From Bacteroidota bacterium (GTDB taxonomy: Bacteria > Bacteroidota > Ignavibacteria > Tepidaquicellales > Tepidaquicellaceae): DNA of 64,000 nucleotides. The DNA is taken from assembly GCA_018266845.1 (NCBI GenBank), contig JAFDZO010000029.1, positions 1-64,000 of the forward strand, written 5' to 3'. Under the pieces are notes generated by a model, which was not told where the DNA came from, searched no databases, and worked only from the letters and a program-made list of their open reading frames with translations. The position numbers were made by a program, and so were the translations under genes. Shown one piece after another: positions 1 through 64,000 of the stretch (position 1 is the first letter of the stretch; the number at the start of each line of letters is the position of its first letter).

Positions 1-1086
1 ACCATAGTTTGGGCTTACTCCCGAATTCCATCTTTGCGCAATTTGATTTATTCTTCCGGCATAGGTAATGGAGTCAAGCCTGTCTAAGTAAAATCCTTCA
101 TCATTTGATGCCTTTGTAGAGCTGTCTGTTACCATATCAGTTTTTATTCTGTTGCTTGTTCCTGATGTAATAAATGACTGACTGCTGTTAATGGTTATTT
201 GTAAATACGCTTCGTTGATAATCACATTTGAAGGAAGATTAGGAAAACTAAATTTTAGAATATCCCTGAAACTTACTCCGTTCTGAATTAAGAAATACTG
301 CGAGGAAGGAATAACGCTTACAGGAGCATTGCTTAGTGAAACGGAACTAGGATACCTTAAAATAACAGTATCTACCGATGAAGATGTCTGTATTGCTAAT
401 GTAATGAACGGTCTTAAAGTGTCAGTATTGTTTTCGGAATAAAACCCTTTTATCGTTGTCGAGGAAGAGTTGGGTACAATTGCCAGTCCGTAATTTTTTG
501 CTGAATAACTTGTATCGGCTGCATAATTCAGCCAGTCTTTCATTGTTGTCGTATCAAGGGCAATGTTTATTGCAGAGGCATCAGCAGGATTTCCGGTATA
601 GCTTCCAATAGAAGTAGTGCCAATATCAGATGATGAAACCGAATCGTTTGTGATTGTCAGCGGATTTAATGAACGGTTCACTTTGTAAATATTAAACGAT
701 ACTGTTCCTGTAGTATCTTTAAAAGCGTATTTTGAATACCTTAAGCGCAGATTTGCCGAAAGCACCCTTGCATTCTGATAAGAAGTCGTTATTCCGTTGT
801 ATTTTAGTATGGTTTTTGCGGTGTACTGATTTCCCGAAAAATTATAGTTTCCGACAAGCATGTTTGCCGAGCCGTTGGAATTAATATAATTTCTGTAATT
901 AGAACTTACAATAATTGTAGTGTCAAGAATTTTCGAACCGGTAGTATCTAAAGGGTTTACAAACGAAAGCCCTAAATCATTGGGGTTGTTTTCGCATCCC
1001 GCAATAAATAACAGCACTATCAAGGGGAATAAAGAGAATGAAACTAAAATCTTTTTAATCGTTTTTGTCGTTTTTGAAAAGGTCAT
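1..1086 (-). CDS. Secreted lipoprotein, partial (C-terminus beyond window)
   Basis: An open frame runs without a stop from ATG at 1086 to the window edge (362 codons). The N-terminus is a lipoprotein signal: basic start, hydrophobic stretch, then FIAGC with the lipid cysteine at residue 31, followed by ENNPNDLGL. A cysteine followed by acidic/Asn residues and DLGL recalls the DUF4270-type surface lipoproteins of Bacteroidota, but I cannot confirm the family. The rest is Ser/Thr/Asn-rich and beta-like with no enzymatic motif. It starts 9 nt after the stop of the GmhB-like gene and is probably co-transcribed with it. Location inferred: outer membrane or periplasm. Reading frame and lipobox are seen; the family is a guess. 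Confidence 0.8.
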   Translation of the reverse strand, partial: MTFSKTTKTIKKILVSFSLFPLIVLLFIAGCENNPNDLGLSFVNPLDTTGSKILDTTIIVSSNYRNYINSNGSANMLVGNYNFSGNQYTAKTILKYNGITTSYQNARVLSANLRLRYSKYAFKDTTGTVSFNIYKVNRSLNPLTITNDSVSSSDIGTTSIGSYTGNPADASAINIALDTTTMKDWLNYAADTSYSAKNYGLAIVPNSSSTTIKGFYSENNTDTLRPFITLAIQTSSSVDTVILRYPSSVSLSNAPVSVIPSSQYFLIQNGVSFRDILKFSFPNLPSNVIINEAYLQITINSSQSFITSGTSNRIKTDMVTDSSTKASNDEGFYLDRLDSITYAGRINQIAQRWNSGVSPNYG

Positions 1087-1095
1087 TCAGAGCAA

Positions 1096-1665
1096 TTAGT
1101 TAGAGAATTTTTTTATGTAGTTTGCGGCATCAAGAAAATCGTTTGCAATGAAATCTACCTTCAGATTTTCATCAAGGCATTTTTGCAAATCTCTTGAGCC
1201 ATAGCCCGTAAGAACGAGAATTTTTTTCAGTCCTGCGTTTTGCGCAGTCTGCATGTCAGTAAAAGTATCGCCAATAAAAAAAGAACTATTCAAATCTATT
1301 GAATGTTCTTTCCGGGCTTCGAGAATCATCCCGATACGGGGCTTTCTCAAGCCGCTGTCAATTTTGTATTTTTCTACTTCTCCGTCTTTATGATACGGCG
1401 AGTAATATATTCCGTCAATCAGTTTGGTTTCTTTGTTTGTAGTGCTGAGCAATTTTTCGTGAATTTGCTTTAAGTCTTCTTCTGTAAAAAATCCTCTGGC
1501 TATTCCTGATTGATTTGTAATTACTATGTTTAAAAAACCAAGACTCTTTAAAATTCCCAGCGCTTCATTCGCATAGGGAAAAACAATGAGTTCATCGGGA
1601 CTTTTAAGGTAGTCAACCTCTTCGTTTATCGTGCCGTCTCTATCTAAAAATATTGCCTTATTCAT
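1096..1665 (-). CDS. gmhB: HAD-family phosphatase, GmhB/HisB-N type
   Basis: 189 residues, typical for D-glycero-D-manno-heptose-1,7-bisphosphate 7-phosphatase, a step in ADP-heptose synthesis for LPS core. HAD motif I is FLDRDGTIN (nucleophile Asp8, acid/base Asp10), motif II is ITNQSG (Thr50-Asn51), motif III is the RKP lysine near 108, and motif IV is GDTFTD (Asp133, Asp137). The zinc loop of E. coli GmhB (Cys-x-His plus a Cys-x-Cys pair) is missing: the equivalent stretch reads YYSPYHKDG and later DSGLRKP, with no cysteine. This is therefore a zinc-less relative whose substrate could be a different sugar phosphate. A gmhA gene at 60853 supports a heptose pathway in the organism. Cytoplasmic. 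Confidence 0.85.
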   Translation of the reverse strand: MNKAIFLDRDGTINEEVDYLKSPDELIVFPYANEALGILKSLGFLNIVITNQSGIARGFFTEEDLKQIHEKLLSTTNKETKLIDGIYYSPYHKDGEVEKYKIDSGLRKPRIGMILEARKEHSIDLNSSFFIGDTFTDMQTAQNAGLKKILVLTGYGSRDLQKCLDENLKVDFIANDFLDAANYIKKFSN

Positions 1666-1768
1666 ACAGTCATCGGTTGTTTGTTAATCGTTTATCGCTA
1701 TCAGTTGTTCTTTTGCGTTGAATATTATACGGCAAAAAATAAAATACGTTCCTTGTGCTTCCAGTCTT

Positions 1769-2006
1769 CCCCCTCCTTTATAAGGAGGGGGATAGGGGAG
1801 GTAAATTAAGAATATAGATATTACTAGTTCCTTACCCTTCCTACCCTCCCCTTATAACGGTAACTATATACCAGTTGGGACAAGCATAAACAGAAGTACT
1901 TGGTTACCTAAATTCTCCCCTTGAGGGGAGACCGACCGTAGGTCGGGAGGGGTGTTTGAACGAACACCCACCGTCTCGCTTCGCTCGACACCTCCCTCAA
2001 GGGAGG
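1769..2006. repeat. Array of GC-rich palindromes filling the 1666-2073 gap
   Basis: The 408-bp gap between the GmhB-like gene and glgA has no convincing gene. It holds a series of hairpins: CCCCCTCCTT/AAGGAGGGGG at 1769-1791, CTCCCCTTGAGGGGAG at 1915-1930, CCGACCGTAGGTCGG at 1932-1946, GGGTGTT/AACACCC at 1950-1969 and CCTCCC/GGGAGG at 1991-2006. The motif 'ttcccctTataa' occurs twice (near 1850 and 2037). This mosaic of C-run/G-run stems is similar to the hairpin at 5687-5708. Lying between two leftward genes, it may act as RNA structure or as an intergenic repeat. No T-run follows the stems, so I do not call them terminators. The short ORF 1952-2185 is an artefact of these repeats. Confidence 0.75.
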
Positions 2007-2073
2007 AGTTTTTGCTCTTGCCCAAACTGATATATAGTTCCCCTTATAAAGCGGAGGGAACACACTTTTTTTA

Positions 2074-3540
2074 TTACACCAGCGTTTTATACAGACCGGT
2101 ATATTTTTTTGCTGAAACCTTCCATGAGAAATCCAGCGACATTCCGTTCCGCAAAATCTTATTCCATTTATCTTTATCTTCGTAAAGATTCAGCGCGGTT
2201 TTTATGGTATCTAAAAATTCTTTTGTACTGTATTTATTAAATAAAAATCCGTTGCCGTTCGGTTTTTTATAATCTATTATCGTATCTGCCAGCCCGCCTG
2301 TGTTTCTTACAACCGGAACAGTTCCGTATCGCAGACTGTACATCTGGTTCAGTCCGCAAGGTTCGTACTTTGAAGGCATTAAAAACATATCAGAGCTTGC
2401 CTCTATTTTATGGGCAAGAACCTCATCGAATCCGATTACAATAGCCAGCTTGTCTTTATATTTTTTCTCGATTGCCTTGAGGAATTTCTGATACTTTTCA
2501 TCTCCCTGTCCGAGGATAATCATGTGAACGTTTTCTTTCATAAGCTGAGGAAGAGCTTCTTCGATTAAATCAAATCCCTTTTGAGCTACAAGGCGTGAAA
2601 TCACTCCGATAAGGGGAGTGTCTTCGTTATAATCAATTTTGAAATGGCTTAAAAGCTCGCGTTTATTTTCCCACTTGAGTGGGATTTCCTGTGATGTAAA
2701 TCTGTAGTCAATCAGCTTGTCAACTTCAGGGTTCCACACGGAGTAATCTATTCCGTTTAAAATTCCCGATAAATCTTTTTTTCTTTTATCGAGAATGTCT
2801 TCCATTCCTTCGGAGTATTCTTTATCGGTCCTTATTTCCTCAGCATATTTTTCACTTACAGTTGTAATTTTATCGGCATATGCCAGAGCAGTTTTCATAT
2901 AGCTGAATTTTCCATTATGGCTGCCTGCCTCAAACACTTCATCCGGCATTCCGGTTTTTGCAAAAGATGTTTTTGGAAAAATTCCCTGATATGCAAGATT
3001 GTGAATGGTGAAAACTGTTTTAATATCCCTGATGTATGGATTATCTTTGTAGATTGTTTTTATGAAAGCGGGAATAAGCCCCGTCTGCCAGTCGTTGCAG
3101 TGAATGACATCAGGTTTCCATTGGAGAATTTCAAGAATTTCAAGCACTGCTTTACAGAAAAAAAGATAGCGCTCGTCGTTGTTTGAGAAATCCTGCTTGG
3201 TTTTTATATTCTGGTAAATTCCTTTATTCTTAAAAAAATCAAGATTTTCGAGGAGATAAATTTGTGCTTTCGTATTTTTTCCGTGAATGAACGAAGATTT
3301 TATGCTGAACTTCGTTTCTATTCCGTTCATTTTCAGGGATAAGTCTTTAAGTCTTTTTATTTCGTGTATCTGCAGTCTTCTTTCATCCAGCTGACCGTAC
3401 TTGGGGCTAATAATTCTTACTTCATTTCCTAAAGAGTTAAGAGCCTGGGGTAATGAATTTGAAACATCAGCTAATCCTCCTGTTTTAGAATACGGAAAGA
3501 CTTCACTTGTTACAAAAAGTACATTATAACCTTTTGCCAT
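2074..3540 (-). CDS. glgA: Glycogen synthase (ADP-glucose), GT5
   Basis: 488 residues, full length for bacterial GlgA, which transfers glucose from ADP-glucose to growing alpha-1,4-glucan in the cytoplasm. The N-terminal GT5 domain opens with VLFVTSEVFPYSKTGGLADV, containing the KTGGLADV nucleotide-sugar site at residues 19-26. The HCNDWQTG stretch and the C-terminal GT1 domain follow, with FLMPSKYEPCGLNQ (conserved E-x7-E region) and NTGGLADT. The ATG at 3540 gives the standard MAKxxNVLFVTSEV start. Two consecutive TAA codons end it. No other glg gene is nearby. It runs away from the T9SS gene at 3865 and shares its upstream region. Confidence 0.96.
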   Translation of the reverse strand: MAKGYNVLFVTSEVFPYSKTGGLADVSNSLPQALNSLGNEVRIISPKYGQLDERRLQIHEIKRLKDLSLKMNGIETKFSIKSSFIHGKNTKAQIYLLENLDFFKNKGIYQNIKTKQDFSNNDERYLFFCKAVLEILEILQWKPDVIHCNDWQTGLIPAFIKTIYKDNPYIRDIKTVFTIHNLAYQGIFPKTSFAKTGMPDEVFEAGSHNGKFSYMKTALAYADKITTVSEKYAEEIRTDKEYSEGMEDILDKRKKDLSGILNGIDYSVWNPEVDKLIDYRFTSQEIPLKWENKRELLSHFKIDYNEDTPLIGVISRLVAQKGFDLIEEALPQLMKENVHMIILGQGDEKYQKFLKAIEKKYKDKLAIVIGFDEVLAHKIEASSDMFLMPSKYEPCGLNQMYSLRYGTVPVVRNTGGLADTIIDYKKPNGNGFLFNKYSTKEFLDTIKTALNLYEDKDKWNKILRNGMSLDFSWKVSAKKYTGLYKTLV

Positions 3541-3864
3541 TAAAGAATAGTTTTTTTAGAAATTACTTTTATTTTGTGTGATTTTCAATGAAGAAAGGGG
3601 GCACAAACAGGAAAAATAGTCATCTCAAGGATTAGCGTTTTGTTTTTAAAATTGCCGCAGAATATGCCATTTCTATAAAATCAGGCATTATCAGAAAAAC
3701 AACGTGGCAGCTATTAAACGTGCACCTAATCAGTGCGTTATATCTCCTGTGAGTTGAATAAGGTAAGAGCAGATTTGTTAATAAAAATATTAATCTTTAT
3801 ACTTCTTTCATTACTTTTTTTTTCCTCTTAATTTTATACTTTACTTGCAACTAATCCCATAATT
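3541..3864. other. 324-bp divergent intergenic region
   Basis: No gene, tRNA or strong repeat is visible. The segment must carry the promoters of leftward glgA and the rightward T9SS gene. A weak stem (ATGCC at 3664-3668 with GGCAT at 3684-3688) is the only structure I see. The 100 bp next to the T9SS gene are very AT-rich, ending in TTATACTTTACTTG about 25 bp before the start, which could be part of a promoter; I cannot define boxes with confidence. Confidence 0.4.
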
Positions 3865-5604
3865 ATGAAAATAAAATTTTACTTCTTTTCTTTAATTCTC
3901 CTGCTTGTTGCGGGTGTTTCTTATTCGCAGTGGAGTGTTGACCCGAACACAAATACTCCCGTGTGCACAGCAACGGGCGAGCAGGCAGTGCCGAAAATTT
4001 CTCTTACTTCCGACGGCGGATGCTATATAACGTGGTTCGATAACAGAAGCGGCAGCTATGCGGTTTACCTGCAAAGGCTAAACTCGGCAGGTGTGCCTCA
4101 GTTTACAGCTAACGGACTTCTGATAAGCAGTAATGCTCAAAATACTTCGCTTGTTGACTGGGATATGATTACTGATGACAGCAACAATGCAATCATTGCC
4201 TTTACTGATATTCGCGCAGGCGGTCAGATAAATCCTTACATATATAAAATCTCTCCCACAGGAACTTTCCTATGGGGAGCAAACGGAATTTCGTTAAACA
4301 GCCAGTCATCTGTTTTTCAGGCAAACCCCAAGCTCGCCAAGTGCACGGGCAATAATATTTTTGTAACATGGATTTATTCATCCTCTCCGAGAGTTGCAAA
4401 GTATCAAAGAATCTCCCCCGGAGGAGTAAAACAGTTTGCCGCTGACGGCTTGTCAATTTCAGGAACGGGTTCAGAAGCGATTGATTTTCCTAATGTGGTT
4501 ACATCGGATAATGGAAGCGCAATAATGACATTTATCGGATATACGGGCAGTTTCATCAGTCCGGGAAATTATAAAATTTATACACAAAAGATTTCATCTA
4601 ACGGCGGCTCTGTATGGAACGCAAATTTTGATACAGTATATTCTTTAGGAAGAGGCTCAGGGTTCAACCCTCCTCAAACAAACAGCGATGGTAATAACGG
4701 ATTTGTAATATGCTGGCAGGACGACAGAAGCTCGACTAATGCTTCTAATGTTTATGTTCAGAGAGTAAACGCAGCCGGACAGAAACTATTTCCTGTAAAC
4801 GGAAGCGCAGGCGATGTAACGGCAGGTATGGTGAGAAACACAATGCAGGCATGCGTTAATACAACTACGAACGAAACATTTATGTTCTGGAAAGAAGCAA
4901 ATGGCGGACAAACTCAATATTCCTGCGTAGGGCAAAGATTTTCAGCAGCGGGAGACAGGCTTTGGACGGATGCCGGACTGAACGTAATTCCTATGGGAAA
5001 TAACTCTTTTGTAACCTTAGATTGTCAGTCAGTAGATACAAACGCTGTTGTTTATATTAATGATGGTGTTTTCGGAAGCTCAAATAATATCGTCAGGGCT
5101 GCTAAGTTTAATAGAAGCGGTTCTATCGCATGGAACAGCGGAGCCCTTATGACTATAGGCGGTTCAACAGGCGCAAAATCCAGAATGGCTGCCAAAATAA
5201 ACTCAAACAAAATGAGCATCGTAATGTGGGGCGATTCCAGAAGCGGGATATACGATATATATGCGCAGAACATTAACAACAACGGAACATTAGGACCCGC
5301 AACAAACATTCAGCAGATTTCAGGCGAAACACCAAACGGCTTTGAACTGAAGCAGAACTTCCCTAACCCGTTCAACCCGACAACAAATATTGTTTACAGC
5401 CTGAAAGTAAATTCGGCTGTTACAATAAAAGTTTATAATACACTCGGCAAAGAGGTTACGGCGGTAAGCTTCGGAATGCAGAATGCAGGAAGCTATTCAT
5501 ATTCTTTAGATGCAGGCGCTTTGAATTTATCAAGCGGTATTTATTATTATGCAATTCAGGCAGGCGACTTCAAAGATATAAAGAAAATGATGCTTGTTAA
5601 GTAG
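3865..5604 (+). CDS. Secreted repeat protein with type IX sorting domain
   Basis: 579 residues. Signal peptide at residues 1-21 (hydrophobic FFSLILLLVAGVSYS, cleavage before Gln22). The body carries degenerate repeats of the type W-x-D-x-R-S-G-x-YxVYLQR-x-x-x-x-G, clear examples being DNRSGSYAVYLQRLNSAG, DDRSSTNASNVYVQRVN and DSRSGIYDIYAQNINNNG. They suggest beta-strand blades, probably a propeller or beta-solenoid. From about residue 497 there is a T9SS C-terminal sorting domain: ELKQNFPNPFNPTTNI, then VYNTLGKEV and SSGIYYYAIQAG ending in KKMMLVK. The protein should cross the outer membrane through T9SS and be surface-anchored or released. Function of the repeat region is unknown. It stands alone between two repeat-bearing gaps. 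Confidence 0.85.
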   Translation: MKIKFYFFSLILLLVAGVSYSQWSVDPNTNTPVCTATGEQAVPKISLTSDGGCYITWFDNRSGSYAVYLQRLNSAGVPQFTANGLLISSNAQNTSLVDWDMITDDSNNAIIAFTDIRAGGQINPYIYKISPTGTFLWGANGISLNSQSSVFQANPKLAKCTGNNIFVTWIYSSSPRVAKYQRISPGGVKQFAADGLSISGTGSEAIDFPNVVTSDNGSAIMTFIGYTGSFISPGNYKIYTQKISSNGGSVWNANFDTVYSLGRGSGFNPPQTNSDGNNGFVICWQDDRSSTNASNVYVQRVNAAGQKLFPVNGSAGDVTAGMVRNTMQACVNTTTNETFMFWKEANGGQTQYSCVGQRFSAAGDRLWTDAGLNVIPMGNNSFVTLDCQSVDTNAVVYINDGVFGSSNNIVRAAKFNRSGSIAWNSGALMTIGGSTGAKSRMAAKINSNKMSIVMWGDSRSGIYDIYAQNINNNGTLGPATNIQQISGETPNGFELKQNFPNPFNPTTNIVYSLKVNSAVTIKVYNTLGKEVTAVSFGMQNAGSYSYSLDAGALNLSSGIYYYAIQAGDFKDIKKMMLVK

Positions 5605-5674
5605 TTGCCGGTTGATAGTTTATAGTTGTCAGTTGATTGTTGACGATTGAAAATTGTCAGTTAAAAGTTTGTAA

Positions 5675-5862
5675 CCACTCCAAAAACCCCCCTTCTTACT
5701 AAGGGGGGATTAAGGGGGAGGTAAGTGATTATGTTTGGTTACACCATTGGAGTGGCGCGCCGGATAACAAAAAACTCTCTACTCGAACAGAGAGGTGTTT
5801 TAGAGAACAGGTTTTTCTTGTTACACAGATTTCTCCCGTTGCAACGCTCCTGCGTTGTAACG
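5675..5862. repeat. Nested palindromes in the 5605-5958 gap
   Basis: The gap after the T9SS gene starts with a degenerate run of 'GTTGATAG/GTTGTCAG/GTTGATTG' units (about 5610-5665). It continues with nested inverted repeats: outer arms CCACTCCAA (5675-5683) and TTGGAGTGG (5747-5755) enclose CCCCCCTT/AAGGGGGG (5687-5708). CTCTC...GAGAG follows near 5775-5795. Next is CGTTGCAACGC-TCCT-GCGTTGTAACG (5837-5862), an 11-bp stem around TCCT. The last one shares its centre with hairpins at 8306 and 29499. The ORF at 5725-5916 reads straight through these stems and is not credible as a gene. No protein gene is seen before 5959. Confidence 0.75.
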
Positions 5863-5958
5863 AAAAAGCACATAAAAAATTTCTTTCAAAATGAAATTTT
5901 ATTGCTAGGGCTTTAGTTTATAATGCAAAACATTATTAGTAAAAAAGTTTTTAAATAA

Positions 5959-6570
5959 ATGCTGCTTCAAATTCACCCTGATAATCCTGACGAAAGAAAA
6001 ATAAAGCAGGTAGTTGAGTGTCTCCGCTCCGGCGGAGTGATTATTTACCCCACTGATACTGTTTACGGAATAGGATGCGATATACGTGATGCAAAGGCAG
6101 TTGAAAAAATCTGCCGCATAAAAAATATTGACTTAAAGAAAGCAGATTTCTCTTTTCTCTGCTATGATTTAAGCAATCTATCGGAGTTTGTAATGCCCGT
6201 AGATAATTCGGTTTTCAGAATGCTGAAGAAAAATCTTCCGGGACCTTTTACTTTTATTTTAAAGGCAAACAATACAGTTCCGAAAATATTTCAGAGCAAA
6301 AAGAAAACGGTGGGGATAAGAATTCCCGATAATAAAATCTGCCGAGCCATAGTGAAAGAGCTTGGTAACCCTGTTATGACATCTTCCCTAACGGAAGAAA
6401 ATGATTTTAAAGACTATCCGAATGACCCTGAGTTAATCTATGAGCACTATGAAAAGCTTGTAGATATAGTGATTGACGGCGGTCTTTGCGGAAAGAAACC
6501 TTCGACTATAGTTGACTGCACCAATGACGATGTAACTGTATTAAGAGAGGGCAAAGGAATTCTCTCTTAA
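5959..6570 (+). CDS. YrdC/Sua5-family protein, YciO-like (threonylcarbamoyl-AMP synthase candidate)
   Basis: 203 residues forming one YrdC domain. Family marks include SGGVIIYPTDTVYGIGCD near the N-terminus, a central NLPGPFTFILKANN, and VGIRIPDN followed by PVMTSSLTEEN. In TsaC/Sua5, YrdC domains make L-threonylcarbamoyl-AMP for tRNA t6A37. The wording 'RIKN...KKADFSFLCYDLSNLSEF' and 'MTSSL' is closer to the YciO branch than to TsaC, because the KxR/SxN residues of proven synthases are not obvious. In many Bacteroidota this YciO-like type is the protein annotated as TsaC. The start at 5959 gives the usual MLLQIHPDNPDERKI. Downstream lipoprotein follows after 21 nt. Confidence 0.85.
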   Translation: MLLQIHPDNPDERKIKQVVECLRSGGVIIYPTDTVYGIGCDIRDAKAVEKICRIKNIDLKKADFSFLCYDLSNLSEFVMPVDNSVFRMLKKNLPGPFTFILKANNTVPKIFQSKKKTVGIRIPDNKICRAIVKELGNPVMTSSLTEENDFKDYPNDPELIYEHYEKLVDIVIDGGLCGKKPSTIVDCTNDDVTVLREGKGILS

Positions 6571-6591
6571 AAAATTTTTAACCCTAATATT

Positions 6592-7368
6592 ATGATGAAA
6601 AAATTTTTACTTTTTATTTCTATTGTTTTCTGCGCTGCTTACTACGGATGCTCCACCAGAAGTAACTATAACATTTCGCTCTCTGCTCAGACAAATGAAG
6701 TGCGCGGGCTTGATTCGGTGATTGTTAATGCTCACATAACCAAAGATGCATATCCTTTCATTCCGTCCAACGCTTTTGCGCGAAGCACATGCGGAGAGAT
6801 GTTTAAGATAACACCGGATTATGACAGGTCATCCGATATGCAGTTTTATTTTAAAGGCGATTATGTAGATGAAAATTGTTTAGGAGATATAACCGTGATA
6901 ATTGCCAATGATACAACGGTTCAGGGCAAAACGCAGATAAAAGTTCTTCCTCCCATTATTGGAGGATATGTGAATACTACGGACACGAACAGGCCGCAGG
7001 TGAAAATCACTCCCGATGTAATAGATTTGAAGAATAAGTATTTTAAATGGCAGTATCAGATAGATTTAGTAAGCTATTTTGTTACTAACTATATTACTAA
7101 AATTGAAATAACTACTCCGGCGCAGTTTACAAACCTGCGTGTGATAAATACATCATTCGGCATAAAAATGAAAATTGTATCCGAAGATAGCAATAAGAAA
7201 TGGATTATTATTCCTGAAACCGCCGACGTAAAAAATCTGAACAAGGTAGTTCTCGAAGCGGAAAGTAACGGCACTTCAGGGGGCAGAGTGATGTTTAAGG
7301 TTTTTGATAAAGATATGAACTCAACTGAAGATTTAAAAGTAACCGGACCAAACATAACAGCAAAATAA
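6592..7368 (+). CDS. Lipoprotein of unknown function
   Basis: 258 residues. Lipoprotein signal MMKKFLLFISIVFCAAYYGC with the modified cysteine at residue 20 (lipobox YYGC, a slightly unusual tyrosine at -3). The mature part is predicted all-beta by composition, with no recognised domain and two further cysteines (in RSTCGEM and DENCLGD) that might pair. It lies 21 nt after the YrdC-family gene and 6 nt before the TPR gene, so the three probably form one transcript. Function not recognised. Confidence 0.8.
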   Translation: MMKKFLLFISIVFCAAYYGCSTRSNYNISLSAQTNEVRGLDSVIVNAHITKDAYPFIPSNAFARSTCGEMFKITPDYDRSSDMQFYFKGDYVDENCLGDITVIIANDTTVQGKTQIKVLPPIIGGYVNTTDTNRPQVKITPDVIDLKNKYFKWQYQIDLVSYFVTNYITKIEITTPAQFTNLRVINTSFGIKMKIVSEDSNKKWIIIPETADVKNLNKVVLEAESNGTSGGRVMFKVFDKDMNSTEDLKVTGPNITAK

Positions 7369-7374
7369 ATTTCT

Positions 7375-8235
7375 ATGAGAGATTTTGATAAGCTCTGGGA
7401 TTTCATAAAGCCCGCAGAGACAGAAAAAAAATTCAGAGATGCGCTTGCTTCCACAACAGAAAGCAAAGACAGTGATTATTATCTTGAGCTTCTCACCCAG
7501 CTTGCAAGAACCCAAGGCTTACAGGCAAAATTTGAAGAGGCGCATAAAATTCTGGATGAGGTTGAACCAAAGCTGAAGCCGGAAATGATAACGGCGCGCA
7601 TAAGATACAATCTGGAACGCGGCAGAACGTTTAATTCCTCCGGTGTGAAAGATAAGGCAATTCATCACTTTCTGGACGCATATCATCTCGGAATGGAAAA
7701 CGATGAGGACTTCTATACAATAGATGCTGCGCATATGCTCGGCATTGCGGAAAAGCCTGACGAAGCTTTGAATTGGAATGAAATAGCCATTGAGCTGATT
7801 GAAAAATCTTCCGATGAAAGGGCAAAGGGCTGGCTTGGCTCGCTGTTAAATAATACCGGCTGGACTTATTTTGATAAGGAAGATTTTGCAACGGCGTTGG
7901 AGTACTTTCAGAAGAATGTAGCTTATCACACTGAAAGAAAAAATAAAATCCCGCTGCGAATTGCAAAATGGTGCGTTGCCAGAACTTTCCGGGCGCAGAG
8001 TAAAATTGACGAAGCATTAAAGATTCAGAACGAACTGAGGGAAGAAGTGGAAGCAGCAAACGAAGATAATGACGGCTATATTTATGAAGAGCTTGGCGAA
8101 TTATATCTTGTAAAAGGGGATAAGGAAAATCAAAAAAAATATTTTAAGAAAGCATATGAGCTGCTTTCAAAGCTGACAGGTATCGAAACTCTTGAAAAAA
8201 GCAGGCTGGACAGAATAAAAGAATTGAGCGAGTGA
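7375..8235 (+). CDS. Cytoplasmic tetratricopeptide-repeat protein
   Basis: 286 residues, no signal peptide. Predicted wholly helical, with TPR-like units visible at about residues 47-80, 81-118, 126-170 (LNNTGWTYFDKEDFATALEYFQKN) and 210-275 (EELGELYLVKGDKENQKKYFKKAYEL). TPR proteins are protein-interaction scaffolds; no enzymatic domain is present. It begins MRDFDKLWDFIKPAETEKKF, 6 nt after the lipoprotein stop, so translation is likely coupled. Partner unknown. Confidence 0.8.
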   Translation: MRDFDKLWDFIKPAETEKKFRDALASTTESKDSDYYLELLTQLARTQGLQAKFEEAHKILDEVEPKLKPEMITARIRYNLERGRTFNSSGVKDKAIHHFLDAYHLGMENDEDFYTIDAAHMLGIAEKPDEALNWNEIAIELIEKSSDERAKGWLGSLLNNTGWTYFDKEDFATALEYFQKNVAYHTERKNKIPLRIAKWCVARTFRAQSKIDEALKIQNELREEVEAANEDNDGYIYEELGELYLVKGDKENQKKYFKKAYELLSKLTGIETLEKSRLDRIKELSE

Positions 8236-8268
8236 TTATAGTTTCTTCTCGTTCCTTCATTGCAAATC

Positions 8269-8390
8269 CCGCTTTTGAGGGGTCTCGGCGTAGTAACAAA
8301 AATATGTTACCACGCTGGAGCGTGGTAACGACTACAAAAAAAAGCGGGAGTTTGTGAGTTTTGTAGAGACGGAAAATATTGCGTCTCTAC
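8269..8390. repeat. Nested hairpins in the convergent gap
   Basis: Between convergent genes, CCCGCTTTT (from 8269) pairs with AAAAGCGGG (about 8338-8348). This outer stem encloses GTTACCACGCT-GG-AGCGTGGTAAC (8306-8329). A second hairpin follows: GTAGAGACG-N10-CGTCTCTAC (8363-8390), of the GTAGAGACG type found repeatedly in many bacterial genomes. The arrangement could help end transcription from both sides but lacks clean T-tracts. The inner 24-mer resembles the hairpin at 5837-5862 in its ACGC-centre-GCGT design. Confidence 0.75.
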
Positions 8391-8406
8391 TTATCAAAAA
8401 ATAGTC

Positions 8407-9030
8407 TCATTTTATATCCTTAAAATCCACATCGAGCACGTCGAAATTTTCCCATCCTTTGTAATCGAAATGCCACCATTCAGTCGGTAGTCCTGTGAAG
8501 CCGTACTTAGTCATTACATCTTCCAGAATTTTTCTGTTCTTAATCTGCTCTTCAGTAAGGCTCATATAATCTCTATGCGCTTTTTCAGTGAAGTCGTCGT
8601 ATTCAGTGGGCATTGAAAGTTCTTTTCCGTTTTTATCAACGAGCGTTAAATCAACCGCCATACCCCTGTTATGACGAGAACCTTTCTTCGGGTCTGCAAC
8701 ATATCTTTCATCAGGCATAATCTCCCAGAATTTTTTCTGCACGGAAAGCGGTCTGTAGCCGTCATAGATTTTTAATCCCAGCCCGCTCTTCTCTAATTCT
8801 TTCTGTACGGAGTCTAAGCTAAGAGCTGCATCCTTCACAAGAAATGCTCTCGCTTCGGGATAGACAACTTTCCCCGTGAAATTATTTGCAGTTGCGTAGC
8901 GAATATCAAGCAGAATAGCAGGATTCATTTTGTTAAGCTCTATGAATTCGGGATTTGTAACTTTCTGCGCAAACGATACCGATGCAAACAGAAGTAAAAC
9001 AGCAATGAAAAATTTTTTACAGGCGTTCAT
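8407..9030 (-). CDS. D-alanyl-D-alanine dipeptidase (VanX/DdpX family, M15D)
   Basis: 207 residues with signal peptide 1-21 (MNACKKFFIAVLLLFASVSFA, then Gln22), so exported. M15D zinc-peptidase signature: GYRP (Arg93), SRHNRGMAVDLTL with zinc ligands His120 and Asp127, and EWWHFDY with catalytic Glu184 and zinc ligand His187. VanX-type enzymes hydrolyse D-Ala-D-Ala dipeptide; chromosomal exported versions such as DdpX probably recycle or scavenge peptidoglycan dipeptide. No vanHA ligase or regulator is nearby, so glycopeptide resistance is not implied. Its start is separated from the DUF3667 stop by a single base, which suggests one leftward transcript. Confidence 0.92.
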   Translation of the reverse strand: MNACKKFFIAVLLLFASVSFAQKVTNPEFIELNKMNPAILLDIRYATANNFTGKVVYPEARAFLVKDAALSLDSVQKELEKSGLGLKIYDGYRPLSVQKKFWEIMPDERYVADPKKGSRHNRGMAVDLTLVDKNGKELSMPTEYDDFTEKAHRDYMSLTEEQIKNRKILEDVMTKYGFTGLPTEWWHFDYKGWENFDVLDVDFKDIK

Positions 9031-9031
9031 A

Positions 9032-9802
9032 TCAGAAAAAAGTAATTGTGATTTGAGATGTAATGATTATCCAGTAATAAGTGATAACGAAGTAAACTAC
9101 ATAAAGCAAAATTGTAAAAGAAAAATCAGGAAGAAATTTTTTTATGTAAAAATGTTTTACCGCAAAAAAAAGATAAATGAACGGTACAACAAAAAACATT
9201 ACATAATAGCTGAACGGAAGAATGTTGTCGGTGAAACTGTCAATCAGAGAAAAAATCAGGCACGCCGTATAAAAATGCAGCGAGAACACAAGATGCTCTG
9301 CCATTTTTCTCTTTTGCCTGTAAAAAACAATGCTCAACACAAGAGTAAAAACAACTATTGCAATGAGATAATAAAAAGAAATTTTGCTGAAATAATTAGA
9401 GTTGAATTTCTCTATGAAAATATCTTTGGATATTCCTTTTTCGGCAGTAACTTTTTCAATGCTCGCCTTCATGAAATCTAGGTCTTCAAGAGCGAAGGAG
9501 TAATCGTTCTGCGCAAACATTTTTCCTATGAAAAATACCACAATGCAGGTGAAAATAAAGAACTTCAGCGGCTTTACATGGCTGGCAATTCTTCCTTTAA
9601 CATATTCATTTGAAAGGTAGCCGGGTCTGAAAAGCAGGTCGGAGAGGCTTTTAAAAATATTAGAGTCATATTTAAAAAAATCCTCGAAAAAATTTAATAT
9701 AAACTTACCGATTGTCAAATCGTGAGGAGAAAATTTCTTCTGTCCGCATTCCGAGCAAAATTTGCCGGTAAGTTTTGCTCCGCAGTTAGTACAGTTTGCC
9801 AA
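9032..9802 (-). CDS. DUF3667-type zinc-ribbon membrane protein
   Basis: 256 residues. The N-terminus is a compact four-cysteine ribbon (Cys4, Cys7, Cys16, Cys19 in CTNCGAKLTGKFCSECGQKK), then an amphipathic part with LLFRPGYLSNEYVKGRIASH typical of DUF3667 proteins of Bacteroidota. About five membrane segments follow, near residues 77-97, 138-160, 170-187, 196-214 and 228-250. Biochemical function of the family is not known; the ribbon faces the cytoplasm if the first segment runs in to out. Its start is 1 base from the DinB-like gene stop. Confidence 0.85.
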   Translation of the reverse strand: MANCTNCGAKLTGKFCSECGQKKFSPHDLTIGKFILNFFEDFFKYDSNIFKSLSDLLFRPGYLSNEYVKGRIASHVKPLKFFIFTCIVVFFIGKMFAQNDYSFALEDLDFMKASIEKVTAEKGISKDIFIEKFNSNYFSKISFYYLIAIVVFTLVLSIVFYRQKRKMAEHLVFSLHFYTACLIFSLIDSFTDNILPFSYYVMFFVVPFIYLFFAVKHFYIKKFLPDFSFTILLYVVYFVITYYWIIITSQITITFF

Positions 9803-9803
9803 G

Positions 9804-10298
9804 CTATTTTTGCTCTCTATAAAAGGTTATCAAATCTGTCGAGAATAAATCAGTTACTCCTGCCGTTCTTAACATTGTAACTATCTGTCCCCTGTGAAAA
9901 GTTGAGTGGTTTAGGCAGTGCATTAATATTTCGTGGAGCTTGTTTGTGAATTCTTTTCCTGCCTGATTTTTATATGTAATATCTTCTGAAAAAGAAACAT
10001 CGGAGGATTTATTCGCGATTTCAATTAAAGTTTTAGATTGTTCTGAAAATAAATTCGCTGCTTCATTGAAAGTTCCTTTAAATTCAGCGCTGGGCCATGT
10101 TGCCAACGATTCTCCGTTTATTCTTTTGCACCAGATATTTTCCGCATCCCAAATATGATATAACGTGTCTTTAATCGTCCTAAAGCTGGATAACAGTTCC
10201 TTTTCAAGAATAGAATTATCTAAGGTAATAAGCAAATCGCAGATTTTTTTATTTGCCCAGTAGTTGTAGTTTGTATAATTGATTAAGATTGTTTTCAT
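9804..10298 (-). CDS. DinB-family four-helix protein
   Basis: 164 residues when started at the ATG at 10298, which gives MKTILINYTNYNYWANKKI, the usual DinB opening. The longer frame to 10349 would overlap the TrmO-like gene by 37 bp and looks less likely. Candidate metal-binding histidines lie in DTLYHIWDAE and in LMHCLNHSTFHRGQ, the pattern of the DinB/YfiT metal-dependent fold. Related proteins include thiol-transfer enzymes and many of unknown role. Substrate here cannot be told. It sits in a tight leftward run with the TrmO-like gene upstream and DUF3667 downstream. Confidence 0.87.
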   Translation of the reverse strand: MKTILINYTNYNYWANKKICDLLITLDNSILEKELLSSFRTIKDTLYHIWDAENIWCKRINGESLATWPSAEFKGTFNEAANLFSEQSKTLIEIANKSSDVSFSEDITYKNQAGKEFTNKLHEILMHCLNHSTFHRGQIVTMLRTAGVTDLFSTDLITFYREQK

Positions 10299-10312
10299 TT
10301 TATAAATTAAAA

Positions 10313-10771
10313 TTATTTCCAGTAATCCTTCATGATTTCTTTTATCCATTCCGGCTGGCGTATTTCTTCCGAAGGTAAAAACTCTTTATAAACAGGTTTA
10401 ATATCAAGTACAGGCGAACCGTTTATGGCATCGAGTCCTTCTACTATGAGGGTTTTTCCCTCTGCCTTTATCAGCTTTACTATAGTAAGTCCCAGTTTAT
10501 TTGGTCTGTTTTTTCCCCGCTGCGCAAAAATTCCTGTTTCGGGAAGATGCTCAAGATTTCTCGGATGCCTTGCTCCCGTTACAATTTTGTTATCGTCTGC
10601 CTTATCAAAGTGAAAAATAATTTCAAGGTGAGAAAACTCCTCTATTCCTTTTAGCGAGCTTGAATCAATACTATCATCAAGAATAATTGCGCTAAGGGTA
10701 TTTCCCCAATAGTCATCCTCAATTTCTTCCCTGCTGTTTACTACTTTTCCAATCGGAAACAGGTTTATCAT
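10313..10771 (-). CDS. trmO: TrmO-like tRNA methyltransferase (TsaA/UPF0066)
   Basis: 152 residues. Family features: PIGKVVNSRE at the N-terminus, HLEIIFHFDKAD, then GARHPRNL...GIFAQRGKNRPNKLGLTIVKL, the conserved AxRxxxRPNxLGLS/T-type SAM-binding region. It ends with GLDAINGSPVLDIKPVY. E. coli TrmO N6-methylates t6A37 in tRNA-Thr using SAM. This version is only the TrmO core and lacks the C-terminal extension of the E. coli protein. Stop/start overlap TAATG with the kinase gene upstream shows translational coupling. Activity is inferred from family; a divergent substrate is possible. Confidence 0.87.
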   Translation of the reverse strand: MINLFPIGKVVNSREEIEDDYWGNTLSAIILDDSIDSSSLKGIEEFSHLEIIFHFDKADDNKIVTGARHPRNLEHLPETGIFAQRGKNRPNKLGLTIVKLIKAEGKTLIVEGLDAINGSPVLDIKPVYKEFLPSEEIRQPEWIKEIMKDYWK

Positions 10772-12708
10772 TATATTTCTTTACCCGGAAGTTTTACAAA
10801 AAAAGCTGCGCCTTCTCCCTGAACACTTTCGACCCACACTTTTCCGTTATTCAAATTCACAAGTCTTTTTACTAACGAAAGCCCTAAGCCTATACTGTCT
10901 TCTCCGCCCGTAGGTCTGGCGCTTAACTTCGCAAATTTTTCAAAAATTTTCTCTTTATCTTTTATTGTTAATCCCGGTCCTTCGTCCTTTATTTCAACCT
11001 GAACGTACCCTTCGCTGTATGAAGTATTAATATAAATATTTTTTCCCTGCGGAGAATACTTAACGGCGTTTGAAATCAGATTGGAGAACACTGAACTTAA
11101 AGAGCCTTTATCCCCCATAATTACATAGTCTTTTTCAGGAAGAAAAATTAAAGAGATTTTCTTGTCGGCAGCGCGGTTTTCATAATCTTCTAATGTTGAT
11201 TTGAGAAGATTTATTAAGCTTAAGTTTTCAGGATGAACTTCTAATTTTCCTGATTCGATTTCATTTATTTTTAAAAGCTGACGCAGTATTTTTAAAACTT
11301 TTGTAGAAGATTTATTTATAGAATCAATATACTCAAGCAGTTCTTCTTTAGTTGTTGTATCCTGCTCCGAAAGAATTAAATCGGTAATTCCGTATATAGC
11401 AGAAAGCGGGTCCCTAAGGTCATGCGAAATAATGCTTATGTAATGGTCTTTTTCTTCGTTAAGCGCATCAAGCTTTTGTATCATCTGTTCAAGCTCTATG
11501 TTCTTTTCTCTTGCGGCTTCATATTCTCTTCTGTTTTTTTCTGACTCGTACTGAACAATTAAGCCTTTGCTCTTTATTTGTGTTTCAGCGTTATTCAGGT
11601 ATCTTTCCAGCTCATGGTATTCTTTATAATATTTAAAAGCTGCCTCAATATCGGGAATTTTTTCATAAAGCTCGGACAGGTACATCAAAGCAGACATTTT
11701 TATATCCTTAACATTTATCTCCGAAGAAATTTTTAATGAATCCTTGAGATAACTTTTTGCTTTTGAATAATTCTCAAGAGCAAGGTAAGAAATGCCGAGA
11801 TTCAATAAGGAAAATGCTTCACCCTTTCTGTTGCCTATACGTCTGCTGATTTCAAGGCACTCGTTAAACTTTTCAATTGCTTTTTCTTCGTTTTTCAGCA
11901 TTGAAAAAATTGTGCCGATATTGCTTAACACATTTCCCTCGTCATCTTTGCTGTGAGTCATCTTTATCAGATTCAGAGATTCATTATAATAGTCTAATGC
12001 CTTTCCGTAGTTTCCAACAGCTTTGTAGTTCATACCGATATTGTTCAGCACATTTGCTTCGTCAATAATCGAGTTATTTTTATCAATAAATTTTAAGCTT
12101 TTAAAAAGGTATTCATTAGATTTTTTGTACTCGCCGAGCGTATTATACATAAGCCCGATATTGTTCAGTGTATTGGCTACTGTTTTTCTATCGCCGTATT
12201 GTTCTTTCAGTTCAAGGCTTATCAAATAATATTCTAATGATTTTGGATAATTATTTATCAGTTTGTAAATTATACCAATGTTGTTTAGGGTAAGGGATTC
12301 GGAAAGCTTATCGGGTAAATCTTTTTTCAGATTTAAGGATTTGAAGTAAAACTCAAGCGCTGCTTCATAGCTGCTCAAGCTTTGATTTGTATTGCCAAGC
12401 CAGTGATAGACATCTGCCTCGTATTTTTTATTTTGAAGCCGCAAAGCAATGGCAAGCGCCTCATAAAATTTCTTTAATGCTAATTCAAATTCAGCAAGAG
12501 CGTAAAAGCTCTCGCCCATTAGCAATAAAGAACGTATCTTTCCTTCTTCAAAATTATTCTTGCCGGAAATTTCATAAGCATCCTGCGCGGAAACCAATGC
12601 CTTTTGCGGATTTGATTTCGGCAAATCTTTGTAGGAATCTAACAGAGAATTAATTTCATCATTATCCATTACTAAAATATTGTCTGTATTGTCCGTCAAA
12701 ACTTCCAT
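10771..12708 (-). CDS. Soluble TPR-sensor histidine kinase
   Basis: 645 residues, no membrane segment. Residues about 20-375 are consecutive tetratricopeptide repeats of the A-N-x-L-N-N-I-G type (at least seven clear units). A coiled-coil linker (about 385-425) follows. HisKA carries SIISHDLRDPLSAIYG (phospho-His429), and a HATPase_c domain has an N-box near NLISNAVKYS, then DEGPGLTI and GGEDSIGLGLSLVKRLV. Such kinases sense through the TPR part, probably by protein contact in the cytoplasm. No response regulator lies next to it, so its partner is elsewhere. It overlaps the TrmO-like gene by one base. Confidence 0.92.
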   Translation of the reverse strand: MEVLTDNTDNILVMDNDEINSLLDSYKDLPKSNPQKALVSAQDAYEISGKNNFEEGKIRSLLLMGESFYALAEFELALKKFYEALAIALRLQNKKYEADVYHWLGNTNQSLSSYEAALEFYFKSLNLKKDLPDKLSESLTLNNIGIIYKLINNYPKSLEYYLISLELKEQYGDRKTVANTLNNIGLMYNTLGEYKKSNEYLFKSLKFIDKNNSIIDEANVLNNIGMNYKAVGNYGKALDYYNESLNLIKMTHSKDDEGNVLSNIGTIFSMLKNEEKAIEKFNECLEISRRIGNRKGEAFSLLNLGISYLALENYSKAKSYLKDSLKISSEINVKDIKMSALMYLSELYEKIPDIEAAFKYYKEYHELERYLNNAETQIKSKGLIVQYESEKNRREYEAAREKNIELEQMIQKLDALNEEKDHYISIISHDLRDPLSAIYGITDLILSEQDTTTKEELLEYIDSINKSSTKVLKILRQLLKINEIESGKLEVHPENLSLINLLKSTLEDYENRAADKKISLIFLPEKDYVIMGDKGSLSSVFSNLISNAVKYSPQGKNIYINTSYSEGYVQVEIKDEGPGLTIKDKEKIFEKFAKLSARPTGGEDSIGLGLSLVKRLVNLNNGKVWVESVQGEGAAFFVKLPGKEI

Positions 12709-12727
12709 TTTTTATAAAATACAAATT

Positions 12728-14548
12728 TTATATTTCAATATTAAGTCCGCCAAGTTTCATTATTCTTAGCGCATTTGTTGTGGGGCAGGGACCAAGGTTT
12801 AGTTTATAATCAAAAATCATCTTGTTTTCGATGATTTCTTCTTTAAAATGGACATTTTCTATTATATCAAATTCCTTGCCAAGATTTACAAGTTCAAGGT
12901 CGTGTGTGGAAATAGCTCCGCAGCCATTTTTTCCGATAAGCGATTTTATATACTCCCGGCTTCCAATAAGCCGTTCGCGGTTGTTAGTGCCTTTAAAAAT
13001 TTCATCAATCAGGAAAAATAATGGCGGTTCGCTGTTATCTAAAATGTTATCGTAAATTAACTTCAGCCGTTTCACTTCCGAATAAAAATAAGATAAACCT
13101 TCGTTTAAGTTATCGCTGATTTTTATACAGGTAAAAATTCTGAAAATAGAAGTGCTCAGCTTTTCGGAGCAAACCGGCGCGCCGCAAAACGCAAGACAGA
13201 GGTTTGTTCCGATTGTTTTAAGGAACGTACTTTTGCCCGACATATTTGATCCCGTAATTATAAAAATCTCGCTTCCTTTTATGGCAAAATTATTTTCAAC
13301 TCTTTTATCATAAGCAATTAAAGGGTGCCCGATTTTTTCAGAATAAAATTCAGAATTAGGGCTATTCTTGATTTCAGGGAAAACATAACCAGGATTTGTA
13401 TATCCGAACTCTGCAAGTGATATATACACTTCCAACTCATACAGTTTTTCCATCCACAAAGGAAGAACATGCTTCAGAACTTCCTTCTGCTTTGCAAGAT
13501 TTATTGAAAGATAAATGTCGTAGGGAATTACGGAGTTGACAAGAAACCTGAATATTGCATTTTCCCGAAAGCTGAGCAGATTTACCAAGCGGTTTATTTT
13601 CTTTGAAATAATCAGCGGACTTGTTTCTGCATTATGAAACGGCTCAAGAAATTTTTGAAGCTCAGAACTTTTGTTGAAATTTGTTTTGGAAATTATCTCA
13701 AGCACTTTGTACGCTTTCAGATATTCATCAAAGATAATTTCTGAGGGACCAATTATCTGTTTTATTTTCTTTTCCTGTGAGCCGTATATAATCAGTACAA
13801 GAAAATATCCCGCCACCCAATAAGAAGGGGCAAGATTGTAGAAATTCAAGACGAAGAAAACTATGTTAAACAGTGAAACAAGAATATAAAAAATAAAAAC
13901 CCCGTAAGAGATATTTACAATTGAATCTTTTTTAAGCCACTCAATAAGCCGGCTGCCTTCAAATTCATTTTGCTTCAGATAAGAAAATCTAAGGAACAAT
14001 TTTTGCCTGAAGCTTTCATAGGGAATTAACTCCTTGACAATACTCTGCCTGCGGATTAGCTCAGTGAAATTTTTCAGAGGATTTAATAGACTTTGCTTAA
14101 GCAATTCATAACCCTCCTTTGAAAAAGTGCTGTTTAAAATTCTCAGCAAAGAATATTTTCCCGTAATATCTAAATCAATTTCAAAGGGATGATGCGAATC
14201 TCTGTAATCTTTTTTTTCCGGCGGGATGTTATCCCAATCCAGATTCATCTTTGCAAGACGTATATTTTTTATCTTGATGAATCTTTTCAGCTTATCAATA
14301 GAAGAAATTAATTTACTATGTGAAGCGGCAAGAACTGCAAAAACGGCAAAGTCGCATATTAAAACAGCAATGCCCGTATAAGTGCCGATGCGGTTAAAAG
14401 AAATGAAGGCAAGTATTATACCTGCAATAATAACCGAAAGCCGGTAATACGAAAGAGAATTACTTTTCTTATTTAAAAAGTTTATTCTTTCCGTTAGTTT
14501 GCTGATTATCTTTTCTTCGTGTAAAAGAATTTCTTTGCGTGAAATCAT
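12728..14548 (-). CDS. Membrane-anchored MutS-related ATPase
   Basis: 606 residues. The C-terminal third is a MutS-type ABC ATPase: Walker A TGSNMSGKST with Lys439, Walker B LFFLIDEIFKGTN, and STHDLEL as the switch histidine. Four hydrophobic segments precede it, two near residues 34-76 (SVIIAGIILAFISF and GIAVLICDFAVFAVLAA) and two near 212-255. The middle includes a MutS core/lever-like helical region. Mismatch-binding (domain I) and connector domains are absent, so this is not repair MutS. Related membrane MutS-like proteins are widespread in Bacteroidota without known function. It starts divergently from the flavoprotein and is probably first in the leftward run. Confidence 0.88.
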   Translation of the reverse strand: MISRKEILLHEEKIISKLTERINFLNKKSNSLSYYRLSVIIAGIILAFISFNRIGTYTGIAVLICDFAVFAVLAASHSKLISSIDKLKRFIKIKNIRLAKMNLDWDNIPPEKKDYRDSHHPFEIDLDITGKYSLLRILNSTFSKEGYELLKQSLLNPLKNFTELIRRQSIVKELIPYESFRQKLFLRFSYLKQNEFEGSRLIEWLKKDSIVNISYGVFIFYILVSLFNIVFFVLNFYNLAPSYWVAGYFLVLIIYGSQEKKIKQIIGPSEIIFDEYLKAYKVLEIISKTNFNKSSELQKFLEPFHNAETSPLIISKKINRLVNLLSFRENAIFRFLVNSVIPYDIYLSINLAKQKEVLKHVLPLWMEKLYELEVYISLAEFGYTNPGYVFPEIKNSPNSEFYSEKIGHPLIAYDKRVENNFAIKGSEIFIITGSNMSGKSTFLKTIGTNLCLAFCGAPVCSEKLSTSIFRIFTCIKISDNLNEGLSYFYSEVKRLKLIYDNILDNSEPPLFFLIDEIFKGTNNRERLIGSREYIKSLIGKNGCGAISTHDLELVNLGKEFDIIENVHFKEEIIENKMIFDYKLNLGPCPTTNALRIMKLGGLNIEI

Positions 14549-14615
14549 ATTGAAAGCTACTTATTTTCAAAAGAAATAATAATGTAGAAATAATTTAACT
14601 TTATTCTTTTAGTAT

Positions 14616-14674
14616 AACCTCAGAGCGATTTCTTCTTTGGATTCTCTGTGCGAAAATCTGCGCGCTCTGTGGTT
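14616..14674. repeat. 59-bp imperfect palindrome (AACCWCAGAGCG arms)
   Basis: AACCTCAGAGCG at 14616-14627 is matched by CGCTCTGTGGTT at 14663-14674 (11 of 12 paired). The inside continues with CTCTGTG and CTGCGCG copies of the same short unit. It lies in the divergent gap between the MutS-related and flavoprotein genes. It has the same design as the palindromes at 23123 and 47382: arms starting ACC and made of repeated C(A)C-containing units. No cargo gene inside. Confidence 0.7.
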
Positions 14675-14689
14675 AGATAATATCAAAGT

Positions 14690-15847
14690 ATGAATAGTTA
14701 TGATGTTATAATAATCGGCGCAGGGGCAGCCGGACTTTTTGCCGCAGTAATTGCATTGCAAAAAGGCAAGAGCGTGCTGGTGCTTGAGCACTCCGAAAAG
14801 CCGGGTAAGAAAATCCTAATTTCAGGCGGAGGCAGATGCAATTTCACAAATTTGTATGCTTCACCGGAAAATTATATTTCACAAAATCCGCACTTCTGCA
14901 AATCCGCGCTGGCGCGATATACACAACACGATTTTATAGAGCTTGTTGAAAAACACAAAATAGCATATCACGAAAAAAAACTGGGGCAGCTTTTTTGTGA
15001 CGGGAGTTCAAAGCAGATTGTTGATATGCTGATGAAGGAAAGCAACGGCGCAGAACTTAAAATAAATTGCAAGGTTAATTCCGTTGAGAAGGAAAATAGC
15101 TTTGTTGTAAAGACAAGTCTCGGTAAATTTGAATCTGGCAGCGTAATTATTGCAAGCGGAGGGCTTTCGATTCCGAAAATGGGAGCAACGGCTTTCGGAT
15201 ATAAAATTGCAAAGCAGTTCGGCATAAATATAGTTGAAACAAAACCCGCCCTTGTTCCGCTTCTGCTTGGAAAGGATGATTTGAAGACGTTTAAAGAGCT
15301 TAGCGGAATCTCAACAGATGCAATTATCTCCACTGGCAAGATAAGTTTCAGGGAGAATATTTTGTTTACTCACAAAGGATTAAGCGGACCTGCAATACTT
15401 CAAATTTCCTCGTATATAAGTAACTCCGATAGAATTAATATTGATTTGCTGCCTGAAAATAATCTTGATGAAATAAAAAATTCTAAGGAAAAGCAGGAAC
15501 TGAAAACTTATCTGAAAAAATATTTTTCTGAAAGATTTATACAAGTTCTTGCCGAAAATTATATTAATTCAAAACCCCTGTATCAATACAACGAAAAAGA
15601 AGTTAATAAAATAAATTCCACGTTGAAAAATCTTATGCTTAACATTCCCGGCAATGAAGGTTATGAAAAAGCCGAGGTAACAGCCGGCGGAGTAGATACA
15701 GATGAACTTTCTTCAAAGACAATGATGTCAAAAAAAGTTGAGGGATTATTTTTCATAGGAGAGGTTACAGATGTTACGGGCTGGCTTGGCGGATATAATT
15801 TTCAATGGGCATGGTCTTCGGCGCATGCAGCGGCTTCCTCAATTTAG
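14690..15847 (+). CDS. HI0933-family flavoprotein (YhiN-like NAD(P)/FAD oxidoreductase)
   Basis: 385 residues. N-terminal FAD-binding Rossmann motif DVIIIGAGAAGLFAAV (GxGxxG), followed by the HI0933 signature PGKKILISGGGRCNFTN near residue 41. C-terminal GGV...MMSKKVEGLFFIGEVTDVTGWLGGYNFQWAWSSAHAA binds the FAD pyrophosphate and ribityl side. The family (E. coli YhiN) is conserved, but its substrate is not established. Usual length is about 400, so it is complete. ATG at 14690 is the only sensible start. Next gene begins 54 nt later, same strand. Confidence 0.92.
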   Translation: MNSYDVIIIGAGAAGLFAAVIALQKGKSVLVLEHSEKPGKKILISGGGRCNFTNLYASPENYISQNPHFCKSALARYTQHDFIELVEKHKIAYHEKKLGQLFCDGSSKQIVDMLMKESNGAELKINCKVNSVEKENSFVVKTSLGKFESGSVIIASGGLSIPKMGATAFGYKIAKQFGINIVETKPALVPLLLGKDDLKTFKELSGISTDAIISTGKISFRENILFTHKGLSGPAILQISSYISNSDRINIDLLPENNLDEIKNSKEKQELKTYLKKYFSERFIQVLAENYINSKPLYQYNEKEVNKINSTLKNLMLNIPGNEGYEKAEVTAGGVDTDELSSKTMMSKKVEGLFFIGEVTDVTGWLGGYNFQWAWSSAHAAASSI

Positions 15848-15901
15848 CATATCTCACAAATATGAGATTGAAAATTGATTGTCAAATATGAAAATTAAGA
15901 T

Positions 15902-18900
15902 ATGAAGTTATTACTTACCATAATTTTACTTGCTTCCTCTCTTTTTGCCGAAGAATATAAAATCGAAAAATTTGATGCTTCCGGGGAGCTGCCATCTAAT
16001 CTTGTTTTTAAAATTTATCAGGATAGCAGGGGCTTTCTATGGTTTGGCACCATGTATGGTCTGTACAGATATGACGGCGTGAGCTGTATTTCTTACCGCT
16101 ATAATCCGTTCGATTCGGCTTCAATCGGCAACGATGACGTTATAAGTATTTTTGAAGACAGCAAAGGTTATCTTTGGTTTGGAACATATCTCGGCGGCGT
16201 TAGCAGGTATGACGCTGCGGCTTCTGCATTCACAAGGTTTACACATAAGGAAAATACAAATAGTATTTGCGATAACACCGTGTGGGCTATCTGCGAAGAC
16301 AAAAACGGAGCAATATGGTTTGCAACTCAAAATGGTATCTGTAAATACGAAAACAATCTGTTTACGGCTTACAATAACAGCAGCGCACCTAAAGTAAACA
16401 CCTTCTATTGTATTGTAGCGGACAATGAAAATAATTTATGGGCAGGCGGTTTGAGAGGAGGTCTGTTAAAATTTAATTCTGAAAGAACTAAGTTTGATAC
16501 TTACAAAAGAAATGATGCAAGCGCAGATTCCATTAACGGCAACGTAATAAGAGGGCTTTATTGCGATAAGAAAGGGAATCTATGGATAGGTATGATTCAA
16601 CGCGGAATTTGCATGATTAAATCTGAGGATATAAAACAGAATATTTTCAGGTTTAATAAGCAGATGTTTGATTCTACCAATGAAAACGCTGCGGGAAATT
16701 CTTCTATATACCAGATTTGCGAAAACAGGAAAGGTGAAATTCTTTTTTCATCTTCAGGAAAAATTTATTCGTATAAACCCGATAACAAAAAATTTGCGCA
16801 GATAACGCTCTCTCAAAACACAAATACTAAAGGCGAAAACCTCGCAATGGTAAGCGATTATTCAGGCTGCTTGTGGGTTAGCTCCTATGAAAACTGCCTC
16901 TTTAAAATTACAAAAAAGGATGAAAGGTTTTTGAATCTAAGCGTTACTAATAACGGAAGTGAATTCGGAAACGTAAGGGCGCTGTATTATGATTCGCTTG
17001 CGAAAAAAATTTTTGCGGGAAGCAGTTCGGGGATATTGGAGTACGACGAGCACAGCAGAAAAATTAATAAGGCAGATTTTGCAGGTATAGATACTCAGGT
17101 AAATTCAATTTGCAGGGATGAGAAAGGAAATTTATATATAGGAACTGAAAATTCTCTCATAAAAATTTCTTCGTTTGGAATAGAGAAAAAGTTAATTGAG
17201 AATACTTTTGTTGTAAAGATTATTACCGATGGTAATAGTATTATTGCGGGCACTTCTAACGGAATTTATTTTATTAATACGGCATCAGACGACACTATTG
17301 CCTACAGAAATATTCCCGGAGATAAAAACAGTCTTTCAGAAAATATGGTGCTTTCCTTGTATAATGATAGCGAAAATAATGTTTGGGCGGGCACTTATAC
17401 GGGTTTGAATAAATTTAACAGAGACAGCAAAACTTTTTCGCATTACACAAAAGAACTGAACGACACGGCTTCTTTAAGCAATAATTATGTTTATTCAATT
17501 TTGCAAAAAGATAAAGATAATCTTTATATCGGCACTGCCGGCGGATTGAATATACTAAACTTAAAGAGCGATAAAGTTTACGTTGCCAAAGAAAACTCAA
17601 TATCAGCTTCGGTTATTAACTCGATGGTTCTTATCGGAGAAAAACTTTGGATGGGAACAAACCGCGGGCTTCTCCAGCTTGATTTAAAAAATTTCCATGC
17701 GAAAAATTACACGGACTACTTCGAAAGCGGAGTTTTTAATCCCGGCGCTCTGTTAAAAACAAATTCCGGTGATGTTCTGGCGGGAAATAAGTCCGGGCTG
17801 GTGGTGTTTAATCCTGCTAATATCAATTCCGATACTATAAAGCCGTTAATATCATTTGGGAGTATTAAAATTTATGATGCGAAAAAAAATGAAAGTCTTG
17901 ATTTATCCCGTCTTGATAAATTAAACCTTGACTACAGCCAGAATAATTTTGAGATAGATTTTGCCTTGATGGATTTCAATAATCCTGCAGGAAATCAATA
18001 CGAATACAAACTGGAGGGCGCAGATAAAGAGTGGATATTATCGGGGAATAAAAGCTCTGTTTTTTATTCCAGCCTAAACCCGGGTAAATATGAGTTAAAA
18101 ATTAGGGGAGTAAACTACGACGGCGTAAGAAGTAATGATAAATCCCTCATGCTTACAATTTCGCCGCCTTTCTGGAGAACCTTTTGGTTTTACTTAATTG
18201 CTGCTTGCGCAATTTTCGTTTTGGCATTTACTCTATATAGCTACCGCCTGAAAAAAAATATCCGCCTCGCCCTTGAACTGGAACGGGCGAAAGAGGAAGA
18301 AAGAGAAAAATGGCGTGAGCAGGCATCAATTGATTACCATGATGAGCTTGGGCACAAGCTGACAAGAATTTCAATGTATTCACGCCGGGCGTTAAAAAAA
18401 ATGAACGGTCATGCAGATGAGCTTGGGAGCGATATTAATAATATTATAGAAACATCTAACAGCCTTCGTATGAGCGCGCGTGATTTAATCTGGTCGCTTA
18501 ACCCTTCCGAAGATTCCCTCTACGATTTTATTACCCGTATAAATCTTTTTGCAGATGAACTTTTTGATAACTCCGGTATGGCTTATCACAAATGTAAAAA
18601 CATTTCAGAATGGAAAAACATAGAAATGAAAATGGAAGTTAAGAGGCAGCTTCTTTTTATATTAAAAGAGGGCATGAATAATGCGCTGAAGTATTCCGGC
18701 GCAAACAATGTCCGGCTGGAATTATTCAAGCAAAACGATTCTTTAAGTTTGATACTTACCGATGACGGAACGGGCTTTGAGTATCCTTCCGAATACAGCG
18801 GCTACGGGCTTTTGAATATGAAAAAACGCTCAACGAAAGCCGGCTTCGGTTTGCAAATAGAATCCTCTTTTAATAAAGGGACAAAAATAGAAGTTAATAA

Positions 18901-18934
18901 TATTCCGTTTTTTATAAGCGTAAACAAAAATTAA
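15902..18934 (+). CDS. Periplasmic propeller sensor histidine kinase (Reg_prop/Y_Y_Y/HisKA_3)
   Basis: 1010 residues. Signal peptide MKLLLTIILLASSLFA. Residues about 25-680 are two-propeller Reg_prop repeats, each with the D-x-x-G-x-[IL]W-x-G/A-T core (for example DSRGFLWFGTMYGLYRYDG and DSENNVWAGTYTGLNKF). A Y_Y_Y domain (about 690-760) ends at the membrane segment around 765-785. The cytoplasmic kinase is of the NarX/DesK class: YHDELGHKL with phospho-His813, then a HATPase_c with NNALKYSGA and DDGTGFEYPSEYSGYGL. This resembles the periplasmic sensor half of Bacteroidota hybrid two-component systems but without fused receiver or AraC parts. Its regulator follows 6 nt later. Ligand unknown; often a glycan in relatives. 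Confidence 0.94.
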   Translation: MKLLLTIILLASSLFAEEYKIEKFDASGELPSNLVFKIYQDSRGFLWFGTMYGLYRYDGVSCISYRYNPFDSASIGNDDVISIFEDSKGYLWFGTYLGGVSRYDAAASAFTRFTHKENTNSICDNTVWAICEDKNGAIWFATQNGICKYENNLFTAYNNSSAPKVNTFYCIVADNENNLWAGGLRGGLLKFNSERTKFDTYKRNDASADSINGNVIRGLYCDKKGNLWIGMIQRGICMIKSEDIKQNIFRFNKQMFDSTNENAAGNSSIYQICENRKGEILFSSSGKIYSYKPDNKKFAQITLSQNTNTKGENLAMVSDYSGCLWVSSYENCLFKITKKDERFLNLSVTNNGSEFGNVRALYYDSLAKKIFAGSSSGILEYDEHSRKINKADFAGIDTQVNSICRDEKGNLYIGTENSLIKISSFGIEKKLIENTFVVKIITDGNSIIAGTSNGIYFINTASDDTIAYRNIPGDKNSLSENMVLSLYNDSENNVWAGTYTGLNKFNRDSKTFSHYTKELNDTASLSNNYVYSILQKDKDNLYIGTAGGLNILNLKSDKVYVAKENSISASVINSMVLIGEKLWMGTNRGLLQLDLKNFHAKNYTDYFESGVFNPGALLKTNSGDVLAGNKSGLVVFNPANINSDTIKPLISFGSIKIYDAKKNESLDLSRLDKLNLDYSQNNFEIDFALMDFNNPAGNQYEYKLEGADKEWILSGNKSSVFYSSLNPGKYELKIRGVNYDGVRSNDKSLMLTISPPFWRTFWFYLIAACAIFVLAFTLYSYRLKKNIRLALELERAKEEEREKWREQASIDYHDELGHKLTRISMYSRRALKKMNGHADELGSDINNIIETSNSLRMSARDLIWSLNPSEDSLYDFITRINLFADELFDNSGMAYHKCKNISEWKNIEMKMEVKRQLLFILKEGMNNALKYSGANNVRLELFKQNDSLSLILTDDGTGFEYPSEYSGYGLLNMKKRSTKAGFGLQIESSFNKGTKIEVNNIPFFISVNKN

Positions 18935-18940
18935 GGTTAA

Positions 18941-19558
18941 ATGCTTAAAGTAGTTTTAATAGAAGATGATAAGTTGATAAGAACTGAGCTTGAGCAAATG
19001 CTTAACAGTTCCGATACCTGCAAATGCGCAGGCTCGTTTATGAATTGCGAAACGGCTTTGAAAGAGTTGAAGTCAATCGAGCCGGATGTTATTCTTTTGG
19101 ATATTGAGCTGCCCGGTATGAGCGGAATTGAAGGTATAAAAAAAATAAAAGAGCTTCAGCCTGAATGTGATATTATTATGCTGACGGTTCATGAAGAATC
19201 GGAGTCAATATTTAACGCGCTGAAGAAAGGCGCAGTAGGTTATCTTGATAAAAGCGCATCGGAAGAAAAAATTCTTGAAGCGATTACAGATGTTTATAAC
19301 GGCGGAGCGCCGATGACTCCTCGCATTGCAAGAAAAGTTCTCGGTTCATTTAAAGAGAATGAAAGCTCGCTGCTAACGGATAGAGAAAAGGATGTTCTCG
19401 AGTCCCTTTGCGCGGGAAACTCCTATAAAGAAATTGCATTTAAGCTCAAGATTACCGTCGGTACTGTTCGCCACCACATAAAGAATATTTATGCAAAGCT
19501 TCATGTCCACTCAAAATCGGAAGCAGTTGCAAAAGCTTTAAAAGAGAAACTGGTTTAA
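18941..19558 (+). CDS. NarL/LuxR-type response regulator
   Basis: 205 residues. Receiver domain 1-120: acidic pocket Glu8-Asp9-Asp10, phospho-acceptor Asp54 in VILLDIELPGMSG, conserved Thr in MLTVHE, and Lys in GYLDKSAS. LuxR-type HTH from about 140: LTDREKDVLESLCAGNSYKEIAFKLKITVGTVRHHIKNIYAKLHVHSKSEAVA. It matches the HisKA_3 kinase class directly upstream, making a cognate pair. Candidate targets are the secreted FG-GAP protein and TPR protein immediately downstream (88-nt gap), by position only. Confidence 0.96.
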   Translation: MLKVVLIEDDKLIRTELEQMLNSSDTCKCAGSFMNCETALKELKSIEPDVILLDIELPGMSGIEGIKKIKELQPECDIIMLTVHEESESIFNALKKGAVGYLDKSASEEKILEAITDVYNGGAPMTPRIARKVLGSFKENESSLLTDREKDVLESLCAGNSYKEIAFKLKITVGTVRHHIKNIYAKLHVHSKSEAVAKALKEKLV

Positions 19559-19646
19559 GCTTTTGCCCCAAAATCCGTCCCCATACATATATGAGATGTT
19601 AAAGCATTCATCTTATCGGTAATTTTGTGATAAATAAAAATCACAA

Positions 19647-21455
19647 ATGAAAAAACCGTATTCAACTTTTTTTATTAAGCTCCTAATTCTATTAGTTTAT
19701 TTTTTTGTTTCCGGCAGCTCATCGGGGCAAACATTTTTAAAGATAACGGATGCAAGTAATCCTATTGCCTCTGACCCGGGGCATACAGCCGGCACCTATG
19801 TAGGTACTGCCTGGGTAGATATAGATAACGACGGGTGGCTTGACCTTTTTGTTTGCAGAAATGGTGTTTATAAAAATCTCCGTAATGGAAATTTTTCTAA
19901 GATTGCAACAGGGCTTGAGCTGAATAGCAACGTTCTCAGCACTACATGGGCTGATTATAACAACGATGGCTTTACGGATTGTTTTCTTGTTTCAACAACA
20001 GCTAGTAAATCTTTCCTTTATAAAAATAACGGAGACGGCTCGTTTACTAAAATCACAACCGGAGCGATTGCAGACTCTGCATACAATACCGGCTGGGGTT
20101 CTACGTGGGGAGATTACAACAATGACGGCTTTGTTGATTTAGTTATCGCTGCTGCAAATGGCTTTGGTGTGGTAAATCATCCTTCGCGTTTTTGGAAAAA
20201 TAACGGAGACGGCTCGTTTACAAAAATTGATACTACGCAGTTCACCATGCTAAATGCCCCATATACCTGTCCTTCTTTTTATGATTATGATCAGGACGGC
20301 GATATTGATTTATTCATAGGCAGCGGACCGGCTGGAAGTTTAGCAAGAGATTATAACTATAAAAATTTATTAAAAGAAACCGGAAACCCTTACCTGCAAA
20401 GAATAGATACTTCAATCATTGGTACAGATCCTGTTGACGGTCAGGTGTGGAATTTTATTGATTACGATAACGATGGCGATCTTGATGGTTTTCTTACAAA
20501 CTATTCAACCAGAAATAATTTGTATAGAAACGAAGGCAACGGATATTATGTAAAAATGACGGAGGCGCAGGTAGGTAATATTGTTAATGGAGGCAACGCA
20601 AATCTCACAAATCTTTGGGGCGATTTTGATAACGATGGTTTCATTGATTGCTTTGTAACTAAAGATAACAATAATCCCAGCAGATTTTATCATAATAATG
20701 GCAATGGCACGTTTACAAGTTTGGATACGATTTCAATTTGCGCAGGAGGAGGACCTCGTTTTGGGGCTACGGCAGGGGATTATAACAAAGATGGTAAACT
20801 GGATGTTTTTGTTTCTGGTATAACACAGTTCAAAGGGCTTTTTCTCAATATACATCCCAATGCAAATAAATGGGTTAACATAAAGTGTTCTGGAACAACT
20901 TCAAACCGCTCTGCTCTCGGAACCCGCATCAAAGCAAAAGCTGTCATTAACGGAACTCCTATGTGGCAGACGAGAGAGATAAATGCTGCAAACAGCTTTA
21001 ACTCTATGAATGCGCTCAATGTGCATTTCGGGTTTGGCGCAGCTTCCCAGATTGATTCACTCGTTGTAATGTGGCCCAGCGGTTTGAAGCAGACATTTAC
21101 AAATGTTACCCTTAATAATTTTTACAATTTAACTGAGGGAGGTTCTTTAACCTCTGAGGTAAAAACGGTGTCTTCTGAAATCCCGAATTCTATTTCATTA
21201 AAACAGAATTATCCAAATCCTTTTAATCCTTCTACAAAAATTCAGTTTACGATTAACAAATCTTCTGAAGTATCTCTCAAAGTTTTTGACGTGAACGGAA
21301 GAGAAGTAGCAGAGCTGCTGAAAGGAAATTACTCAGCCGGCACTTACGAAGCCGAGCTTGATGGAAATAAATACTCGTTATCAAGCGGAGTGTATTTTTA
21401 TACACTTTCTACAAGTGGATATTCTGAAACCAGAAAACTTAATTTAATAAAATAA
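19647..21455 (+). CDS. Secreted FG-GAP/UnbV protein with type IX sorting domain
   Basis: 602 residues. Signal peptide about 1-27. Seven integrin-like calcium-loop repeats D-x-D/N-x-D-G-x-x-D follow, e.g. WVDIDNDGWLDLFV, WADYNNDGFTDCFL, WGDYNNDGFVDLVI, FYDYDQDGDIDLFI, FIDYDNDGDLDGFL, WGDFDNDGFIDCFV and AGDYNKDGKLDVFV, forming a VCBS/FG-GAP propeller. Next is an ASPIC/UnbV module (about 410-490; HFGFGAASQIDSLVVMWPSG). From about 517 there is a T9SS sorting domain (KQNYPNPFNPSTKIQF ... SSGVYFYTLSTSG ... RKLNLIK). Surface protein; ligand or adhesion role unknown. The next ORF begins right at its stop (TAAATG), so they are co-translated. Confidence 0.92.
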   Translation: MKKPYSTFFIKLLILLVYFFVSGSSSGQTFLKITDASNPIASDPGHTAGTYVGTAWVDIDNDGWLDLFVCRNGVYKNLRNGNFSKIATGLELNSNVLSTTWADYNNDGFTDCFLVSTTASKSFLYKNNGDGSFTKITTGAIADSAYNTGWGSTWGDYNNDGFVDLVIAAANGFGVVNHPSRFWKNNGDGSFTKIDTTQFTMLNAPYTCPSFYDYDQDGDIDLFIGSGPAGSLARDYNYKNLLKETGNPYLQRIDTSIIGTDPVDGQVWNFIDYDNDGDLDGFLTNYSTRNNLYRNEGNGYYVKMTEAQVGNIVNGGNANLTNLWGDFDNDGFIDCFVTKDNNNPSRFYHNNGNGTFTSLDTISICAGGGPRFGATAGDYNKDGKLDVFVSGITQFKGLFLNIHPNANKWVNIKCSGTTSNRSALGTRIKAKAVINGTPMWQTREINAANSFNSMNALNVHFGFGAASQIDSLVVMWPSGLKQTFTNVTLNNFYNLTEGGSLTSEVKTVSSEIPNSISLKQNYPNPFNPSTKIQFTINKSSEVSLKVFDVNGREVAELLKGNYSAGTYEAELDGNKYSLSSGVYFYTLSTSGYSETRKLNLIK

Positions 21456-22364
21456 ATGAAGCAGGAATATTTCATTTTTCTCTCTGCCCTCTTTTTTTTA
21501 TTTGCGAATTTTAGTTATCCGCAAACGTCAATAGATGCTGATTTTAGAAAGAAAGCGAATGAGTATTTTATTAATTCTGACTGGGATAATGCGATAGAGA
21601 TGTATTCTAAAATCGTTTCTGTTGAAGATAAAAATATGAATGCATGGGCGCGTCTCTCATCATGCTACATAAATAAAAAAGATTACGAAAAAGCTTTTGA
21701 AACTCTTCAGCAAGGTTCATCTAAAGGGGATAATCCTTTTATTTGGTATAATCTTTCCTGTTTGTACGCGCGGAAAAACATCAAGGAAAAATCTCTTGAG
21801 GCGCTTAGAAAAGCAATTAATTCCGGTTATGCCGCCTCAGAAAATACTCTTAACGATGAAGATTTTAAGCAAATGAAAAACGATAAAGATTTTCTTGCTA
21901 TCATTGACGAGATGAAACGCGCTGAGTTTCCTTGCCGGTATAATGAAAGACTTAATGAGTTTGAGTTTTGGGTCGGTGAGTGGAATGTTTATACAACTTT
22001 AGGCAATAAAGCTGGCGAGAGCAAAATCGAAAAAATATTAAACGATTGTGTAATACTTGAAAACTGGACTAATGCAGGTGGCAGAAAGGGGAAAAGCTTT
22101 AACATGATAAACTCTAATACAGGCGACTGGGAGCAGACTTGGGTTGATGATTCAGGCAATACTACTGAATTTAAAAAAGGAAAGCTTGAAGGAAATGCGC
22201 TTTCATTAATGGCGGAAATAAAAGACGCGGAAAATAAAAAGCAGTACTACCGCATGACCTTTTTTAAAAATCCTGACGGAACAGTGAGACAGCTTGGAGA
22301 AACATCATACGATAATAAAGAGTGGCAGGTCAGCTATGACTTGCTCTATAAAAGAAAAAATTAA
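21456..22364 (+). CDS. Secreted TPR protein with C-terminal beta domain
   Basis: 302 residues. Signal peptide about 1-22 (FIFLSALFFLFANFSYPQ). Residues 27-145 are about three TPR units ending in the 'LNDEDFKQMKNDKDFLAII' pattern that follows TPRs in many such proteins. The C-terminal part (about 160-300) starts NEFEFWVGEWNVY and continues with beta strands and a TWVDDSGN turn; this 'FWVGEW' module occurs in several exported Bacteroidota proteins and resembles DUF1579-like lipocalin folds by eye. Function not known. It abuts the stop of the T9SS gene and precedes a strong terminator. Confidence 0.82.
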   Translation: MKQEYFIFLSALFFLFANFSYPQTSIDADFRKKANEYFINSDWDNAIEMYSKIVSVEDKNMNAWARLSSCYINKKDYEKAFETLQQGSSKGDNPFIWYNLSCLYARKNIKEKSLEALRKAINSGYAASENTLNDEDFKQMKNDKDFLAIIDEMKRAEFPCRYNERLNEFEFWVGEWNVYTTLGNKAGESKIEKILNDCVILENWTNAGGRKGKSFNMINSNTGDWEQTWVDDSGNTTEFKKGKLEGNALSLMAEIKDAENKKQYYRMTFFKNPDGTVRQLGETSYDNKEWQVSYDLLYKRKN

Positions 22365-22455
22365 ACCGGCAAGGTGATGAATGCCGTTCTGCTCTAATAA
22401 GGAGAAGCAGAGCGGCGTTCAATTTTTAACAGTGCTTTTTTTGTTTTCCATTTCT

Positions 22456-22502
22456 AAAAAACAAAACCCCGTAAGAAATAATCTCGCGGGGTTTTGTTTT
22501 TT
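22456..22502. terminator. Bidirectional intrinsic terminator
   Basis: Stem AAAAACAAAACCCCG (to 22471), 15-nt loop, and CGGGGTTTTGTTTTT (from 22487): a 15-16 bp stem with A-tract on one side and T-tract on the other. It would end both the rightward TPR gene (stop 22364) and leftward nuoJ (stop 22526). A second hairpin precedes it at 22383-22416 (GCCGTTCTGCT with AGCAGAGCGGC, one mismatch). Confidence 0.92.
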
Positions 22503-22525
22503 AAAAAATCGTATTGTAAAAACTT

Positions 22526-23044
22526 TTACTCGAATCTCTTTTTTGCTAAAACAACTGCTCCTATAATGCCTGCAATCAGCAGGAACGATGCCAGCTCAAA
22601 CGGCAGTGAGTAGGTAGTGGTAAGCTCTTTACCGAGCGCCTCCGCTGTTCCAATATTAATCGCATTCTCACTTATCTTGTCGAACTTTCCATAAAATCCG
22701 GCAAACACTGTAAATCCCAAAAGGGACATCAATAATAGAGAAAGAAGCAAAGCGGTAATTTTTTTGTAACCCAGCACTTCTTTCAGGCTTTTCTCATCAC
22801 CAAGGTTCAAAAGCATAATAACGAAAAGGAACAACACCATAATCGCGCCCATATATACAAGCACCTGTATAATTGCGATAAATTGAGCTCTTAATAAAAG
22901 ATAAATCCCTGAAGTTGTAAAGAAATTTAAAATCAAAAAAAGCGCGCTATTGATAGGGCTTCTGCGGGTAATCATCATAATTGCTGAAAATACAGCAAGT
23001 ACTGCGAGACTGTAAAACAGAAAAGTTTCTAAATTAAATGACAT
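22526..23044 (-). CDS. nuoJ: NADH-quinone oxidoreductase subunit J
   Basis: 172 residues from the ATG at 23044 (MSFNLETFLFYSLAVLAVFS); an upstream in-frame ATG at 23140 would add 32 atypical residues and is rejected. Five membrane segments, with family motif ALFLILNFFTTSGIYLLLRAQFIAIIQVLVYMGAIMVLFLFVIMLLNL in TM2-TM3, including the conserved VYMGAIMVLF pi-bulge region. NuoJ is a membrane-arm subunit of proton-pumping complex I. It is alone here: no nuoI, nuoK or other membrane-arm gene adjoins, and the window's nuoG is 7.6 kb away on the other strand, so the complex I genes are scattered. Ends at a strong terminator. Confidence 0.93.
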   Translation of the reverse strand: MSFNLETFLFYSLAVLAVFSAIMMITRRSPINSALFLILNFFTTSGIYLLLRAQFIAIIQVLVYMGAIMVLFLFVIMLLNLGDEKSLKEVLGYKKITALLLSLLLMSLLGFTVFAGFYGKFDKISENAINIGTAEALGKELTTTYSLPFELASFLLIAGIIGAVVLAKKRFE

Positions 23045-23122
23045 ATAGAATTGTAAAGCATAAATATACTCTTTATAAAGTAAAATAGTAATTACAAATT
23101 TTGGGAGAATTTTGCGTAAGAA

Positions 23123-23239
23123 TTTACCGCAAAGAGGCAAAGAAATAAGCTAAGAGCGCAAAGAAATATTTTAATTTTTGAAAAATAAGATTTTTATTAC
23201 TTAGCGTTCTTGGCAAAATCTTCGCTTCTTTGCGGTAAA
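23123..23239. repeat. 117-bp imperfect palindrome (TTTACCGCAAAG arms)
   Basis: TTTACCGCAAAG at 23123-23134 is the exact inverse of CTTTGCGGTAAA at 23228-23239. Inner copies of the unit (GGCAAAG, GCTAAGAGCGCAAAG on the left; CTTAGCGTTCTTGGC on the right) also pair imperfectly. The centre is AT-rich. It fills most of the divergent gap between nuoJ and the TPR gene (23045-23330). Same architecture as 14616-14674 and 47382-47475. No open frame inside. Confidence 0.8.
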
Positions 23240-23330
23240 ACCCTTAAGGAATTTTCTTTTGCGTTATTCCGTTATATTAATACAATTCCTTATTCGTTGA
23301 ATATGCTCTTCAATAAAAGTATTTTAAAGA

Positions 23331-25001
23331 ATGTATAAAATTTTCGCTCTCGTTTTATTTCTTCTCACAGTTACAGATAGCTTTGCCTTGAGTGTTCAGG
23401 AAGACACAACCTCAAACAAAAGAAAAGCCGAAATGCTTTTCATTGAAGGAAAAACCTTCGAGCTGAAAAATAATTTTCTCGGCGCGATTGAAAACTACAA
23501 GACAGCTCTTCAATATGATAAAGCAGCGGGTATTTATTATGCTTTAGGAAGCCTGTACTATTATCTCGGCAAGTACGAAGATGCTGCCCAATATATTAAA
23601 AAGTCTCTCGAAGTTTCTCCCCAAAACGCCGAATACCTTGAACGGCTTTCCCAGACTTATATAGGATTGAATGATTATCAAAAAGCTGCCGAAACCATTG
23701 AGAAAATTATGACAATTGATTCTAATTATACTTACGGACTTTATACGCTTGCGCGCTTGTATCAGGAACTGAAAATGCCTTCGCGCGCTATTACAATTTA
23801 TGAAAAAATTACGGATAAAATCGGTTATGATTATGAAGTGCTTAGAAAGATGTATGACATATACGCCGGATTTAAAGAAATGGATAAAGCTACGGAAGCC
23901 CTTGAAGCAATACTAAAGCTTAATCCGTATAACTCCGAAATAAAATCGCTTCTAGCTGCGCACTATAGGGAAATCGGCAGGCTTGATGAAGCTGAAAAAA
24001 TGTATGAAGAGGTTTTTGCTTTAAACCCCAAAGACAAAAATGTTCAGGCAGAGCTTATAAAAATTTATTTTCAGAAAAACGATAACGATAAGGGCTTTAA
24101 AAAATTCAGCCAGCTTCTGGGAAAAGATTCGCTTGACTATTATGAGAAAGTTCAGGTTGGTGAAGTTTATTACCGCTTAATCAGTCAGGATAAAGGCGCG
24201 CTGGATATTACCACGAATATTTTTACAAGTTTGAATACTGACTATCCGGCAGAGTGGATTCCATATTACTATCTTGGCGCGATTGACATGGTGAATAAAA
24301 ATGAAGAAGCCTCAAAAGATAAATTCAACAAAGCTCTTCAGTATGGAGATACTTCACGTCAGGTTTATTTGCTTGTCGGAGTTTCGTATTTTCAAAGAAA
24401 TAAAATTACCGATGCCAGATCTGCGCTGAAAAAGGGCTTGGAAAAATTTCCCGACGATTTTGATTTCTTAAACCTGCTCGGAAATATCGAGCAGCAGCTT
24501 GGGAATGCTTCGGATGCTCTTCTTTATTATGAAAAGGCAAGAGAGCAGAATCCCGATGACGTAAACAATCTTGTAGCGCTTGCAGGAATGTATGAAAATT
24601 TTAAGAGGTATAAAGAGTCGAATGATGCCTACGAAAAAGTATTGAGCATTGACCCCGATAACGCGTTAGCTCTTAATAACTATGCTTATTATTTATCTGT
24701 CAGAGGGGAGCGCCTTGAATACGCTTTGAAGATGTCGAAAAAATCATTGGAGAATAATTCGGAAAATGCCTCATATCTGGATACATACGGCTGGATATTA
24801 TATAAAATGGGAAAGTATCCCGATGCGAGAGATTATATTTTAAAATCGCTGAAGGTAAATCCAAACTCCGCAGTTGTGAATGACCACCTCGGCGATGTTT
24901 ACGATGCAATGAATGACAGGACAAATGCTTTCAAGTATTGGAAGAAAGCAAATGAACTTGACCCAAACAATCCTGATTATAAAAGTAAAATTCAGAAATA
25001 A
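23331..25001 (+). CDS. Exported tetratricopeptide-repeat protein
   Basis: 556 residues. Signal peptide about 1-20 (IFALVLFLLTVTDSFA). The mature protein is about fourteen TPR units in a row (e.g. AGIYYALGSLYYYLGKYEDAAQYIKKSLEVSPQN, ALALNNYAYYLSVRGERLEYALKMSKKSLENN, and a final NDHLGDVYDAMNDRTNAFKYWKKANELDP). No catalytic domain. The arrangement with 'NNYAYYLS...YLDTYGWILYKMGKYPDARDYI' near the C-terminus matches BamD/NlpI-like or general periplasmic TPR scaffolds, but the role is not known. trxB starts 16 nt after the stop. Confidence 0.88.
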   Translation: MYKIFALVLFLLTVTDSFALSVQEDTTSNKRKAEMLFIEGKTFELKNNFLGAIENYKTALQYDKAAGIYYALGSLYYYLGKYEDAAQYIKKSLEVSPQNAEYLERLSQTYIGLNDYQKAAETIEKIMTIDSNYTYGLYTLARLYQELKMPSRAITIYEKITDKIGYDYEVLRKMYDIYAGFKEMDKATEALEAILKLNPYNSEIKSLLAAHYREIGRLDEAEKMYEEVFALNPKDKNVQAELIKIYFQKNDNDKGFKKFSQLLGKDSLDYYEKVQVGEVYYRLISQDKGALDITTNIFTSLNTDYPAEWIPYYYLGAIDMVNKNEEASKDKFNKALQYGDTSRQVYLLVGVSYFQRNKITDARSALKKGLEKFPDDFDFLNLLGNIEQQLGNASDALLYYEKAREQNPDDVNNLVALAGMYENFKRYKESNDAYEKVLSIDPDNALALNNYAYYLSVRGERLEYALKMSKKSLENNSENASYLDTYGWILYKMGKYPDARDYILKSLKVNPNSAVVNDHLGDVYDAMNDRTNAFKYWKKANELDPNNPDYKSKIQK

Positions 25002-25017
25002 TTTCTAAAAAAATAAA

Positions 25018-25965
25018 ATGTCAAATCATCACAAAGTAATAGTTATAGGTTCAGGTCCTGCAGGATTCACTGCAGCGTTATACACAGGAAGAGCAAATTT
25101 AAACCCTATCATATTTGAAGGGCATCAGCCTGGCGGGCAGCTGATGATAACAACTGAAGTAGAAAATTATCCGGGCTTTGAGCACGGAATACAGGGACCG
25201 GAGCTGATGGACGTAATGCGCAAGCAGGTGCACAGGTTCGGCGCGAAGTCAATTTACAAATTCATTACAAAAGTAGATTTTTCCGAAAAGCCCTTCAAGA
25301 TGTGGACGGACGATAACGAACTTTACACATCCGATACAGTTATCGTTGCTACAGGCGCGGCAGCAAAGCTGCTGGGGCTTGAAAGCGAAAAGAAATTTAT
25401 GGGCTTCGGCGTTTCTGCCTGCGCTACGTGCGACGGATTCTTTTTCAGAAATCAACGGGTAATTGTTGTCGGGGGCGGAGATACTGCAATGGAAGAGGCA
25501 AACTATCTTACCAGACACGCGTCGGAAGTTACAGTCATTCATAGGAGAGATACGTTCAGAGCTTCAAAAATTATGTTCGATAGAGCAAAGGCAAATCCGA
25601 AAATAAAATTTATGACGGATACAGTCATTGATGAAGTTTATGGCACTGAAGAGGAGTTTAAAAAAGTTGTTGAGGGAGTGAAGCTGAGAAATTTAAAGAC
25701 AAATGAAGTAACAGATTTCCCTGTAGAAGGTGTATTTATAGCAATCGGTCATCAGCCGAACACAGGTATCTTCAAAGGAATTCTTGATATGGATGAAACC
25801 GGCTACCTGATTACAAAGAAAGCCACTTCGGAGACAAACATTCCGGGAGTTTTTGCATGCGGTGATGCTCAGGACAGCTATTACCGCCAGGCAATTACCG
25901 CTGCCGGAACAGGCTGCATGGCTGCCATTGATGCGGAGAGATACCTCGAAGCAATGAATGAATAG
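25018..25965 (+). CDS. trxB: Thioredoxin-disulfide reductase
   Basis: 315 residues, standard length. Reduces thioredoxin with NADPH through FAD. N-terminal FAD motif VIVIGSGPAGFTAALYTGRA, then GGQLMITTEVENYPGF. The redox-active pair is in SACATCDGFFF, and the NADPH Rossmann motif is VIVVGGGDTAMEEA with HRRDTFRAS for the 2'-phosphate. C-terminal FAD contact GVFACGDAQDSYYRQAITAAGTGCMAA. Cytoplasmic. The following nucleotidyltransferase gene starts only 2 nt after its stop. Confidence 0.97.
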   Translation: MSNHHKVIVIGSGPAGFTAALYTGRANLNPIIFEGHQPGGQLMITTEVENYPGFEHGIQGPELMDVMRKQVHRFGAKSIYKFITKVDFSEKPFKMWTDDNELYTSDTVIVATGAAAKLLGLESEKKFMGFGVSACATCDGFFFRNQRVIVVGGGDTAMEEANYLTRHASEVTVIHRRDTFRASKIMFDRAKANPKIKFMTDTVIDEVYGTEEEFKKVVEGVKLRNLKTNEVTDFPVEGVFIAIGHQPNTGIFKGILDMDETGYLITKKATSETNIPGVFACGDAQDSYYRQAITAAGTGCMAAIDAERYLEAMNE

Positions 25966-25967
25966 AA

Positions 25968-26513
25968 ATGGAAAACTCACAGTTAATAGTGTTACAAGAC
26001 GTTGCAGATAGACTAGCATCTATCAATGTTGACTATATGCTTACGGGTTCTGTCGCAGGATTTATTTATTCCATGCCAAGAATGACCAGAGATATAGACA
26101 TTGTTATAAAAATATTTTGGGCTAATAAAGATAAAATAATAAACGCTTTCAAAAATGATTATGGTGTTTCGGAAGAAGATGTTGACTTTGCTTTGAATCA
26201 TAACTTAATGTTCAATTTTTTTCATAATCAAACTAAAGCAAAGGTTGATTTCATTGTTCAAAAAAGAACAGAATATAGATTAATTGAATTTAACAGAAGA
26301 GTTTTTATGGAATCTGAAAACTTTAGGGGGTATGTAGTTTCCAAAGAAGACTTAATTATTTCTAAGGTTGACTGGGCAAAAGATTCTCTTTCGGAACAAC
26401 AGCAAATAGATATACAATATTTACTGAAAACAGGTGTTGATGAGAAGTATTTACATCATTGGTTAAATGAATTAAACTTATCAGAAATTTTTAATAAGTT
26501 AGCTTATGAATGA
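25968..26513 (+). CDS. Nucleotidyltransferase-fold protein (AbiEii/DUF6036-like)
   Basis: 181 residues. The pol-beta nucleotidyltransferase core is visible: VDYMLTGSVAGFIYSMPRMTRDIDIVI supplies the GS helix and the metal-binding D-x-D pair in RDIDIVI, and AKVDFIV supplies the third strand acid. The C-terminal part VVSKEDLIISKVDWAKDSLSEQQQIDIQYLL is typical of stand-alone 'nucleotidyltransferase' proteins in toxin-antitoxin or Abi-like pairs. It overlaps the next small gene by 8 bp. Codons are more AT-rich than in trxB, suggesting an acquired two-gene insert behind trxB. Target (tRNA, protein or small molecule) unknown. Confidence 0.82.
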   Translation: MENSQLIVLQDVADRLASINVDYMLTGSVAGFIYSMPRMTRDIDIVIKIFWANKDKIINAFKNDYGVSEEDVDFALNHNLMFNFFHNQTKAKVDFIVQKRTEYRLIEFNRRVFMESENFRGYVVSKEDLIISKVDWAKDSLSEQQQIDIQYLLKTGVDEKYLHHWLNELNLSEIFNKLAYE

Positions 26514-26763
26514 TACATTACCGCACATACAAAAAAGATATGAAGAAATACTGATGGCACTACCATGGAGTGAGCGCTTAAGAATGGGAACAGAAATGTT
26601 TGATAGTGGTTTGGCATTGCTGCAAATAGGGTTGCCTAAAGATTTAAATAATAAAGAGAAAGAGTTAGAAATTTTTAAGAGAATGTACCAACATGATTTT
26701 ACTCCTGATAAACTTGAAATGTGGTTAAAGAAATACAAAGACTATTTAGACTCAACAGAATAA
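26506..26763 (+). CDS. Small helical partner of the nucleotidyltransferase
   Basis: 85 residues, overlapping the upstream nucleotidyltransferase by 8 bp. Predicted mostly helical: HIQKRYEEILMALPWSERLRMGTEMFDSGLALLQIGLP, then a charged helix. The 'SERLRMGxxMFD' stretch recurs in small proteins found beside stand-alone nucleotidyltransferases. I infer a partner or antidote role from the overlap; there is no DNA-binding motif. Not a recognised Pfam family to me. A small hairpin (CCGC-TTTA-GCGG, 26777-26788) follows before the dioxygenase gene. Confidence 0.75.
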   Translation: MNDTLPHIQKRYEEILMALPWSERLRMGTEMFDSGLALLQIGLPKDLNNKEKELEIFKRMYQHDFTPDKLEMWLKKYKDYLDSTE

Positions 26764-26824
26764 AAATTTACTAGTACCGCTTTAGCGGGATTGGTTATTA
26801 TTTACAAATCATTAAATAAAGAAA

Positions 26825-28012
26825 ATGCCTTTCTATCATAAGCTGGGAAAATTCCCGCAGAAAAGACATACACAGTTCCGCCAGCCCGACGGCTCTTTGT
26901 ATAAAGAAGAATTATTTTCTACAATCGGCTTTGATAGCATTTACACAAATGCTTATCACATAAATTCACCTGCGAAAATAAACGGAGTGGATGACAAAGT
27001 TGAAGTGTTTCACATCGAAGAATGGGAAGACGCTCCTTTGAAGCCTTACCACTTCAAAACAAAACCTCTTAAACCTGAAAGCGATATTATATACGGAAGA
27101 AAGCCCGTGATGTATAACAATGATGTTATTATGAGCATGTGCCTTCCTGCCTCGCAGCCCGACGCTTTTTTCAAAAACGCCTTATATGATGAAATTTATT
27201 TTGTCCATGAAGGCAAGGGCGTGCTTGAAACTCAGTTAGGGTATTTGCCTTTCAGAGAGGGCGATTACATTGTTATCCCAAGGGGAATAATTTATAAATT
27301 CAATTATCATACTCCTGCAAGATTAATAATATTTGAATCAAACGGACCCGTTGAAACTCCGCGCAGATATAGAAATCATTTCGGGCAGCTTCTTGAACAC
27401 TCTCCGTTCTGCGAGAGAGATATTCGGGTTCCCGAAGAAATGGTAACGATTGAAGAGAAAGGGGACTTTGTAATTAAGATTAAAAAAGGAAATCAGATGA
27501 CGGCAATTCATTATGACTTTCACCCGTTCGATGTTGTTGGTTACGATGGATATTACTTCCCATGGATTTTCAACATTGAAGACTTTATGCCTATCACAGG
27601 AAAAATCCATATGCCGCCGCCGATTCATCAGACTTTCCATGCGCCGGGATTTGTTATCTGCTCATTCTGTCCGAGACTGCTTGATTATCATCCGCTTGCA
27701 GTGCCGATTCCTTACAATCACAGCAATATTGATTCAGATGAAATGCTCTATTACGTTGACGGAAATTTCTCAAGCAGAAAAGGCGTTGAATACGCTTCGA
27801 TAAGCCTGCACCCGAACGGCATTCCGCACGGTCCGCATCCGGGAACAGTCGATGCAGCGCTCGGAAAAACAGAGACGCTTGAAACTGCAGTTATGATGGA
27901 TACATTCAGACCGCTGAAGCTTACAAACTTTGCAAAGGACTGGAGCGCCGAGGAATATTACTTAAGCTGGAGAGAAGCGGAGCCGAGTGAGCTGATTAAT
28001 GAAGGACAGTAA
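26825..28012 (+). CDS. hmgA: Homogentisate 1,2-dioxygenase
   Basis: 395 residues, at the short end for the family (human HGD 445) but matching compact bacterial versions. Opens homogentisate to maleylacetoacetate in tyrosine/phenylalanine breakdown, using Fe(II). Visible features: FVHEGKGVLETQLG and EGDYIVIPRGIIYKF cupin strands, then the metal region PYNHSNIDSDEMLYYVDGNFSSRKG (His and Glu ligands) and SLHPNGIPHGPHPGT (His ligand). No fahA, maiA or hpd gene is next to it, so the rest of the route must be elsewhere. Cytoplasmic. The start MPFYHKLGKFPQKRHTQFR is typical. Confidence 0.93.
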   Translation: MPFYHKLGKFPQKRHTQFRQPDGSLYKEELFSTIGFDSIYTNAYHINSPAKINGVDDKVEVFHIEEWEDAPLKPYHFKTKPLKPESDIIYGRKPVMYNNDVIMSMCLPASQPDAFFKNALYDEIYFVHEGKGVLETQLGYLPFREGDYIVIPRGIIYKFNYHTPARLIIFESNGPVETPRRYRNHFGQLLEHSPFCERDIRVPEEMVTIEEKGDFVIKIKKGNQMTAIHYDFHPFDVVGYDGYYFPWIFNIEDFMPITGKIHMPPPIHQTFHAPGFVICSFCPRLLDYHPLAVPIPYNHSNIDSDEMLYYVDGNFSSRKGVEYASISLHPNGIPHGPHPGTVDAALGKTETLETAVMMDTFRPLKLTNFAKDWSAEEYYLSWREAEPSELINEGQ

Positions 28013-28105
28013 AAATTTATTATTGATTCAGGTTCTTATGCAAAATAGTTAAAGTATAAGAATGTCAAACAACAAATTTATACTAAAAAGAATAAATAAT
28101 ATTAT

Positions 28106-28723
28106 ATGAATTCTTTTTACTTCAAATATGAATTGGATAAATTTAAGAAGAAAAATACGTTTAAAGATTATATTCTTCCTTCAACTACAATTATAATTTC
28201 GCTTGTTACTTTAATAGTTGTTGTTGTTAATAATGCTGAAAATAATAAAACATTGCGTGATTTGAAAAATGATGAACTTAAAACAAATCGACAGATAAAA
28301 AAATTTGAAATTTCGTATATCCCAAAAATAAATTTCCTTGTGGAGTTGATTATACAATATAAGAGATTCTACAGAGAAATAGGAGCGTATTGTGAATTAA
28401 CAAATGAGCCGCAAACAAAATATACAAAGGAAGAAAAAGTAGAAATACTTAGTCAAAGGGATTCTGTGGAAAATTGTTTGGACAGAATTGATATTTGTAC
28501 AAATAAAATTTACCCTTATCTAAAAGCTGATGATAGAGACAGTTTGATAATTCATTCAAATGATTTCCAAAGAGAAACAAGAAAGTTTATTTATGGGATT
28601 TATCTTTTTTATGGAGAAACAAAGTTTGAATATTACAGAAGAATGATATGTGACGATTATTCCGATTATATAACATTTTTAAAAGAACAAGAATTTGAAG
28701 ATAATCCTTTGACTGAGAAATAG
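28106..28723 (+). CDS. Hypothetical single-pass membrane protein
   Basis: 205 residues, AT-rich codons. One membrane segment near residues 26-43 (STTIIISLVTLIVVVV), preceded by a Lys-rich cytoplasmic start (YELDKFKKKNTFKDY). The remainder is charged and helical with no recognised domain. It stands alone between the homogentisate dioxygenase gene and a DUF2283-like gene, in a patch of accessory small genes. Function not recognised. The open frame and composition look protein-coding, but there is no homology I can name. Confidence 0.6.
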   Translation: MNSFYFKYELDKFKKKNTFKDYILPSTTIIISLVTLIVVVVNNAENNKTLRDLKNDELKTNRQIKKFEISYIPKINFLVELIIQYKRFYREIGAYCELTNEPQTKYTKEEKVEILSQRDSVENCLDRIDICTNKIYPYLKADDRDSLIIHSNDFQRETRKFIYGIYLFYGETKFEYYRRMICDDYSDYITFLKEQEFEDNPLTEK

Positions 28724-28809
28724 AACACATAAAATCAACTTGTATTTCAACGCTAAGTTTAAACGGACAAAACTAATAGGATATTAATAAGATACAAAAG
28801 GAAATTAAA

Positions 28810-29079
28810 ATGCAGAATGAGATTGAAATATATTACGATAGAGAGAGTAATTATCTTGAAATAATTTTTGAAAAGAAAGAAGGTTTTTTTCAGGAAACCG
28901 AAGAAGATAACGTTATGAAAAAAGTAGATAAAAACGGTAATGTTCTGGCGCTTTCTATTATAAATGCTGTATCTTCAAAAACTATTCCGCCTGAATCATA
29001 TCATATAAAAAATTTCAAATTGAATAGGAGTATATTTGAAGCCGGCAACGTGAACGATAAAGATGAGAGCTATGAATAA
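28810..29079 (+). CDS. DUF2283-type small protein
   Basis: 89 residues. IEIYYDRESNYLEIIFEKKEGFFQETEEDNVMKKVDKNGNVLALSIINA has the DUF2283 pattern (Y-D-x-E-x-D/N-x-L-x-I-x-F ... V-x-x-x-x-D-x-x-G-x-V-x-x-x-x-I). Such proteins are small, beta-rich and often found beside DUF4258-type toxins. No partner is evident here: the neighbour upstream is an unrelated membrane protein and the one downstream is on the other strand. Possible orphan antitoxin-like gene, by family association only. Confidence 0.72.
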   Translation: MQNEIEIYYDRESNYLEIIFEKKEGFFQETEEDNVMKKVDKNGNVLALSIINAVSSKTIPPESYHIKNFKLNRSIFEAGNVNDKDESYE

Positions 29080-29106
29080 TAATATTAATAATTCCTGACA
29101 GTGCTT

Positions 29107-29397
29107 TTACTCCCTCAACAAACTTACTCTGTAATTTTTTATTTCAATTGTAATAATTCCGGCTTTGTAAGCAGGGTCATTATACATAATTCGCTCTGCC
29201 TCTTCGCGTGACTCAACTTCCCAGATGCTTACTCCCATGCTTCTGTCTTCGCAGGGACCTGCAATTAAAACTTTCCCTTCGTTAAATTTTTGCTCAAGAT
29301 ACAAAAAATGCTCGCTCATTATCTGCTCTTCCTGCTCTGTCATATCAAGGGTAGTCCAGTCTTTTACCGGGCGGATAATACGTAAGAAGTGCGGCAT
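29107..29397 (-). CDS. YciI-like protein, copy 1
   Basis: 96 residues, one YCII-related domain (dimeric alpha/beta-barrel, ferredoxin-like). Conserved His30 (in MSEHFLYL) and Asp74 (in NDPAYKAGI) match the putative His-Asp pair of YciI. GPCEDRSMGVSIWEV is the central strand. YciI proteins have no firmly assigned reaction. By my hand count, 57 of 96 positions are identical to copy 2 (29581-29871) without gaps, so they are tandem paralogues. They are separated by a hairpin array at 29421-29524. Confidence 0.88.
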   Translation of the reverse strand: MPHFLRIIRPVKDWTTLDMTEQEEQIMSEHFLYLEQKFNEGKVLIAGPCEDRSMGVSIWEVESREEAERIMYNDPAYKAGIITIEIKNYRVSLLRE

Positions 29398-29420
29398 AAA
29401 ATTAAAATAAATTTTATTCT

Positions 29421-29524
29421 CATTCCCAAACTCTGTTTGGGAATGTACATACCGCGAAACTCTGTTTCGCAGTGAAACAGAGTTTCACAATAATAGTCCA
29501 GTCCCAAACAGGAGTTTGGGACTG
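29421..29524. repeat. Four consecutive hairpins with related centres
   Basis: CATTCCCAAAC-TCT-GTTTGGGAATG (29421-29445), GCGAAAC-TCT-GTTTCGC (29454-29470), GTGAAAC-AGA-GTTTCAC (29472-29488) and CAGTCCCAAAC-AGGA-GTTTGGGACTG (29499-29524). All stems are perfect. The innermost AAAC/GTTT and the TCT/AGA-like centre are kept, while the outer stem sequence changes. A further palindrome AAACCTGTCAGGTTT is at 29560-29574. They sit between two YciI paralogues. Possible binding sites or RNA stems; no T-runs, so not classical terminators. Confidence 0.88.
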
Positions 29525-29580
29525 AGTAAGAAATAAAAGGTAAAACCCGGCACGATTAAAAACCTGTCAGGTTTAAATTT

Positions 29581-29871
29581 CTACTTTCTCAAAAGCGATA
29601 TTCTCATCTCTTTTAATTCAAGCTCCACAATACCTGCTTTTACCGCAGGGTCATTGAAGCCGATGGCTTCTGCTTCTTCCACTGAATCTGCTTCAAGAAT
29701 TCCAACGCCTCTGCTTCTGTCTTCGCAGGGACCTACAAGCACAACTTTTCCTTCTTCAAATTTGTCTTTCAAGTACATGAAGTGTTCTCCCATCAATCTT
29801 CCTTCTTCTTCAGTCATCTCTCCGTTTGTCCAGTCGTTTTTAGGCGTGATTAAATATAAATAATGAGGCAT
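29581..29871 (-). CDS. YciI-like protein, copy 2
   Basis: 96 residues, same fold and length as copy 1 downstream. His30 (MGEHFMYL) and Asp74 (NDPAVKAGI) are kept, as is GPCEDRSRGVGILEA. About 59% identical to copy 1 by hand alignment. It begins MPHYLYLITPKNDWTNGEMTEEE. Copy 2 is transcribed first; it lies 17 nt downstream of the degenerate receiver gene, so all three may share a leftward transcript, though the hairpin array could separate copy 1. Confidence 0.88.
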   Translation of the reverse strand: MPHYLYLITPKNDWTNGEMTEEEGRLMGEHFMYLKDKFEEGKVVLVGPCEDRSRGVGILEADSVEEAEAIGFNDPAVKAGIVELELKEMRISLLRK

Positions 29872-29888
29872 AAAAATTGTTCTAATTT

Positions 29889-30260
29889 TTAAAATTGTAA
29901 AAGATTTGCTGCAATGCGTTTAAACTCGTCTGTCTTCATTATGCTGTCGCATCCGGCGGAAAAAATTTCATCACGGTTTATTTCGCCTGAATGAAATGCA
30001 ACAATTTTTTTTGTCTTAGAGGATTCGTTCGTTCTCACATCGCGGATAATTTCAAGAGGGGATTTTACTTCAAAATCTAAATCAAGAAATACACTATCAA
30101 GATTCTGGTCAGATAAATTTTTATTAATTATTTCTAAGCTATCAGAAATAATCAGCTCTACCTGCACGTTCAATTTTGTAAGCGTAAGCGCAGATATTCT
30201 TACGTAATCTGCAAGCTCTTTGTTTTGAGTAACCAGCAGAATTTTTCTTGTCATATTCAT
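29889..30260 (-). CDS. Degenerate receiver-domain protein
   Basis: 123 residues with the fold pattern of a CheY receiver: KILLVTQNKELADYVR, DSVFLDLDF, IVAFHSGE, AGCDSIMKTDEF. The likely phosphorylation aspartate and the late Lys are present, and Ser can replace Thr. The acidic pair normally at the end of strand 1 is replaced by Thr-Gln-Asn, so Mg2+-dependent phosphorylation is doubtful. It is a stand-alone domain with no output part. It may act as a pseudo-receiver. ATG at 30260 or the second ATG two codons later are both possible starts. Confidence 0.72.
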   Translation of the reverse strand: MNMTRKILLVTQNKELADYVRISALTLTKLNVQVELIISDSLEIINKNLSDQNLDSVFLDLDFEVKSPLEIIRDVRTNESSKTKKIVAFHSGEINRDEIFSAGCDSIMKTDEFKRIAANLLQF

Positions 30261-30694
30261 ATCCGCAATTTAATTAATATTACAGGCGTAAAAAATAAAA
30301 ATAAAATTGCATACGATAATAAAATCTTCCAAAAAAATTTTCCTATTACTACTAATAGGCAGTTTCTTCTTTGAAATAAAATTTTTACTCATTATTTTGT
30401 ATTAGTTCTTTTTTATAAGAAATTTTGGAATTAAAGAACCCTGAAAATCCTGTGTTAAAATCAAAACACTGGAATTGATAAAACAATACTTTAGTCGAAA
30501 ACTTACGAGGGGGCGTAAGTTTCGCTATATGATTAAACAGGACTTTACGGCGTTCAGAAAATGAAAATTAAAAAACTGGAAATTTTAAATTCTGTAAATT
30601 TGTAAGGATTATAAAGAATTAATTCTGAATTGAAAAACCTTTCAAATAATACTAACTTGAAATTCATAAAAAATCGAAAAAATATTCTTTAGAT
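30261..30694. other. 434-bp AT-rich divergent region with two hairpins
   Basis: No gene or RNA gene seen. It separates the leftward receiver-like gene from rightward nuoG. Two clear hairpins: CCTATTA-CTAC-TAATAGG at 30342-30359, and CGAAAACTTACG-AGGGGG-CGTAAGTTTCG at about 30496-30526, whose loop is a G5 run (one bulged A in the stem). Neither is followed by a T-tract. The long leader before nuoG (about 170 nt after the second hairpin) could be a 5' untranslated region; I cannot match it to a known riboswitch. Confidence 0.55.
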
Positions 30695-32362
30695 ATGCCT
30701 AAATTAACAATTGATAATCAGGAAATAGAGTTTAAACCGGGACAGACGATAATAGAAGCTGCACGTCAGGCTGCGATTGATATTCCGCACTTTTGCTGGC
30801 ATCCGGCGTTATCCGTATCGGGCAACTGCCGTATATGTTTAGTTGAAGTTGAAAAAATGCCGAAGCTGGTGATTGCATGCTCAACTCCCGCAGCTGAAGG
30901 AATGGTTGTGCACACAAAATCGGAAAAAACCGTTCACGCGCAAAATGCCGTGATGGAATTTTTACTGATAAACCATCCTCTTGATTGTCCTATTTGCGAT
31001 GAGGCAGGCGAATGCAAATTACAGGATTACGCTTACAAATATTCAGTCGGAACTTCCCGCTATGATGAGCAAAAAAATCACAAAGATAAAAGAGTTTCAC
31101 TCGGACCCAACGTAATGTTTGACGGAGAGAGATGTATTTCTTGCTCTCGCTGCATAAGATATTGCGCTGAAGTTGTCGGCGAACCTCAGCTGACATTTGT
31201 GCAAAGAGGCGAGCATGTTACGATTGAAACATTCCCGGGTAAAGAGCTTGATAATCCGTATTCAATGAATGTGATTGAAATCTGCCCTGTAGGAGCATTA
31301 ACTTCTAAAGAATTCAGATTCAAGGCAAGAGTATGGGATATGTCATTTACGGAGACTGTATGTCCGGGCTGCGCAAGAGGATGCAATACAAGAATGGGTG
31401 TAAGAAATAATGAAGTGTTGAGAATAGAGCCGAGAGAAAATCTTGATGTAAATCAATACTGGCTCTGCGATTACGGAAGACTTGAGACAATAAAAAATCT
31501 TACCGATAAAGAATTAAGATTCAGCTCTCCGATGCTGAGAACGGATTCAAGCAATGAGCTGATTTCGGTTGACTGGGATGAAGCAGTTTCTCACGCACTC
31601 TCTGAACTGAAAAAAGTTAATGCTTCTGAAATTCTTTTTGTAGCTTCTCCGTTCTCTACGCTTGAAGATAATTATGCTTTAAAGAGATTTGCTAAGGAAG
31701 TTTTTGATTCGGAGAACATCTGTTACATACCAAATATAAATGAAAACTTCGGTGATGAAATGCTGAAGAAATCAGATATGACTCCGAACTCAAACGGCTT
31801 AAAGATTCTCGGAATAAACGCTTTCACAGGAGAAACAGTAGAAAAAATTTCAAATGGTTCATATAAAGTAGTTGTATGTATGAACGATGATGTATCAAGA
31901 CTACCGGGAGCAAATGAATGGCTCGGAAAAATTTCTTCGATAATTGATATTACATCGATGAAAAATAATACCTCCAATCATTCAAAGGTTATTTTTCCTC
32001 TTTCCACGTATGCAGAAGTTAACGGAACATTTGTAAACTTCCAGAATAAAGTTCAGAGAATAAGACCTGCAGTAACAACGCTTGAGCAGGAAAGACTGCC
32101 GGGAGAGTTTTCAATGTCGCGGCTTGATAAGTTCGGCTCGCACAATGACAGATGGACTCACGGAGCAAGGTTCAATGCAAGACCGGGATGGAAAATAATA
32201 AGACAGCTTGCTAAAGTTTTCGGTACTCACTTTGAGTTTGAAACTTCAGAAGAAGTATTTATGGAGCTTTCAAATAAAGTTGACGGTATGAATGGCTACG
32301 ATTATGACACAGTTGGAAACGAAGGAGTAGTTATAGGTACAAAACCTCTTGTAACAGCATAA
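30695..32362 (+). CDS. nuoG: NADH-quinone oxidoreductase subunit G (short form)
   Basis: 555 residues. N-terminal [2Fe-2S] ferredoxin domain with the cysteines of HFCWHP, SGNCRICLVEVE and VIACSTP. Then the His/Cys [4Fe-4S] site in HPLDCPICDEAGECKLQDYAY and a further cluster in ERCISCSRCIRYC with EICPVGALT. The molybdopterin-like part starts CPGCARGCNTRMGVRNNEVLRIEPRENLDVNQYWLCDYGR. It carries electrons from NuoF to NuoI in complex I. It is shorter than Thermus Nqo3 (783) or E. coli NuoG (908), with a reduced C-terminal domain. No nuoE, F or H gene adjoins. An intrinsic terminator follows. Confidence 0.93.
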   Translation: MPKLTIDNQEIEFKPGQTIIEAARQAAIDIPHFCWHPALSVSGNCRICLVEVEKMPKLVIACSTPAAEGMVVHTKSEKTVHAQNAVMEFLLINHPLDCPICDEAGECKLQDYAYKYSVGTSRYDEQKNHKDKRVSLGPNVMFDGERCISCSRCIRYCAEVVGEPQLTFVQRGEHVTIETFPGKELDNPYSMNVIEICPVGALTSKEFRFKARVWDMSFTETVCPGCARGCNTRMGVRNNEVLRIEPRENLDVNQYWLCDYGRLETIKNLTDKELRFSSPMLRTDSSNELISVDWDEAVSHALSELKKVNASEILFVASPFSTLEDNYALKRFAKEVFDSENICYIPNINENFGDEMLKKSDMTPNSNGLKILGINAFTGETVEKISNGSYKVVVCMNDDVSRLPGANEWLGKISSIIDITSMKNNTSNHSKVIFPLSTYAEVNGTFVNFQNKVQRIRPAVTTLEQERLPGEFSMSRLDKFGSHNDRWTHGARFNARPGWKIIRQLAKVFGTHFEFETSEEVFMELSNKVDGMNGYDYDTVGNEGVVIGTKPLVTA

Positions 32363-32380
32363 AAAAATTCTTATACAAAT

Positions 32381-32412
32381 AAAAAAGGCGGAGATTTTTT
32401 CCCCGCCTTTTT
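32381..32412. terminator. Bidirectional intrinsic terminator
   Basis: AAAAAAGGCGG (32381-32391), loop, CCGCCTTTTT (to 32412): about 10-bp stem with A-tract and T-tract. Between convergent nuoG (stop 32362) and the M3 peptidase (stop 32436); works for both. Confidence 0.92.
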
Positions 32413-32435
32413 CAACTCTCGTTAGTAAAGTCTAA

Positions 32436-34142
32436 TTATAGAAGCTCATCATCCGTATCATCAAGATAAGATACAATCGGTTTTATTGCTTTTTTCACAG
32501 TATCTTTCTTGAAGGGTGAATCCAGCTTTGCAATTTTCAACAAGTCAAGAAACGAACGGCTTCCTCCGGCTTTACATAGCTCAATATAATCTTTTAGCGC
32601 TTCAGTATTTTCCTTCTTAGATGAAGCATTCATTTTTTTCCAGAATTGAAAAGCGCAAACCTGCGCTAATCCGTAATCTATATAGTAAAACGGCTTTTCA
32701 TAAATATGTCTTTGCTGCTGCCAGTATCCGCCTTCTTCAAGAAACGAGTTATCATCATAATTTTTTAAGGGCAGGTATTTGTGTTCAATCTCTCTCCATT
32801 TTTTCTTTCTCTCGGATGGGGCTGCATCAGGGTTTTCATAAACCCAGTGCTGAAACTCATCAACCGAAACGCAATATGGAAGAAACTCAAGAGCTCTCAC
32901 AAGATGGAAATATTTAAACTTCCCGGTGTCTTCTTCAAAAAATAAATTCATCCAGTCCCATGTAATAAACTCCATGCTCATTGAATGAATTTCACAGGCT
33001 TCGAGAGTCGGATGTAAATATTCTGAGATTTCAAAATCTTTGCTGCAAAATGCCTGAAATGCGTGTCCGGCTTCATGAGTGAGAACTCTTATATCATCCT
33101 CAGTTCCGTTAAAATTTGAAAAGATAAACGGGCTTGAAAACAATTTTAAAAAGGTGCAATATCCTCCAACAGCCTTATTCTTTTTGTTTTCCAAATCCAT
33201 CAGTTCGGAAACATACATTTGCTCAAAAAATTCTCCAGTTTCTTCAGAAAGCTCTTTGTACATCTTGAGAGTATTCTTTATTATTTCCTCTGTATTTCCT
33301 CTTGGCTTTGCATTTCCTGTAGGGAAGTGAATTCCTTCATCATAGTAGTACAGATTATCAAGCCCTAATCTTTTTTGCTGCTTTTCTCTCAGCTTCTTTG
33401 TTATAGGGACAATTGTTTCAAGAATTTGCTTCCTAAAAGCGGCTACGTCGTCCGCATTATAATCTGTTCTTTTTAAGCCATAATAGGCAAGCTCAATGTA
33501 ATTTTTGTATCCCAGCTTCTTCGCCATTTTATCGCGGGTCTTTACCAATTCATCAAAAATTCTGTCAAACTCCTTTTCATTCTTTTTAAAATAGCTCCAT
33601 TTTGATTCAGAAGCTTTTTTTCTCACCTCTCTATCCGGCGAGGTTGTATAAGGACCAAATCCTGAAAGATTAAGCTCTTTGCCGTCAAACATTATTTTTG
33701 CCGCCGCCATGAGCTGCTTATACTCTACGGTTAATTCATTCGTTTTAATTATCTCGTTTTCTATTTCAGGGTTGAAGGTCTTGACTGAAACTTCAGCAAG
33801 ATTAAACAAATGCTTTCCTATTTTATCTTCAAGTTTTTTTCTGAACTTGGAATTTATCAAAGTCCTGTAAAAACGGGTGTCATAATCTTTTATCAAAGGC
33901 GCAATTGAGTCAAGGAATTTTTTTTCCTGAAAATAAAAATCATCTGCTGTGTTTATCGTATATCTTACATTGGCAAGCCGTCCCATTGTATCGAATTCAT
34001 CCCGTAAAATGTTTATTTCATGTATTGCTTCAACCTGAGCTTCATAATTCATCGCATTTTCAAGCTTTACAAGCTGGTTTTCAAAATGCTCTTTATATTT
34101 TTCTATGTCAGGTCTTTGGTAAGGGAAATCTTTAAATTTCAT
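32436..34142 (-). CDS. M3-family oligoendopeptidase
   Basis: 568 residues, full length for PepF-type/M3B enzymes. Zinc site in VLTHEAGHAFQAF (His356, Glu357, His360) with the downstream glutamate in LEACEIHSMSMEFITWDW. Cytoplasmic, cleaves oligopeptides of about 6-20 residues. No signal peptide. N-terminal helical part (about 1-190) closes over the active site in the family. Tandem with the M29 aminopeptidase upstream (21-nt gap), so the two would degrade peptides together. Confidence 0.94.
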   Translation of the reverse strand: MKFKDFPYQRPDIEKYKEHFENQLVKLENAMNYEAQVEAIHEINILRDEFDTMGRLANVRYTINTADDFYFQEKKFLDSIAPLIKDYDTRFYRTLINSKFRKKLEDKIGKHLFNLAEVSVKTFNPEIENEIIKTNELTVEYKQLMAAAKIMFDGKELNLSGFGPYTTSPDREVRKKASESKWSYFKKNEKEFDRIFDELVKTRDKMAKKLGYKNYIELAYYGLKRTDYNADDVAAFRKQILETIVPITKKLREKQQKRLGLDNLYYYDEGIHFPTGNAKPRGNTEEIIKNTLKMYKELSEETGEFFEQMYVSELMDLENKKNKAVGGYCTFLKLFSSPFIFSNFNGTEDDIRVLTHEAGHAFQAFCSKDFEISEYLHPTLEACEIHSMSMEFITWDWMNLFFEEDTGKFKYFHLVRALEFLPYCVSVDEFQHWVYENPDAAPSERKKKWREIEHKYLPLKNYDDNSFLEEGGYWQQQRHIYEKPFYYIDYGLAQVCAFQFWKKMNASSKKENTEALKDYIELCKAGGSRSFLDLLKIAKLDSPFKKDTVKKAIKPIVSYLDDTDDELL

Positions 34143-34163
34143 AGCTGTAATAATCCTCTGCGT

Positions 34164-36203
34164 TTAGTTTAATAGTGCTTGATTTAATTCTTCAGTGCCC
34201 GGAACTACAAAAATACCGTCTTTTATAATGTAATCTTTTGTGCCGTCTTTTTTTACTGAAGCTATATATTCAATGCTTTCATAGGGTAAAGTCATATCTG
34301 TGTGAACATTTGTGTAAGCCTGCATAATATCCTGCTTTCTCAATATGGATTTCTCGTTATCTTTTGCTATCATTTCCTTATGGTCTATCACATTGTAAAT
34401 TCTATGGTCTTCCTGCCACATAAAACAAGTATCTCCAATGGCAAAATGAGGTCCCATCTTCTCTATGATTAGAATAGGGAGAATATTTATTATGTCAAAC
34501 TCTTTTGCAAGTTTGTATGCAGCGGTGTTGGTTCCTATTGCAAACTCTCCTAATGGCAGAGTTTTATGCGGAAATAATAAATTTTCCTCTACAAATTTTT
34601 TATTTTCCTCATTGTTGCCAAAGTTTGTGCAGCTGTATTCTTCTATAAAGCCGTCTTTAAATCTCAATCTCAGGTTTTCAAACTTCAAACTTCGTAAAAA
34701 GATTTCTTCAAAGTGAAGTATTCCATCGGTACCTTTCAAAACGGGGGAAGTAAATACTTCCCCAACAGGTATATTTTTATCAGCCCCTATATTTAAAAAG
34801 TTCGTTTCTTCTTCGGGGTTTTTAAGTTCGTGCATGCTTACTCTTATAAGAGTTTCGTTTTTATCTTTGCCTTTTACCTCAACATACACTGCCTTATCAA
34901 GGACATCTATAATATTTTTCTGAATACTTTCATGGTGGTCAGTATCCATCATATTTATTTCAACAATTCCGTCAAAGATTTTTTCAAAATCATCTCCAAT
35001 TTCGGGCGAAGGCAGTGAAACGGCTGTAAAGCTGGTTTCGTTTGAGCGGACGAATTTATCCATATTCGCGCGGAAGTTTGTTACAAACTTTCTGTAAAGC
35101 TTTGTCTGTTCTGGGCTTAGTTTTATTGTAGATTCCTTGTTTACCGGAGCAAATGGTTTCTCGCCAAACCTGTCGAACATAATTATTCCGCTGTATCCGC
35201 TTAAAAGTTCTTTCTCGCTTTCAAGGGCTTTCTCATTTGCCTTGTCCATATTTTCAACAAACTCCTCTGTTAAGTACAGAGCAATATCAAATCTGTGGTC
35301 GTATCTATATTGTTTGTTGGATGAGGTTGTCTGGATGTTTGCCAGCAGAGCCGTAAGGTTGTTTCTTTCCAGTTCTTTTATTATTTCAAAGGAAAGACGC
35401 TCCATTCCGATATTGGAAACATAACTTACGGTTTTCTTGTTAGTCAAATCTTTTTGCTCTAATTCAAACCCGCGGATATATGCCTTCACAATAGATTTTG
35501 CCTGCGCTTTTATTTTTTCATCAGGATAATCAGCCAGATACTTTGCGGTTTTTATTTCATTTTCGGTAATGTGTTTTCCGTATCTGAACAAATATCTCAA
35601 ATCATTAAAATCAGTTTTCAAGTAAATATCGCGCAGCGGGTTCATTTCGGGATTATAATCCTGATTTATTGTAAATCTAAATGACTCCACCTTATTTTCG
35701 CGTTCGGGCGCTGTCATTGCACCATAGAGTTCTTCGTAGGTAAAATCGTTTTTTAATATTATTTCGGAGGCATTTACAAAGTAGTTATTGTACTTATTGA
35801 GGTGCAGGATTCTGTGCTCAAAAGCATACTCGATGTAGAGCTTAAAATAAGTAGTAAAGAATGTAATGAGTTTCCCGGTTTTCTCTCCAAAAATTTTAAC
35901 AGCAAAATCAGGATTAACGTAGCTGGAAGAATAGTTTTTTTCGTGAAGGTCTGAATACAAATCTTTGTTTATCTCATAAAGCTGTTCAAAACTTTTCGAT
36001 GTAAAATAATTTTCATCTCTCAAATCAGCTTCAAGTTTAGCTGTTTTCAAAATCCATCCGCTTATTCTATTTACATAAGCTTCAAATTCATTTTTCGCTT
36101 CAGCTGTTCTTGAGTTTAGCCCTGAGATTTTTTCAAGCGTCTCACTATATTCTGTTTTTACTTCCTCTGTCTTTTTTATATATTCTTCTTTATATGATGC
36201 CAT
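34164..36203 (-). CDS. M29-type aminopeptidase with long N-terminal extension
   Basis: 679 residues. The C-terminal half (about 370-670) has M29 (aminopeptidase T/AmpS) features: NIPVGEVFTSP (metal Glu), LPLGEFAIGTNTAAY (metal Glu), EKMGPHFAIGDTC (metal His) and a late Asp-His pair in NVIDHKEM. The N-terminal 330 residues are helical and charged with no known domain; usual M29 enzymes are about 410 residues. They may form a closing lobe, as in M3. A repeated Phe/Tyr-rich central part lies around 90-240. Upstream of the M3 gene on the same transcript. Enzyme class fairly sure, specificity not. Confidence 0.83.
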   Translation of the reverse strand: MASYKEEYIKKTEEVKTEYSETLEKISGLNSRTAEAKNEFEAYVNRISGWILKTAKLEADLRDENYFTSKSFEQLYEINKDLYSDLHEKNYSSSYVNPDFAVKIFGEKTGKLITFFTTYFKLYIEYAFEHRILHLNKYNNYFVNASEIILKNDFTYEELYGAMTAPERENKVESFRFTINQDYNPEMNPLRDIYLKTDFNDLRYLFRYGKHITENEIKTAKYLADYPDEKIKAQAKSIVKAYIRGFELEQKDLTNKKTVSYVSNIGMERLSFEIIKELERNNLTALLANIQTTSSNKQYRYDHRFDIALYLTEEFVENMDKANEKALESEKELLSGYSGIIMFDRFGEKPFAPVNKESTIKLSPEQTKLYRKFVTNFRANMDKFVRSNETSFTAVSLPSPEIGDDFEKIFDGIVEINMMDTDHHESIQKNIIDVLDKAVYVEVKGKDKNETLIRVSMHELKNPEEETNFLNIGADKNIPVGEVFTSPVLKGTDGILHFEEIFLRSLKFENLRLRFKDGFIEEYSCTNFGNNEENKKFVEENLLFPHKTLPLGEFAIGTNTAAYKLAKEFDIINILPILIIEKMGPHFAIGDTCFMWQEDHRIYNVIDHKEMIAKDNEKSILRKQDIMQAYTNVHTDMTLPYESIEYIASVKKDGTKDYIIKDGIFVVPGTEELNQALLN

Positions 36204-36254
36204 AAAAATTGTTCTTTATATAATTTACTGTTCAAAAATGTTTTTTGTTTCGTT

Positions 36255-38099
36255 TTATTGCGCCCCTGAAAATGCTTTTCCTCTTAATGTATGCCGCTTT
36301 TGCGCAGATAAAATAATTTTCCTTAATCTTATGTTTTGAGGGGTAACCTCTATAATTTCATCGTCCTGAATGAACTCAATAGCTTTTTCAAGAGACATAG
36401 GCATTACCGGAGTTAATATAATCCCCTCATCTTTTCCCGAGGCTCTCATATTTGTAAGCTTCTTTCCCTTCGTGGGGTTCACATCTAAATCATTATCCCT
36501 GTTATGTTCACCAACAATCATACCTTCATAAACTTTAGCATTAGGCACTACAAATAATATTCCGCGCGGTTCAAGATTGTAAAGTGAGTATGACAACGCT
36601 TCACCTTCTCTATCAGATACAAGCGAGCCGGTTAATCTTGTCGGGAAATCTCCCCTATATTCTTCGTAACCTTGCAGGTATGAATTCATCAATCCTGTTC
36701 CTTTTGTATCGGTCAAAAATTCATTTCTATATCCGATAAGTGAACGCGAGGGAATGGAGAACTCTATTCTTACCCTTCCCGTTCCGTGATTAACAAGATT
36801 TATCATTCTTCCTTTTTTCCGGGAAAGTTTTTCGGAAATCACTCCTATAAATTCTTCATCGCAGTCAATAAATAAATGCTCAATCGGCTCAAGTGTTTTA
36901 CCGGCTTTTTTTCTGTAAATAACCTGAGGTCTGCCCACGCTTAATTCATACCCCTCTCTTCTCATTGTTTCAATAAGGATAACCATCTGAAACTCGCCCC
37001 TGCCCTTAACAATGAAATTTTCGCCATCAGGTGAGTCTTCTACTTTCAAAGCTACATTTCTCAATGTTTCTTTTTCTAAACGCTCTCTTATTTTATTTCC
37101 CTGAACGATTTTTCCTTCTCTTCCTGAAAGCGGAGATGTGTTAATTCCGAACATCATGGAAATTGTCGGCTCATCAATTGCAATTCTCTTCAGCGCCTTG
37201 GGATTTTCTTTTGTACAGATGGTATCACCGATATGAACATCTTCTATGCCGGAGATAATAATAATATCACCCGGCTGCGCATTCTGTATCTCGCCATATT
37301 TAATTCCCTCGTACGCCTGAATTTTTGTAACGCGCAAATTTTTCGTTTCGTTAGCTTCATTTATACATACAAGCTCTTCATTGCTCTTCACGTTCCCGTT
37401 AACAACTTTTCCGATAGCTAATCTTCCGAGAAAATCAGAATAGCTTAAATCAGCAACAAGCATCTGGAACGGCTCCGCTTCATCATACACCGGTCCAGGT
37501 ATTTCGTTCAAAATTGTTTCAAATAGCACAGATAAATCTTTTCCTCTCTCTTCTTCTAAAGTCTTCTGCGCAATTCCTTCTCTTCCGATAGCATACAAAA
37601 CAGGAAACTCAATCTGCTCTTCTGTTGCATCGAGGTCAATAAATAAATCATACACTTCATTCAGCACTTCCTGCGGACGCGCATCTTTTCTATCAATCTT
37701 ATTTACAACGACAATAATTTTTAAGCCATTTTCCAATGCTTTCTTTAATACAAATCGAGTTTGTGGAAGTGGACCTTCTGAAGCATCAACTAAAAGCACA
37801 ACTCCGTCAACCATCATTAATGCTCTTTCAACTTCCCCGCCGAAATCAGCGTGTCCCGGTGTATCTAAAATATTTATTTTGGTATCTCCCCATTTTACAG
37901 AGCAGTTCTTTGCGGCGATAGTAATTCCTCTTTCGCGCTCAAGGTCCATGCTATCCATTACTCTGTCTTTTACTTCCTGATTTTCACGGAATAATCCGCT
38001 CTGCCTGAACATATGGTCAACAAGTGTCGTTTTGCCGTGGTCAACGTGAGCTATAATAGCAATATTTCTAAGATTCTTATTTTGTGTAAGGTTTTTCAT
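36255..38099 (-). CDS. typA: Translational GTPase TypA/BipA
   Basis: 614 residues from the ATG at 38099 (MKNLTQNKNLRNIAIIAHVDHGKTTL). The upstream ATG at 38150 would add 17 residues not found in relatives. G1 AHVDHGKTT, G2 RERGITIAAKN, G3 DTPGHADFGGEVERAL, G4 NKIDRKDARP. The EF-G-like domains III and V and the TypA-specific C-terminus (RIEFSIPSRSLIGYRNEFLTDTKGTG) follow. Ribosome-associated GTPase for stress growth and 50S assembly. Longer than E. coli BipA (607) by a few residues. Divergent from prfC. Confidence 0.96.
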   Translation of the reverse strand: MKNLTQNKNLRNIAIIAHVDHGKTTLVDHMFRQSGLFRENQEVKDRVMDSMDLERERGITIAAKNCSVKWGDTKINILDTPGHADFGGEVERALMMVDGVVLLVDASEGPLPQTRFVLKKALENGLKIIVVVNKIDRKDARPQEVLNEVYDLFIDLDATEEQIEFPVLYAIGREGIAQKTLEEERGKDLSVLFETILNEIPGPVYDEAEPFQMLVADLSYSDFLGRLAIGKVVNGNVKSNEELVCINEANETKNLRVTKIQAYEGIKYGEIQNAQPGDIIIISGIEDVHIGDTICTKENPKALKRIAIDEPTISMMFGINTSPLSGREGKIVQGNKIRERLEKETLRNVALKVEDSPDGENFIVKGRGEFQMVILIETMRREGYELSVGRPQVIYRKKAGKTLEPIEHLFIDCDEEFIGVISEKLSRKKGRMINLVNHGTGRVRIEFSIPSRSLIGYRNEFLTDTKGTGLMNSYLQGYEEYRGDFPTRLTGSLVSDREGEALSYSLYNLEPRGILFVVPNAKVYEGMIVGEHNRDNDLDVNPTKGKKLTNMRASGKDEGIILTPVMPMSLEKAIEFIQDDEIIEVTPQNIRLRKIILSAQKRHTLRGKAFSGAQ

Positions 38100-38400
38100 T
38101 TGTTGGTTTAATTTGTCTGATTGTATTCGCAATGTTCCCGGAATATCCAACTTTACAAAACGCGGTATGTAAGCGGTATTAAAAAGGGGAAAACAGAATT
38201 TACTTAATTTACCTATGAACTTAAATGTAAAATATTCTCCTTTCTTTGCGAAATAAGAATATTATAGAAACAGTTTTCCTTTCCTTCTGTTGAAGTATTG
38301 TGTTTTCCGTTTTTTGGATTAAAACTAAATTTAAAAATGAGTAAATTACACTTACCCTGTCGGGTGTGCCTGACAGGGTTTTTGTTTATTAATAAAGACA
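38100..38400. promoter_or_regulatory. Divergent typA-prfC region with hairpin and T-run before prfC
   Basis: 301 bp without a gene. It must hold both promoters. ACCCTGTC-N10-GACAGGGT (38354-38379) followed by TTTTTG is a terminator-like stem reading rightward, only 18-22 nt before the prfC start. On the + strand no gene precedes it, so it could be a leader attenuator or just a member of the CCTGTCAGG palindrome family (another is at 29560-29574). The rest shows no feature. Confidence 0.55.
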
Positions 38401-39993
38401 ATGGGATTACAAGAAGAAATCAAAAAACGCAGAACGTTCGCAATTATATCTCACCCTGACGCAGGAAAAACCACTCTTACGGAAAAGCTGCTTTTATTCG
38501 GCGGAGCCATTCAGACAGCAGGAGCGGTGAAATCAAACAAGATAAAAAAGACAGCTACATCAGACTTTATGGAAATCGAAAAGCAGAGGGGCATTTCCGT
38601 TGCAACGTCGGTGATGACGTTTGAGTATAAAGGATTAATTATAAATCTGCTCGACACTCCGGGACACAAAGATTTTGCCGAAGATACTTACAGGACTTTA
38701 ACTGCCGTGGACAGCGTAATAGTCGTTGTTGACAGCGTGAAAGGTGTTGAGGAGCAGACAGAGAAGCTGATGGAAGTCTGCCGTATGAGAAATACGCCTG
38801 TTATAATTTTTGTGAATAAATTAGACCGTGAAGGACGAGACCCGTTCGAGTTATTGGACGAGCTTGAGAAAAAATTAAGTATTCATGTAAGACCGCTTAG
38901 TTTTCCTATAGGGAAAGGTTCACTCTTCAAAGGAGTTTATAATTTATATGAGAACAGATTAGATTTATTTAAGCCAAACAAAACAGAAAAAGAAACCGAT
39001 GTAATTGAAATGCAGGGACTGAATGACCCTCAGCTTGATACATATCTCGGAAGCGACGCAGAAAGATTAAGACATGATGTTGAAATGATTGAAGGTGTTT
39101 ATCATGAATTTGATAAGCAGCAATATCTTGAAGGGCATCTGGCTCCCGTATTTTTTGGAAGCGCCGTGAATAATTTCGGCGTACAGGAATTGCTGGACGG
39201 ATTTATAGATATTTCTCCTGAACCAAAGGGAAGAGAAGCAGATGCAAGGGAAGTAAAGTCGGATGAATCGAAGTTCAGCGGATTTGTGTTTAAGATACAC
39301 GCTAATATTGACCCCCGCCATAGGGATAGATTAGCATTCCTGCGAATTTGCTCGGGTAAGTTTGAAAGAAATAAATTTTTTCACCATGTAAGGCTTGATA
39401 AAGATTTACGATTTGCAACTCCGTATTCTTTTTTGGCATCGGCAAAAAGTATTGTTGATGAGGCATATCCCGGAGACGTGGTTGGATTGTATGATACGGG
39501 GAATTTTAAGATAGGCGATACATTAACCGAAGGAGAGAATTTTAATTTTAAAGGAATACCAAGCTTCTCGCCTGAGATTTTTAAAGAGCTGAGAAACACA
39601 GACCCGATGAAATCGAAGCAGCTTGATAAAGGAATTCAGCAATTGACAGAAGAAGGTGTTGCGCAGTTGTTTACGCAGGATGACGGCAAGAGAAAAATTG
39701 TCGGTACGGTGGGGGAGCTGCAATTTGATGTGATTCAGTATAGGTTATTAAATGAATACGGCGCATCATGCCGGTTTGAACATCTGAATTATTATAAAGC
39801 ATTATGGATTACAGCCGATGATGAAAATAAACTGGCGGAGTTCATAAAATACAAAAATAATATTGCGAAGGATAAAGATGGGCATTTAGTTTATTTTGCG
39901 GATTCCGAGTGGGTTTTGAAGCTGACGATGGAAAGAAATCCTGATATAAAATTTTATTTCAATTCTGAGTTTAAACTGGAATCAGCGCAATAG
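38401..39993 (+). CDS. prfC: Peptide chain release factor 3
   Basis: 530 residues, same as E. coli RF3 (529). GTPase motifs: [34 protein letters not shown] (switch I), [26 protein letters not shown]. The C-terminal domain contains [23 protein letters not shown]3 removes RF1/RF2 from the ribosome after peptide release. ATG at 38401 gives [19 protein letters not shown], the normal start. The hydrolase gene follows after 11 nt. Confidence 0.97.
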
Positions 39994-40004
39994 AAATTTG
40001 AATA

Positions 40005-40691
40005 ATGGAAAAATTATTGTTGTTACACGGAGCCATAGGCGCAGCAAGTCAGTTTGATAAGCTGAAAGAAGAACTAAAAGGCAATTTTGAAATTTACTCG
40101 CTGAATTTTTCAGGGCATGGTGGTGAGAAAATTCCTGATGAAAAATTTTCAATCGGTCTTTTTGCCGATGATGTGATAAAATTTATTGATGAAAATAATC
40201 TTCAGGGAATAGATGTTTACGGATACAGCATGGGCGGATATGTTGCGCTGTATATTGCATCAAAGGATAAGAATAAGATAGGGAAGATATTCACGACGGC
40301 GACAAAGTTTGAGTGGAACGAAGAAACGAGCTTGAAGGAATCGAAGATGCTGAATCCCGCAAAGATAGAGGAAAAAATTCCTGCATTTGCAAAAGCATTG
40401 GAGAAAAGACACTCGCCCGCAGACTGGAAAGCAGTTCTAAACAAAACCGCTGAGATGATGGTTGAGCTTGGTAAGAAGCCTTTGCTTACGGATTATGTAT
40501 TGGAAAAAATTGAAAATGAAGTTCTGGTAAGCGTGGGTGATAAAGATACGATGGTATCGCTTGAAGAGACTGCAAATGCAGCAGGCAGGCTAAAAAATGG
40601 TAAGCTATTTATTTTTGCTGATACGGAACACCCTATTGAGAAGATTGGCTCTAAAAAACTTTCCCAAGAAATAAAAAACTTCTTTTCTTAG
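40005..40691 (+). CDS. Alpha/beta-fold hydrolase
   Basis: 228 residues. LLLLHGAIG oxyanion strand, VYGYSMGGYVAL nucleophile elbow (Ser near 74), acid in SVGDKDTMV and general base His in DTEHPIEKI. No signal peptide. Substrate not inferable: members include esterases and MhpC-type C-C hydrolases. Follows prfC by 11 nt on the same strand, so probably co-transcribed. Confidence 0.9.
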   Translation: MEKLLLLHGAIGAASQFDKLKEELKGNFEIYSLNFSGHGGEKIPDEKFSIGLFADDVIKFIDENNLQGIDVYGYSMGGYVALYIASKDKNKIGKIFTTATKFEWNEETSLKESKMLNPAKIEEKIPAFAKALEKRHSPADWKAVLNKTAEMMVELGKKPLLTDYVLEKIENEVLVSVGDKDTMVSLEETANAAGRLKNGKLFIFADTEHPIEKIGSKKLSQEIKNFFS

Positions 40692-40703
40692 TTAATATCT
40701 TAA

Positions 40704-40928
40704 TTACAATAGCTCATTTATTTTTTTCAGAATGAACGGCTCCTGCTTTTCGTATTGCAAAATTTCTATTCTTAATTTATCGTAAAGTTTTTTAAAGCGG
40801 TAGGAAATTTCAGCGGAGATAAATTCCAATCGAAGCTCGTCAATAATCGAAAGTATTTCAACCTTATCTGTATCGGAAATGGAGGATATGCTTATCATAT
40901 CCTCCAGCTTGGAAAGTTTATTCAGCAT
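40704..40928 (-). CDS. Small helical protein of unknown function
   Basis: 74 residues, predicted coiled coil or helical bundle (KLSKLEDMISISSISDTDKV, then EISYRFKKLYDKLRIEILQYE). The start overlaps the stop of the DinB-like gene as TAATG, so it is translationally coupled and is the last gene of the leftward operon. No family recognised. Convergent with the hydrolase gene 12 nt away. Confidence 0.65.
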   Translation of the reverse strand: MLNKLSKLEDMISISSISDTDKVEILSIIDELRLEFISAEISYRFKKLYDKLRIEILQYEKQEPFILKKINELL

Positions 40929-41425
40929 TATTTTTCAGTGTAAATCCAGCAATCGCCTGTATCAAGTTTAATTCCGTTTTGTTTCATATAAATAAAGAGC
41001 TGCATCTTATATCCGCTAAGCCATTTTATTATTGTCTCCATCAACGCCTGTCCCAGTATCATGGGCTGCTGCCATGGCAGTAATACCTCTCTTGTTAACA
41101 AATCTTCCTCCGTGAACTGTTCAAACAATTCTTTCATCTTTATAAGTTCAGCGCCCATTCTTTGTTTAAAATTTTCATAAGTCGCTGACTTGGAATTTTC
41201 ATAGGCGTTCGTAAAAACATCGTCCGCTTTGGATTTATCCTCAAGTAAAAAGAATGATAAAGTAGCTGAACTTACCCATGTAAGATACTGAAGGATTTCT
41301 TCCGTCGTTCTCATACCTTCATAGGGGGAAAACGATAACATTTCAGGTGTAATTTTAGAATGAAGGGCTTTTAAAACTCCGATTTCCTTTTCAATTACGT
41401 TAAAAATATTTTGCTTATTAGTCAT
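40928..41425 (-). CDS. DinB-like protein
   Basis: 165 residues. Four-helix pattern with EEILQYLTWVSSATLSFFL in place of the usual DinB helix. The histidines of metal-binding DinB proteins are largely missing: only His17 lies in a helix, and the C-terminal MLGQALMETIIKWLSGYKMQLFIYMKQNG lacks H-x3-H. So metal binding is doubtful. It follows preA by 5 nt and may share the pyrimidine operon transcript. Role unknown. Confidence 0.75.
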   Translation of the reverse strand: MTNKQNIFNVIEKEIGVLKALHSKITPEMLSFSPYEGMRTTEEILQYLTWVSSATLSFFLLEDKSKADDVFTNAYENSKSATYENFKQRMGAELIKMKELFEQFTEEDLLTREVLLPWQQPMILGQALMETIIKWLSGYKMQLFIYMKQNGIKLDTGDCWIYTEK

Positions 41426-41430
41426 AATTT

Positions 41431-42762
41431 TTATTTCAACCTATACGCTATCGCTTCTCTTGGTTCAGGAACATGATGTCCTACACCTCCGCCGCGTTCA
41501 TCGTCAAACGAATCCGGAATATCTCCAGCAATTGTTCTTTCCTTCCATGTAAGATGCTCATTACCTGCATCTCTTCTCTGCATTGTAATACAATTTTCTA
41601 CAGGACAAACAAGTGAACACAAGTTACATCCGACACAATTCTCCTCTATAATGTGCGGTTTTCTATCTTCCGGATTTTCTGATAATCCTATAGCTTGGTG
41701 AGCGCCGTCATCACATGCTATATAACAAAGCTGACATCCGATACATTTATCCTGATTAATATCAGCAACAATTTTATACTTCAAATTGAGATTTTCCCAT
41801 GTATTAATATTGGGCAATGCTCTTCCAACCATTTCATCAACACTGTTAAATCCTTTATCAATCATATACTGCTCAAAGCCGGCAAGAATTTCTCTGATAA
41901 TTCCGAAGCCGTAATGCATTACTGCAGTACATACCTGCACTGTGCTTGCGCCCAATAAAATAAACTCAACTGCATCTCTCCAGTTTTCAACTCCGCCTAT
42001 TCCAGAAATTGGTAAACCGTAATTTGGAATCTTAGCAACGTTCTTCAAAAGATTCAGGGCAATTGGTTTCACTGCAGGACCGCAGTATCCGCCGTTTGTG
42101 CTATGTCCGTCAACTTTCGGATACGCAGTAAAATTATCTATATCAAGCCCCACAATACTTTGTATCGTATTAATTAGTGATACAGCATTTGCGCCGCCTG
42201 CTTTTGCTGCAAGTGCAGGGTCTTCAATGTGAGAAATATTCGGAGTGAGTTTTACTATCACTGGTTTTTTTGCAACTTCCATAACCCAGCCGACAATAAG
42301 CTCAAGAATTTTCGGGTCCTGTCCTACTGCAGAGCCCATGCCTCTTTCGCACATTCCGTGAGGGCAGCCGAAGTTAAGTTCGTGTCCGTCTGCTCCGGCA
42401 TTCTCTGCATCCTTCACAATCTGATGCCATTGCTCTCTGGATTCCACCATAAGCGAAGCTATCACTGCATGGTCAGGGAAATACTTTTTTACCTCTTCTA
42501 TTTCACGAAGATTATCTTTTAAAGGCCTGTCTGAAATAAGCTCAATATTATTAAAGCCCACCATTCTGCTGTCACGGTAATTTACGGAGCCGTATCTGCT
42601 TGATACATTTACAACCGGAACGCCTAAAGTTTTCCATATTGCTCCGCCCCATCCTTTATCAAACGCTTTCATTATCTGGTAACCTGAGTTAGTCGGTGGT
42701 GCCGATGCCAACCAGAACGGATTGGGTGATTTTATTCCGGCAAAATTTACACTTAAGTCCAT
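41431..42762 (-). CDS. preA: NAD-dependent dihydropyrimidine dehydrogenase, subunit PreA
   Basis: 443 residues. FMN-binding dihydroorotate-dehydrogenase-like barrel at 1-330: NFAGIKSPNPFWLASAPPTNSG, catalytic Cys in NFGCPHGMCERGMGSAVG, SGIGGVENWRDAVEFILLGASTVQVCTAVMHYG. The C-terminus has two [4Fe-4S] motifs, CIGCQLCYIACDDGAH and CVGCNLCSLVCPVENC. With PreT it reduces uracil and thymine to the 5,6-dihydro forms (reversible in vitro). Cytoplasmic heterotetramer in E. coli. Order preT-preA matches the E. coli operon. A palindromic repeat lies in the preT-preA gap. Confidence 0.96.
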   Translation of the reverse strand: MDLSVNFAGIKSPNPFWLASAPPTNSGYQIMKAFDKGWGGAIWKTLGVPVVNVSSRYGSVNYRDSRMVGFNNIELISDRPLKDNLREIEEVKKYFPDHAVIASLMVESREQWHQIVKDAENAGADGHELNFGCPHGMCERGMGSAVGQDPKILELIVGWVMEVAKKPVIVKLTPNISHIEDPALAAKAGGANAVSLINTIQSIVGLDIDNFTAYPKVDGHSTNGGYCGPAVKPIALNLLKNVAKIPNYGLPISGIGGVENWRDAVEFILLGASTVQVCTAVMHYGFGIIREILAGFEQYMIDKGFNSVDEMVGRALPNINTWENLNLKYKIVADINQDKCIGCQLCYIACDDGAHQAIGLSENPEDRKPHIIEENCVGCNLCSLVCPVENCITMQRRDAGNEHLTWKERTIAGDIPDSFDDERGGGVGHHVPEPREAIAYRLK

Positions 42763-42764
42763 GT

Positions 42765-42807
42765 TCGTTGTTCGTTATTTGTTATTCGCTGCTTTGATTA
42801 CAACGAA
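42765..42807. repeat. Imperfect palindrome in the preT-preA gap
   Basis: GTTCGTTGTTCGTTATTTGTTA from about 42764 faces ACAACGAAT near 42801-42809. Short arms, built of degenerate CGTT/TGTT units. The same unit in opposite orientation (AACAACGAACAACG) is at 50923-50940, before DUF4160. Reads as a reduced version of the larger palindromes at 44141, 45506 and 47382. Confidence 0.55.
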
Positions 42808-42818
42808 TATTTTTAAAA

Positions 42819-44135
42819 TTATTTTTCTAAATAAGAAAGAATTGCCTTTCCTGCGAATTTTCCTTCGTAAGCTGCGTTAACAACTTCAGCGCCTCCGTTC
42901 ATGCAGTCGCCTCCGGCAAAATATTTCGGATTCGATGTCTGATAATTATTAGTCTTCACTTTATTCTTAACCATTTCAAGGTTGGAAATTTTATCAAAAA
43001 GATAATCGTGATTTTTTTGTCCCGTTGCTAAAATTACCATATCGCATTCTTCAACAAATTCAGTTCCCGGTATTGTTACAACTTTTCCGTTCTTCGTTTT
43101 TGTCTTAATAAACTTAACAGCGTTAGCAGAGCCGTTGCCCATAATTTCAAGAGGAGCTGCATTGAAAATTCCTTTTACGCCTACTTCTTTTGCAAGCTCG
43201 TATTCAAAATGATAAGCGCCCATTTCTTCTTTAGAGCGGCGGTAAATAAGTTTCACGCTTGCTGCTCCCATTCTTGCAGATTCTGATGCTGCATCCATTG
43301 CAGTATTTCCTCCTCCAAGAACAATAACTTTATTTCCGAACGCAGTATTATAATGCTCTTTTCTGAGAACTTCAATCAGCTCAACTGCTCCGTGAACATT
43401 TGTTTTATCTTCACCGGGGATATTTAACTTTGATGTTTCGCCGTTACCTACTCCGAGGAAAATTGCGTCATAATTTTTTTCAAGCTTTTCTATATCATCA
43501 GCTGTTTCAATTTTGCTGTTATATAAAATATTAAATCCGAACTGTGACTGAAGGTATGCAAGCTCTTCAAGTACTTCATCGTTTGTAATTTTGTATGGAG
43601 CAATTCCGTTCACCGTTAAGCCCGTTGCGTTTGACCTTGCCTCGTAAATATCTACATGCACGCCTTCTTTTCTAAGCTCACATGCGCAGGCAATTCCAGC
43701 AGGACCAGAGCCGATAATAGCAACTTTTTTGCCGTTGGATTTTCCTGCCGAATAAAACTTTATATCATTTCTGATTGCGCTTGTTGTCGCATAATTCTGC
43801 AGGCGTCCGATCTCAATCGGCTTTACATCCTGAAGATTATATACGCAAGCACCTTCGCAAAGAACTTCAGTCGGGCAGACTTTTCCGCAGGCATTGCCGA
43901 AATAATTTGAATCGTAAATTGTTCTGGCTGCACCCTTGATATTGTTTGTATTGATCTGTCTTATAAAAAGCGGAATATCAATGTGCGTAGGGCATGCCTC
44001 AACGCAGGGAGCGTTATAGCAGAAAAGACATCTGGAGCTTTCATAGTAAGCTTCAGTGTTATTCATTAATGGTTTTATCTGTGCAAAGTTTTGCTCAAAT
44101 TCCTGTTCGTTCACAGGACGGTTGTATTCACTCAT
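42819..44135 (-). CDS. preT: Dihydropyrimidine dehydrogenase flavoprotein subunit PreT
   Basis: 438 residues, GltD-like. N-terminal Fe-S domain with CLFCYNAPCVEACPTHIDIP and GNACGKVCPTEVLCEGACVYN (two [4Fe-4S] clusters). FAD Rossmann motif VAIIGSGPAGIACACEL, NAD(P)H motif VIVLGGGNTAMDAASESARMGA followed by YRRSKEEMGAY, and C-terminal FAGGDCMNGGAEVVNAAYEGKFAG. Passes electrons from NADH to PreA. ATG at 44135 gives MSEYNRPVNEQEFEQNF. Directly upstream (right) is the four-helix-bundle cassette, whose arm begins about 5 bp from this start. Confidence 0.95.
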   Translation of the reverse strand: MSEYNRPVNEQEFEQNFAQIKPLMNNTEAYYESSRCLFCYNAPCVEACPTHIDIPLFIRQINTNNIKGAARTIYDSNYFGNACGKVCPTEVLCEGACVYNLQDVKPIEIGRLQNYATTSAIRNDIKFYSAGKSNGKKVAIIGSGPAGIACACELRKEGVHVDIYEARSNATGLTVNGIAPYKITNDEVLEELAYLQSQFGFNILYNSKIETADDIEKLEKNYDAIFLGVGNGETSKLNIPGEDKTNVHGAVELIEVLRKEHYNTAFGNKVIVLGGGNTAMDAASESARMGAASVKLIYRRSKEEMGAYHFEYELAKEVGVKGIFNAAPLEIMGNGSANAVKFIKTKTKNGKVVTIPGTEFVEECDMVILATGQKNHDYLFDKISNLEMVKNKVKTNNYQTSNPKYFAGGDCMNGGAEVVNAAYEGKFAGKAILSYLEK

Positions 44136-44140
44136 TTTGG

Positions 44141-44607
44141 TATTAAGTATTGAGTAGTGAGTATTGGGTATTGAGAAAATACTTAAATACTCACCGGGGT
44201 TTAATTTTATCTTTTACTTTTTATTAAATTGTAAATCATTTTTTCAATTACTTCAGTTCTTTCAAGGAGTCTGTCTAAAATTTCTGTATTAATATATCCT
44301 AAATTCTTTGCAATTAATAGTTGAGTTTCAAGTTCATAGCAGGAACCATTTGCAATTCCGAGAAAATGTTTAAACTCTCCATTGGAATTCCTGCCTGCTC
44401 CTTCAGCGATATTCGAAGGTATTGATATTGCACACCTGTTAATTTGACTTATCAAACCAAACTTTTCAGTATCAGGAAAAGTTTTTGTTGTTAAATAAAT
44501 ATCTGTAACTAAATTTATTGCATCGTTCCAAACTTTTAATTTCTTGTACTCGTGCATATTATTTTCTTTTTTACTCAATACCCACTACTCACTACACAAT
44601 ACTATAA
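44141..44607. repeat. Palindromic cassette carrying a four-helix-bundle gene
   Basis: Left arm 44141-44180 and right arm about 44567-44607 are inverted copies: 31 of 35 positions match by hand (AAGTATTGAGTAGTGAG against TAGTATTGTGTAGTGAG, and so on). Each arm is a degenerate tandem of 7-8 nt units (CAATACTC / CACTACT on the other strand). The enclosed segment is exactly one small gene, same direction as the host operon. The cassette occupies the entire preT-ureidopropionase gap; its right arm abuts the nitrilase stop codon at 44602-44604. As RNA it would fold into a long stem with the gene in the loop. Confidence 0.85.
44207..44557 (-). CDS. Four-helix-bundle protein (S23/IVP type)
   Basis: 116 residues from ATG at 44557 (MHEYKKLKVWNDAINL); a TTG seven codons upstream lies in the repeat arm and is less likely. 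Motif FGLISQINRCAISIPSNIAEGAGRNSNGEFKHFLGIANGSCYELETQL is diagnostic of the family named from ORFs in 23S rRNA intervening sequences. Stand-alone copies are common in Bacteroidota. The fold is also shared by accessory proteins (Avd) of diversity-generating retroelements, where they bind nucleic acid. Here it has no RT nearby. It is the cargo of an inverted-repeat cassette and may bind the stem. Activity unknown. Confidence 0.93.
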   Translation of the reverse strand: MHEYKKLKVWNDAINLVTDIYLTTKTFPDTEKFGLISQINRCAISIPSNIAEGAGRNSNGEFKHFLGIANGSCYELETQLLIAKNLGYINTEILDRLLERTEVIEKMIYNLIKSKR

Positions 44608-45468
44608 CTCTGTCATCTTGCCGTATGTTTCAGGTCTTCTGTCTCTGAAGAACTGCCAGGTAGCTCTCACTTCTTCAATCATATCCAAATCAAATTCTGC
44701 AACTAACAATTCATCTTTATCCTCTGAAGCGCATGCGAAAATTTGTCCGCGCGGATCAACAAAGTATGATGAACCGTAGAACTTGCCTAAGTTCCATGGT
44801 TTTTCTTCACCAACTCTGTTAATGCATCCCATGAAATATCCGTTGGCTGCTGCATGTGCAGGCTGTTCAAGTTTCCATAGATATTGTGAAAGTCCTGCAA
44901 CGGTTGCAGAAGGATTGTAAACAATCTCTGCTCCGTTAAGACCTAAAATTCTTGCTCCTTCGGGGAAGTGTCTGTCATAGCAAATGTAAACACCCACTTT
45001 GCAATACTTCGTCTGGAAAACAGGATAACCTAAATTGCCCGGCTTGAAGAAAAATTTCTCCCAGAATCCTGAAGTATGAGGAATGTGATTCTTTCTGTAT
45101 TTACCAAGGTAAGTTCCGTCTGCATCTATTACTGCTGCAGAGTTATATAAAAATCCTGCCTGCTCTCTTTCATAAATCGGAACAATGATAACCATCGAAT
45201 ATTTTTTAGCGTACTCCTGCATTTTTTCTACTGTAGGACCCGGCATAGGTTCTGCCGATTCATACCATGCTTTATCCTGCCCGGGACAAAAATATGGTGT
45301 ATTAAAAATTTCCTGTAAGCAAAGTATTTGAACACCCTTTTTTCCTGCTTCTTCTATATAAGGAATGTGTTTGTCTACCATCGCATCAACTATCTGTTTA
45401 ATGCTTCCTTCGCCTTCGGTCATAGGCAGTGACATTTGTATAAGACCGGATTTAATGATTCTTGCCAT
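44602..45468 (-). CDS. Beta-ureidopropionase (N-carbamoyl-beta-alanine amidohydrolase), nitrilase family
   Basis: 288 residues with the nitrilase triad: Glu53 (LQEIFN), Lys126 (GKYRKNHIPH) and Cys163 (YICYDRHFPEG). KYRKNHIPHTSGFWEKFFFKPGNLGYPVFQT is close to plant/bacterial N-carbamoyl amidohydrolases. Third step of reductive pyrimidine catabolism: N-carbamoyl-beta-alanine to beta-alanine, CO2 and NH3. Context (PreTA, dihydropyrimidinase, aminotransferase) makes this assignment strong. N-carbamoylputrescine amidase is the main alternative on sequence alone. Cassettes flank it on both sides. Confidence 0.92.
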   Translation of the reverse strand: MARIIKSGLIQMSLPMTEGEGSIKQIVDAMVDKHIPYIEEAGKKGVQILCLQEIFNTPYFCPGQDKAWYESAEPMPGPTVEKMQEYAKKYSMVIIVPIYEREQAGFLYNSAAVIDADGTYLGKYRKNHIPHTSGFWEKFFFKPGNLGYPVFQTKYCKVGVYICYDRHFPEGARILGLNGAEIVYNPSATVAGLSQYLWKLEQPAHAAANGYFMGCINRVGEEKPWNLGKFYGSSYFVDPRGQIFACASEDKDELLVAEFDLDMIEEVRATWQFFRDRRPETYGKMTEL

Positions 45469-45505
45469 AATTATATTTTAGGTTAAATTTTTTTTTAATT
45501 TTTTT

Positions 45506-45970
45506 ACCAGAAAAACACTAAAAACACAAAATAACACGAAAATTATTTAACGTATCTTTTAATACCTTCTCCAATGTTTTTTACATTAAAATTTATTAAT
45601 ACCCTAATCTTTTCTTAGAAAGTTTAAGATATGTGATTAACTGTGCTTCCCAAATTGGAACTATCGTATCAACTGATTTTAATTCACAGATAATTTCATT
45701 CTCCACTAAAACATCTAATCTTAGTCCTTCTTCAAGTTTTATTTTATCATAAATTATAGGAACAATTACTTGAGTAGAAAACTTTACATTTCGTTTACTA
45801 AGTTCGTAACAAAAACATGTTTCATAAACTCTTTCTAACAAACCAGGTCCAAGGTTTTTATGTACATCAAAACAACATTGCACAATTATTTTACCTAAAT
45901 TTTCCAGATGTTGAGGAATTGGTTCAAATTTCATTTAGTGAAATTTTGTGCTTTTAGTGTTTTAGTGGTT
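45506..45970. repeat. Palindromic cassette carrying a GxxExxY gene
   Basis: Left arm 45506-45543 (ACCAGAAAAACACTAAAAAC...) and right arm 45935-45970 (...TTTAGTGTTTTAGTGGTT) are inverted copies: 30 of 36 positions identical by hand after reverse complement. Arms are degenerate CACTAAAA units. The frameshifted GxxExxY gene fills the loop completely: its original stop codon overlaps the left arm and its ATG adjoins the right arm. It occupies the gap between ureidopropionase and dihydropyrimidinase. An empty counterpart with the same arm unit is at 47382-47475. Confidence 0.85.
45543..45934 (-). pseudogene. GxxExxY protein (PD-(D/E)XK-like), frameshifted
   Basis: The intact part (to the TAA at 45596) encodes 112 residues: LGPGLLERVYE (the G-x-x-E-x-x-Y motif), LRLDVLV and IICELKSVD, the last two resembling the D...E-x-K of PD-(D/E)XK nucleases, then YLKLSKKRLG. 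After Gly, the family continues LLINFN...; here one T is missing (GGGTATTAATAAAT instead of GGGTTATTAATAAAT), giving Tyr-stop. Reading on in the other frame gives LINFNVKNIGEGIKRYVK and a TAA at 45543-45545, exactly the usual family C-terminus. So the gene lost its last 20 residues by a 1-base deletion, or the base is a sequencing error. Function of the family is unknown. Confidence 0.88.
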
Positions 45971-45977
45971 AAGTTTT

Positions 45978-47360
45978 TTATATTAAATTTGAAACTTTAT
46001 TTCTTTTAATAAACTTACCGTATCCTTTTTTAATTTTTACTTCGCCGTTATCTATAGCTAAAGTACCGCGAAGTATTGTCTGTTTTACTTTTCCTTTCAG
46101 TTTCCATCCTTCATATCCGCTGTAATCAACATTCATATGATGAGTTTTAGCGGAAAGAGTATGCTCTTCATTCGGGTCAAATATTACTATATCTGCGTCA
46201 GCGCCGATACCGATTGTCCCCTTCTGCGGAAACATTCCGAATATTTTAGCAGCATTAGTTGAGCTTACTTCTACAAATTTATTCAGAGTAATTTTCCCTT
46301 TATTCACGCCTTCGCTGAAAAGCAGTTCCATTCTGTTTTCAATTGCGGGATGTCCGTTCGGAATTTTTGAGAAGTCATCTTTGCCCATTAATTTCTGCTC
46401 CCACATGAAAGGGCAGTGGTCAGTTGCAACAACCTGAATGCTTCCCTGATTTATTCCTCCCCATAATGCTGCCTGATCTTTTTTCTCTCTGAGAGGCGGA
46501 CTCATTACCCATTTTGCTCCTTCAAAATTCTGTTCATACAATGAAGCGTCGAGTATTAAATATTGAATGCACGTCTCAGCGTACACTCTATAATTTTTTG
46601 TCATCGTTCTTCTTATAGCATTCAGCGCGTCTTCGCATGTCATATGAACAATATATCCGGGAACACCTGTGTATCTTGCCATATCGGAAAATCTTCCCGA
46701 TGCTTCTGCTTCAGTAACTTCCGGCTGAGAAAGATAATGATATAACGGAGCTAACTTTCCTTCAGCTTTATGCTTAGCAATAAGGAAGTCAATCATGTCT
46801 CCGTTTGTTGCATGCACAGTTACCATTCCGCCCTGGTCACGGACTTCATTCATCAAACCAATCATCTGTCTGTCATCAATCATTAATGCGCCTTTATAAG
46901 CCATGAATGTTTTGAACGATGTAATGCCTAAGTCATTTACAAAGTGTGCTATTTCTTTTTTTGTATCTTCGTTGAAATCTGTTACAGCCATATGAAAAGA
47001 ATAGTCTCCGTATGCTGTGCCGTTAGCTCTGCCGCTCCATTCATCGTAAGCTGACTGCAAAGATTTTCCCTGCGTCTGCAATATGAAATCAATTACAGTC
47101 GTAGTACCGCCGTGCAGAGCAGCACGTGTACCTGTTTCATAGCTGTCAGAGGAGAAAGTACCCATGAAAGGCATATCAAGGTGAACGTGCGGGTCAATTC
47201 CGCCCGGCATAACTAATTTTCCTGAAGCATCAATTGTTTCATCAGCTTTTACATCGAGATTCTGTCCGATGCGTGCAACCTTTTCGCCCTCAATGTACAC
47301 ATCGGCAATGTAATCTTCCGATGCAGTGATTATTCTTCCGTTTTTAATTAATATAGACAT
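45978..47360 (-). CDS. hydA: Dihydropyrimidinase (D-hydantoinase)
   Basis: 460 residues from ATG at 47360 (MSILIKNGRIITASE); the 13 extra codons upstream come from repeat DNA. Amidohydrolase metal site: PGGIDPHVHLDMPF (two His), carboxylated Lys in SFKTFMAYKG, TVHATNGD, YIVHMTCEDAL, and Asp in VATDHCPF. Opens 5,6-dihydrouracil/dihydrothymine to N-carbamoyl-beta-alanine. Length and motifs match bacterial D-hydantoinases. Placed between its product-using enzyme and the permease in the operon, with a cassette on one side and an empty palindrome on the other. Confidence 0.95.
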   Translation of the reverse strand: MSILIKNGRIITASEDYIADVYIEGEKVARIGQNLDVKADETIDASGKLVMPGGIDPHVHLDMPFMGTFSSDSYETGTRAALHGGTTTVIDFILQTQGKSLQSAYDEWSGRANGTAYGDYSFHMAVTDFNEDTKKEIAHFVNDLGITSFKTFMAYKGALMIDDRQMIGLMNEVRDQGGMVTVHATNGDMIDFLIAKHKAEGKLAPLYHYLSQPEVTEAEASGRFSDMARYTGVPGYIVHMTCEDALNAIRRTMTKNYRVYAETCIQYLILDASLYEQNFEGAKWVMSPPLREKKDQAALWGGINQGSIQVVATDHCPFMWEQKLMGKDDFSKIPNGHPAIENRMELLFSEGVNKGKITLNKFVEVSSTNAAKIFGMFPQKGTIGIGADADIVIFDPNEEHTLSAKTHHMNVDYSGYEGWKLKGKVKQTILRGTLAIDNGEVKIKKGYGKFIKRNKVSNLI

Positions 47361-47381
47361 AGTTTTTGTATTAAGATTTAA

Positions 47382-47475
47382 TTCAACACTAAAACACAAA
47401 AGTCACTAAATCACACTAAACATAAAATAATTTTTAATTAGTGCAGATTGGTGGGTTTAGTGTTTTAGTGGTTAA
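47382..47475. repeat. Empty palindrome with CACTAAAA-unit arms
   Basis: TTCAACACTAAAACACAAAA (from 47382) faces TTTAGTGTTTTAGTGGTTAA (to 47475). Over about 38 positions roughly 28 match. It uses the same CACTAAAACAC unit as the GxxExxY cassette arms but contains no gene, only about 15-20 nt of AT-rich loop. The permease's stop codon (TAA at 47465-47467) lies inside the repeat, so the repeat supplies the gene's end. Confidence 0.8.
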
Positions 47476-48955
47476 CTGCGCGAGTTTTGTTCTTCATAAA
47501 AGCATAATAAATAACAGCGGAGACTCCAAATCCTACAAACCAAGCATAGTGATATAAGTTAGAAATCCAAAAAGGAAATGCGTCTTTACTGACAAGCCCT
47601 ACTGTTGTTAAAAACCCGGGAGCATTTGGAAGTATGCCAATAAGCAATGCTATCATTGCATATTTATTTATTCCCGAACCGTATGAGTACTCACCTGTGT
47701 TTGAATACAGCGCCTCTACATCCAGCTTTTGTTTTCTTATAAAGAAATAATCTGCAATCATAATTCCGCCTACGGGACCTAACAAGCTTGAATATGCAAT
47801 CAGCCATGTAAAAATATATCCGTTAGGGTCAGCAATTAATTTCCATGGGAAAATTAAAACACCGATTATCCCTGTAATATAACCGCCTTTTCTGAAATCA
47901 ATTTTGGCGGGATTTAAATTAGCAAAATCATTTGCAGGACTTACAATATTTGCCGCAATATTTGTCGCAAGAGTGGAAACAGCAATACAAATCATTGCAA
48001 CACTTACTAAAATTTTATTTTCAAATTTTCCTGCTAAAACAACAGGGTCCCAAATCATTGTGCCATATATAATCACAGTTGCAGATGTAACAACAACTCC
48101 GATAAATGCAAACAAAGTCATAGAAGGAGGAAGCCCGATAACCTGCCCCATTACCTGCGCTCTCTGGCTTTTTGCGTAGCGGGTGAAATCGGGAATGTTC
48201 AGTGAAAGTGTTGCCCAAAAGCCGACCATACCTGTAAGAGCAGGGAAGAAGTAATTCCAGAACTCTCCGCTTGATGTAAATTTAGACGGCTGTGAAAGTA
48301 TAGGACCTAAGCCGTTTCCTGCAGAGATTGCCCAGAACAATAATGCAAGCGCTGCCACAGGAAGAAAGAATGCTTTGAATACCAATAATTTTTTTATGCT
48401 CTCAACGCCGAGATATACTACATACATATTGAGGAGCCAGAATAAAAAGAATGTAATCGCAGGACCTGTTTCAAGACCGAATGAAGCAGGAAAAATTCTG
48501 GGCAAGTCTGCAATTCCGGGATACCAGACGTGAATCATTTGATAAATAGAAAAGCCGCCTATCCATGCCTGAATGCCAAACCATCCGCATGCAACAATTG
48601 CTCTGAGTATTGCAGGAATGTTTGCGCCTTTAACACCAAAGCTTGCGCGGACAAATACAGGAAAAGGAATTCCGTATTTTGCTCCTGCCCTTCCGTTTAA
48701 AATCATTGGAACAAGCACAACGGTATTCCCAAGAAAAATGGTGAATATTGCCTGCCACCAGTTCATACCTCCTTCAATTAAAGAACTTGCAAGCATGTAT
48801 GTGGGAATGCATAAGCTCATGCTTATCCACAGCGCTGCATAGTTCCAAGTATTCCATGTTCTTTGAAAGGAGGAAACAGGGGCTAAATCTTCACTGTATA
48901 ATGACGATGATTTGATGTTATCATGCGAAGTTAAATCATGTGTGTCACTATCCAA
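47465..48955 (-). CDS. NCS1-family nucleobase transporter
   Basis: 496 residues, about 12 membrane segments. NCS1 marks: SFQRTWNTWNYAALWISMSLCIPTYMLAS, NGRAGAKYGIPFPVFVRASFGVKGANIPA, ACGWFGIQAWIGG, LSLNIPDFTRYAKS and NIAANIVSPANDFANLNP. Imports uracil, thymine, allantoin or hydantoins with H+ or Na+. The operon makes uracil/thymine the likely cargo (relatives: Mhp1, PucI). The protein ends TRAVNH with the stop given by a palindromic repeat. Inner membrane. Confidence 0.93.
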   Translation of the reverse strand: MDSDTHDLTSHDNIKSSSLYSEDLAPVSSFQRTWNTWNYAALWISMSLCIPTYMLASSLIEGGMNWWQAIFTIFLGNTVVLVPMILNGRAGAKYGIPFPVFVRASFGVKGANIPAILRAIVACGWFGIQAWIGGFSIYQMIHVWYPGIADLPRIFPASFGLETGPAITFFLFWLLNMYVVYLGVESIKKLLVFKAFFLPVAALALLFWAISAGNGLGPILSQPSKFTSSGEFWNYFFPALTGMVGFWATLSLNIPDFTRYAKSQRAQVMGQVIGLPPSMTLFAFIGVVVTSATVIIYGTMIWDPVVLAGKFENKILVSVAMICIAVSTLATNIAANIVSPANDFANLNPAKIDFRKGGYITGIIGVLIFPWKLIADPNGYIFTWLIAYSSLLGPVGGIMIADYFFIRKQKLDVEALYSNTGEYSYGSGINKYAMIALLIGILPNAPGFLTTVGLVSKDAFPFWISNLYHYAWFVGFGVSAVIYYAFMKNKTRAVNH

Positions 48956-48987
48956 ATTTTATTCTTTTAGATTTTAAATGTTAAATT

Positions 48988-50337
48988 TTAATTACAATGC
49001 TCATCGGCAATTGTAAGAGCTTTTGAAATTATATCAAGTCCTTCATCAACCTGCTCCTTTGTAATACAAAGCGGAGGAGCGATGAAAATCATATTCCATC
49101 GTCCCATTGTGTACATTCCAAGCTCTGCAATTTTTCCCATTACTTTATTCATCACTTCCATTTCGTTCGGCGGAGCGTTCCATCTAGCCATCGGCTCTTT
49201 TGTGTCTCTGTTCTTTACAAGCTCAAGACATCCAAGAAGACCCGTGTTTCTGAAATCACCGATGCTAGGATGTTTTGCTTTTAATTTCTCAACTTCTGCC
49301 TCAATGTATTTTCCCATATTGGCAGCATTCTCTATTAAGTTTTCTTCCGTGTAAATATCCAGCACTGCATTTGCCGCTGCACAGGAAACAGCATGAGCAG
49401 AATATGTAAGCCCGAGTGGTAAAGGTTTATCATCAAATGCATGAGCAATTTCATCTTTGACCATAACTCCTCCCATAGGAATATAGGCAGATGTAAGTCC
49501 TTTAGCCATTGTCATTATGTCAGGTACAACTCCGTGATTATCTATACCGAACCATTTGCCGGTTCTTCCGAATCCGCTCATTACTTCATCGCAGATCAAA
49601 AGTATTCCGTATTTTTTTGCAATCGTTTCAATTTTTTTCCAGTAGCCTTCGGGATATTTTATGCATCCCGATGAGCCAGATTCACCTTCCATTATTATTG
49701 CGGCAACGGTTCCGGGTCCTTCATATTGGATAACTCTTTCCATGTGAGCTGCTGCCATTTCGGAGCACTCCTCGGGAGTTTTGCTGTTCCATGGGCATCT
49801 GTAGAAATAAGGATTTTCAACGTGAACAAAGTTAGGTGATTGCTGGGAATCTATTGCATGTCTTCTTGGGTCGCCGCCCGCTGATGCGGAGGCATAAGTT
49901 GCTCCGTGATATGACTGATAGAACGAAACAATTTTATGCCTGCCTGTGTAAACTCTGGCAAGCTTGATTGCGTTTTCAATTGCCTCTGCTCCGCCGAGTG
50001 TGAAGAATGCTTTATTCAAATCTCCGGGAGCTATTTCCGCCAGCTTTTTACCGAGGTCGCCTCTTGCTGCTGTAATCATTCCCGGATAGACGTAGCTGAT
50101 TTCACTCATTTGCTTTGCCACTGCTTCCGTTACTTTAGGATGCCCGTGTCCTATGTTGATGCAGATAAGCTGTGAGGAGAAATCAAAATATCTTTTGCCG
50201 TCATAATCATAAATAAAAATGCCCTTGCCGCTTTTTATCATTATGGGCTTCAATCCTTTTTGCTTTGACCATGAGGTTAAAGTAAAAGTGAGATTGTTAT
50301 TAAGTATTTGGTCTTTATCTTGAGTTATTTGATACAT
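48988..50337 (-). CDS. Class III omega-amino acid aminotransferase
   Basis: 449 residues, PLP-dependent fold type I. GGAEAIENAIKLAR, SFYQSYHGATYAS (PLP-stacking aromatic), CDEVMSGFGRTGKWF and TMAKGLTSAYIPMGGVMV with Schiff-base Lys279. Most likely beta-alanine (and beta-aminoisobutyrate):pyruvate or 2-oxoglutarate transaminase, making (methyl)malonate semialdehyde for the dehydrogenase in the same operon. Sequence alone would also allow taurine or GABA transaminase. 32 nt upstream of the permease. Confidence 0.92.
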   Translation of the reverse strand: MYQITQDKDQILNNNLTFTLTSWSKQKGLKPIMIKSGKGIFIYDYDGKRYFDFSSQLICINIGHGHPKVTEAVAKQMSEISYVYPGMITAARGDLGKKLAEIAPGDLNKAFFTLGGAEAIENAIKLARVYTGRHKIVSFYQSYHGATYASASAGGDPRRHAIDSQQSPNFVHVENPYFYRCPWNSKTPEECSEMAAAHMERVIQYEGPGTVAAIIMEGESGSSGCIKYPEGYWKKIETIAKKYGILLICDEVMSGFGRTGKWFGIDNHGVVPDIMTMAKGLTSAYIPMGGVMVKDEIAHAFDDKPLPLGLTYSAHAVSCAAANAVLDIYTEENLIENAANMGKYIEAEVEKLKAKHPSIGDFRNTGLLGCLELVKNRDTKEPMARWNAPPNEMEVMNKVMGKIAELGMYTMGRWNMIFIAPPLCITKEQVDEGLDIISKALTIADEHCN

Positions 50338-50374
50338 TTCAAAAAGTTAAAAAGTTAAGTGTTAAATAGTTAAA

Positions 50375-50626
50375 TCAATTTAATGAGTATAAAACATCGG
50401 GACATAGGTCAATTCCGTTATCCCAATAAATCGTTTCGAGTTCTTTATCAAGTTTTACTTTTTTAAAGTAATCAGGGTTAAGTAATTCTTTAAATTTACT
50501 TTGAGGAGATTTAGACCATTCGTTAAGTTTCTTTTCTAAATCTACTGTTTTTGTTTCGCCTGTATTAAATTCTAATTCTAATTTATATGGCGAAACAGAA
50601 CGAATGTTTTTAATTAAGTGAATCAT
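50375..50626 (-). CDS. DUF2442 protein
   Basis: 83 residues: IKNIRSVSPYKLELEFNTGETKTVDLEKKLNEWSKSP has the DUF2442 pattern, small beta-rich, usually encoded next to DUF4160. Two bases separate it from DUF4160 upstream; the two form the common DUF4160-DUF2442 pair, suspected to be toxin-antitoxin-like but not proven in this species. The pair splits the aminotransferase and dehydrogenase genes of a metabolic operon. Downstream is a run of GTTAAAAA/GTTAAGT/GTTAAAT units (50344-50370). Confidence 0.87.
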   Translation of the reverse strand: MIHLIKNIRSVSPYKLELEFNTGETKTVDLEKKLNEWSKSPQSKFKELLNPDYFKKVKLDKELETIYWDNGIDLCPDVLYSLN

Positions 50627-50628
50627 AA

Positions 50629-50892
50629 TTATTGTAACGGTTCAATTTTTTTAAAATTCGGATTATCCTTTTGGCTTTCGTTCCAGTTATCCATTAGTTC
50701 TTTCCTATGAAGCTCAGCCCAATCCTGTATTAAACGAATTGCTCTGCGAGGCAATTTACCGTCAATCAATTCTCCTGTTTCTATGTTGAAGAATCCTGCA
50801 TTATCTCCGTATCTTGCATGAAAATGCGGAGGTGTGTGGTCCTTCGCAAACATAGCAATGATAATTCCATAAAATCTGCTTATCTCAGGCAT
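50629..50892 (-). CDS. DUF4160 protein
   Basis: 87 residues from ATG at 50892 (MPEISRFYGIIIAMFAKDH); the longer frame to 50928 overlaps repeat DNA. Family signature PEISRFYGIIIAMF...HTPPHFHARYGDNAGFFNIETGELIDGKLPRRAIRLIQDWAELHRKELMDNW. Partner of the DUF2442 gene directly downstream. Possible interference or toxin role is guilt by association only. Confidence 0.88.
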   Translation of the reverse strand: MPEISRFYGIIIAMFAKDHTPPHFHARYGDNAGFFNIETGELIDGKLPRRAIRLIQDWAELHRKELMDNWNESQKDNPNFKKIEPLQ

Positions 50893-50947
50893 TATTTTAC
50901 CAAATAAGTTAAAATTTTTTTCTAACAACGAACAACGAAAAACGAAA

Positions 50948-52411
50948 CTAGCTCATCCAATTCGTTCTTGCTTCTGCGCTCCATTTAATAGAAGTCTTCT
51001 TCAACTGTGTCCAGAATTCTATCGAGCTTTTTCCTGTAATATCGCTTGTTCCGAATTTCGATTCGTTCCATCCGCCGAAAGAGAATGGCTCTCTTGGTAC
51101 GGGAACTCCAATATTCACACCAACCATACCGGCAGATGCTTTTTCCATAACGTACCTTGCGTAGCTTCCGTTTTGCGTGAAGACCGATGCTGCGTTTCCG
51201 TAGTTCGAGCTGTTTTCAATCGCAATAGCCTCATCAAGTGAATCGGTTCTCATAATTGCTATTACGGGTCCGAATACCTCTTCTTTTGCAATTGCCATTT
51301 CCGGTTTTACATAATCAATAACAGTCGGTCCTACATAAAATCCGCCTTCTTTGTTTTCTACAACTGCGTTTCTTCCGTCAACTAAAACTTTAGCGCCGAG
51401 TTTTTCAGCTTCGGTAATATATCTTTCAATTCTTTCTTTTGCTGCTTTAGAAATTACCGAGCCGAGATTTTTTCCCGGAACGATTTTCTTTGCTTCTTCA
51501 ACTAATTTTTCCACAATGTGGTCAATCGGTCCCACACCTACCATTGCAGAGGCAGCCATACATCTTTGCCCTGCGCAGCCTGACATAGAAGCAGCAACGT
51601 TTGATGCAGTCATATCTACGTTTGCATCAGGTAATACTATTAAGTGATTTTTTGCTCCGCCAAGCGCAACGCATCTTTTTAAGCTTGCAGTAGAGCGGAT
51701 ATAAACAACTTTTGCAATCGGAGTAGAGCCGACAAATGAAACAGCGCTTATTCCCGGATGATCGCAGATAGCTTCAACGATTTCTTTATCGCCGTTAACT
51801 ACGTTGAACACTCCGTCAGGAAGTCCTGCTTCTTTCAGCATTTCTGCTATGTAATTTGATGTAACAGGTACCTGTTCTGATGGTTTTAATATCATTGCGT
51901 TTCCAAGAGCGATTGCATTCGGAATTGTCCAGTGAGGAACCATATGCGGAAAATTGAAAGGAGCTATTGATGCAACGACTCCGAGAGGCTTATGGTCTAT
52001 TCTGCACTCAACGCCTTTACTGACTTCTAGAATTTCACCGCCAACTAATTGTGGAAGTGAGCATGCAAACTCGGTAAGCTCGATGCTTTTTTCAACTTCT
52101 GCTCTTGCTTCGTCTATTGTTTTTCCGTTTTCTAAATGTGTAATGTATGAAAGCTCATCGATATTTTTTTCCATCAGAGTTTTGTATCTGTAGAAAACCT
52201 GTACACGCTCTTTAATCGGAATTTCCGACCATAATTTATATGCTTTTTCGGCAGCTTCTACTGCTGCATCCAAGTCACTTTTTTTAGAAAGAAGAACTTT
52301 TGAAATAACTGTTCCGTCAATCGGAGAAAGAACGTCCATTCTTGCCTGTCCGTTTGCCGTGAATTGCCCGCCGATAAAATTCTTAACCTCGGGATATTTA
52401 ATCTTATCCAT
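50948..52411 (-). CDS. mmsA: CoA-acylating (methyl)malonate-semialdehyde dehydrogenase
   Basis: 487 residues, aldehyde dehydrogenase superfamily. Catalytic Cys284 in GCAGQRCMAAS; NAD-binding SFVGSTPIAKVVY; FNFPHMVPHWTIPNAIALGNAMILKPSEQVP; end FGTSDITGKSSIEFWTQLKKTSIKW. The GQRCMA pattern is typical of MMSDH, which converts malonate or methylmalonate semialdehyde to acetyl-CoA or propionyl-CoA. This completes uracil/thymine breakdown with the aminotransferase downstream. First gene of the leftward operon, facing the divergent promoter. Confidence 0.94.
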   Translation of the reverse strand: MDKIKYPEVKNFIGGQFTANGQARMDVLSPIDGTVISKVLLSKKSDLDAAVEAAEKAYKLWSEIPIKERVQVFYRYKTLMEKNIDELSYITHLENGKTIDEARAEVEKSIELTEFACSLPQLVGGEILEVSKGVECRIDHKPLGVVASIAPFNFPHMVPHWTIPNAIALGNAMILKPSEQVPVTSNYIAEMLKEAGLPDGVFNVVNGDKEIVEAICDHPGISAVSFVGSTPIAKVVYIRSTASLKRCVALGGAKNHLIVLPDANVDMTASNVAASMSGCAGQRCMAASAMVGVGPIDHIVEKLVEEAKKIVPGKNLGSVISKAAKERIERYITEAEKLGAKVLVDGRNAVVENKEGGFYVGPTVIDYVKPEMAIAKEEVFGPVIAIMRTDSLDEAIAIENSSNYGNAASVFTQNGSYARYVMEKASAGMVGVNIGVPVPREPFSFGGWNESKFGTSDITGKSSIEFWTQLKKTSIKWSAEARTNWMS

Positions 52412-52581
52412 TTTACTTAAAAATATTTAATTTTTGACTGAATATTGAGTATAGTGAAAATTTTCTTATAAAAAAATACTCTTTTGTGGAGTTTACACTC
52501 TGCGAAATAAGTGCAAAAAATAAGTCAATTATTATTTAAAAAATTTAAAAGTATATTTAATAACAACTATTTTTTCCACGT
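52412..52581. promoter_or_regulatory. Divergent promoter region, pyrimidine operon and giant flavoprotein
   Basis: 170 bp between two starts facing apart. AT-rich, with a small inverted repeat GAGT-TTAC-ACTC at 52489-52500 and GAGTAT/ATACTC at about 52447-52480. These are candidate operator sites for shared control, unproven. 'TATTGAGTATAGTG' echoes the arm unit of the four-helix cassette. Confidence 0.45.
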
Positions 52582-55500
52582 ATGAATGAAAATATTCTAA
52601 ATCCAAAATTCGGATATACCTATGCCGATTTATTCTTAAGCGAAAAATTAAGGGCGCTCGCTGATGATTTTTATAAATATTTTGAAAAAGAAAACCCTCA
52701 GAAATTTGAGGAATTTAAAAAATACCGTGATTCAAAAGGTGAGGGCTTCACCTACATTCAGGCATCTGAAGTGATAATGAATTCAAGCGTGTATGTCTCA
52801 TCTTTTTTAGGCGAATTATTCAATGTGCAGGAGCATTTGAAAAATTATGTAGATGAAGCGCAATACAATGAAGATATATTTTTATTTAAAAAAGAATTTG
52901 TCCAGAGAAAAGTTTTCCGCCGCTTTAAGCCGGAAGACCTTGAAAAAATAAACTGGCTTGAGCTTGATGCTTTTATAACCAGAATAAAAAAGTGTTTAGC
53001 AGACCAGATAGATTTTACCGTGGATGAGGAAAAATATACGGCGCGATTTGTAAACGAGCTTGCAGAGCTTGAAAAAAATTACAGATGGTTTTATGAAGGC
53101 GATAAATTCGCTCCCGAAAATTTTCAGATTCCTGAAAAATATACCGCCTGCGCAACAAAATTAATTTCAGAAGTACGTACTGACAGCGGACTTGGAGCAG
53201 ATAAAGATTATGACAATGTGAAGTTCCTGATGAATAAAGTAATGGAATGGGTTTATGCAAAACGTTTCTTTGATAAAGATGCAGCAAAATGGGTTTCGTA
53301 TTTTGAGCCGGAGAAGCTGGATTTTGATCATTTAGTTCATGTTGAAATTCCCGATGCAGCTTTCCCCCAAAAAATGGAAGGAGATGAAAACCATTTTATT
53401 CAGAGAAAAGGATTTGAGCTGCACGATCACAGAATGAGCGAAAGGCAGATTTTGAATCAGGTTGATTACTGTATGTATTGCCACGATAGGGAAAAAGATT
53501 CCTGCTCAAAAGGTTTACACGATAGATTCGGCGCTCTGAAGACTAACCCTCTGGGAATTGAGCTTACCGGATGCCCGCTTAACGAAAAAATTTCAGAGGC
53601 GCATTTATTAAGAAAAAGTGGTTTTCCTCTTGCTGCAATGGCTATTGTTGCAATTGATAATCCTATGTGCCCCGGTACAGGGCATAGAATTTGCAATGAT
53701 TGTATGAAGGGCTGCATTTACCAGAAACAGGAACCGGTGAACATTCCTCAAGTAGAGACTAATACACTTAGAGATACCATAAACCTTCCTTACGGCTTTG
53801 AGATTTATACATTACTTACAAGATGGAATCCCATTAATATAAAGCGTCCTTATGCGTTAGATTATAACGGCAAAAATGTTTTAGTTGTTGGTCAGGGTCC
53901 GGCGGGATATACGCTTGCTCATCATTTATTAAATGAAGGATACGGCATAGCAGCAATTGATGCGCTGAAAATTGAACCGATATTCGGTGAGTACACAGGA
54001 ATAAATCCCGCTACAAACGAAAGAACCGAACATAAGGCAGTAAAAGATTTTAATAAGGAAATTGTTCAGGAGCTTGATAAAAGAATTTTGCAGGGATTCG
54101 GCGGCGTAACCGAATACGGAATTACCGTGCGATGGGATAAAAATTTTCTTTCGATGATTTATATTAATCTTGCAAGAAGAAAAAATTACAGATTGTATGA
54201 CGGCGTGAGATTCGGCAGCTCGGTTACAGTTGACGAAGCATGGCAAATGGGCTTTGACCACATAGGTTTAGCCGCAGGAGCAGGACAACCGACTATTGTG
54301 AACATGAAAAATAATCTTGCAAAGGGGGTAAGAAAATCAACGGATTATCTTATGTCATTGCAGCTTTCAGGTGCAAGTAAAGATGACAGCCTTGCAAGTA
54401 CGATGATTCAACTTCCCGCAGTTATTATCGGCGGCGGGCTGACTGCAATTGATACAACCACTGAAACAGCAGCGTATTATCCCGTACAGGTGAAAAGAGT
54501 ATTGGATAGATATGAGAAAATTTCCTCGGAAAAGGGTGAAGAATTTTTCTGGAGTGCTTTCAATGAAGAAGATAAGGAAATAATAAAAACTTTCATTCAG
54601 CACGGTAAAGAAGCGAGAGGCGAAGAAGAACTTGCAAAGCTTGAGAATAGAAAAACGAATTACATTAATCTGATAAGAAAGTGGGGCGGAGTTTCGCTTG
54701 TATATCGCAAGAGAATGCAGGACTCTCCGGCGTACAGATTAAATCACGAAGAGATAAAAGAAGCGCTTGAACAGGGAGTATATTTTATTGAAAATTTATC
54801 GCCGACAGAAATTGCAAAAGATAAATTCGGCAGGGCAGAAAAAGTTATCTTTGAAAAGCAGACCGTTGAAACTACGGAAGACGGCAAAATAAAACATAGA
54901 AACAGCGGAGAGTTTATCGAGCTTCCTGCAAAGACAGTGCAGGTGGCAGCAGGAACTGCACCAAACTCTATGTATGAATACGAAAATCCGAATACGTTTT
55001 TACTCGATGATAAATGGCAGTATTTCAAGACTCATAAGTTAGTTAAAGATGAGTCGGGAAAGTTTTCGCTTGAAGAAGTGCCCGTAAAAGAAGACGGATT
55101 TTTTACCTCGTATAATAAAGAAGGAAAGTTTGTTTCGTTCTACGGCGACTGTCATCCGAAATATGTTGGCAGCGTAGTTAAGGCAATGGCATCTGCAAAG
55201 AAAGGTTCCAGACAGGTAATAGAGCTTTTAGAAAATGAAAGTTCAAAGTTTTCAAGTGCAGAAGAATTTTTTACGAAGACAAATGAAGCTTTTATTTCAA
55301 CAGTGCAATCACTGAAAAAATTAAATGAAAGAACTTTAGAACTTGTTGTAAAAAATAGAGCCGGAGCGGAGAAATTTAAACCGGGACAGTTCTTTAAATT
55401 ACAAAACTACGAAGTTCTTGCTGATAAAAAGAATGGAATAACAAAAACCATCGAAGGTGTTGCGTTAGCTCCAGCAAATGTAAATAAAGAGAACGGACTT

Positions 55501-56223
55501 ATTAGTTTTGTCGTAGTAAAAGAAGGTGTTTCGAGTTCTTTGATTGAAAACCTTAAAGAGGGAGAAAAAATATTTTTAATGGGACCGACCGGCACTCCTT
55601 CAAATATTCCCGAAGGAGAAAATGTTTTAATTGCAGGCGGCGGTTCGGGCAATGCCGTGCTTCTATCAATTGCAAAAGCATTGAAAGAAAAAAATAATAA
55701 TATTCTTTACTTTGCAGGATATAGAAGTAACGATGATGTGTTTGATAAAAATGTGATTGAGGAGGTAAGCGATGAAGTAGTATGGTGCTCGGAAGAGGGT
55801 GAAATAAATCCGGCTCGTAAACAGGATACATTTTTCAGAGGAAATATTATAGAAGGAATTAAAAATTATACTTCTTCTCATAAAGATTTAAAGAGCATAA
55901 GTAAAATTATCACTGCGGGAAATCCCTCAATGATGAAAGAAATTCGTGATGCAAGGAAAACTTTCTTGAAAGAATTTTTAAATGGTCATGATGCAGTTGC
56001 AAATATGAACAACCCAATGCAGTGCATGATGAAGGCAATATGCGGTCAGTGTTTGCAAAGAAATGTAAATCCCGAAACAGGAAAAGAGACAATGGTTTAT
56101 TCGTGCGAGTGCCAGGAACAAAAGCTTGATGAAATTGATTTTTTAAATCTGGAAGAGCGCCTTGGAATGAATGCTTCTATGGAAAAGCTAAACAGATTGT
56201 ATTATGAATGTTTTGTAAAATAA
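52582..56223 (+). CDS. Giant flavoprotein: GltD/NfnL-like plus PyrK/NfnS-like fusion
   Basis: 1213 residues, no signal peptide. Residues 1-285 are helical with no domain I know. Next is a GltD-like Fe-S part: Cys297, Cys300, Cys308 and Cys331 (GCPLN), then Cys363, Cys371, Cys374, Cys378 (MCPGTGHRICNDCMKGC). FAD motif VLVVGQGPAGYTLAHHL lies near 432 and a second Rossmann motif AVIIGGGLTAIDTTTETA near 613. From about 925: ferredoxin-reductase domain with FKPGQFFKLQN, LMGPTG and NVLIAGGGSGNAVLLS. It ends with a C-x5-C-x2-C...C set (QCMMKAICGQC, YSCEC, about 1145-1175) like PyrK/NfnS [2Fe-2S]. The order resembles NfnL joined to NfnS, so bifurcating electron transfer is possible. Large similar oxidoreductases exist; role unproven. 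Confidence 0.82.
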   Translation: MNENILNPKFGYTYADLFLSEKLRALADDFYKYFEKENPQKFEEFKKYRDSKGEGFTYIQASEVIMNSSVYVSSFLGELFNVQEHLKNYVDEAQYNEDIFLFKKEFVQRKVFRRFKPEDLEKINWLELDAFITRIKKCLADQIDFTVDEEKYTARFVNELAELEKNYRWFYEGDKFAPENFQIPEKYTACATKLISEVRTDSGLGADKDYDNVKFLMNKVMEWVYAKRFFDKDAAKWVSYFEPEKLDFDHLVHVEIPDAAFPQKMEGDENHFIQRKGFELHDHRMSERQILNQVDYCMYCHDREKDSCSKGLHDRFGALKTNPLGIELTGCPLNEKISEAHLLRKSGFPLAAMAIVAIDNPMCPGTGHRICNDCMKGCIYQKQEPVNIPQVETNTLRDTINLPYGFEIYTLLTRWNPINIKRPYALDYNGKNVLVVGQGPAGYTLAHHLLNEGYGIAAIDALKIEPIFGEYTGINPATNERTEHKAVKDFNKEIVQELDKRILQGFGGVTEYGITVRWDKNFLSMIYINLARRKNYRLYDGVRFGSSVTVDEAWQMGFDHIGLAAGAGQPTIVNMKNNLAKGVRKSTDYLMSLQLSGASKDDSLASTMIQLPAVIIGGGLTAIDTTTETAAYYPVQVKRVLDRYEKISSEKGEEFFWSAFNEEDKEIIKTFIQHGKEARGEEELAKLENRKTNYINLIRKWGGVSLVYRKRMQDSPAYRLNHEEIKEALEQGVYFIENLSPTEIAKDKFGRAEKVIFEKQTVETTEDGKIKHRNSGEFIELPAKTVQVAAGTAPNSMYEYENPNTFLLDDKWQYFKTHKLVKDESGKFSLEEVPVKEDGFFTSYNKEGKFVSFYGDCHPKYVGSVVKAMASAKKGSRQVIELLENESSKFSSAEEFFTKTNEAFISTVQSLKKLNERTLELVVKNRAGAEKFKPGQFFKLQNYEVLADKKNGITKTIEGVALAPANVNKENGLISFVVVKEGVSSSLIENLKEGEKIFLMGPTGTPSNIPEGENVLIAGGGSGNAVLLSIAKALKEKNNNILYFAGYRSNDDVFDKNVIEEVSDEVVWCSEEGEINPARKQDTFFRGNIIEGIKNYTSSHKDLKSISKIITAGNPSMMKEIRDARKTFLKEFLNGHDAVANMNNPMQCMMKAICGQCLQRNVNPETGKETMVYSCECQEQKLDEIDFLNLEERLGMNASMEKLNRLYYECFVK

Positions 56224-56309
56224 TATTTAGTTAACTTTAATGATAATTTCTTTTTTACTCCCCCTGACATACACTAACGGTATTTTACCGCTTATTCCTT
56301 ATTAAAACT

Positions 56310-59300
56310 ATGTCTAAAACTTCTGAAAATATTGAAGCTCTGGATACCAAATCCATTTTCAATACTGTGTTGGAGAATATCTCAACAGGTATTGCATATC
56401 TTGAACCTATACGTAATAGCAAAGGTACTATAATTGATTTTTTAGAAATAATGAAGAACGCTGCTGCGTTGAAACTTCTCAGCAGAAAAAGAGAAGAAGT
56501 GATAGGAAAAAGACTTTTAGAGGTTTTTCCCGGACACTTAGAGGACGGATTATTTGATTTATATGTAAAGGTTGCAGAGACGGGAGAGCCGTTTGAAACT
56601 GAGCATTATTACAATCATGATTTAGTTAAAGGATGGTTTAAAATAAAAGTAATTAGGGCAGGTGATGGAATAATAATTACGTTTGATAACGTTGATAAAT
56701 TTAAATCAGCCGTTGAAGCCGTAAAGAAAAGTGAAGACAAGTACAGAAACCTTGCTGAAAATCAGCCTATAGCCGTTACGCGTTTCAATTTTAATACAAA
56801 CAAGTACGAGTTTGTAAATAAAGAATTTGTCCGGCAAACAGGATACGAGATTGAAGATTTTGATAATCTTTCCCCTGAAAAGCTTCGTGAAATAATCTAC
56901 CCTGACGATATTGAAAAAGTAATGGCAGAATATAAAAAATGGAAGGAAGAGAATTTTAAATCCAGCTTAAGAGTAGATTACAGGATAATTAGCCGCGCAG
57001 GAGAGATAGTATGGTTAGATACTTTTCTGTATGCTGAGTACAATGACGAAGGAATTATTGAGTGCATAAATCAATTGTGCATTGATGTTACCGAAATAAG
57101 AAAAAAAGAAGAATTATTCCGAAGGAATCAGGAAAGATATAATTTAGTCATAACGGCAATTAAGGACGGCATTTGGGATTGGGATTTGGCAGCTGATGAT
57201 ATTTTTCTTTCAAAAGCTTTTCTTAGCATAATCGGCTATGATAAAGGTGAAATAAAAGATTTCAGAAAATTCTGGTTTGGTTCGGTTCACCCTGATGAGA
57301 AGGAAGCTCTGTATAAAAAATTACAGGATCATATAGAGGGAAAAACTGAAGTATTTCAGAATGTTCATAGGGTAAAACATAAAGAGGGGCATTGGATTTG
57401 GGTAGAAACCAAAGGAAAATGTTTTAGAAACAACAAAGGAGAGGCAGAAAGATTTCTTGGGACTCTCTCTGATATTACGGAACGGAAGAGATTTGAGGAA
57501 GAACTTATTAATGCAAGAAAAGAAGCTGAAACAGCTTTAAAAACGAAAGCAGAATTTTTAGCTACCATGAGCCATGAAATAAGAACTCCTATGAATGCCG
57601 TTATTGGAATGTCAGGGCTTCTTATGGAAACCGAACTCACGGAGGAGCAAAGAGAATTTGCAGATACTATCCGCCTAAGCGGCGACCACCTCCTCACAAT
57701 AATAAATGATATTCTTGACTTCTCAAAAATAGAATCCGAACGGCTAATCCTAGAGGAGCAGCCGTTTGAGTTGAGCACATGTGTAGAGGATGTTTATGAT
57801 TTGATGGGACCCCGCGCGCTGGCAAAACGTCTTGATTTATTGTATCAAATAGATTCACAAATCCCTCATATCATAGTAGGTGATGTTACCCGTCTTAGAC
57901 AAATTCTCGGCAATCTTGTTTCAAACGCAATTAAGTTTACTGACTTTGGGGAAGTTTTTACATCAGTAGAACTGCTTGAAAGAAATGAAGACGATTTAAC
58001 CCTGTCATTCTCCGTAAAGGATACGGGGATAGGAATTCACGAAGAGAAAAAGAGAAAAATATTTGAAGCATTTTCACAGGCAGATTCTTCTACAACAAGA
58101 AGATACGGCGGAACTGGCTTGGGGCTTGCAATCAGCAAGAAACTTGTTGAGATGATGCACGGGGAAATATGGGTTGAGAGTGATTTTGGAAGAGGTTCGA
58201 CTTTTCATTTCACTATAAAGGTTAAGGCTTCCAAACAGCAGATAACGAAGTTATATCAAAGCGGACACATACCTGAAATTAAAAACAAGCGTCTTCTTAT
58301 CGTAGATGATAACAAGACTAACAGAAATATATTAGTGCAGCAGGCAAAGTCATGGGGAATGGTAGCAGATGCCTATGAATCAGCTAATGAAGTGCTCGAA
58401 GCTTTAAAGACTGACAAAATATATGACCTTGCAATACTTGACATGCTTATGCCTGATATGGACGGACTTGAGCTTGGCAAGAAGATAAAAGAAATAAAAG
58501 AGCGTGAAAGTCTTCCGATGATAATGCTAACATCGGTAGGAAATTTAAGGGAATATAAAGAGCCTGCGGATAATATTTTTGCAGAGTATATTTCAAAGCC
58601 TATTAAAAAAAATGAGCTGTTCAATGTTCTTGTAAAAGTTTTAACAAATTCCGCAGTAAAGTTTGGGAAGGAACAGACGGAAAGCAAGCTTGATAAAAAA
58701 CTTGCAGAAAAGCTGCCGTTAAAAATTCTTGTTGCCGAAGATAATTTAATCAATCAGAAGCTTGCAGTAAGGCTGCTTCAGCAAATGGGTTACACTGCCG
58801 ATGTAGCGAGCAACGGGCTTGAGGTGCTCGAAGCTCTAAATCGTCAGCATTACGAGATTGTATTCATGGATATTCAGATGCCCGAAATGGACGGACTTGA
58901 AGCAACAAAACACATTCTAAAAAATAGAAAACTTGAGCTTCGCCCTAAAATAATCGCAATGACGGCAAACGTTATGCAGGGAGACAGGGAAATCTGCCTT
59001 GAAGCAGGAATGAATGATTACATTGGCAAACCGATTTTAATAGAAGAAGTGCAGCGAGCTCTAATCAAATGGGGAAAAGAAATCCGTGCAGAAAAAGAAA
59101 TGAGAAGAATGCGCTACAGCAAATCTTTCCTAGATATGGATGTGATAAGCGGGTTAAAAGAAATAGGAGATTCTTCATTCTTAAATGATATGGTAAAGCT
59201 TTATATTGACCAGTCATCTGAAATAATAAATAATCTTCGCGAATGCGCAGTCAAAAGCGATTTTGAAAAAGTTTATCTTGACACTCACAGCTTGAAAGGT

Positions 59301-59459
59301 TCAAGCTTAAATCTTGGCGCGAAAGAAATTGCAGAGCTTTGCAGACAGATAGAAACAAAGATAAAAGAAAACGACACACCCGGCTTGATGTATCTTGTAA
59401 AAGAGCTTGAGAAAACTTTTGAAAGCACCAAAGAAGAATTACTTACAATAAATAATTAA
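56310..59459 (+). CDS. Hybrid sensor histidine kinase (PAS x3, HisKA, HATPase, REC x2, HPt)
   Basis: 1049 residues, no membrane segment. PAS domains at about 14-140, 150-265 and 270-397 (the last two PAS_3-like, with PAC tails). His[20 protein letters not shown] (phospho-His422); HATPase_c with N-box [26 protein letters not shown]. Two receivers: [17 protein letters not shown] (about 650-770) and [18 protein letters not shown] (about 805-925). HPt with [14 protein letters not shown] (about 945-1040). A BarA/ArcB-like phosphorelay all in one protein; the final partner regulator is not in the window. PAS signal unknown. radA begins within about 10 nt of its stop. Confidence 0.95.
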
Positions 59460-59469
59460 TACAAACCCC

Positions 59470-60831
59470 CTGTCAAAACTTAAAAGCAAATACGTATGCC
59501 AGAACTGCGGACACTCAACTCCGCGATGGAGCGGCAAGTGTCCGGAGTGCAGCTTATGGAATACTCTTGTCGAGGAAATTGTAGATATAAAAAGCGAAAA
59601 AATTTCCCGTAAGAATGAACTCAAAAGCCAGAGCGCAAATATAAAAATTCTCAGCGAAGTTGAAAGTTCGGCTGAAGACAGAATAAGAACCGGAATTTTA
59701 GAGTTAGACAGAGTTCTGGGCGGCGGAATTGTAAGCGGCTCGGTAATTTTAATAGGCGGCGACCCCGGTATAGGAAAGTCAACTCTTATGCTTCAGATAG
59801 CCGATAAAATAAAAGACAGAAAAATTTTATACGTCAGCGGTGAAGAATCTGCTTTGCAAATAAAGATGCGAAGCGACCGCTTAAATTATCACCTCGAAAA
59901 TTTTTATATTCTATCCGAAACAAATCTTGATATAATTCAGGCAGTAATTGATAGCGAAGAACCGGAATTAATTGTGATAGATTCAATCCAAACTGTTCAC
60001 CGCAACGACATAGAAAGCGCTCCCGGCACTGTTTCGCAATTGCGCGAATCAACTGCACTGCTGATTAATATTGCAAAAACGAAAAACATCCCTATATTTG
60101 TAGTCGGGCATATTACCAAAGACGGCATGATTGCCGGACCGAAAATTCTTGAGCACATGGTTGATGTTGTCCTTCAATTTGAAGGTGAGCGTACTCATGC
60201 TTACAGAATTTTGCGCGGAATAAAAAACCGTTTCGGCTCTACAAATGAAATTGGAATTTTTGAAATGAGCGAGACAGGTCTGAACGAAGTAAAAAACCCC
60301 AGTGAAGTTTTTTTATCGCAGAGAAATTACGGCGCTTCCGGTTGCAGTATTTCATCAGCAATAGAAGGAACACGCCCGATTTTAATAGAAGTTCAGGCGT
60401 TGGTTTCTGCGACCAGCTATGGCATTCCGCAGAGAACATCAATGGGATTTGATTATAAGCGGCTTAATATTCTGCTTGCCGTTCTTGAAAAGAAACTCGG
60501 CTTTCATCTGAATAAAGCCGATGTATTTCTGAATATTGCAGGCGGCGTAAAAATAGATGAGACGGCAATTGATTTAGCAGTTGCGATGAGTATATGCTCG
60601 AGCTATAAAGATATTCCGATTGATTCGGAAACTGTTATACTTGGGGAAATCGGTTTATCGGGAGAGGTGAGAACAATTTCCTATCTTGAGAAAAGAGTTA
60701 ATGAAGCTGTAAAGCTTGGCTTTAAGAGAATACTTGTTCCGAAAAGCAATCTGAAGGGTTATGAGAAAAATAAAAACTTTGAGATAATAGGAATTGAAAA
60801 AATAAAAGATGCCCTGGATAAACTCTTCTAA
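59470..60831 (+). CDS. radA: DNA repair protein RadA, non-ATG start
   Basis: 453 residues from CTG at 59470. Zinc finger YVCQNCGHSTPRWSGKCPECS, Walker A GGDPGIGKST, RadA motif KNRFGSTNEIG, and a Lon-like C-terminal domain. Promotes branch migration in recombination. The frame is open back to 59452, but there is no ATG, GTG or TTG before the zinc finger; the first ATG (59788) would delete the zinc finger and Walker A. CTG at 59470 gives (M)SKLKSKYVCQNCG, matching normal RadA starts; ATT (59455) is the other option. A non-standard start or an A-to-C base change are both possible. Confidence 0.95.
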   Translation: MSKLKSKYVCQNCGHSTPRWSGKCPECSLWNTLVEEIVDIKSEKISRKNELKSQSANIKILSEVESSAEDRIRTGILELDRVLGGGIVSGSVILIGGDPGIGKSTLMLQIADKIKDRKILYVSGEESALQIKMRSDRLNYHLENFYILSETNLDIIQAVIDSEEPELIVIDSIQTVHRNDIESAPGTVSQLRESTALLINIAKTKNIPIFVVGHITKDGMIAGPKILEHMVDVVLQFEGERTHAYRILRGIKNRFGSTNEIGIFEMSETGLNEVKNPSEVFLSQRNYGASGCSISSAIEGTRPILIEVQALVSATSYGIPQRTSMGFDYKRLNILLAVLEKKLGFHLNKADVFLNIAGGVKIDETAIDLAVAMSICSSYKDIPIDSETVILGEIGLSGEVRTISYLEKRVNEAVKLGFKRILVPKSNLKGYEKNKNFEIIGIEKIKDALDKLF

Positions 60832-60852
60832 TTTTAAAAAATTGAAAACTAC

Positions 60853-61425
60853 ATGAATCATATAAAAGAAAATTTTATCGAGGCGCAGAGCGTTCTTGAA
60901 AAATTTGTCTCAGACAATTCAAACTTTGAAAAGATAAAACAGGCAGGCGATATTATGGTTGAATCGCTCAGCCGCGGAGGAAAAATAATTTCCTGCGGAA
61001 ACGGCGGTTCGATGTGTGATGCGATGCACTTTGCTGAAGAGCTGACAGGAAGATTCCGAGATGAAAGAAAAGCAATCGGCGCTGTTTCGGTTTCCGACCC
61101 TTCGCATATCTCCTGTGTCAGCAATGATTACGGTTATGAAAAAATCTTTTCAAGATACGTTGAAGGTGTAGGAAGAAGTGAAGACGTTCTTCTTGCAATA
61201 AGCACAAGCGGAAATTCGAAAAATATTCTGAGTGCAATAGATGCTGCGAAAGAAAAAGGTATGAAAGTTGTGGGGCTTACAGGAAAAGACGGCGGCAAGA
61301 TGGCAAAAGTGTGCGATATTGAAATTCGCTCGCCACAATCTAAGTATTCCGATAGAGTTCAGGAAATTCATATTAAAGTAATCCATTCATTAATAGATTA
61401 CATAGAACGAAATTTAAAAAATTAA
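60853..61425 (+). CDS. gmhA: Phosphoheptose isomerase
   Basis: 190 residues, one SIS domain. [53 protein letters not shown] and GKDGGKMA match E. coli GmhA closely, with the E/H active-site residues in HFAEEL and QEIHIKVIH. The second position of GNGGSxCDAM is Met instead of His. Makes D-glycero-D-manno-heptose 7-phosphate from sedoheptulose 7-phosphate. Follows radA by 21 nt. The GmhB-like gene is at 1096. Confidence 0.96.
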
Positions 61426-61437
61426 CACTCCCCTAAT

Positions 61438-62457
61438 ATGATAAACAAGTTTCAAACTTTTTACAGGCACATTATAGATGAAGAGAGAAAAATTCCCGAA
61501 GCTACAGGTCAGCTTTCGGATTTGCTTGCAGATATTGCGCTTGCTTGCAAGATAATTTCTCTGGAGGTAAACCGGGCAGGGCTGATTGACATTCTCGGTT
61601 TCACGGGTGATGAAAATGTGCAGGGCGAAGCAGTAAAAAAACTTGACGTGTATGCCAATGATATTCTTACCAACACAATGAAATCAGGCGGTCATATTTG
61701 CGCAGTGTGCTCTGAGGAAGAGGAGGAGTTTATTCCGCTTGAAGATAAATACATCTTAAACAATTCTATAAGCAATAAATACATTTGCCACTTCGACCCC
61801 CTTGACGGCTCGTCAAATATAGAAGCTAATATCTCTATAGGCACAATTTTTTCTATTTATAAAAGAGTTTCGCAGGGAGGTCCCGGAACATTAGGAGACT
61901 GCCTGCAAAAAGGAATCGAGCAGGTTGCTGCCGGATACGTTGTGTATGGCTCAAGCACTTTTCTTGTTTATTCAGCAGGGCAGGGTGTTCATGGATTTAC
62001 ACTTGACCCGACCGTTGGAGAATTTTTACTCAGCCACGAGAATATTCAAATTCCGAAAAAATCGAAAACGTATTCCATTAATGAGGGAAATTATTGCAAG
62101 TGGTCAAAAGGAATGCAAAACTTTATTGATTATCTAAAGGAAGAAGATAAAGATACAAACAGACCTTACTCATCCAGATATGTCGGTTCGCTTGTAGCGG
62201 ATTTTCACAGGAATTTATTGTACGGCGGAATTTTTATTTATCCTTCCGATAAGAAAAATAAAAACGGAAAGCTTCGTCTGATGTATGAGGCAAATCCTTT
62301 AGCATACATAATTGAACAGGCAGGCGGCAGAGCATCAACGGGAAAAGAACGAATACTTGAGATTGAACCGCAGACACTTCATCAGAGAGTACCCCTTTTC
62401 ATAGGAAGCGAAGAAGATGTAATGCTTGCAGAAAAGTTTTTAGCTGCGGAAGAGTAG
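61438..62457 (+). CDS. fbp: Fructose-1,6-bisphosphatase, class I
   Basis: 339 residues. Metal-binding CHFDPLDGSSNIEANISIGTIFSIY, SEEEEEFIPL (loop with metal Glu), YSSRYVGSLVADFHRNLLYGGIFIYP and LRLMYEANPLAYIIEQAGG. Gluconeogenesis; supports the glycogen synthase and heptose genes in the window. 12 nt after gmhA, so likely co-transcribed with radA-gmhA. Its TAG ends one base before the convergent lipoprotein's stop. Confidence 0.97.
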   Translation: MINKFQTFYRHIIDEERKIPEATGQLSDLLADIALACKIISLEVNRAGLIDILGFTGDENVQGEAVKKLDVYANDILTNTMKSGGHICAVCSEEEEEFIPLEDKYILNNSISNKYICHFDPLDGSSNIEANISIGTIFSIYKRVSQGGPGTLGDCLQKGIEQVAAGYVVYGSSTFLVYSAGQGVHGFTLDPTVGEFLLSHENIQIPKKSKTYSINEGNYCKWSKGMQNFIDYLKEEDKDTNRPYSSRYVGSLVADFHRNLLYGGIFIYPSDKKNKNGKLRLMYEANPLAYIIEQAGGRASTGKERILEIEPQTLHQRVPLFIGSEEDVMLAEKFLAAEE

Positions 62458-63495
62458 TTATTCCGGCTTGTTTATTATTGCGCCTTTGCGGAAGTCGCTA
62501 ATATTACTGTTGTTCACATTCATAATTATCATCACGGTGCTATCGTATAGCTCTAACTTTGTTGATTCAAGAATTTTATCTGCCGGTGATTTTTGATTTC
62601 CCTTTACAGTTGATGCCAGTTTTGAAATTGAAAGCAGCCCCGTCAAAAAGCTTTTGAAATATGATGCGCTTGCTCCTTCAGTAAAGTCAGTCTGAACATA
62701 CAAATTTAACTGGCTATCCATCTTTACCGAGAAAGAAACGGATGATATTTTACTGTATATATTTTCGATTGTAGTTTTTGTAGAATCCGCTTTTTTGTTC
62801 TGATTGTTTTCACTTGCCTCAAGCTTTGACTCCAGAAAATTCATAAAAATTCCTCTTATAAACATCTGTTCTTTTGAAATCATCCAGAGATTTTCCTTGT
62901 AGTAAATTTTTTCTATAGCAGAGAGCATCTCATTGTTTTCCATTAAACCTGTTTTTGAAGTATCTCTTACTGAAATCATTCCGTCAATGATTGTCATATA
63001 GTTGCTGGCGCAGATAGTAAAATTATCCTTAAAGAAAAAATAAAGACGGTTATCGTTATTCATATAAACTAGAGTACCATCTTTGCCTGTTGTCTTAACA
63101 AAATTAGAATCTGTAGCAAGATAATCGTTCAGTTTTTTCCTGTCAAAAACGCCTTTAAGTACGATGGAATTTTCACCCATCCATGAATTGGAATAATACA
63201 ATTCATCCAGACCGTCAGAAATAGATGCACCTGTTGCCACCTTAAAAGTGTTTAGAAGACTTCCGAATGTTCTTTCCGCATTCAGCAATGAATCGGAAAT
63301 GTTTGCCTTCCAGAAAGGAGTTTGGTTCATCGATTTGAAATTTACATATAGAACAAACTGCGGGTCTTTCTGAAGAAGATTAAAATTATTTTTAACGGAG
63401 ATGGGAAGCGGTTCAACTTTCGGTTTATCGCCTGAGCAAGAGCAAGTAAAAAAAGCAAAACATATTAATACAATATACAAATAGCGCGAATACAT
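62458..63495 (-). CDS. Lipoprotein of unknown function
   Basis: 345 residues. Signal MYSRYLYIVLICFAFFTCSCSGD with lipid cysteine at 18 or 20. The rest is alpha/beta with FKSMNQTPFWKANISDSLLNAERTFGSLL and paired strands, reminiscent of DUF3352-like lipoproteins (protein with 'FVLYVNFKS' and 'LDELYYS' blocks). Function not known. Starts by TAATG overlap with the ABC permease upstream, suggesting an accessory role to that transporter. Convergent with fbp. Confidence 0.78.
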   Translation of the reverse strand: MYSRYLYIVLICFAFFTCSCSGDKPKVEPLPISVKNNFNLLQKDPQFVLYVNFKSMNQTPFWKANISDSLLNAERTFGSLLNTFKVATGASISDGLDELYYSNSWMGENSIVLKGVFDRKKLNDYLATDSNFVKTTGKDGTLVYMNNDNRLYFFFKDNFTICASNYMTIIDGMISVRDTSKTGLMENNEMLSAIEKIYYKENLWMISKEQMFIRGIFMNFLESKLEASENNQNKKADSTKTTIENIYSKISSVSFSVKMDSQLNLYVQTDFTEGASASYFKSFLTGLLSISKLASTVKGNQKSPADKILESTKLELYDSTVMIIMNVNNSNISDFRKGAIINKPE

Positions 63496-64000
63496 TAATA
63501 ATCTTTTTTCTTAAAAATGTATATTGATGCCGAAAGGAACGTTATTAAAAATAAAGCCGAGGTAACTACCGGCTGCCATGAATCTATCTTCTCGCCGCTT
63601 ATTATTTTTACTGTTATGGTTTGTAAGTCCGATGGCTTGGGCAGAACATAGTAAAAGAAATTTATTATAAACTGAACGACATTATTTGTTATGAATTGAA
63701 AAAGAACTGTCTCCCTGTTAGCAAGCAGCGGGCAGATAAGAAAAATTAAAAATATATTAATTATGATAGAGAGGACGGAGCTTTGTGTGGTAATGCCTAT
63801 AAAAATTACCAAAGAATAAATAACTGCAAACGAAAATGTGAGCATAATTATTGACATCAGAAAAGTAGGATTCCAATATCCGAACTTAATCGAAACGATA
63901 AGCCATACTGCCCCAATGAGATATACAAGACTAAGGAAAATTAAAAGAAGCCCGCCGGTAAATTTGCCTAATATTATTTGCCCTCTTGAGACAGGCTTAG
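63495..64000 (-). CDS. ABC-2 type permease, partial (N-terminus beyond window)
   Basis: An open frame runs from the stop at 63495 to the window edge (about 168 codons). KPVSRGQIILGKFTGG is the conserved 'KP(V/I)SR' coupling loop of ABC-2 permeases, followed by membrane segments near LLLIFLSLVYLIGAVWLIV, IIMLTFSFAVIYSLVIFIG, VLSIIINIFLIFLICPLL and VVTSALFLITFLSASIYIF. The true start lies outside; ATG at 63857 is internal. Pair with the overlapping lipoprotein gene downstream. Cargo unknown. Confidence 0.85.
   Translation of the reverse strand, partial: KPVSRGQIILGKFTGGLLLIFLSLVYLIGAVWLIVSIKFGYWNPTFLMSIIMLTFSFAVIYSLVIFIGITTQSSVLSIIINIFLIFLICPLLANRETVLFQFITNNVVQFIINFFYYVLPKPSDLQTITVKIISGEKIDSWQPVVTSALFLITFLSASIYIFKKKDY

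Follow-up and report, generated by a model that had tools for sequence, protein, structure and literature searches.

The window (that is, the whole 64,000-nucleotide stretch of a Bacteroidota contig that was analysed) contains, between hydA and the gene of an NCS1 nucleobase:cation symporter (Table 1), an imperfect inverted repeat whose arms (47382-47426 and 47431-47475) are 71% complementary and separated by 4 nt. Both neighbouring genes are on the minus strand, which places the palindrome inside a co-directional gene pair, and its edge, AACCACTAA, supplies the final codons and the stop of the permease gene. Judging from sequence and profile matches, the genes around it look like a reductive pyrimidine-degradation operon. 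As RNA, the palindrome folds better than every one of 200 dinucleotide-shuffled sequences, whichever strand is taken (z -7.9 and -6.5).

An arm is made of four CACnAAA units that start at positions 0, 8, 17 and 27, i.e. with a spacing of 8/9/10, and both arms of the window palindrome are of this kind. Since they form inward-pointing C-R-C-n-R-A-R arrays, the palindrome belongs to the GxxExxY-linked CRCnRAR palindrome family, as defined here. The initial annotation had described it as the empty counterpart of a cassette one gene away, in which a GxxExxY gene lies between arms of the same CACTAAAACAC unit, and this description is well supported: the occupied cassette (approximately 45503-45972) has the same units in the same 8/9/10 spacing, and hydA is the sole gene between the two. 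When one mismatch was allowed, the window had 6 occurrences of CACTAAAACAC; 1.04 were expected, and none of the shuffles had as many.

Table 1. Features of the hydA region (positions in the window)
Feature	Position	Strand	Description
Distal arm, occupied cassette	45503..45541	-	TTTACCAGAAAAACACTAAAAACACAAAATAACACGAAA, 8/9/10 spacing
GxxExxY ORF, 112 aa	45596..45934	-	PF13366/TIGR04256, PD-(D/E)XK nuclease fold family
Proximal arm, occupied cassette	45934..45972	+	TTTAGTGAAATTTTGTGCTTTTAGTGTTTTAGTGGTTAA
hydA (dihydropyrimidinase)	45978..47360	-	TIGR02033; separates occupied from ORF-less element
ORF-less palindrome	47382..47475	.	45-nt arms, 4-nt loop; between hydA and NCS1 permease gene
Left arm	47387..47420	+	four CACnAAA units: 47387-47393, 47395-47401, 47404-47410, 47414-47420; spacing 8/9/10
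Right arm	47437..47470	-	four inverted units: 47464-47470, 47456-47462, 47447-47453, 47437-47443; spacing 8/9/10
NCS1 nucleobase:cation symporter	47465..48955	-	stop codon within palindrome

The GxxExxY ORF of the window is assigned to its family by scores above the curated cut-offs (TIGR04256 / PF13366; 120.2 bits with a cut-off of 35, and 116.1 with a cut-off of 22) and by its motif residues, as it retains the invariant H, G, E, Y, D, E-x-K and Q (E34, D74, E84xK86 and Q98). It is the only CACnAAA-type GxxExxY gene of this genome and it is frameshifted, its last 18 family residues being in another frame, which could be an assembly error. The structural model of a relative's GxxExxY protein (pLDDT 90.5) aligned best with SSO0001 (Z 9.5, VIA-align), and next with restriction-endonuclease-like proteins and Holliday-junction resolvases (Z 6-7.5; Hjc, Z 6.8), i.e. 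the protein as modelled folds like PD-(D/E)XK nucleases. Foldseek alone gave no match at E<=0.001, and the nuclease fold therefore rests on the Pfam/TIGR profiles, the conserved residues and VIA-align. A search of solved structures with the GxxExxY sequence profile also gave no match, and a literature search on GxxExxY, PF13366 and the repeat words returned nothing relevant and no described role of GxxExxY. Elsewhere in the window, adjacent DUF4160 and DUF2442 genes (50375-50928) have a toxin-antitoxin-like resemblance.

Copies in the genome and at orthologous junctions

In the genome, the exact word CACTAAAACAC has 16 matches at 13 loci, whereas the reversed pattern has 3. A covariance model was built from eight copies with a hand-written structure, the consensus stem of RNAalifold being one unit out of register, and detected at least about 18 distinct ORF-less sites at E<0.02 with strands merged; one further, longer copy (L007) was detected by pattern only. 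The genome-wide count of arms with and without an ORF, which the initial annotation had proposed, thus yielded many copies, about 19 of them ORF-less and a single one, the cassette of the window, occupied in the CACnAAA class; as 150 of the 2268 initial candidates were scored in these pattern and covariance-model searches, the census is a lower bound. A lack of further copies, which the initial annotation had named as an outcome that would refute it, is thus not what was observed. None of the ORF-less copies has room for a GxxExxY ORF, and their loops are short and unrelated to one another. All 17 sites examined are intergenic, usually about 10-20 nt from at least one flanking gene. Small palindromes of another family, approximately GTTACGAAGC-loop-GCTTCGTAAC, lie near some sites (L004, L005 and L013).

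Copies other than the window palindrome adjoin genes unrelated to hydA, and this refutes, as a general explanation, the possibility that the arms are a conserved regulatory stem of hydA orthologues, which the initial annotation had named as an outcome that would speak against it. A palindrome-like spacer is also found at the hydA-permease junction of the congener G001, but six relatives in which hydA adjoins the permease (L059, L060, L062, L063, L066 and L067) have short spacers and no palindrome at that junction, so that a hydA stem has almost no chance of being the explanation.

At 10 of 12 other orthologous junctions, G001 is without the element. It has one clear orthologous copy (C19:77358) and a CGCAAAG-type element at C1:16715, whereas the remaining junctions have short spacers or unrelated sequence. 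At the GxxExxY site itself, G001 has a ParE/RelE-like pair instead (L057 2884-3396, from translation). Overlapping alignments hinted at duplications of approximately 20 nt at three empty sites, but in two spacers that were read by hand none was consistent. The comparisons with G001 thus gave no consistent duplication of the kind expected of MITEs, although AT-rich spacers would obscure short ones. Neither a target-site duplication nor a transposition event was observed among the copies, and no two copies look recent, because their non-motif positions are randomised.

For the palindrome next to hydA, one may also consider that a GxxExxY cassette was once present and that its gene was deleted, leaving the arms behind, as the initial annotation had suggested in proposing that cargo was lost. 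This would fit the arms, which are of the same 8/9/10 subtype as those of the cassette, and the palindrome-like spacer of G001 at this junction, which is shorter and decayed. However, there is no ORF remnant, the loops are unrelated between copies, no occupied element was seen there in the relatives with hydA adjoining the permease, and about 19 ORF-less copies against one occupied would require many independent precise losses. Loss of cargo thus finds no support in these data and is in our view very unlikely.

What is conserved among the copies is the motif. Identity between elements is 92% in motif columns and 37% in other arm columns (32% is expected from composition), a contrast that is inflated, since arms were placed and copies found by the motif, yet large; constraint therefore acts on the motif and not on the whole element. 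The spacing matches between both arms in most copies, also in a TGCC-ended subfamily in which units start at 0, 8, 16 and 26 (spacing 8/8/10). In 24 of 24 copies the two arms agree in the outer flanking letter at -2 (15.4 expected), perhaps a reflection of subfamilies. At the free n position the arms do not pair: in this genome the letter is complementary in 21 of 68 cases against 24.8 expected (per-unit shuffles, p 0.16), and when relatives are included, giving 24 copies, in 18 of 89 against 31.0 expected (p 0.0004). We keep this anti-complementarity as a suggestive signal: it looked significant in an initial pooled count and again with relatives included, and was not significant in this genome alone. 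In GxxExxY cassettes, whose arms lie some 350 nt from each other, the n letters agree in 75 of 125 cases against 55 expected by a cross-locus shuffle. Recognition may hold the other letters constant, with selection acting against perfect palindromes with a short loop.

GxxExxY genes and CRCnRAR arrays in other genomes

GxxExxY genes are present in 73 of the 148 genomes of a phylum sample and in 36 of 40 relatives, with several copies in many of them. Most GxxExxY genes, sampled evenly across the phylum, are enclosed by inverted CRCnRAR arrays, and the same is true of those of named relatives from Bacteroidetes, Cloacimonadota, Neomarinimicrobiota and a groundwater bacterium, although some cassettes have other unit types. 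The summed length of CRCnRAR chains in GxxExxY flanks of the phylum sample is 4.6 inward, 1.0 outward and 0.4 in shuffled sequence, and in those of the relatives 4.0 inward and 0.8 outward. A RAYT as the partner of these arrays was considered and rejected: the flanks of Y1 transposase genes (from this genome and relatives) contain other palindromes, and their CRCnRAR chain of 0.3 equals background, the value for GxxExxY being 4.0.

A chain of 0.3 was also obtained for genes of S23/four-helix-bundle proteins, whose inverted arrays are of another kind, 22 of 35 matched arms lying above the 95th percentile for mismatched ones. Such arms, in several unit types, flank each of the six S23 genes in this genome, and one of these genes is in the window (44207-44578, minus strand), inside inverted arrays AGTATTGAGTAGTGAGTATTGGGTATTGAG at approximately 44140-44620. 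Both kinds of cargo gene, GxxExxY and S23, tend to share the orientation of their neighbours: they do so in 156 of 169 cases, compared with 75 of 96 for ordinary neighbours (p 0.002). This bias suggests a dependence of the cargo on operon transcription.

This orientation would also agree with the palindrome acting as RNA, i.e. as a stem-loop in the operon mRNA (an RNase III site, a stabiliser or an attenuator) similar to the intervening sequences of 23S rRNA, with the GxxExxY and S23 frames as passengers in the loop. Its position within a co-directional gene pair, the fold that is far better than that of shuffles, and the fact that S23 is the protein family of the 23S intervening sequences, which RNase III excises (PMC4990558), all agree with such a role. 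On the other hand, the free n letters are not complementary between arms, several copies barely beat their shuffles (z approximately -1.8, L001 and L005), and there is neither an Rfam match nor a T-run after the stem. As a full explanation we consider an RNA element unlikely; a role as an RNA stem and membership in an element family could, however, both hold.

The ORF-less palindromes of other genomes resemble the cassettes of the same genome. Genomes of the same family carry palindromes, some with CACnAAG units, and in two genomes (G002 and G017) CACnAAG occurs in both ORF-less and occupied forms. A third, G014, has ten ORF-less palindromes, mostly with three units per arm and 8/8 spacing, together with a GxxExxY cassette that has the same three-unit array. 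Of 38 ORF-less palindromes, 28 had their best-matching cassette arm in their own genus. At one locus of G017 (L252, C222), a single gene, apparently that of an ABC-type ATPase, again has an occupied GxxExxY cassette on one side and an ORF-less palindrome on the other. In the genome of the window there is a second class of units, CACAGA, with 23 matches against 0 for the reversed control, which occurs as short ORF-less pairs and also flanks one GxxExxY cassette on contig C39. The ORF-less CACAGA sites lie at G000 C2:227224, C3:174792, C8:97950, C9:59934, C10:16262, C22:12411 and C32:9642 (L268-L287). ORF-less palindromes thus match the GxxExxY cassette in their own genome in the type, number and spacing of units, and the CACAGA class shows this pattern a second time.

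An alternative in which the units belong to the host, CACnAAA being the site of a nucleoid or regulatory protein that was domesticated between genes and is merely used by GxxExxY elements, would account for the strong constraint on the motif with randomised free positions and for the fixed spacing. One would then not expect unit type and spacing to vary from genome to genome, and between the two classes of one genome, in the way that GxxExxY cassettes do, nor that most sites are not common to the congener, and we therefore regard a host-protein array as unlikely.

A proposed element family and its relation to known systems

The explanation that we favour, and to which we would give about an even chance, is that the palindrome belongs to a dispersed family of GxxExxY-nuclease elements, as a non-autonomous member that lacks the ORF. 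The specificity of the motif for GxxExxY, the match genome by genome and the turnover between species favour the reading that nuclease and array belong together. Occupied members of such a family would carry a GxxExxY protein of PD-(D/E)XK fold between two inverted arrays of a short motif, generally CRCnRAR and here CACnAAA, with four units per arm and 8/9/10 spacing. The GxxExxY protein may recognise the array as its DNA target, and the nuclease could cut at or near such palindromes and in this way promote, in trans, the spread of copies to further intergenic sites. A GxxExxY gene of full length at the centre of the dyad would split the site, as the gene of a homing endonuclease splits its own target.

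The initial annotation had offered, besides loss, a second possibility, namely that the palindrome is the basic unit and that cargo is captured by some copies. Its first part fits the copy numbers; the second is too loose, because across many genomes the arm motif goes specifically with GxxExxY and varies with the cassette from one genome to the next, so that arms and cargo look like one co-evolving system. In a broader and more tentative form, it is possible that GxxExxY proteins are the dedicated nucleases of widespread, undescribed mobile elements, that they recognise a periodic CRCnRAR array, and that the ORF-less arrays, dozens in each genome, are kept and mobilised in trans, short-loop copies avoiding pairing at the free positions since perfect palindromes would be toxic and the recognition letters cannot be changed. 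A GxxExxY-tied array that occurs in occupied and ORF-less forms in one genome would give the protein family a testable substrate, and would account for a large class of palindromes between genes.

Among known systems, I-Ssp6803I is a homing endonuclease of PD-(D/E)XK fold. As in homing endonuclease genes, a nuclease gene would be central in a symmetric site that is split when occupied, judging here from the position of the ORF and the predicted fold. The ORF-less sites, in contrast, are present or absent between species and so are not fixed host sequence. MITEs are similar in being short, intergenic, non-autonomous copies with inverted repeats, and differ in that here the loop is unconserved and only a periodic motif is conserved in the arms; a consistent target-site duplication was not seen either, in AT-rich spacers that would hide short ones.

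The intervening sequences of 23S rRNA that encode S23p (PMC4990558) likewise have a small ORF inside inverted repeats, co-transcribed with the host gene, and S23-family genes here and in related genomes also lie in inverted arrays. However, the present element has another arm motif and GxxExxY cargo, most of its copies are ORF-less, and it is intergenic; membership among these intervening sequences was rejected, as it is inserted between protein genes and not in a helix of 23S rRNA.

REP/RAYT systems (REPtrons and TIRtrons) comprise dispersed intergenic palindromes together with rare copies that carry a nuclease/transposase (PMC3733652). They differ from the elements described here in their partner, which is an HUH tyrosine transposase and not a PD-(D/E)XK-fold protein, and in their arms: these are here fixed-spacing arrays of 7-nt units with no GTAG tag, the GTAG (or CGTC) tetranucleotide at one end of REPtrons being absent from the elements, which end in TGCCAC, ACCAC or AACAC. 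The organisation is otherwise alike, with short intergenic palindromes, rare copies with the same palindrome on both sides of a nuclease or transposase gene, non-autonomous copies that are presumed to be mobilised in trans, and turnover between related species.

Follow-up and report, generated by a model that had tools for sequence, protein, structure and literature searches.

The window, by which we mean the whole 64,000-nt stretch analyzed, carries at 52582-56223 on its forward strand one unbroken ATG-to-stop reading frame of 1213 aa, whose product combines NfnL-type and NfnS-type folds on one chain, as judged by fold and profile alignment. With moderate confidence, we read this product as a soluble, single-chain oxidoreductase that acts between NAD(P)H and ferredoxin and is built like Nfn, the electron-bifurcating ferredoxin-NADPH transhydrogenase of anaerobes; it would set the balance of NADPH, NADH and ferredoxin. 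The single-chain Nfn-like architecture of the preliminary description is not an isolated case: the fused chain is a widespread family, with at least 568 relatives in one genome scan.

Domain layout and family membership

A GltD-like two-cluster module followed by a PyrK/NfnS-like module had been proposed for the 1213-residue chain, and the reading frame, profile-profile alignment and fold all agree on this layout (Table 1). The full-chain AF2 model (residues 14-1210) has a pLDDT of 90.5 and a pTM of 0.91. By VIA, it superposes on NfnL (5jfc_L) with Z 27.5 over 447 of 463 residues at 2.7 Å, and on NfnS (4yry_C) with Z 14.4 over 258 of 265 residues at 2.5 Å; the L fold is nearly as close to GltD (Z 25-26, VIA). 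Pyr_redox_2 is the sole Pfam match over cut-off, with Fer4_20 and FAD_binding_6 below threshold, and the NCBIfam models PRK12778, PRK12779 and PRK06222 also match the C-terminal part.

The closest named family is PRK06567 (NF005128), which matches the whole protein with E 2.4e-190, the best stretch covering residues 23-771. The score of 635 bits falls below the curated cut-off of 1072, which is also passed by none of 59 relatives and by none of 349 genomes in the phylum of G491. In a six-frame search, stretches of this reading frame spanned model positions 17-1030 of 1031, so that head, L and S modules are all covered and the homology is full-length, head included; the window protein is the longer of the two (1213 versus 1031 residues). 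The model's name, putative bifunctional glutamate synthase subunit beta/2-polyprenylphenol hydroxylase, is probably wrong. Our search of the PMC literature found no study of a PRK06567-like fused family, which apparently lies outside the bifurcation surveys, probably because of its divergence and its misleading name.

The unknown 285-residue head of the preliminary description does exist, but it is about 238 residues long and is the head of PRK06567. We found no match to it among solved structures (best Foldseek E 1.5, best VIA Z 4.5), which is no proof of a new fold; it may serve as a partner or assembly domain. Other genomes split the gene. In all five split genomes examined, the break lies inside the L-FAD fold, which the S chain completes, and so the two halves must assemble. 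Gene structure and fold alignment together show this assembly to be obligate, making the split-gene genomes a natural test of L-S docking, which in Nfn sets L-FAD and [2Fe-2S] 14-15 Å apart.

Table 1. Features of the fused gene and its upstream gap (window coordinates)
Feature	Residues	Position	Strand	Basis
Divergent intergenic gap, 170 bp, to aldehyde dehydrogenase gene		52412..52581	.	ORF map
Whole gene, Nfn-like fusion, divergent PRK06567 relative		52582..56223	+	ORF, NCBIfam, six-frame search
N-terminal all-helical head	1-238	52582..53295	+	AF2 of 1-243, pLDDT 94.3
L module, NfnL/GltD-type flavoprotein fold	239-885	53296..55236	+	VIA over model 226-872; hhalign NfnL E 8e-30
Two [4Fe-4S] clusters, predicted ligands	C297 C300 C308 C331 C371 C374 C378 E392	53470..53757	+	hhalign to NfnL ligands
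FAD Rossmann motif	431-445	53872..53916	+	Pfam, sequence motif, hhalign
Arg aligned with the Nfn residue that bonds N5 of the bifurcating FAD	R517	54130..54132	+	Profile alignment
Second Rossmann motif GGGLTAID, NADP(H) site	617-624	54430..54453	+	Motif, conservation, hhalign
Family-specific helical insertion (~66 residues), NADP domain	635-700	54484..54681	+	Gap in NfnL (hhalign); helices in AF2
Zone of gene split in other genomes	about 826-838	55057..55095	+	Split-gene comparison
Last L-FAD strand/helix, FFTSY..YGDxHPxYxGxVVKAMASAK	840-875	55099..55206	+	On S chain in split forms
S module, NfnS/PyrK-type	905-1210	55294..56211	+	VIA 4yry_C Z 14.4; hhalign E 5e-29
EGVALA, in place of NfnS ERxPxT	958-963	55453..55470	+	Conservation, hhalign
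Four-Cys [2Fe-2S] site	C1148 C1154 C1157 C1175	56023..56106	+	Conservation, hhalign

Cofactor sites and comparison with known enzymes

Conservation was read from 78 rows, namely the window protein and 77 loci (the best 80 in a family of at least 568 relatives, less L064, L090 and L102, which were too short), and from a second set of 42 rows made up of 13 Pseudomonadota, 22 relatives (5 of them contigs already among the 78), 5 joined split pairs and 2 L-only proteins. The eight [4Fe-4S] ligands (seven Cys and a Glu) and R517 are invariant in 78/78 and again in 42/42 rows. The N5 site has GIP(E/D/R)FR in 11 of 14 NfnL rows, GIP(D/E)FK in all 8 GltD rows and GIAPYK in 5 of 8 PreT rows, the residue being unread in the other three NfnL and three PreT rows, where the pattern caught another place. 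Judged by alignment, R517 is the likely counterpart of the Nfn N5 Arg.

The S module keeps four invariant [2Fe-2S] cysteines (78/78, and 40/40 further rows having the module). C1148 takes the place of the NfnS Asp, which sits in DG(T/M)GMC in 12/12 NfnS compared, and is Cys in all 78 rows. Four-Cys ligation should give the cluster a lower potential than in Nfn, which makes non-bifurcating or differently tuned transfer quite possible; the Asp-to-Cys difference is also a clean handle on the role of the [2Fe-2S] potential in bifurcation. The ERxPx(T/S) of the same 12 NfnS is replaced by EGxAxT, with Thr at residue 963 in the family and Ala in the window protein. For nucleotide binding, where Nfn uses two Arg for the NADP 2'-phosphate, a putative pair comprises an invariant R709 and a Lys (60) or Arg (18 of 78) at position 710. 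The S-module NAD motif, GGGxGN, is intact in the 78 nearest members. Its glycines are lost in at least three others (L020, L123, L251), and three genomes (G004, G014, G018) have head and L with no S match, so NAD coupling is not universal.

With NfnSL the family thus shares both folds, the eight [4Fe-4S] ligands, the N5-type Arg, two Rossmann folds and an FNR-type S module with a C-terminal [2Fe-2S] cluster. It differs in being one chain in the order head-L-S, in having 22 residues between C308 and C331, and in insertions of about 40 and 66 residues. Its cluster motifs in the window protein, YCx2Cx7Cx22CPL and GHRICx2Cx3C, depart from the exact Nfn motifs RCx2Cx4Cx3CPV and GRVCPQExQCx3C, as these are set out in the motif descriptions of Liang 2019 (PMC6405883). 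As the exact cluster motifs, the ERxPxT strand and the Asp ligand (DGTGMCGxCR) are all absent from the family, we read it as probably working like Nfn but do not file it as Nfn.

GltD and PreT share the L-module fold and cluster ligands; they differ in a Lys at the N5 position, a chain without an S module, and separate clades. In the L-module tree, whose group labels were assigned by the analyst, the family forms a branch of its own, 3.2 long, that lies outside NfnL, GltD and PreT, and it and PreT each separate at 100/100, which places it outside the PreT clade. Fusion itself has precedents: NfnL and NfnS had been described as separate or simply fused elsewhere, and the fusion patterns of Liang 2019 (PMC6405883) already include both orders. 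PRK12778 (752 aa), probably their 'Pattern B', likewise puts both modules on one chain, with S before L and no head. 'Pattern C' homologs, which by that account exceed the short fused forms by about 200 aa (about 950 aa in all), are uncharacterized and have S-type domains at the C-terminus, as in the window family. PRK12779 is possibly this pattern; it matches the window protein with 111 bits against a cut-off of 1519, and no member over cut-off occurs in 199 genomes.

Proposed function and alternatives

The substrates, direction and any bifurcation of the fused enzyme are ones we infer. The L-module FAD, held by R517, would exchange electrons with NADP(H); one branch would reach ferredoxin by way of the two [4Fe-4S] clusters, and the other would run through the [2Fe-2S] cluster and S-module FAD to NAD(H) at GGGxGN in most members. 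Most carriers belong to lineages that we take to be aerobic, where the enzyme would adjust the balance among NADPH, NADH and ferredoxin and deliver reduced ferredoxin or draw it off. This reading has in its favor the fold and profile matches of L and S, the invariant ligands and R517, the site of the gene split, and the neighbors described below (fdxA, the cysI tandem, NirA, KorAB, and nfnS and nfnL in G053). Against it stand the three missing Nfn features, an L fold almost as near to GltD, the separate branch in the L-module tree, the lack of a recurrent neighborhood or nearby ferredoxin-type ORF, the lost NAD glycines and S modules, and the presumed aerobic life of most carriers.

Carriers may, as a lineage-level replacement, use the fusion where sister lineages use NfnSL. 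This is compatible with a NAD(P)H-ferredoxin oxidoreductase, and we hold it as a tentative possibility. Among 59 genomes, 1 has both, 29 the family only, 19 NfnL only and 10 neither (Fisher 2e-7), the 30 family genomes including the L-only G004, G014 and G018, contig-broken genomes and a partial, weak match of 213 bits (G039). Restriction to strong-COX1 genomes gives 1/28/12/10 (p 4e-5), and elsewhere, in 50 carriers taken from the 80 loci, NfnL clears its cut-off in 5. Against this, an rpoB tree of 57 genomes offers no more than 5 independent contrasts and shows no signal, the pattern within f1 is one split between two groups, and G053 has nfnS, nfnL and the fusion in a row on the same strand. 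Mutual exclusion with NfnL, strong by raw counts, does not hold up on the rpoB tree.

Rather unlikely, in our view, is a reductase that does not bifurcate and uses NADPH (or NADH) to reduce ferredoxin or a protein. Here L would send NADPH electrons to ferredoxin or directly to a siroheme sulfite or nitrite reductase, with S in a regulatory role or as another point of entry; P. furiosus NfnII may work in this way. The degenerate NAD glycines, the head-plus-L genomes and the four-Cys [2Fe-2S] site speak for it, and so do some neighbors: G554 has the tandem cysI-cysG(N)-cysH-cysD-cysNC-family gene with no CysJ-type ORF between, and in two Planctomycetota a NirA-family gene lies divergently, 476-543 nt from the family gene. 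The intact NAD motif of the 78 nearest members argues the other way, and five genomes (G000, G001, G011, G014, G029) have no NF010029-type match at E 1e-20, so a siroheme reductase is not the general acceptor. Elsewhere, fdxA lies directly upstream of the family gene on A. caldus pTcM1, and KorAB adjoins it in G697 and G539. No conserved operon appeared in 80 loci (ORFs of at least 100 aa), and no Cx2Cx2Cx3C ferredoxin-type ORF within 5 kb in any of them; neighbors may be missed in at least 14 of the 80, where the ORF caller chose antisense ORFs over the family gene. A protein-kinase-like paralog group occurs in 9 loci at scattered positions, and other neighbor clusters recur in at most 7 of 80, those 7 holding an unrelated gene.

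We regard as rather improbable the stronger proposal of an oxygen-compatible class of head-L-S bifurcating transhydrogenases, with which aerobes would make low-potential ferredoxin from NADPH. Such a class would combine a newly folded helical head with an all-Cys [2Fe-2S] cluster in its high-potential branch, would feed NirA, CysI or ferredoxin-linked carbon metabolism, and would be spread over Ignavibacteria, Acidobacteriota, Myxococcota, Planctomycetota and Proteobacteria. The presumed aerobic life of most carriers is a poor fit for a low-potential bifurcating enzyme. Even so, an Nfn-architecture enzyme with ligands and N5-type Arg kept occurs across lineages that are presumably mostly aerobic. 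By contrast, the passages on aerobes in Poudel 2018 (PMC6085437) have bifurcating enzymes other than Fix nearly absent from them.

That the L module feeds glutamate synthase as a small-subunit-like donor, as the database name implies, is very improbable. The name is used by NCBIfam and recurs in the annotation of a Neorickettsia genome, and the fold is near GltD (Z about 26). The N5 position, however, is Arg, not Lys; scores against TIGR01317 and TIGR01318 are about 31 bits each, far under the cut-offs of 448 and 483; the L-module tree sets the family apart from GltD; the NfnS module is absent from GltD; and Pfam found no glutamine amidotransferase domain in the chain. The name has nonetheless propagated: a Neorickettsia genome paper (PMC5481527) argues for glutamine use from the name given to the Neorickettsia protein.

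Distribution and the preTA neighborhood

Position and a shared promoter had suggested a link to PreTA. The 170-bp gap holds 3 promoter-like matches against 1.9 ± 1.6 expected, near chance, and linkage and co-occurrence both led us to reject the link; a redox partner of PreTA or of the pyrimidine catabolic operon is scarcely credible. The divergent neighbor is kept in a congener (G001), and among 59 genomes this neighborhood occurs only there and in the window genome (G000). The two genes are unlinked in 8 other genomes having both, 20 of 30 fusion carriers lack PreT, PreT-like genes occur without the fusion in G006, G007 and G028, and in f2, the order-mates, 13 of 15 genomes carry the fusion with no TIGR01316-type match at E 1e-20. 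PreT-like labels were assigned by ORF length and score, and in 9 genomes, the window's included, also by tree or the analyst's grouping.

As a separate observation on distribution, PntB and the family tend weakly to occur together (16/14/7/22, p 0.03).

Assignment and spread of the family

Translation of the window showed one uninterrupted frame of 1213 amino acids, bearing out the preliminary description of a 1213-residue protein, and the gene is present in one copy in the window genome. Pfam recognised little in the protein. The NCBIfam model PRK06567 matched it at E 2.4e-190 and 635 bits, below its cut-off of 1072 bits, and stretches within the ORF covered model positions 17 to 1030 of 1031. 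As these stretches start at position 17, the head, the N-terminal helical part, belongs to the PRK06567 family. The window protein is an ordinary member of a large, uncharacterised and probably misnamed family, and the object of interest is the whole family rather than this protein.

Scanning genome contigs with a degenerate pattern and alignment A1 found at least 582 stretches, at least 568 of them confirmed as relatives. Record titles for the best 80 loci of these relatives include Ignavibacteria, Acidobacteria, Myxococcales, Planctomycetota, Nitrospirota and Gammaproteobacteria. Myxococcus, Polyangium, Pyrinomonas and Methylomonas are aerobic genera. PRK06567 matched 16 of 349 genomes sampled from the phylum of genome G491 at E<=1e-40. 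Among plasmid records, one carries a member, Acidithiobacillus caldus pTcM1 (37% identity). A metagenome-assembled genome titled 'Acidimicrobiia' (G479, contig L096) also has the gene; its title looks mislabelled, because the phylum sample around it included G457 and G480, titled Blastocatellia / Acidobacteria.

Coordinates of features in the window and in related contigs
Feature	Location	Strand	Remark
Family gene	window 52582-56223	+	
Residue 963 codon	window 55468-55470		at S-FAD strand
PreT	window 42819-44135	-	far end of divergent operon
PreA	window 41431-42762	-	far end of divergent operon; named from sequence
radA	window 59470-60831	+	
radA	L143 about 3418-4770	-	
nfnS, nfnL, fusion	L124 (G053) 6086-12401	one strand	consecutive
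pTcM1 gene set	L123 (A. caldus) 5516-8798		

Nfn-like modules on a single chain

An AF2 model of residues 14-1210, built with 78 sequences, reached pLDDT 90.5 and pTM 0.91. By VIA, NfnL (5jfc_L) matched model 226-872, or window residues 239-885 (Z 27.5, 2.7 A, 447 residues), and NfnS (4yry_C) matched model 886-1197 (Z 14.4, 2.5 A, 258 residues); GltD chains score near NfnL against the L module (Z 25-26). Using hhalign, the family alignment matched NfnL and NfnS alignments built here from genome sequences at E 8e-30 and 5e-29. Fold and profiles support the proposed L and S modules on one chain. In the hhalign pairing, NfnL cluster ligands fall on C297, C300, C308, C331, C371, C374, C378 and E392, the N5-type Arg on R517, and the NfnS Asp on C1148. 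Section 8 of Liang 2019 (PMC6405883) gives the Nfn cluster motifs and the atypical Asp ligand, and describes the N5-type Arg as conserved in all Nfn.

The 78 rows all share the eight [4Fe-4S] ligands, R517 and the four Cys C1148/C1154/C1157/C1175 (78/78). In 42 further rows, 5 of which repeat contigs already among the 78, the L-module residues are identical in 42/42 and the [2Fe-2S] Cys in all 40 having an S module. A regular-expression check found Arg in the N5 slot of 11/14 NfnL, and Lys there in 8/8 GltD and 5/8 PreT; the remaining rows, L133, L146 and L147 (NfnL) and L182-L184 (PreT), gave no reading at this site because the pattern matched elsewhere. Whereas ERxPx(T/S) and DG(T/M)GMC occur in 12/12 NfnS, they occur in 0/78 family rows, which have EGxAxT and Cys instead. 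Three signature features of Nfn are missing, which is why the family is not classed as Nfn here. On balance, we favor a window protein that works like NfnSL, as a predicted NAD(P)H-ferredoxin oxidoreductase.

Thr963 of EGxAxT is present in 77/78 rows, the window alone having Ala; its congener shares this residue (GVALA). The NAD(P) glycine motif of the S module is degenerate in three distant members, from G011 (L020), A. caldus (L123) and G834 (L251), all of which retain the FAD and [2Fe-2S] residues.

Folded alone, residues 1-243 gave a confident helical bundle (pLDDT 94.3), which had no match among solved structures, the best hits being E 1.5 (Foldseek) and Z 4.5 (VIA). Sequence is far less conserved in the head than elsewhere in the protein, with a mean column identity of 31% and three invariant residues, F75, F80 and E150.

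The chain is split at about residues 820-840 in G095, G241, G261 and G365 (two distant loci) and in G056 (adjacent ORFs); G253, G269, G296 and G376 show the same split ranges, by search only. The S polypeptide of split forms begins with an FFTSY...GDxHPxYAGxVVKAMASAK segment that corresponds to the end of the NfnL fold in the structural alignment (VIA). From gene structure and fold alignment, the S chain must complete the L-FAD site, so the two halves have to assemble in these genomes. Head and L occur alone in G004, G014 and G018 (the last by search result only), with no S match found in a genome-wide search.

Relation to Nfn and gene neighbourhoods

An unrooted tree built from 45 L modules places the family in one clade (100/100), which joins NfnL, GltD and PreT by a branch of length 3.2 and is nested in none of them. 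Among 59 genomes, the family occurs in 30, over-cut-off TIGR01316/NfnL in 20, and both in one, G053 (Fisher p 2e-7; p 4e-5 when limited to genomes whose COX1 match is strong). An rpoB tree of 57 genomes gave just 5 independent contrasts and no exclusion signal; mutual exclusion is suggestive only.

No operon-like recurrent neighbour was found in the 80 nearest loci. On pTcM1, fdxA lies 127-149 nt upstream of the family gene, and in G834 five genes away. In G554, cysI, a cysG N-terminal-type gene, cysH, cysD and cysNC precede the family gene, which follows 3 nt on; in G593, cysH-D-N-like genes, assigned from sequence, lie three to five genes upstream. NirA-family genes are divergent at 543 nt (L059) and 476 nt (L085), with another 7.9 kb away in L086, and korAB is convergent in G697 and G539. 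These neighbours are suggestive, being few, partly from close relatives and chosen post hoc. No NF010029-type siroheme reductase was found at E 1e-20 in the window genome and four relatives. The pTcM1 order (fumarate-reductase-like flavoprotein (PRK08275), small 4Fe-4S protein, HEAT-repeat protein, FdxA, family gene) may represent a mobile redox operon.

The suggested link to preTA did not hold up, the arrangement being retained in the congener G001 and seen nowhere else. Also in the window, no ATG, GTG or TTG covers the N-terminal zinc-finger and Walker A part of radA; its frame is open from a CTG 10 nt past a histidine-kinase gene. This CTG is kept in G001, and a conserved CTG start is likely.
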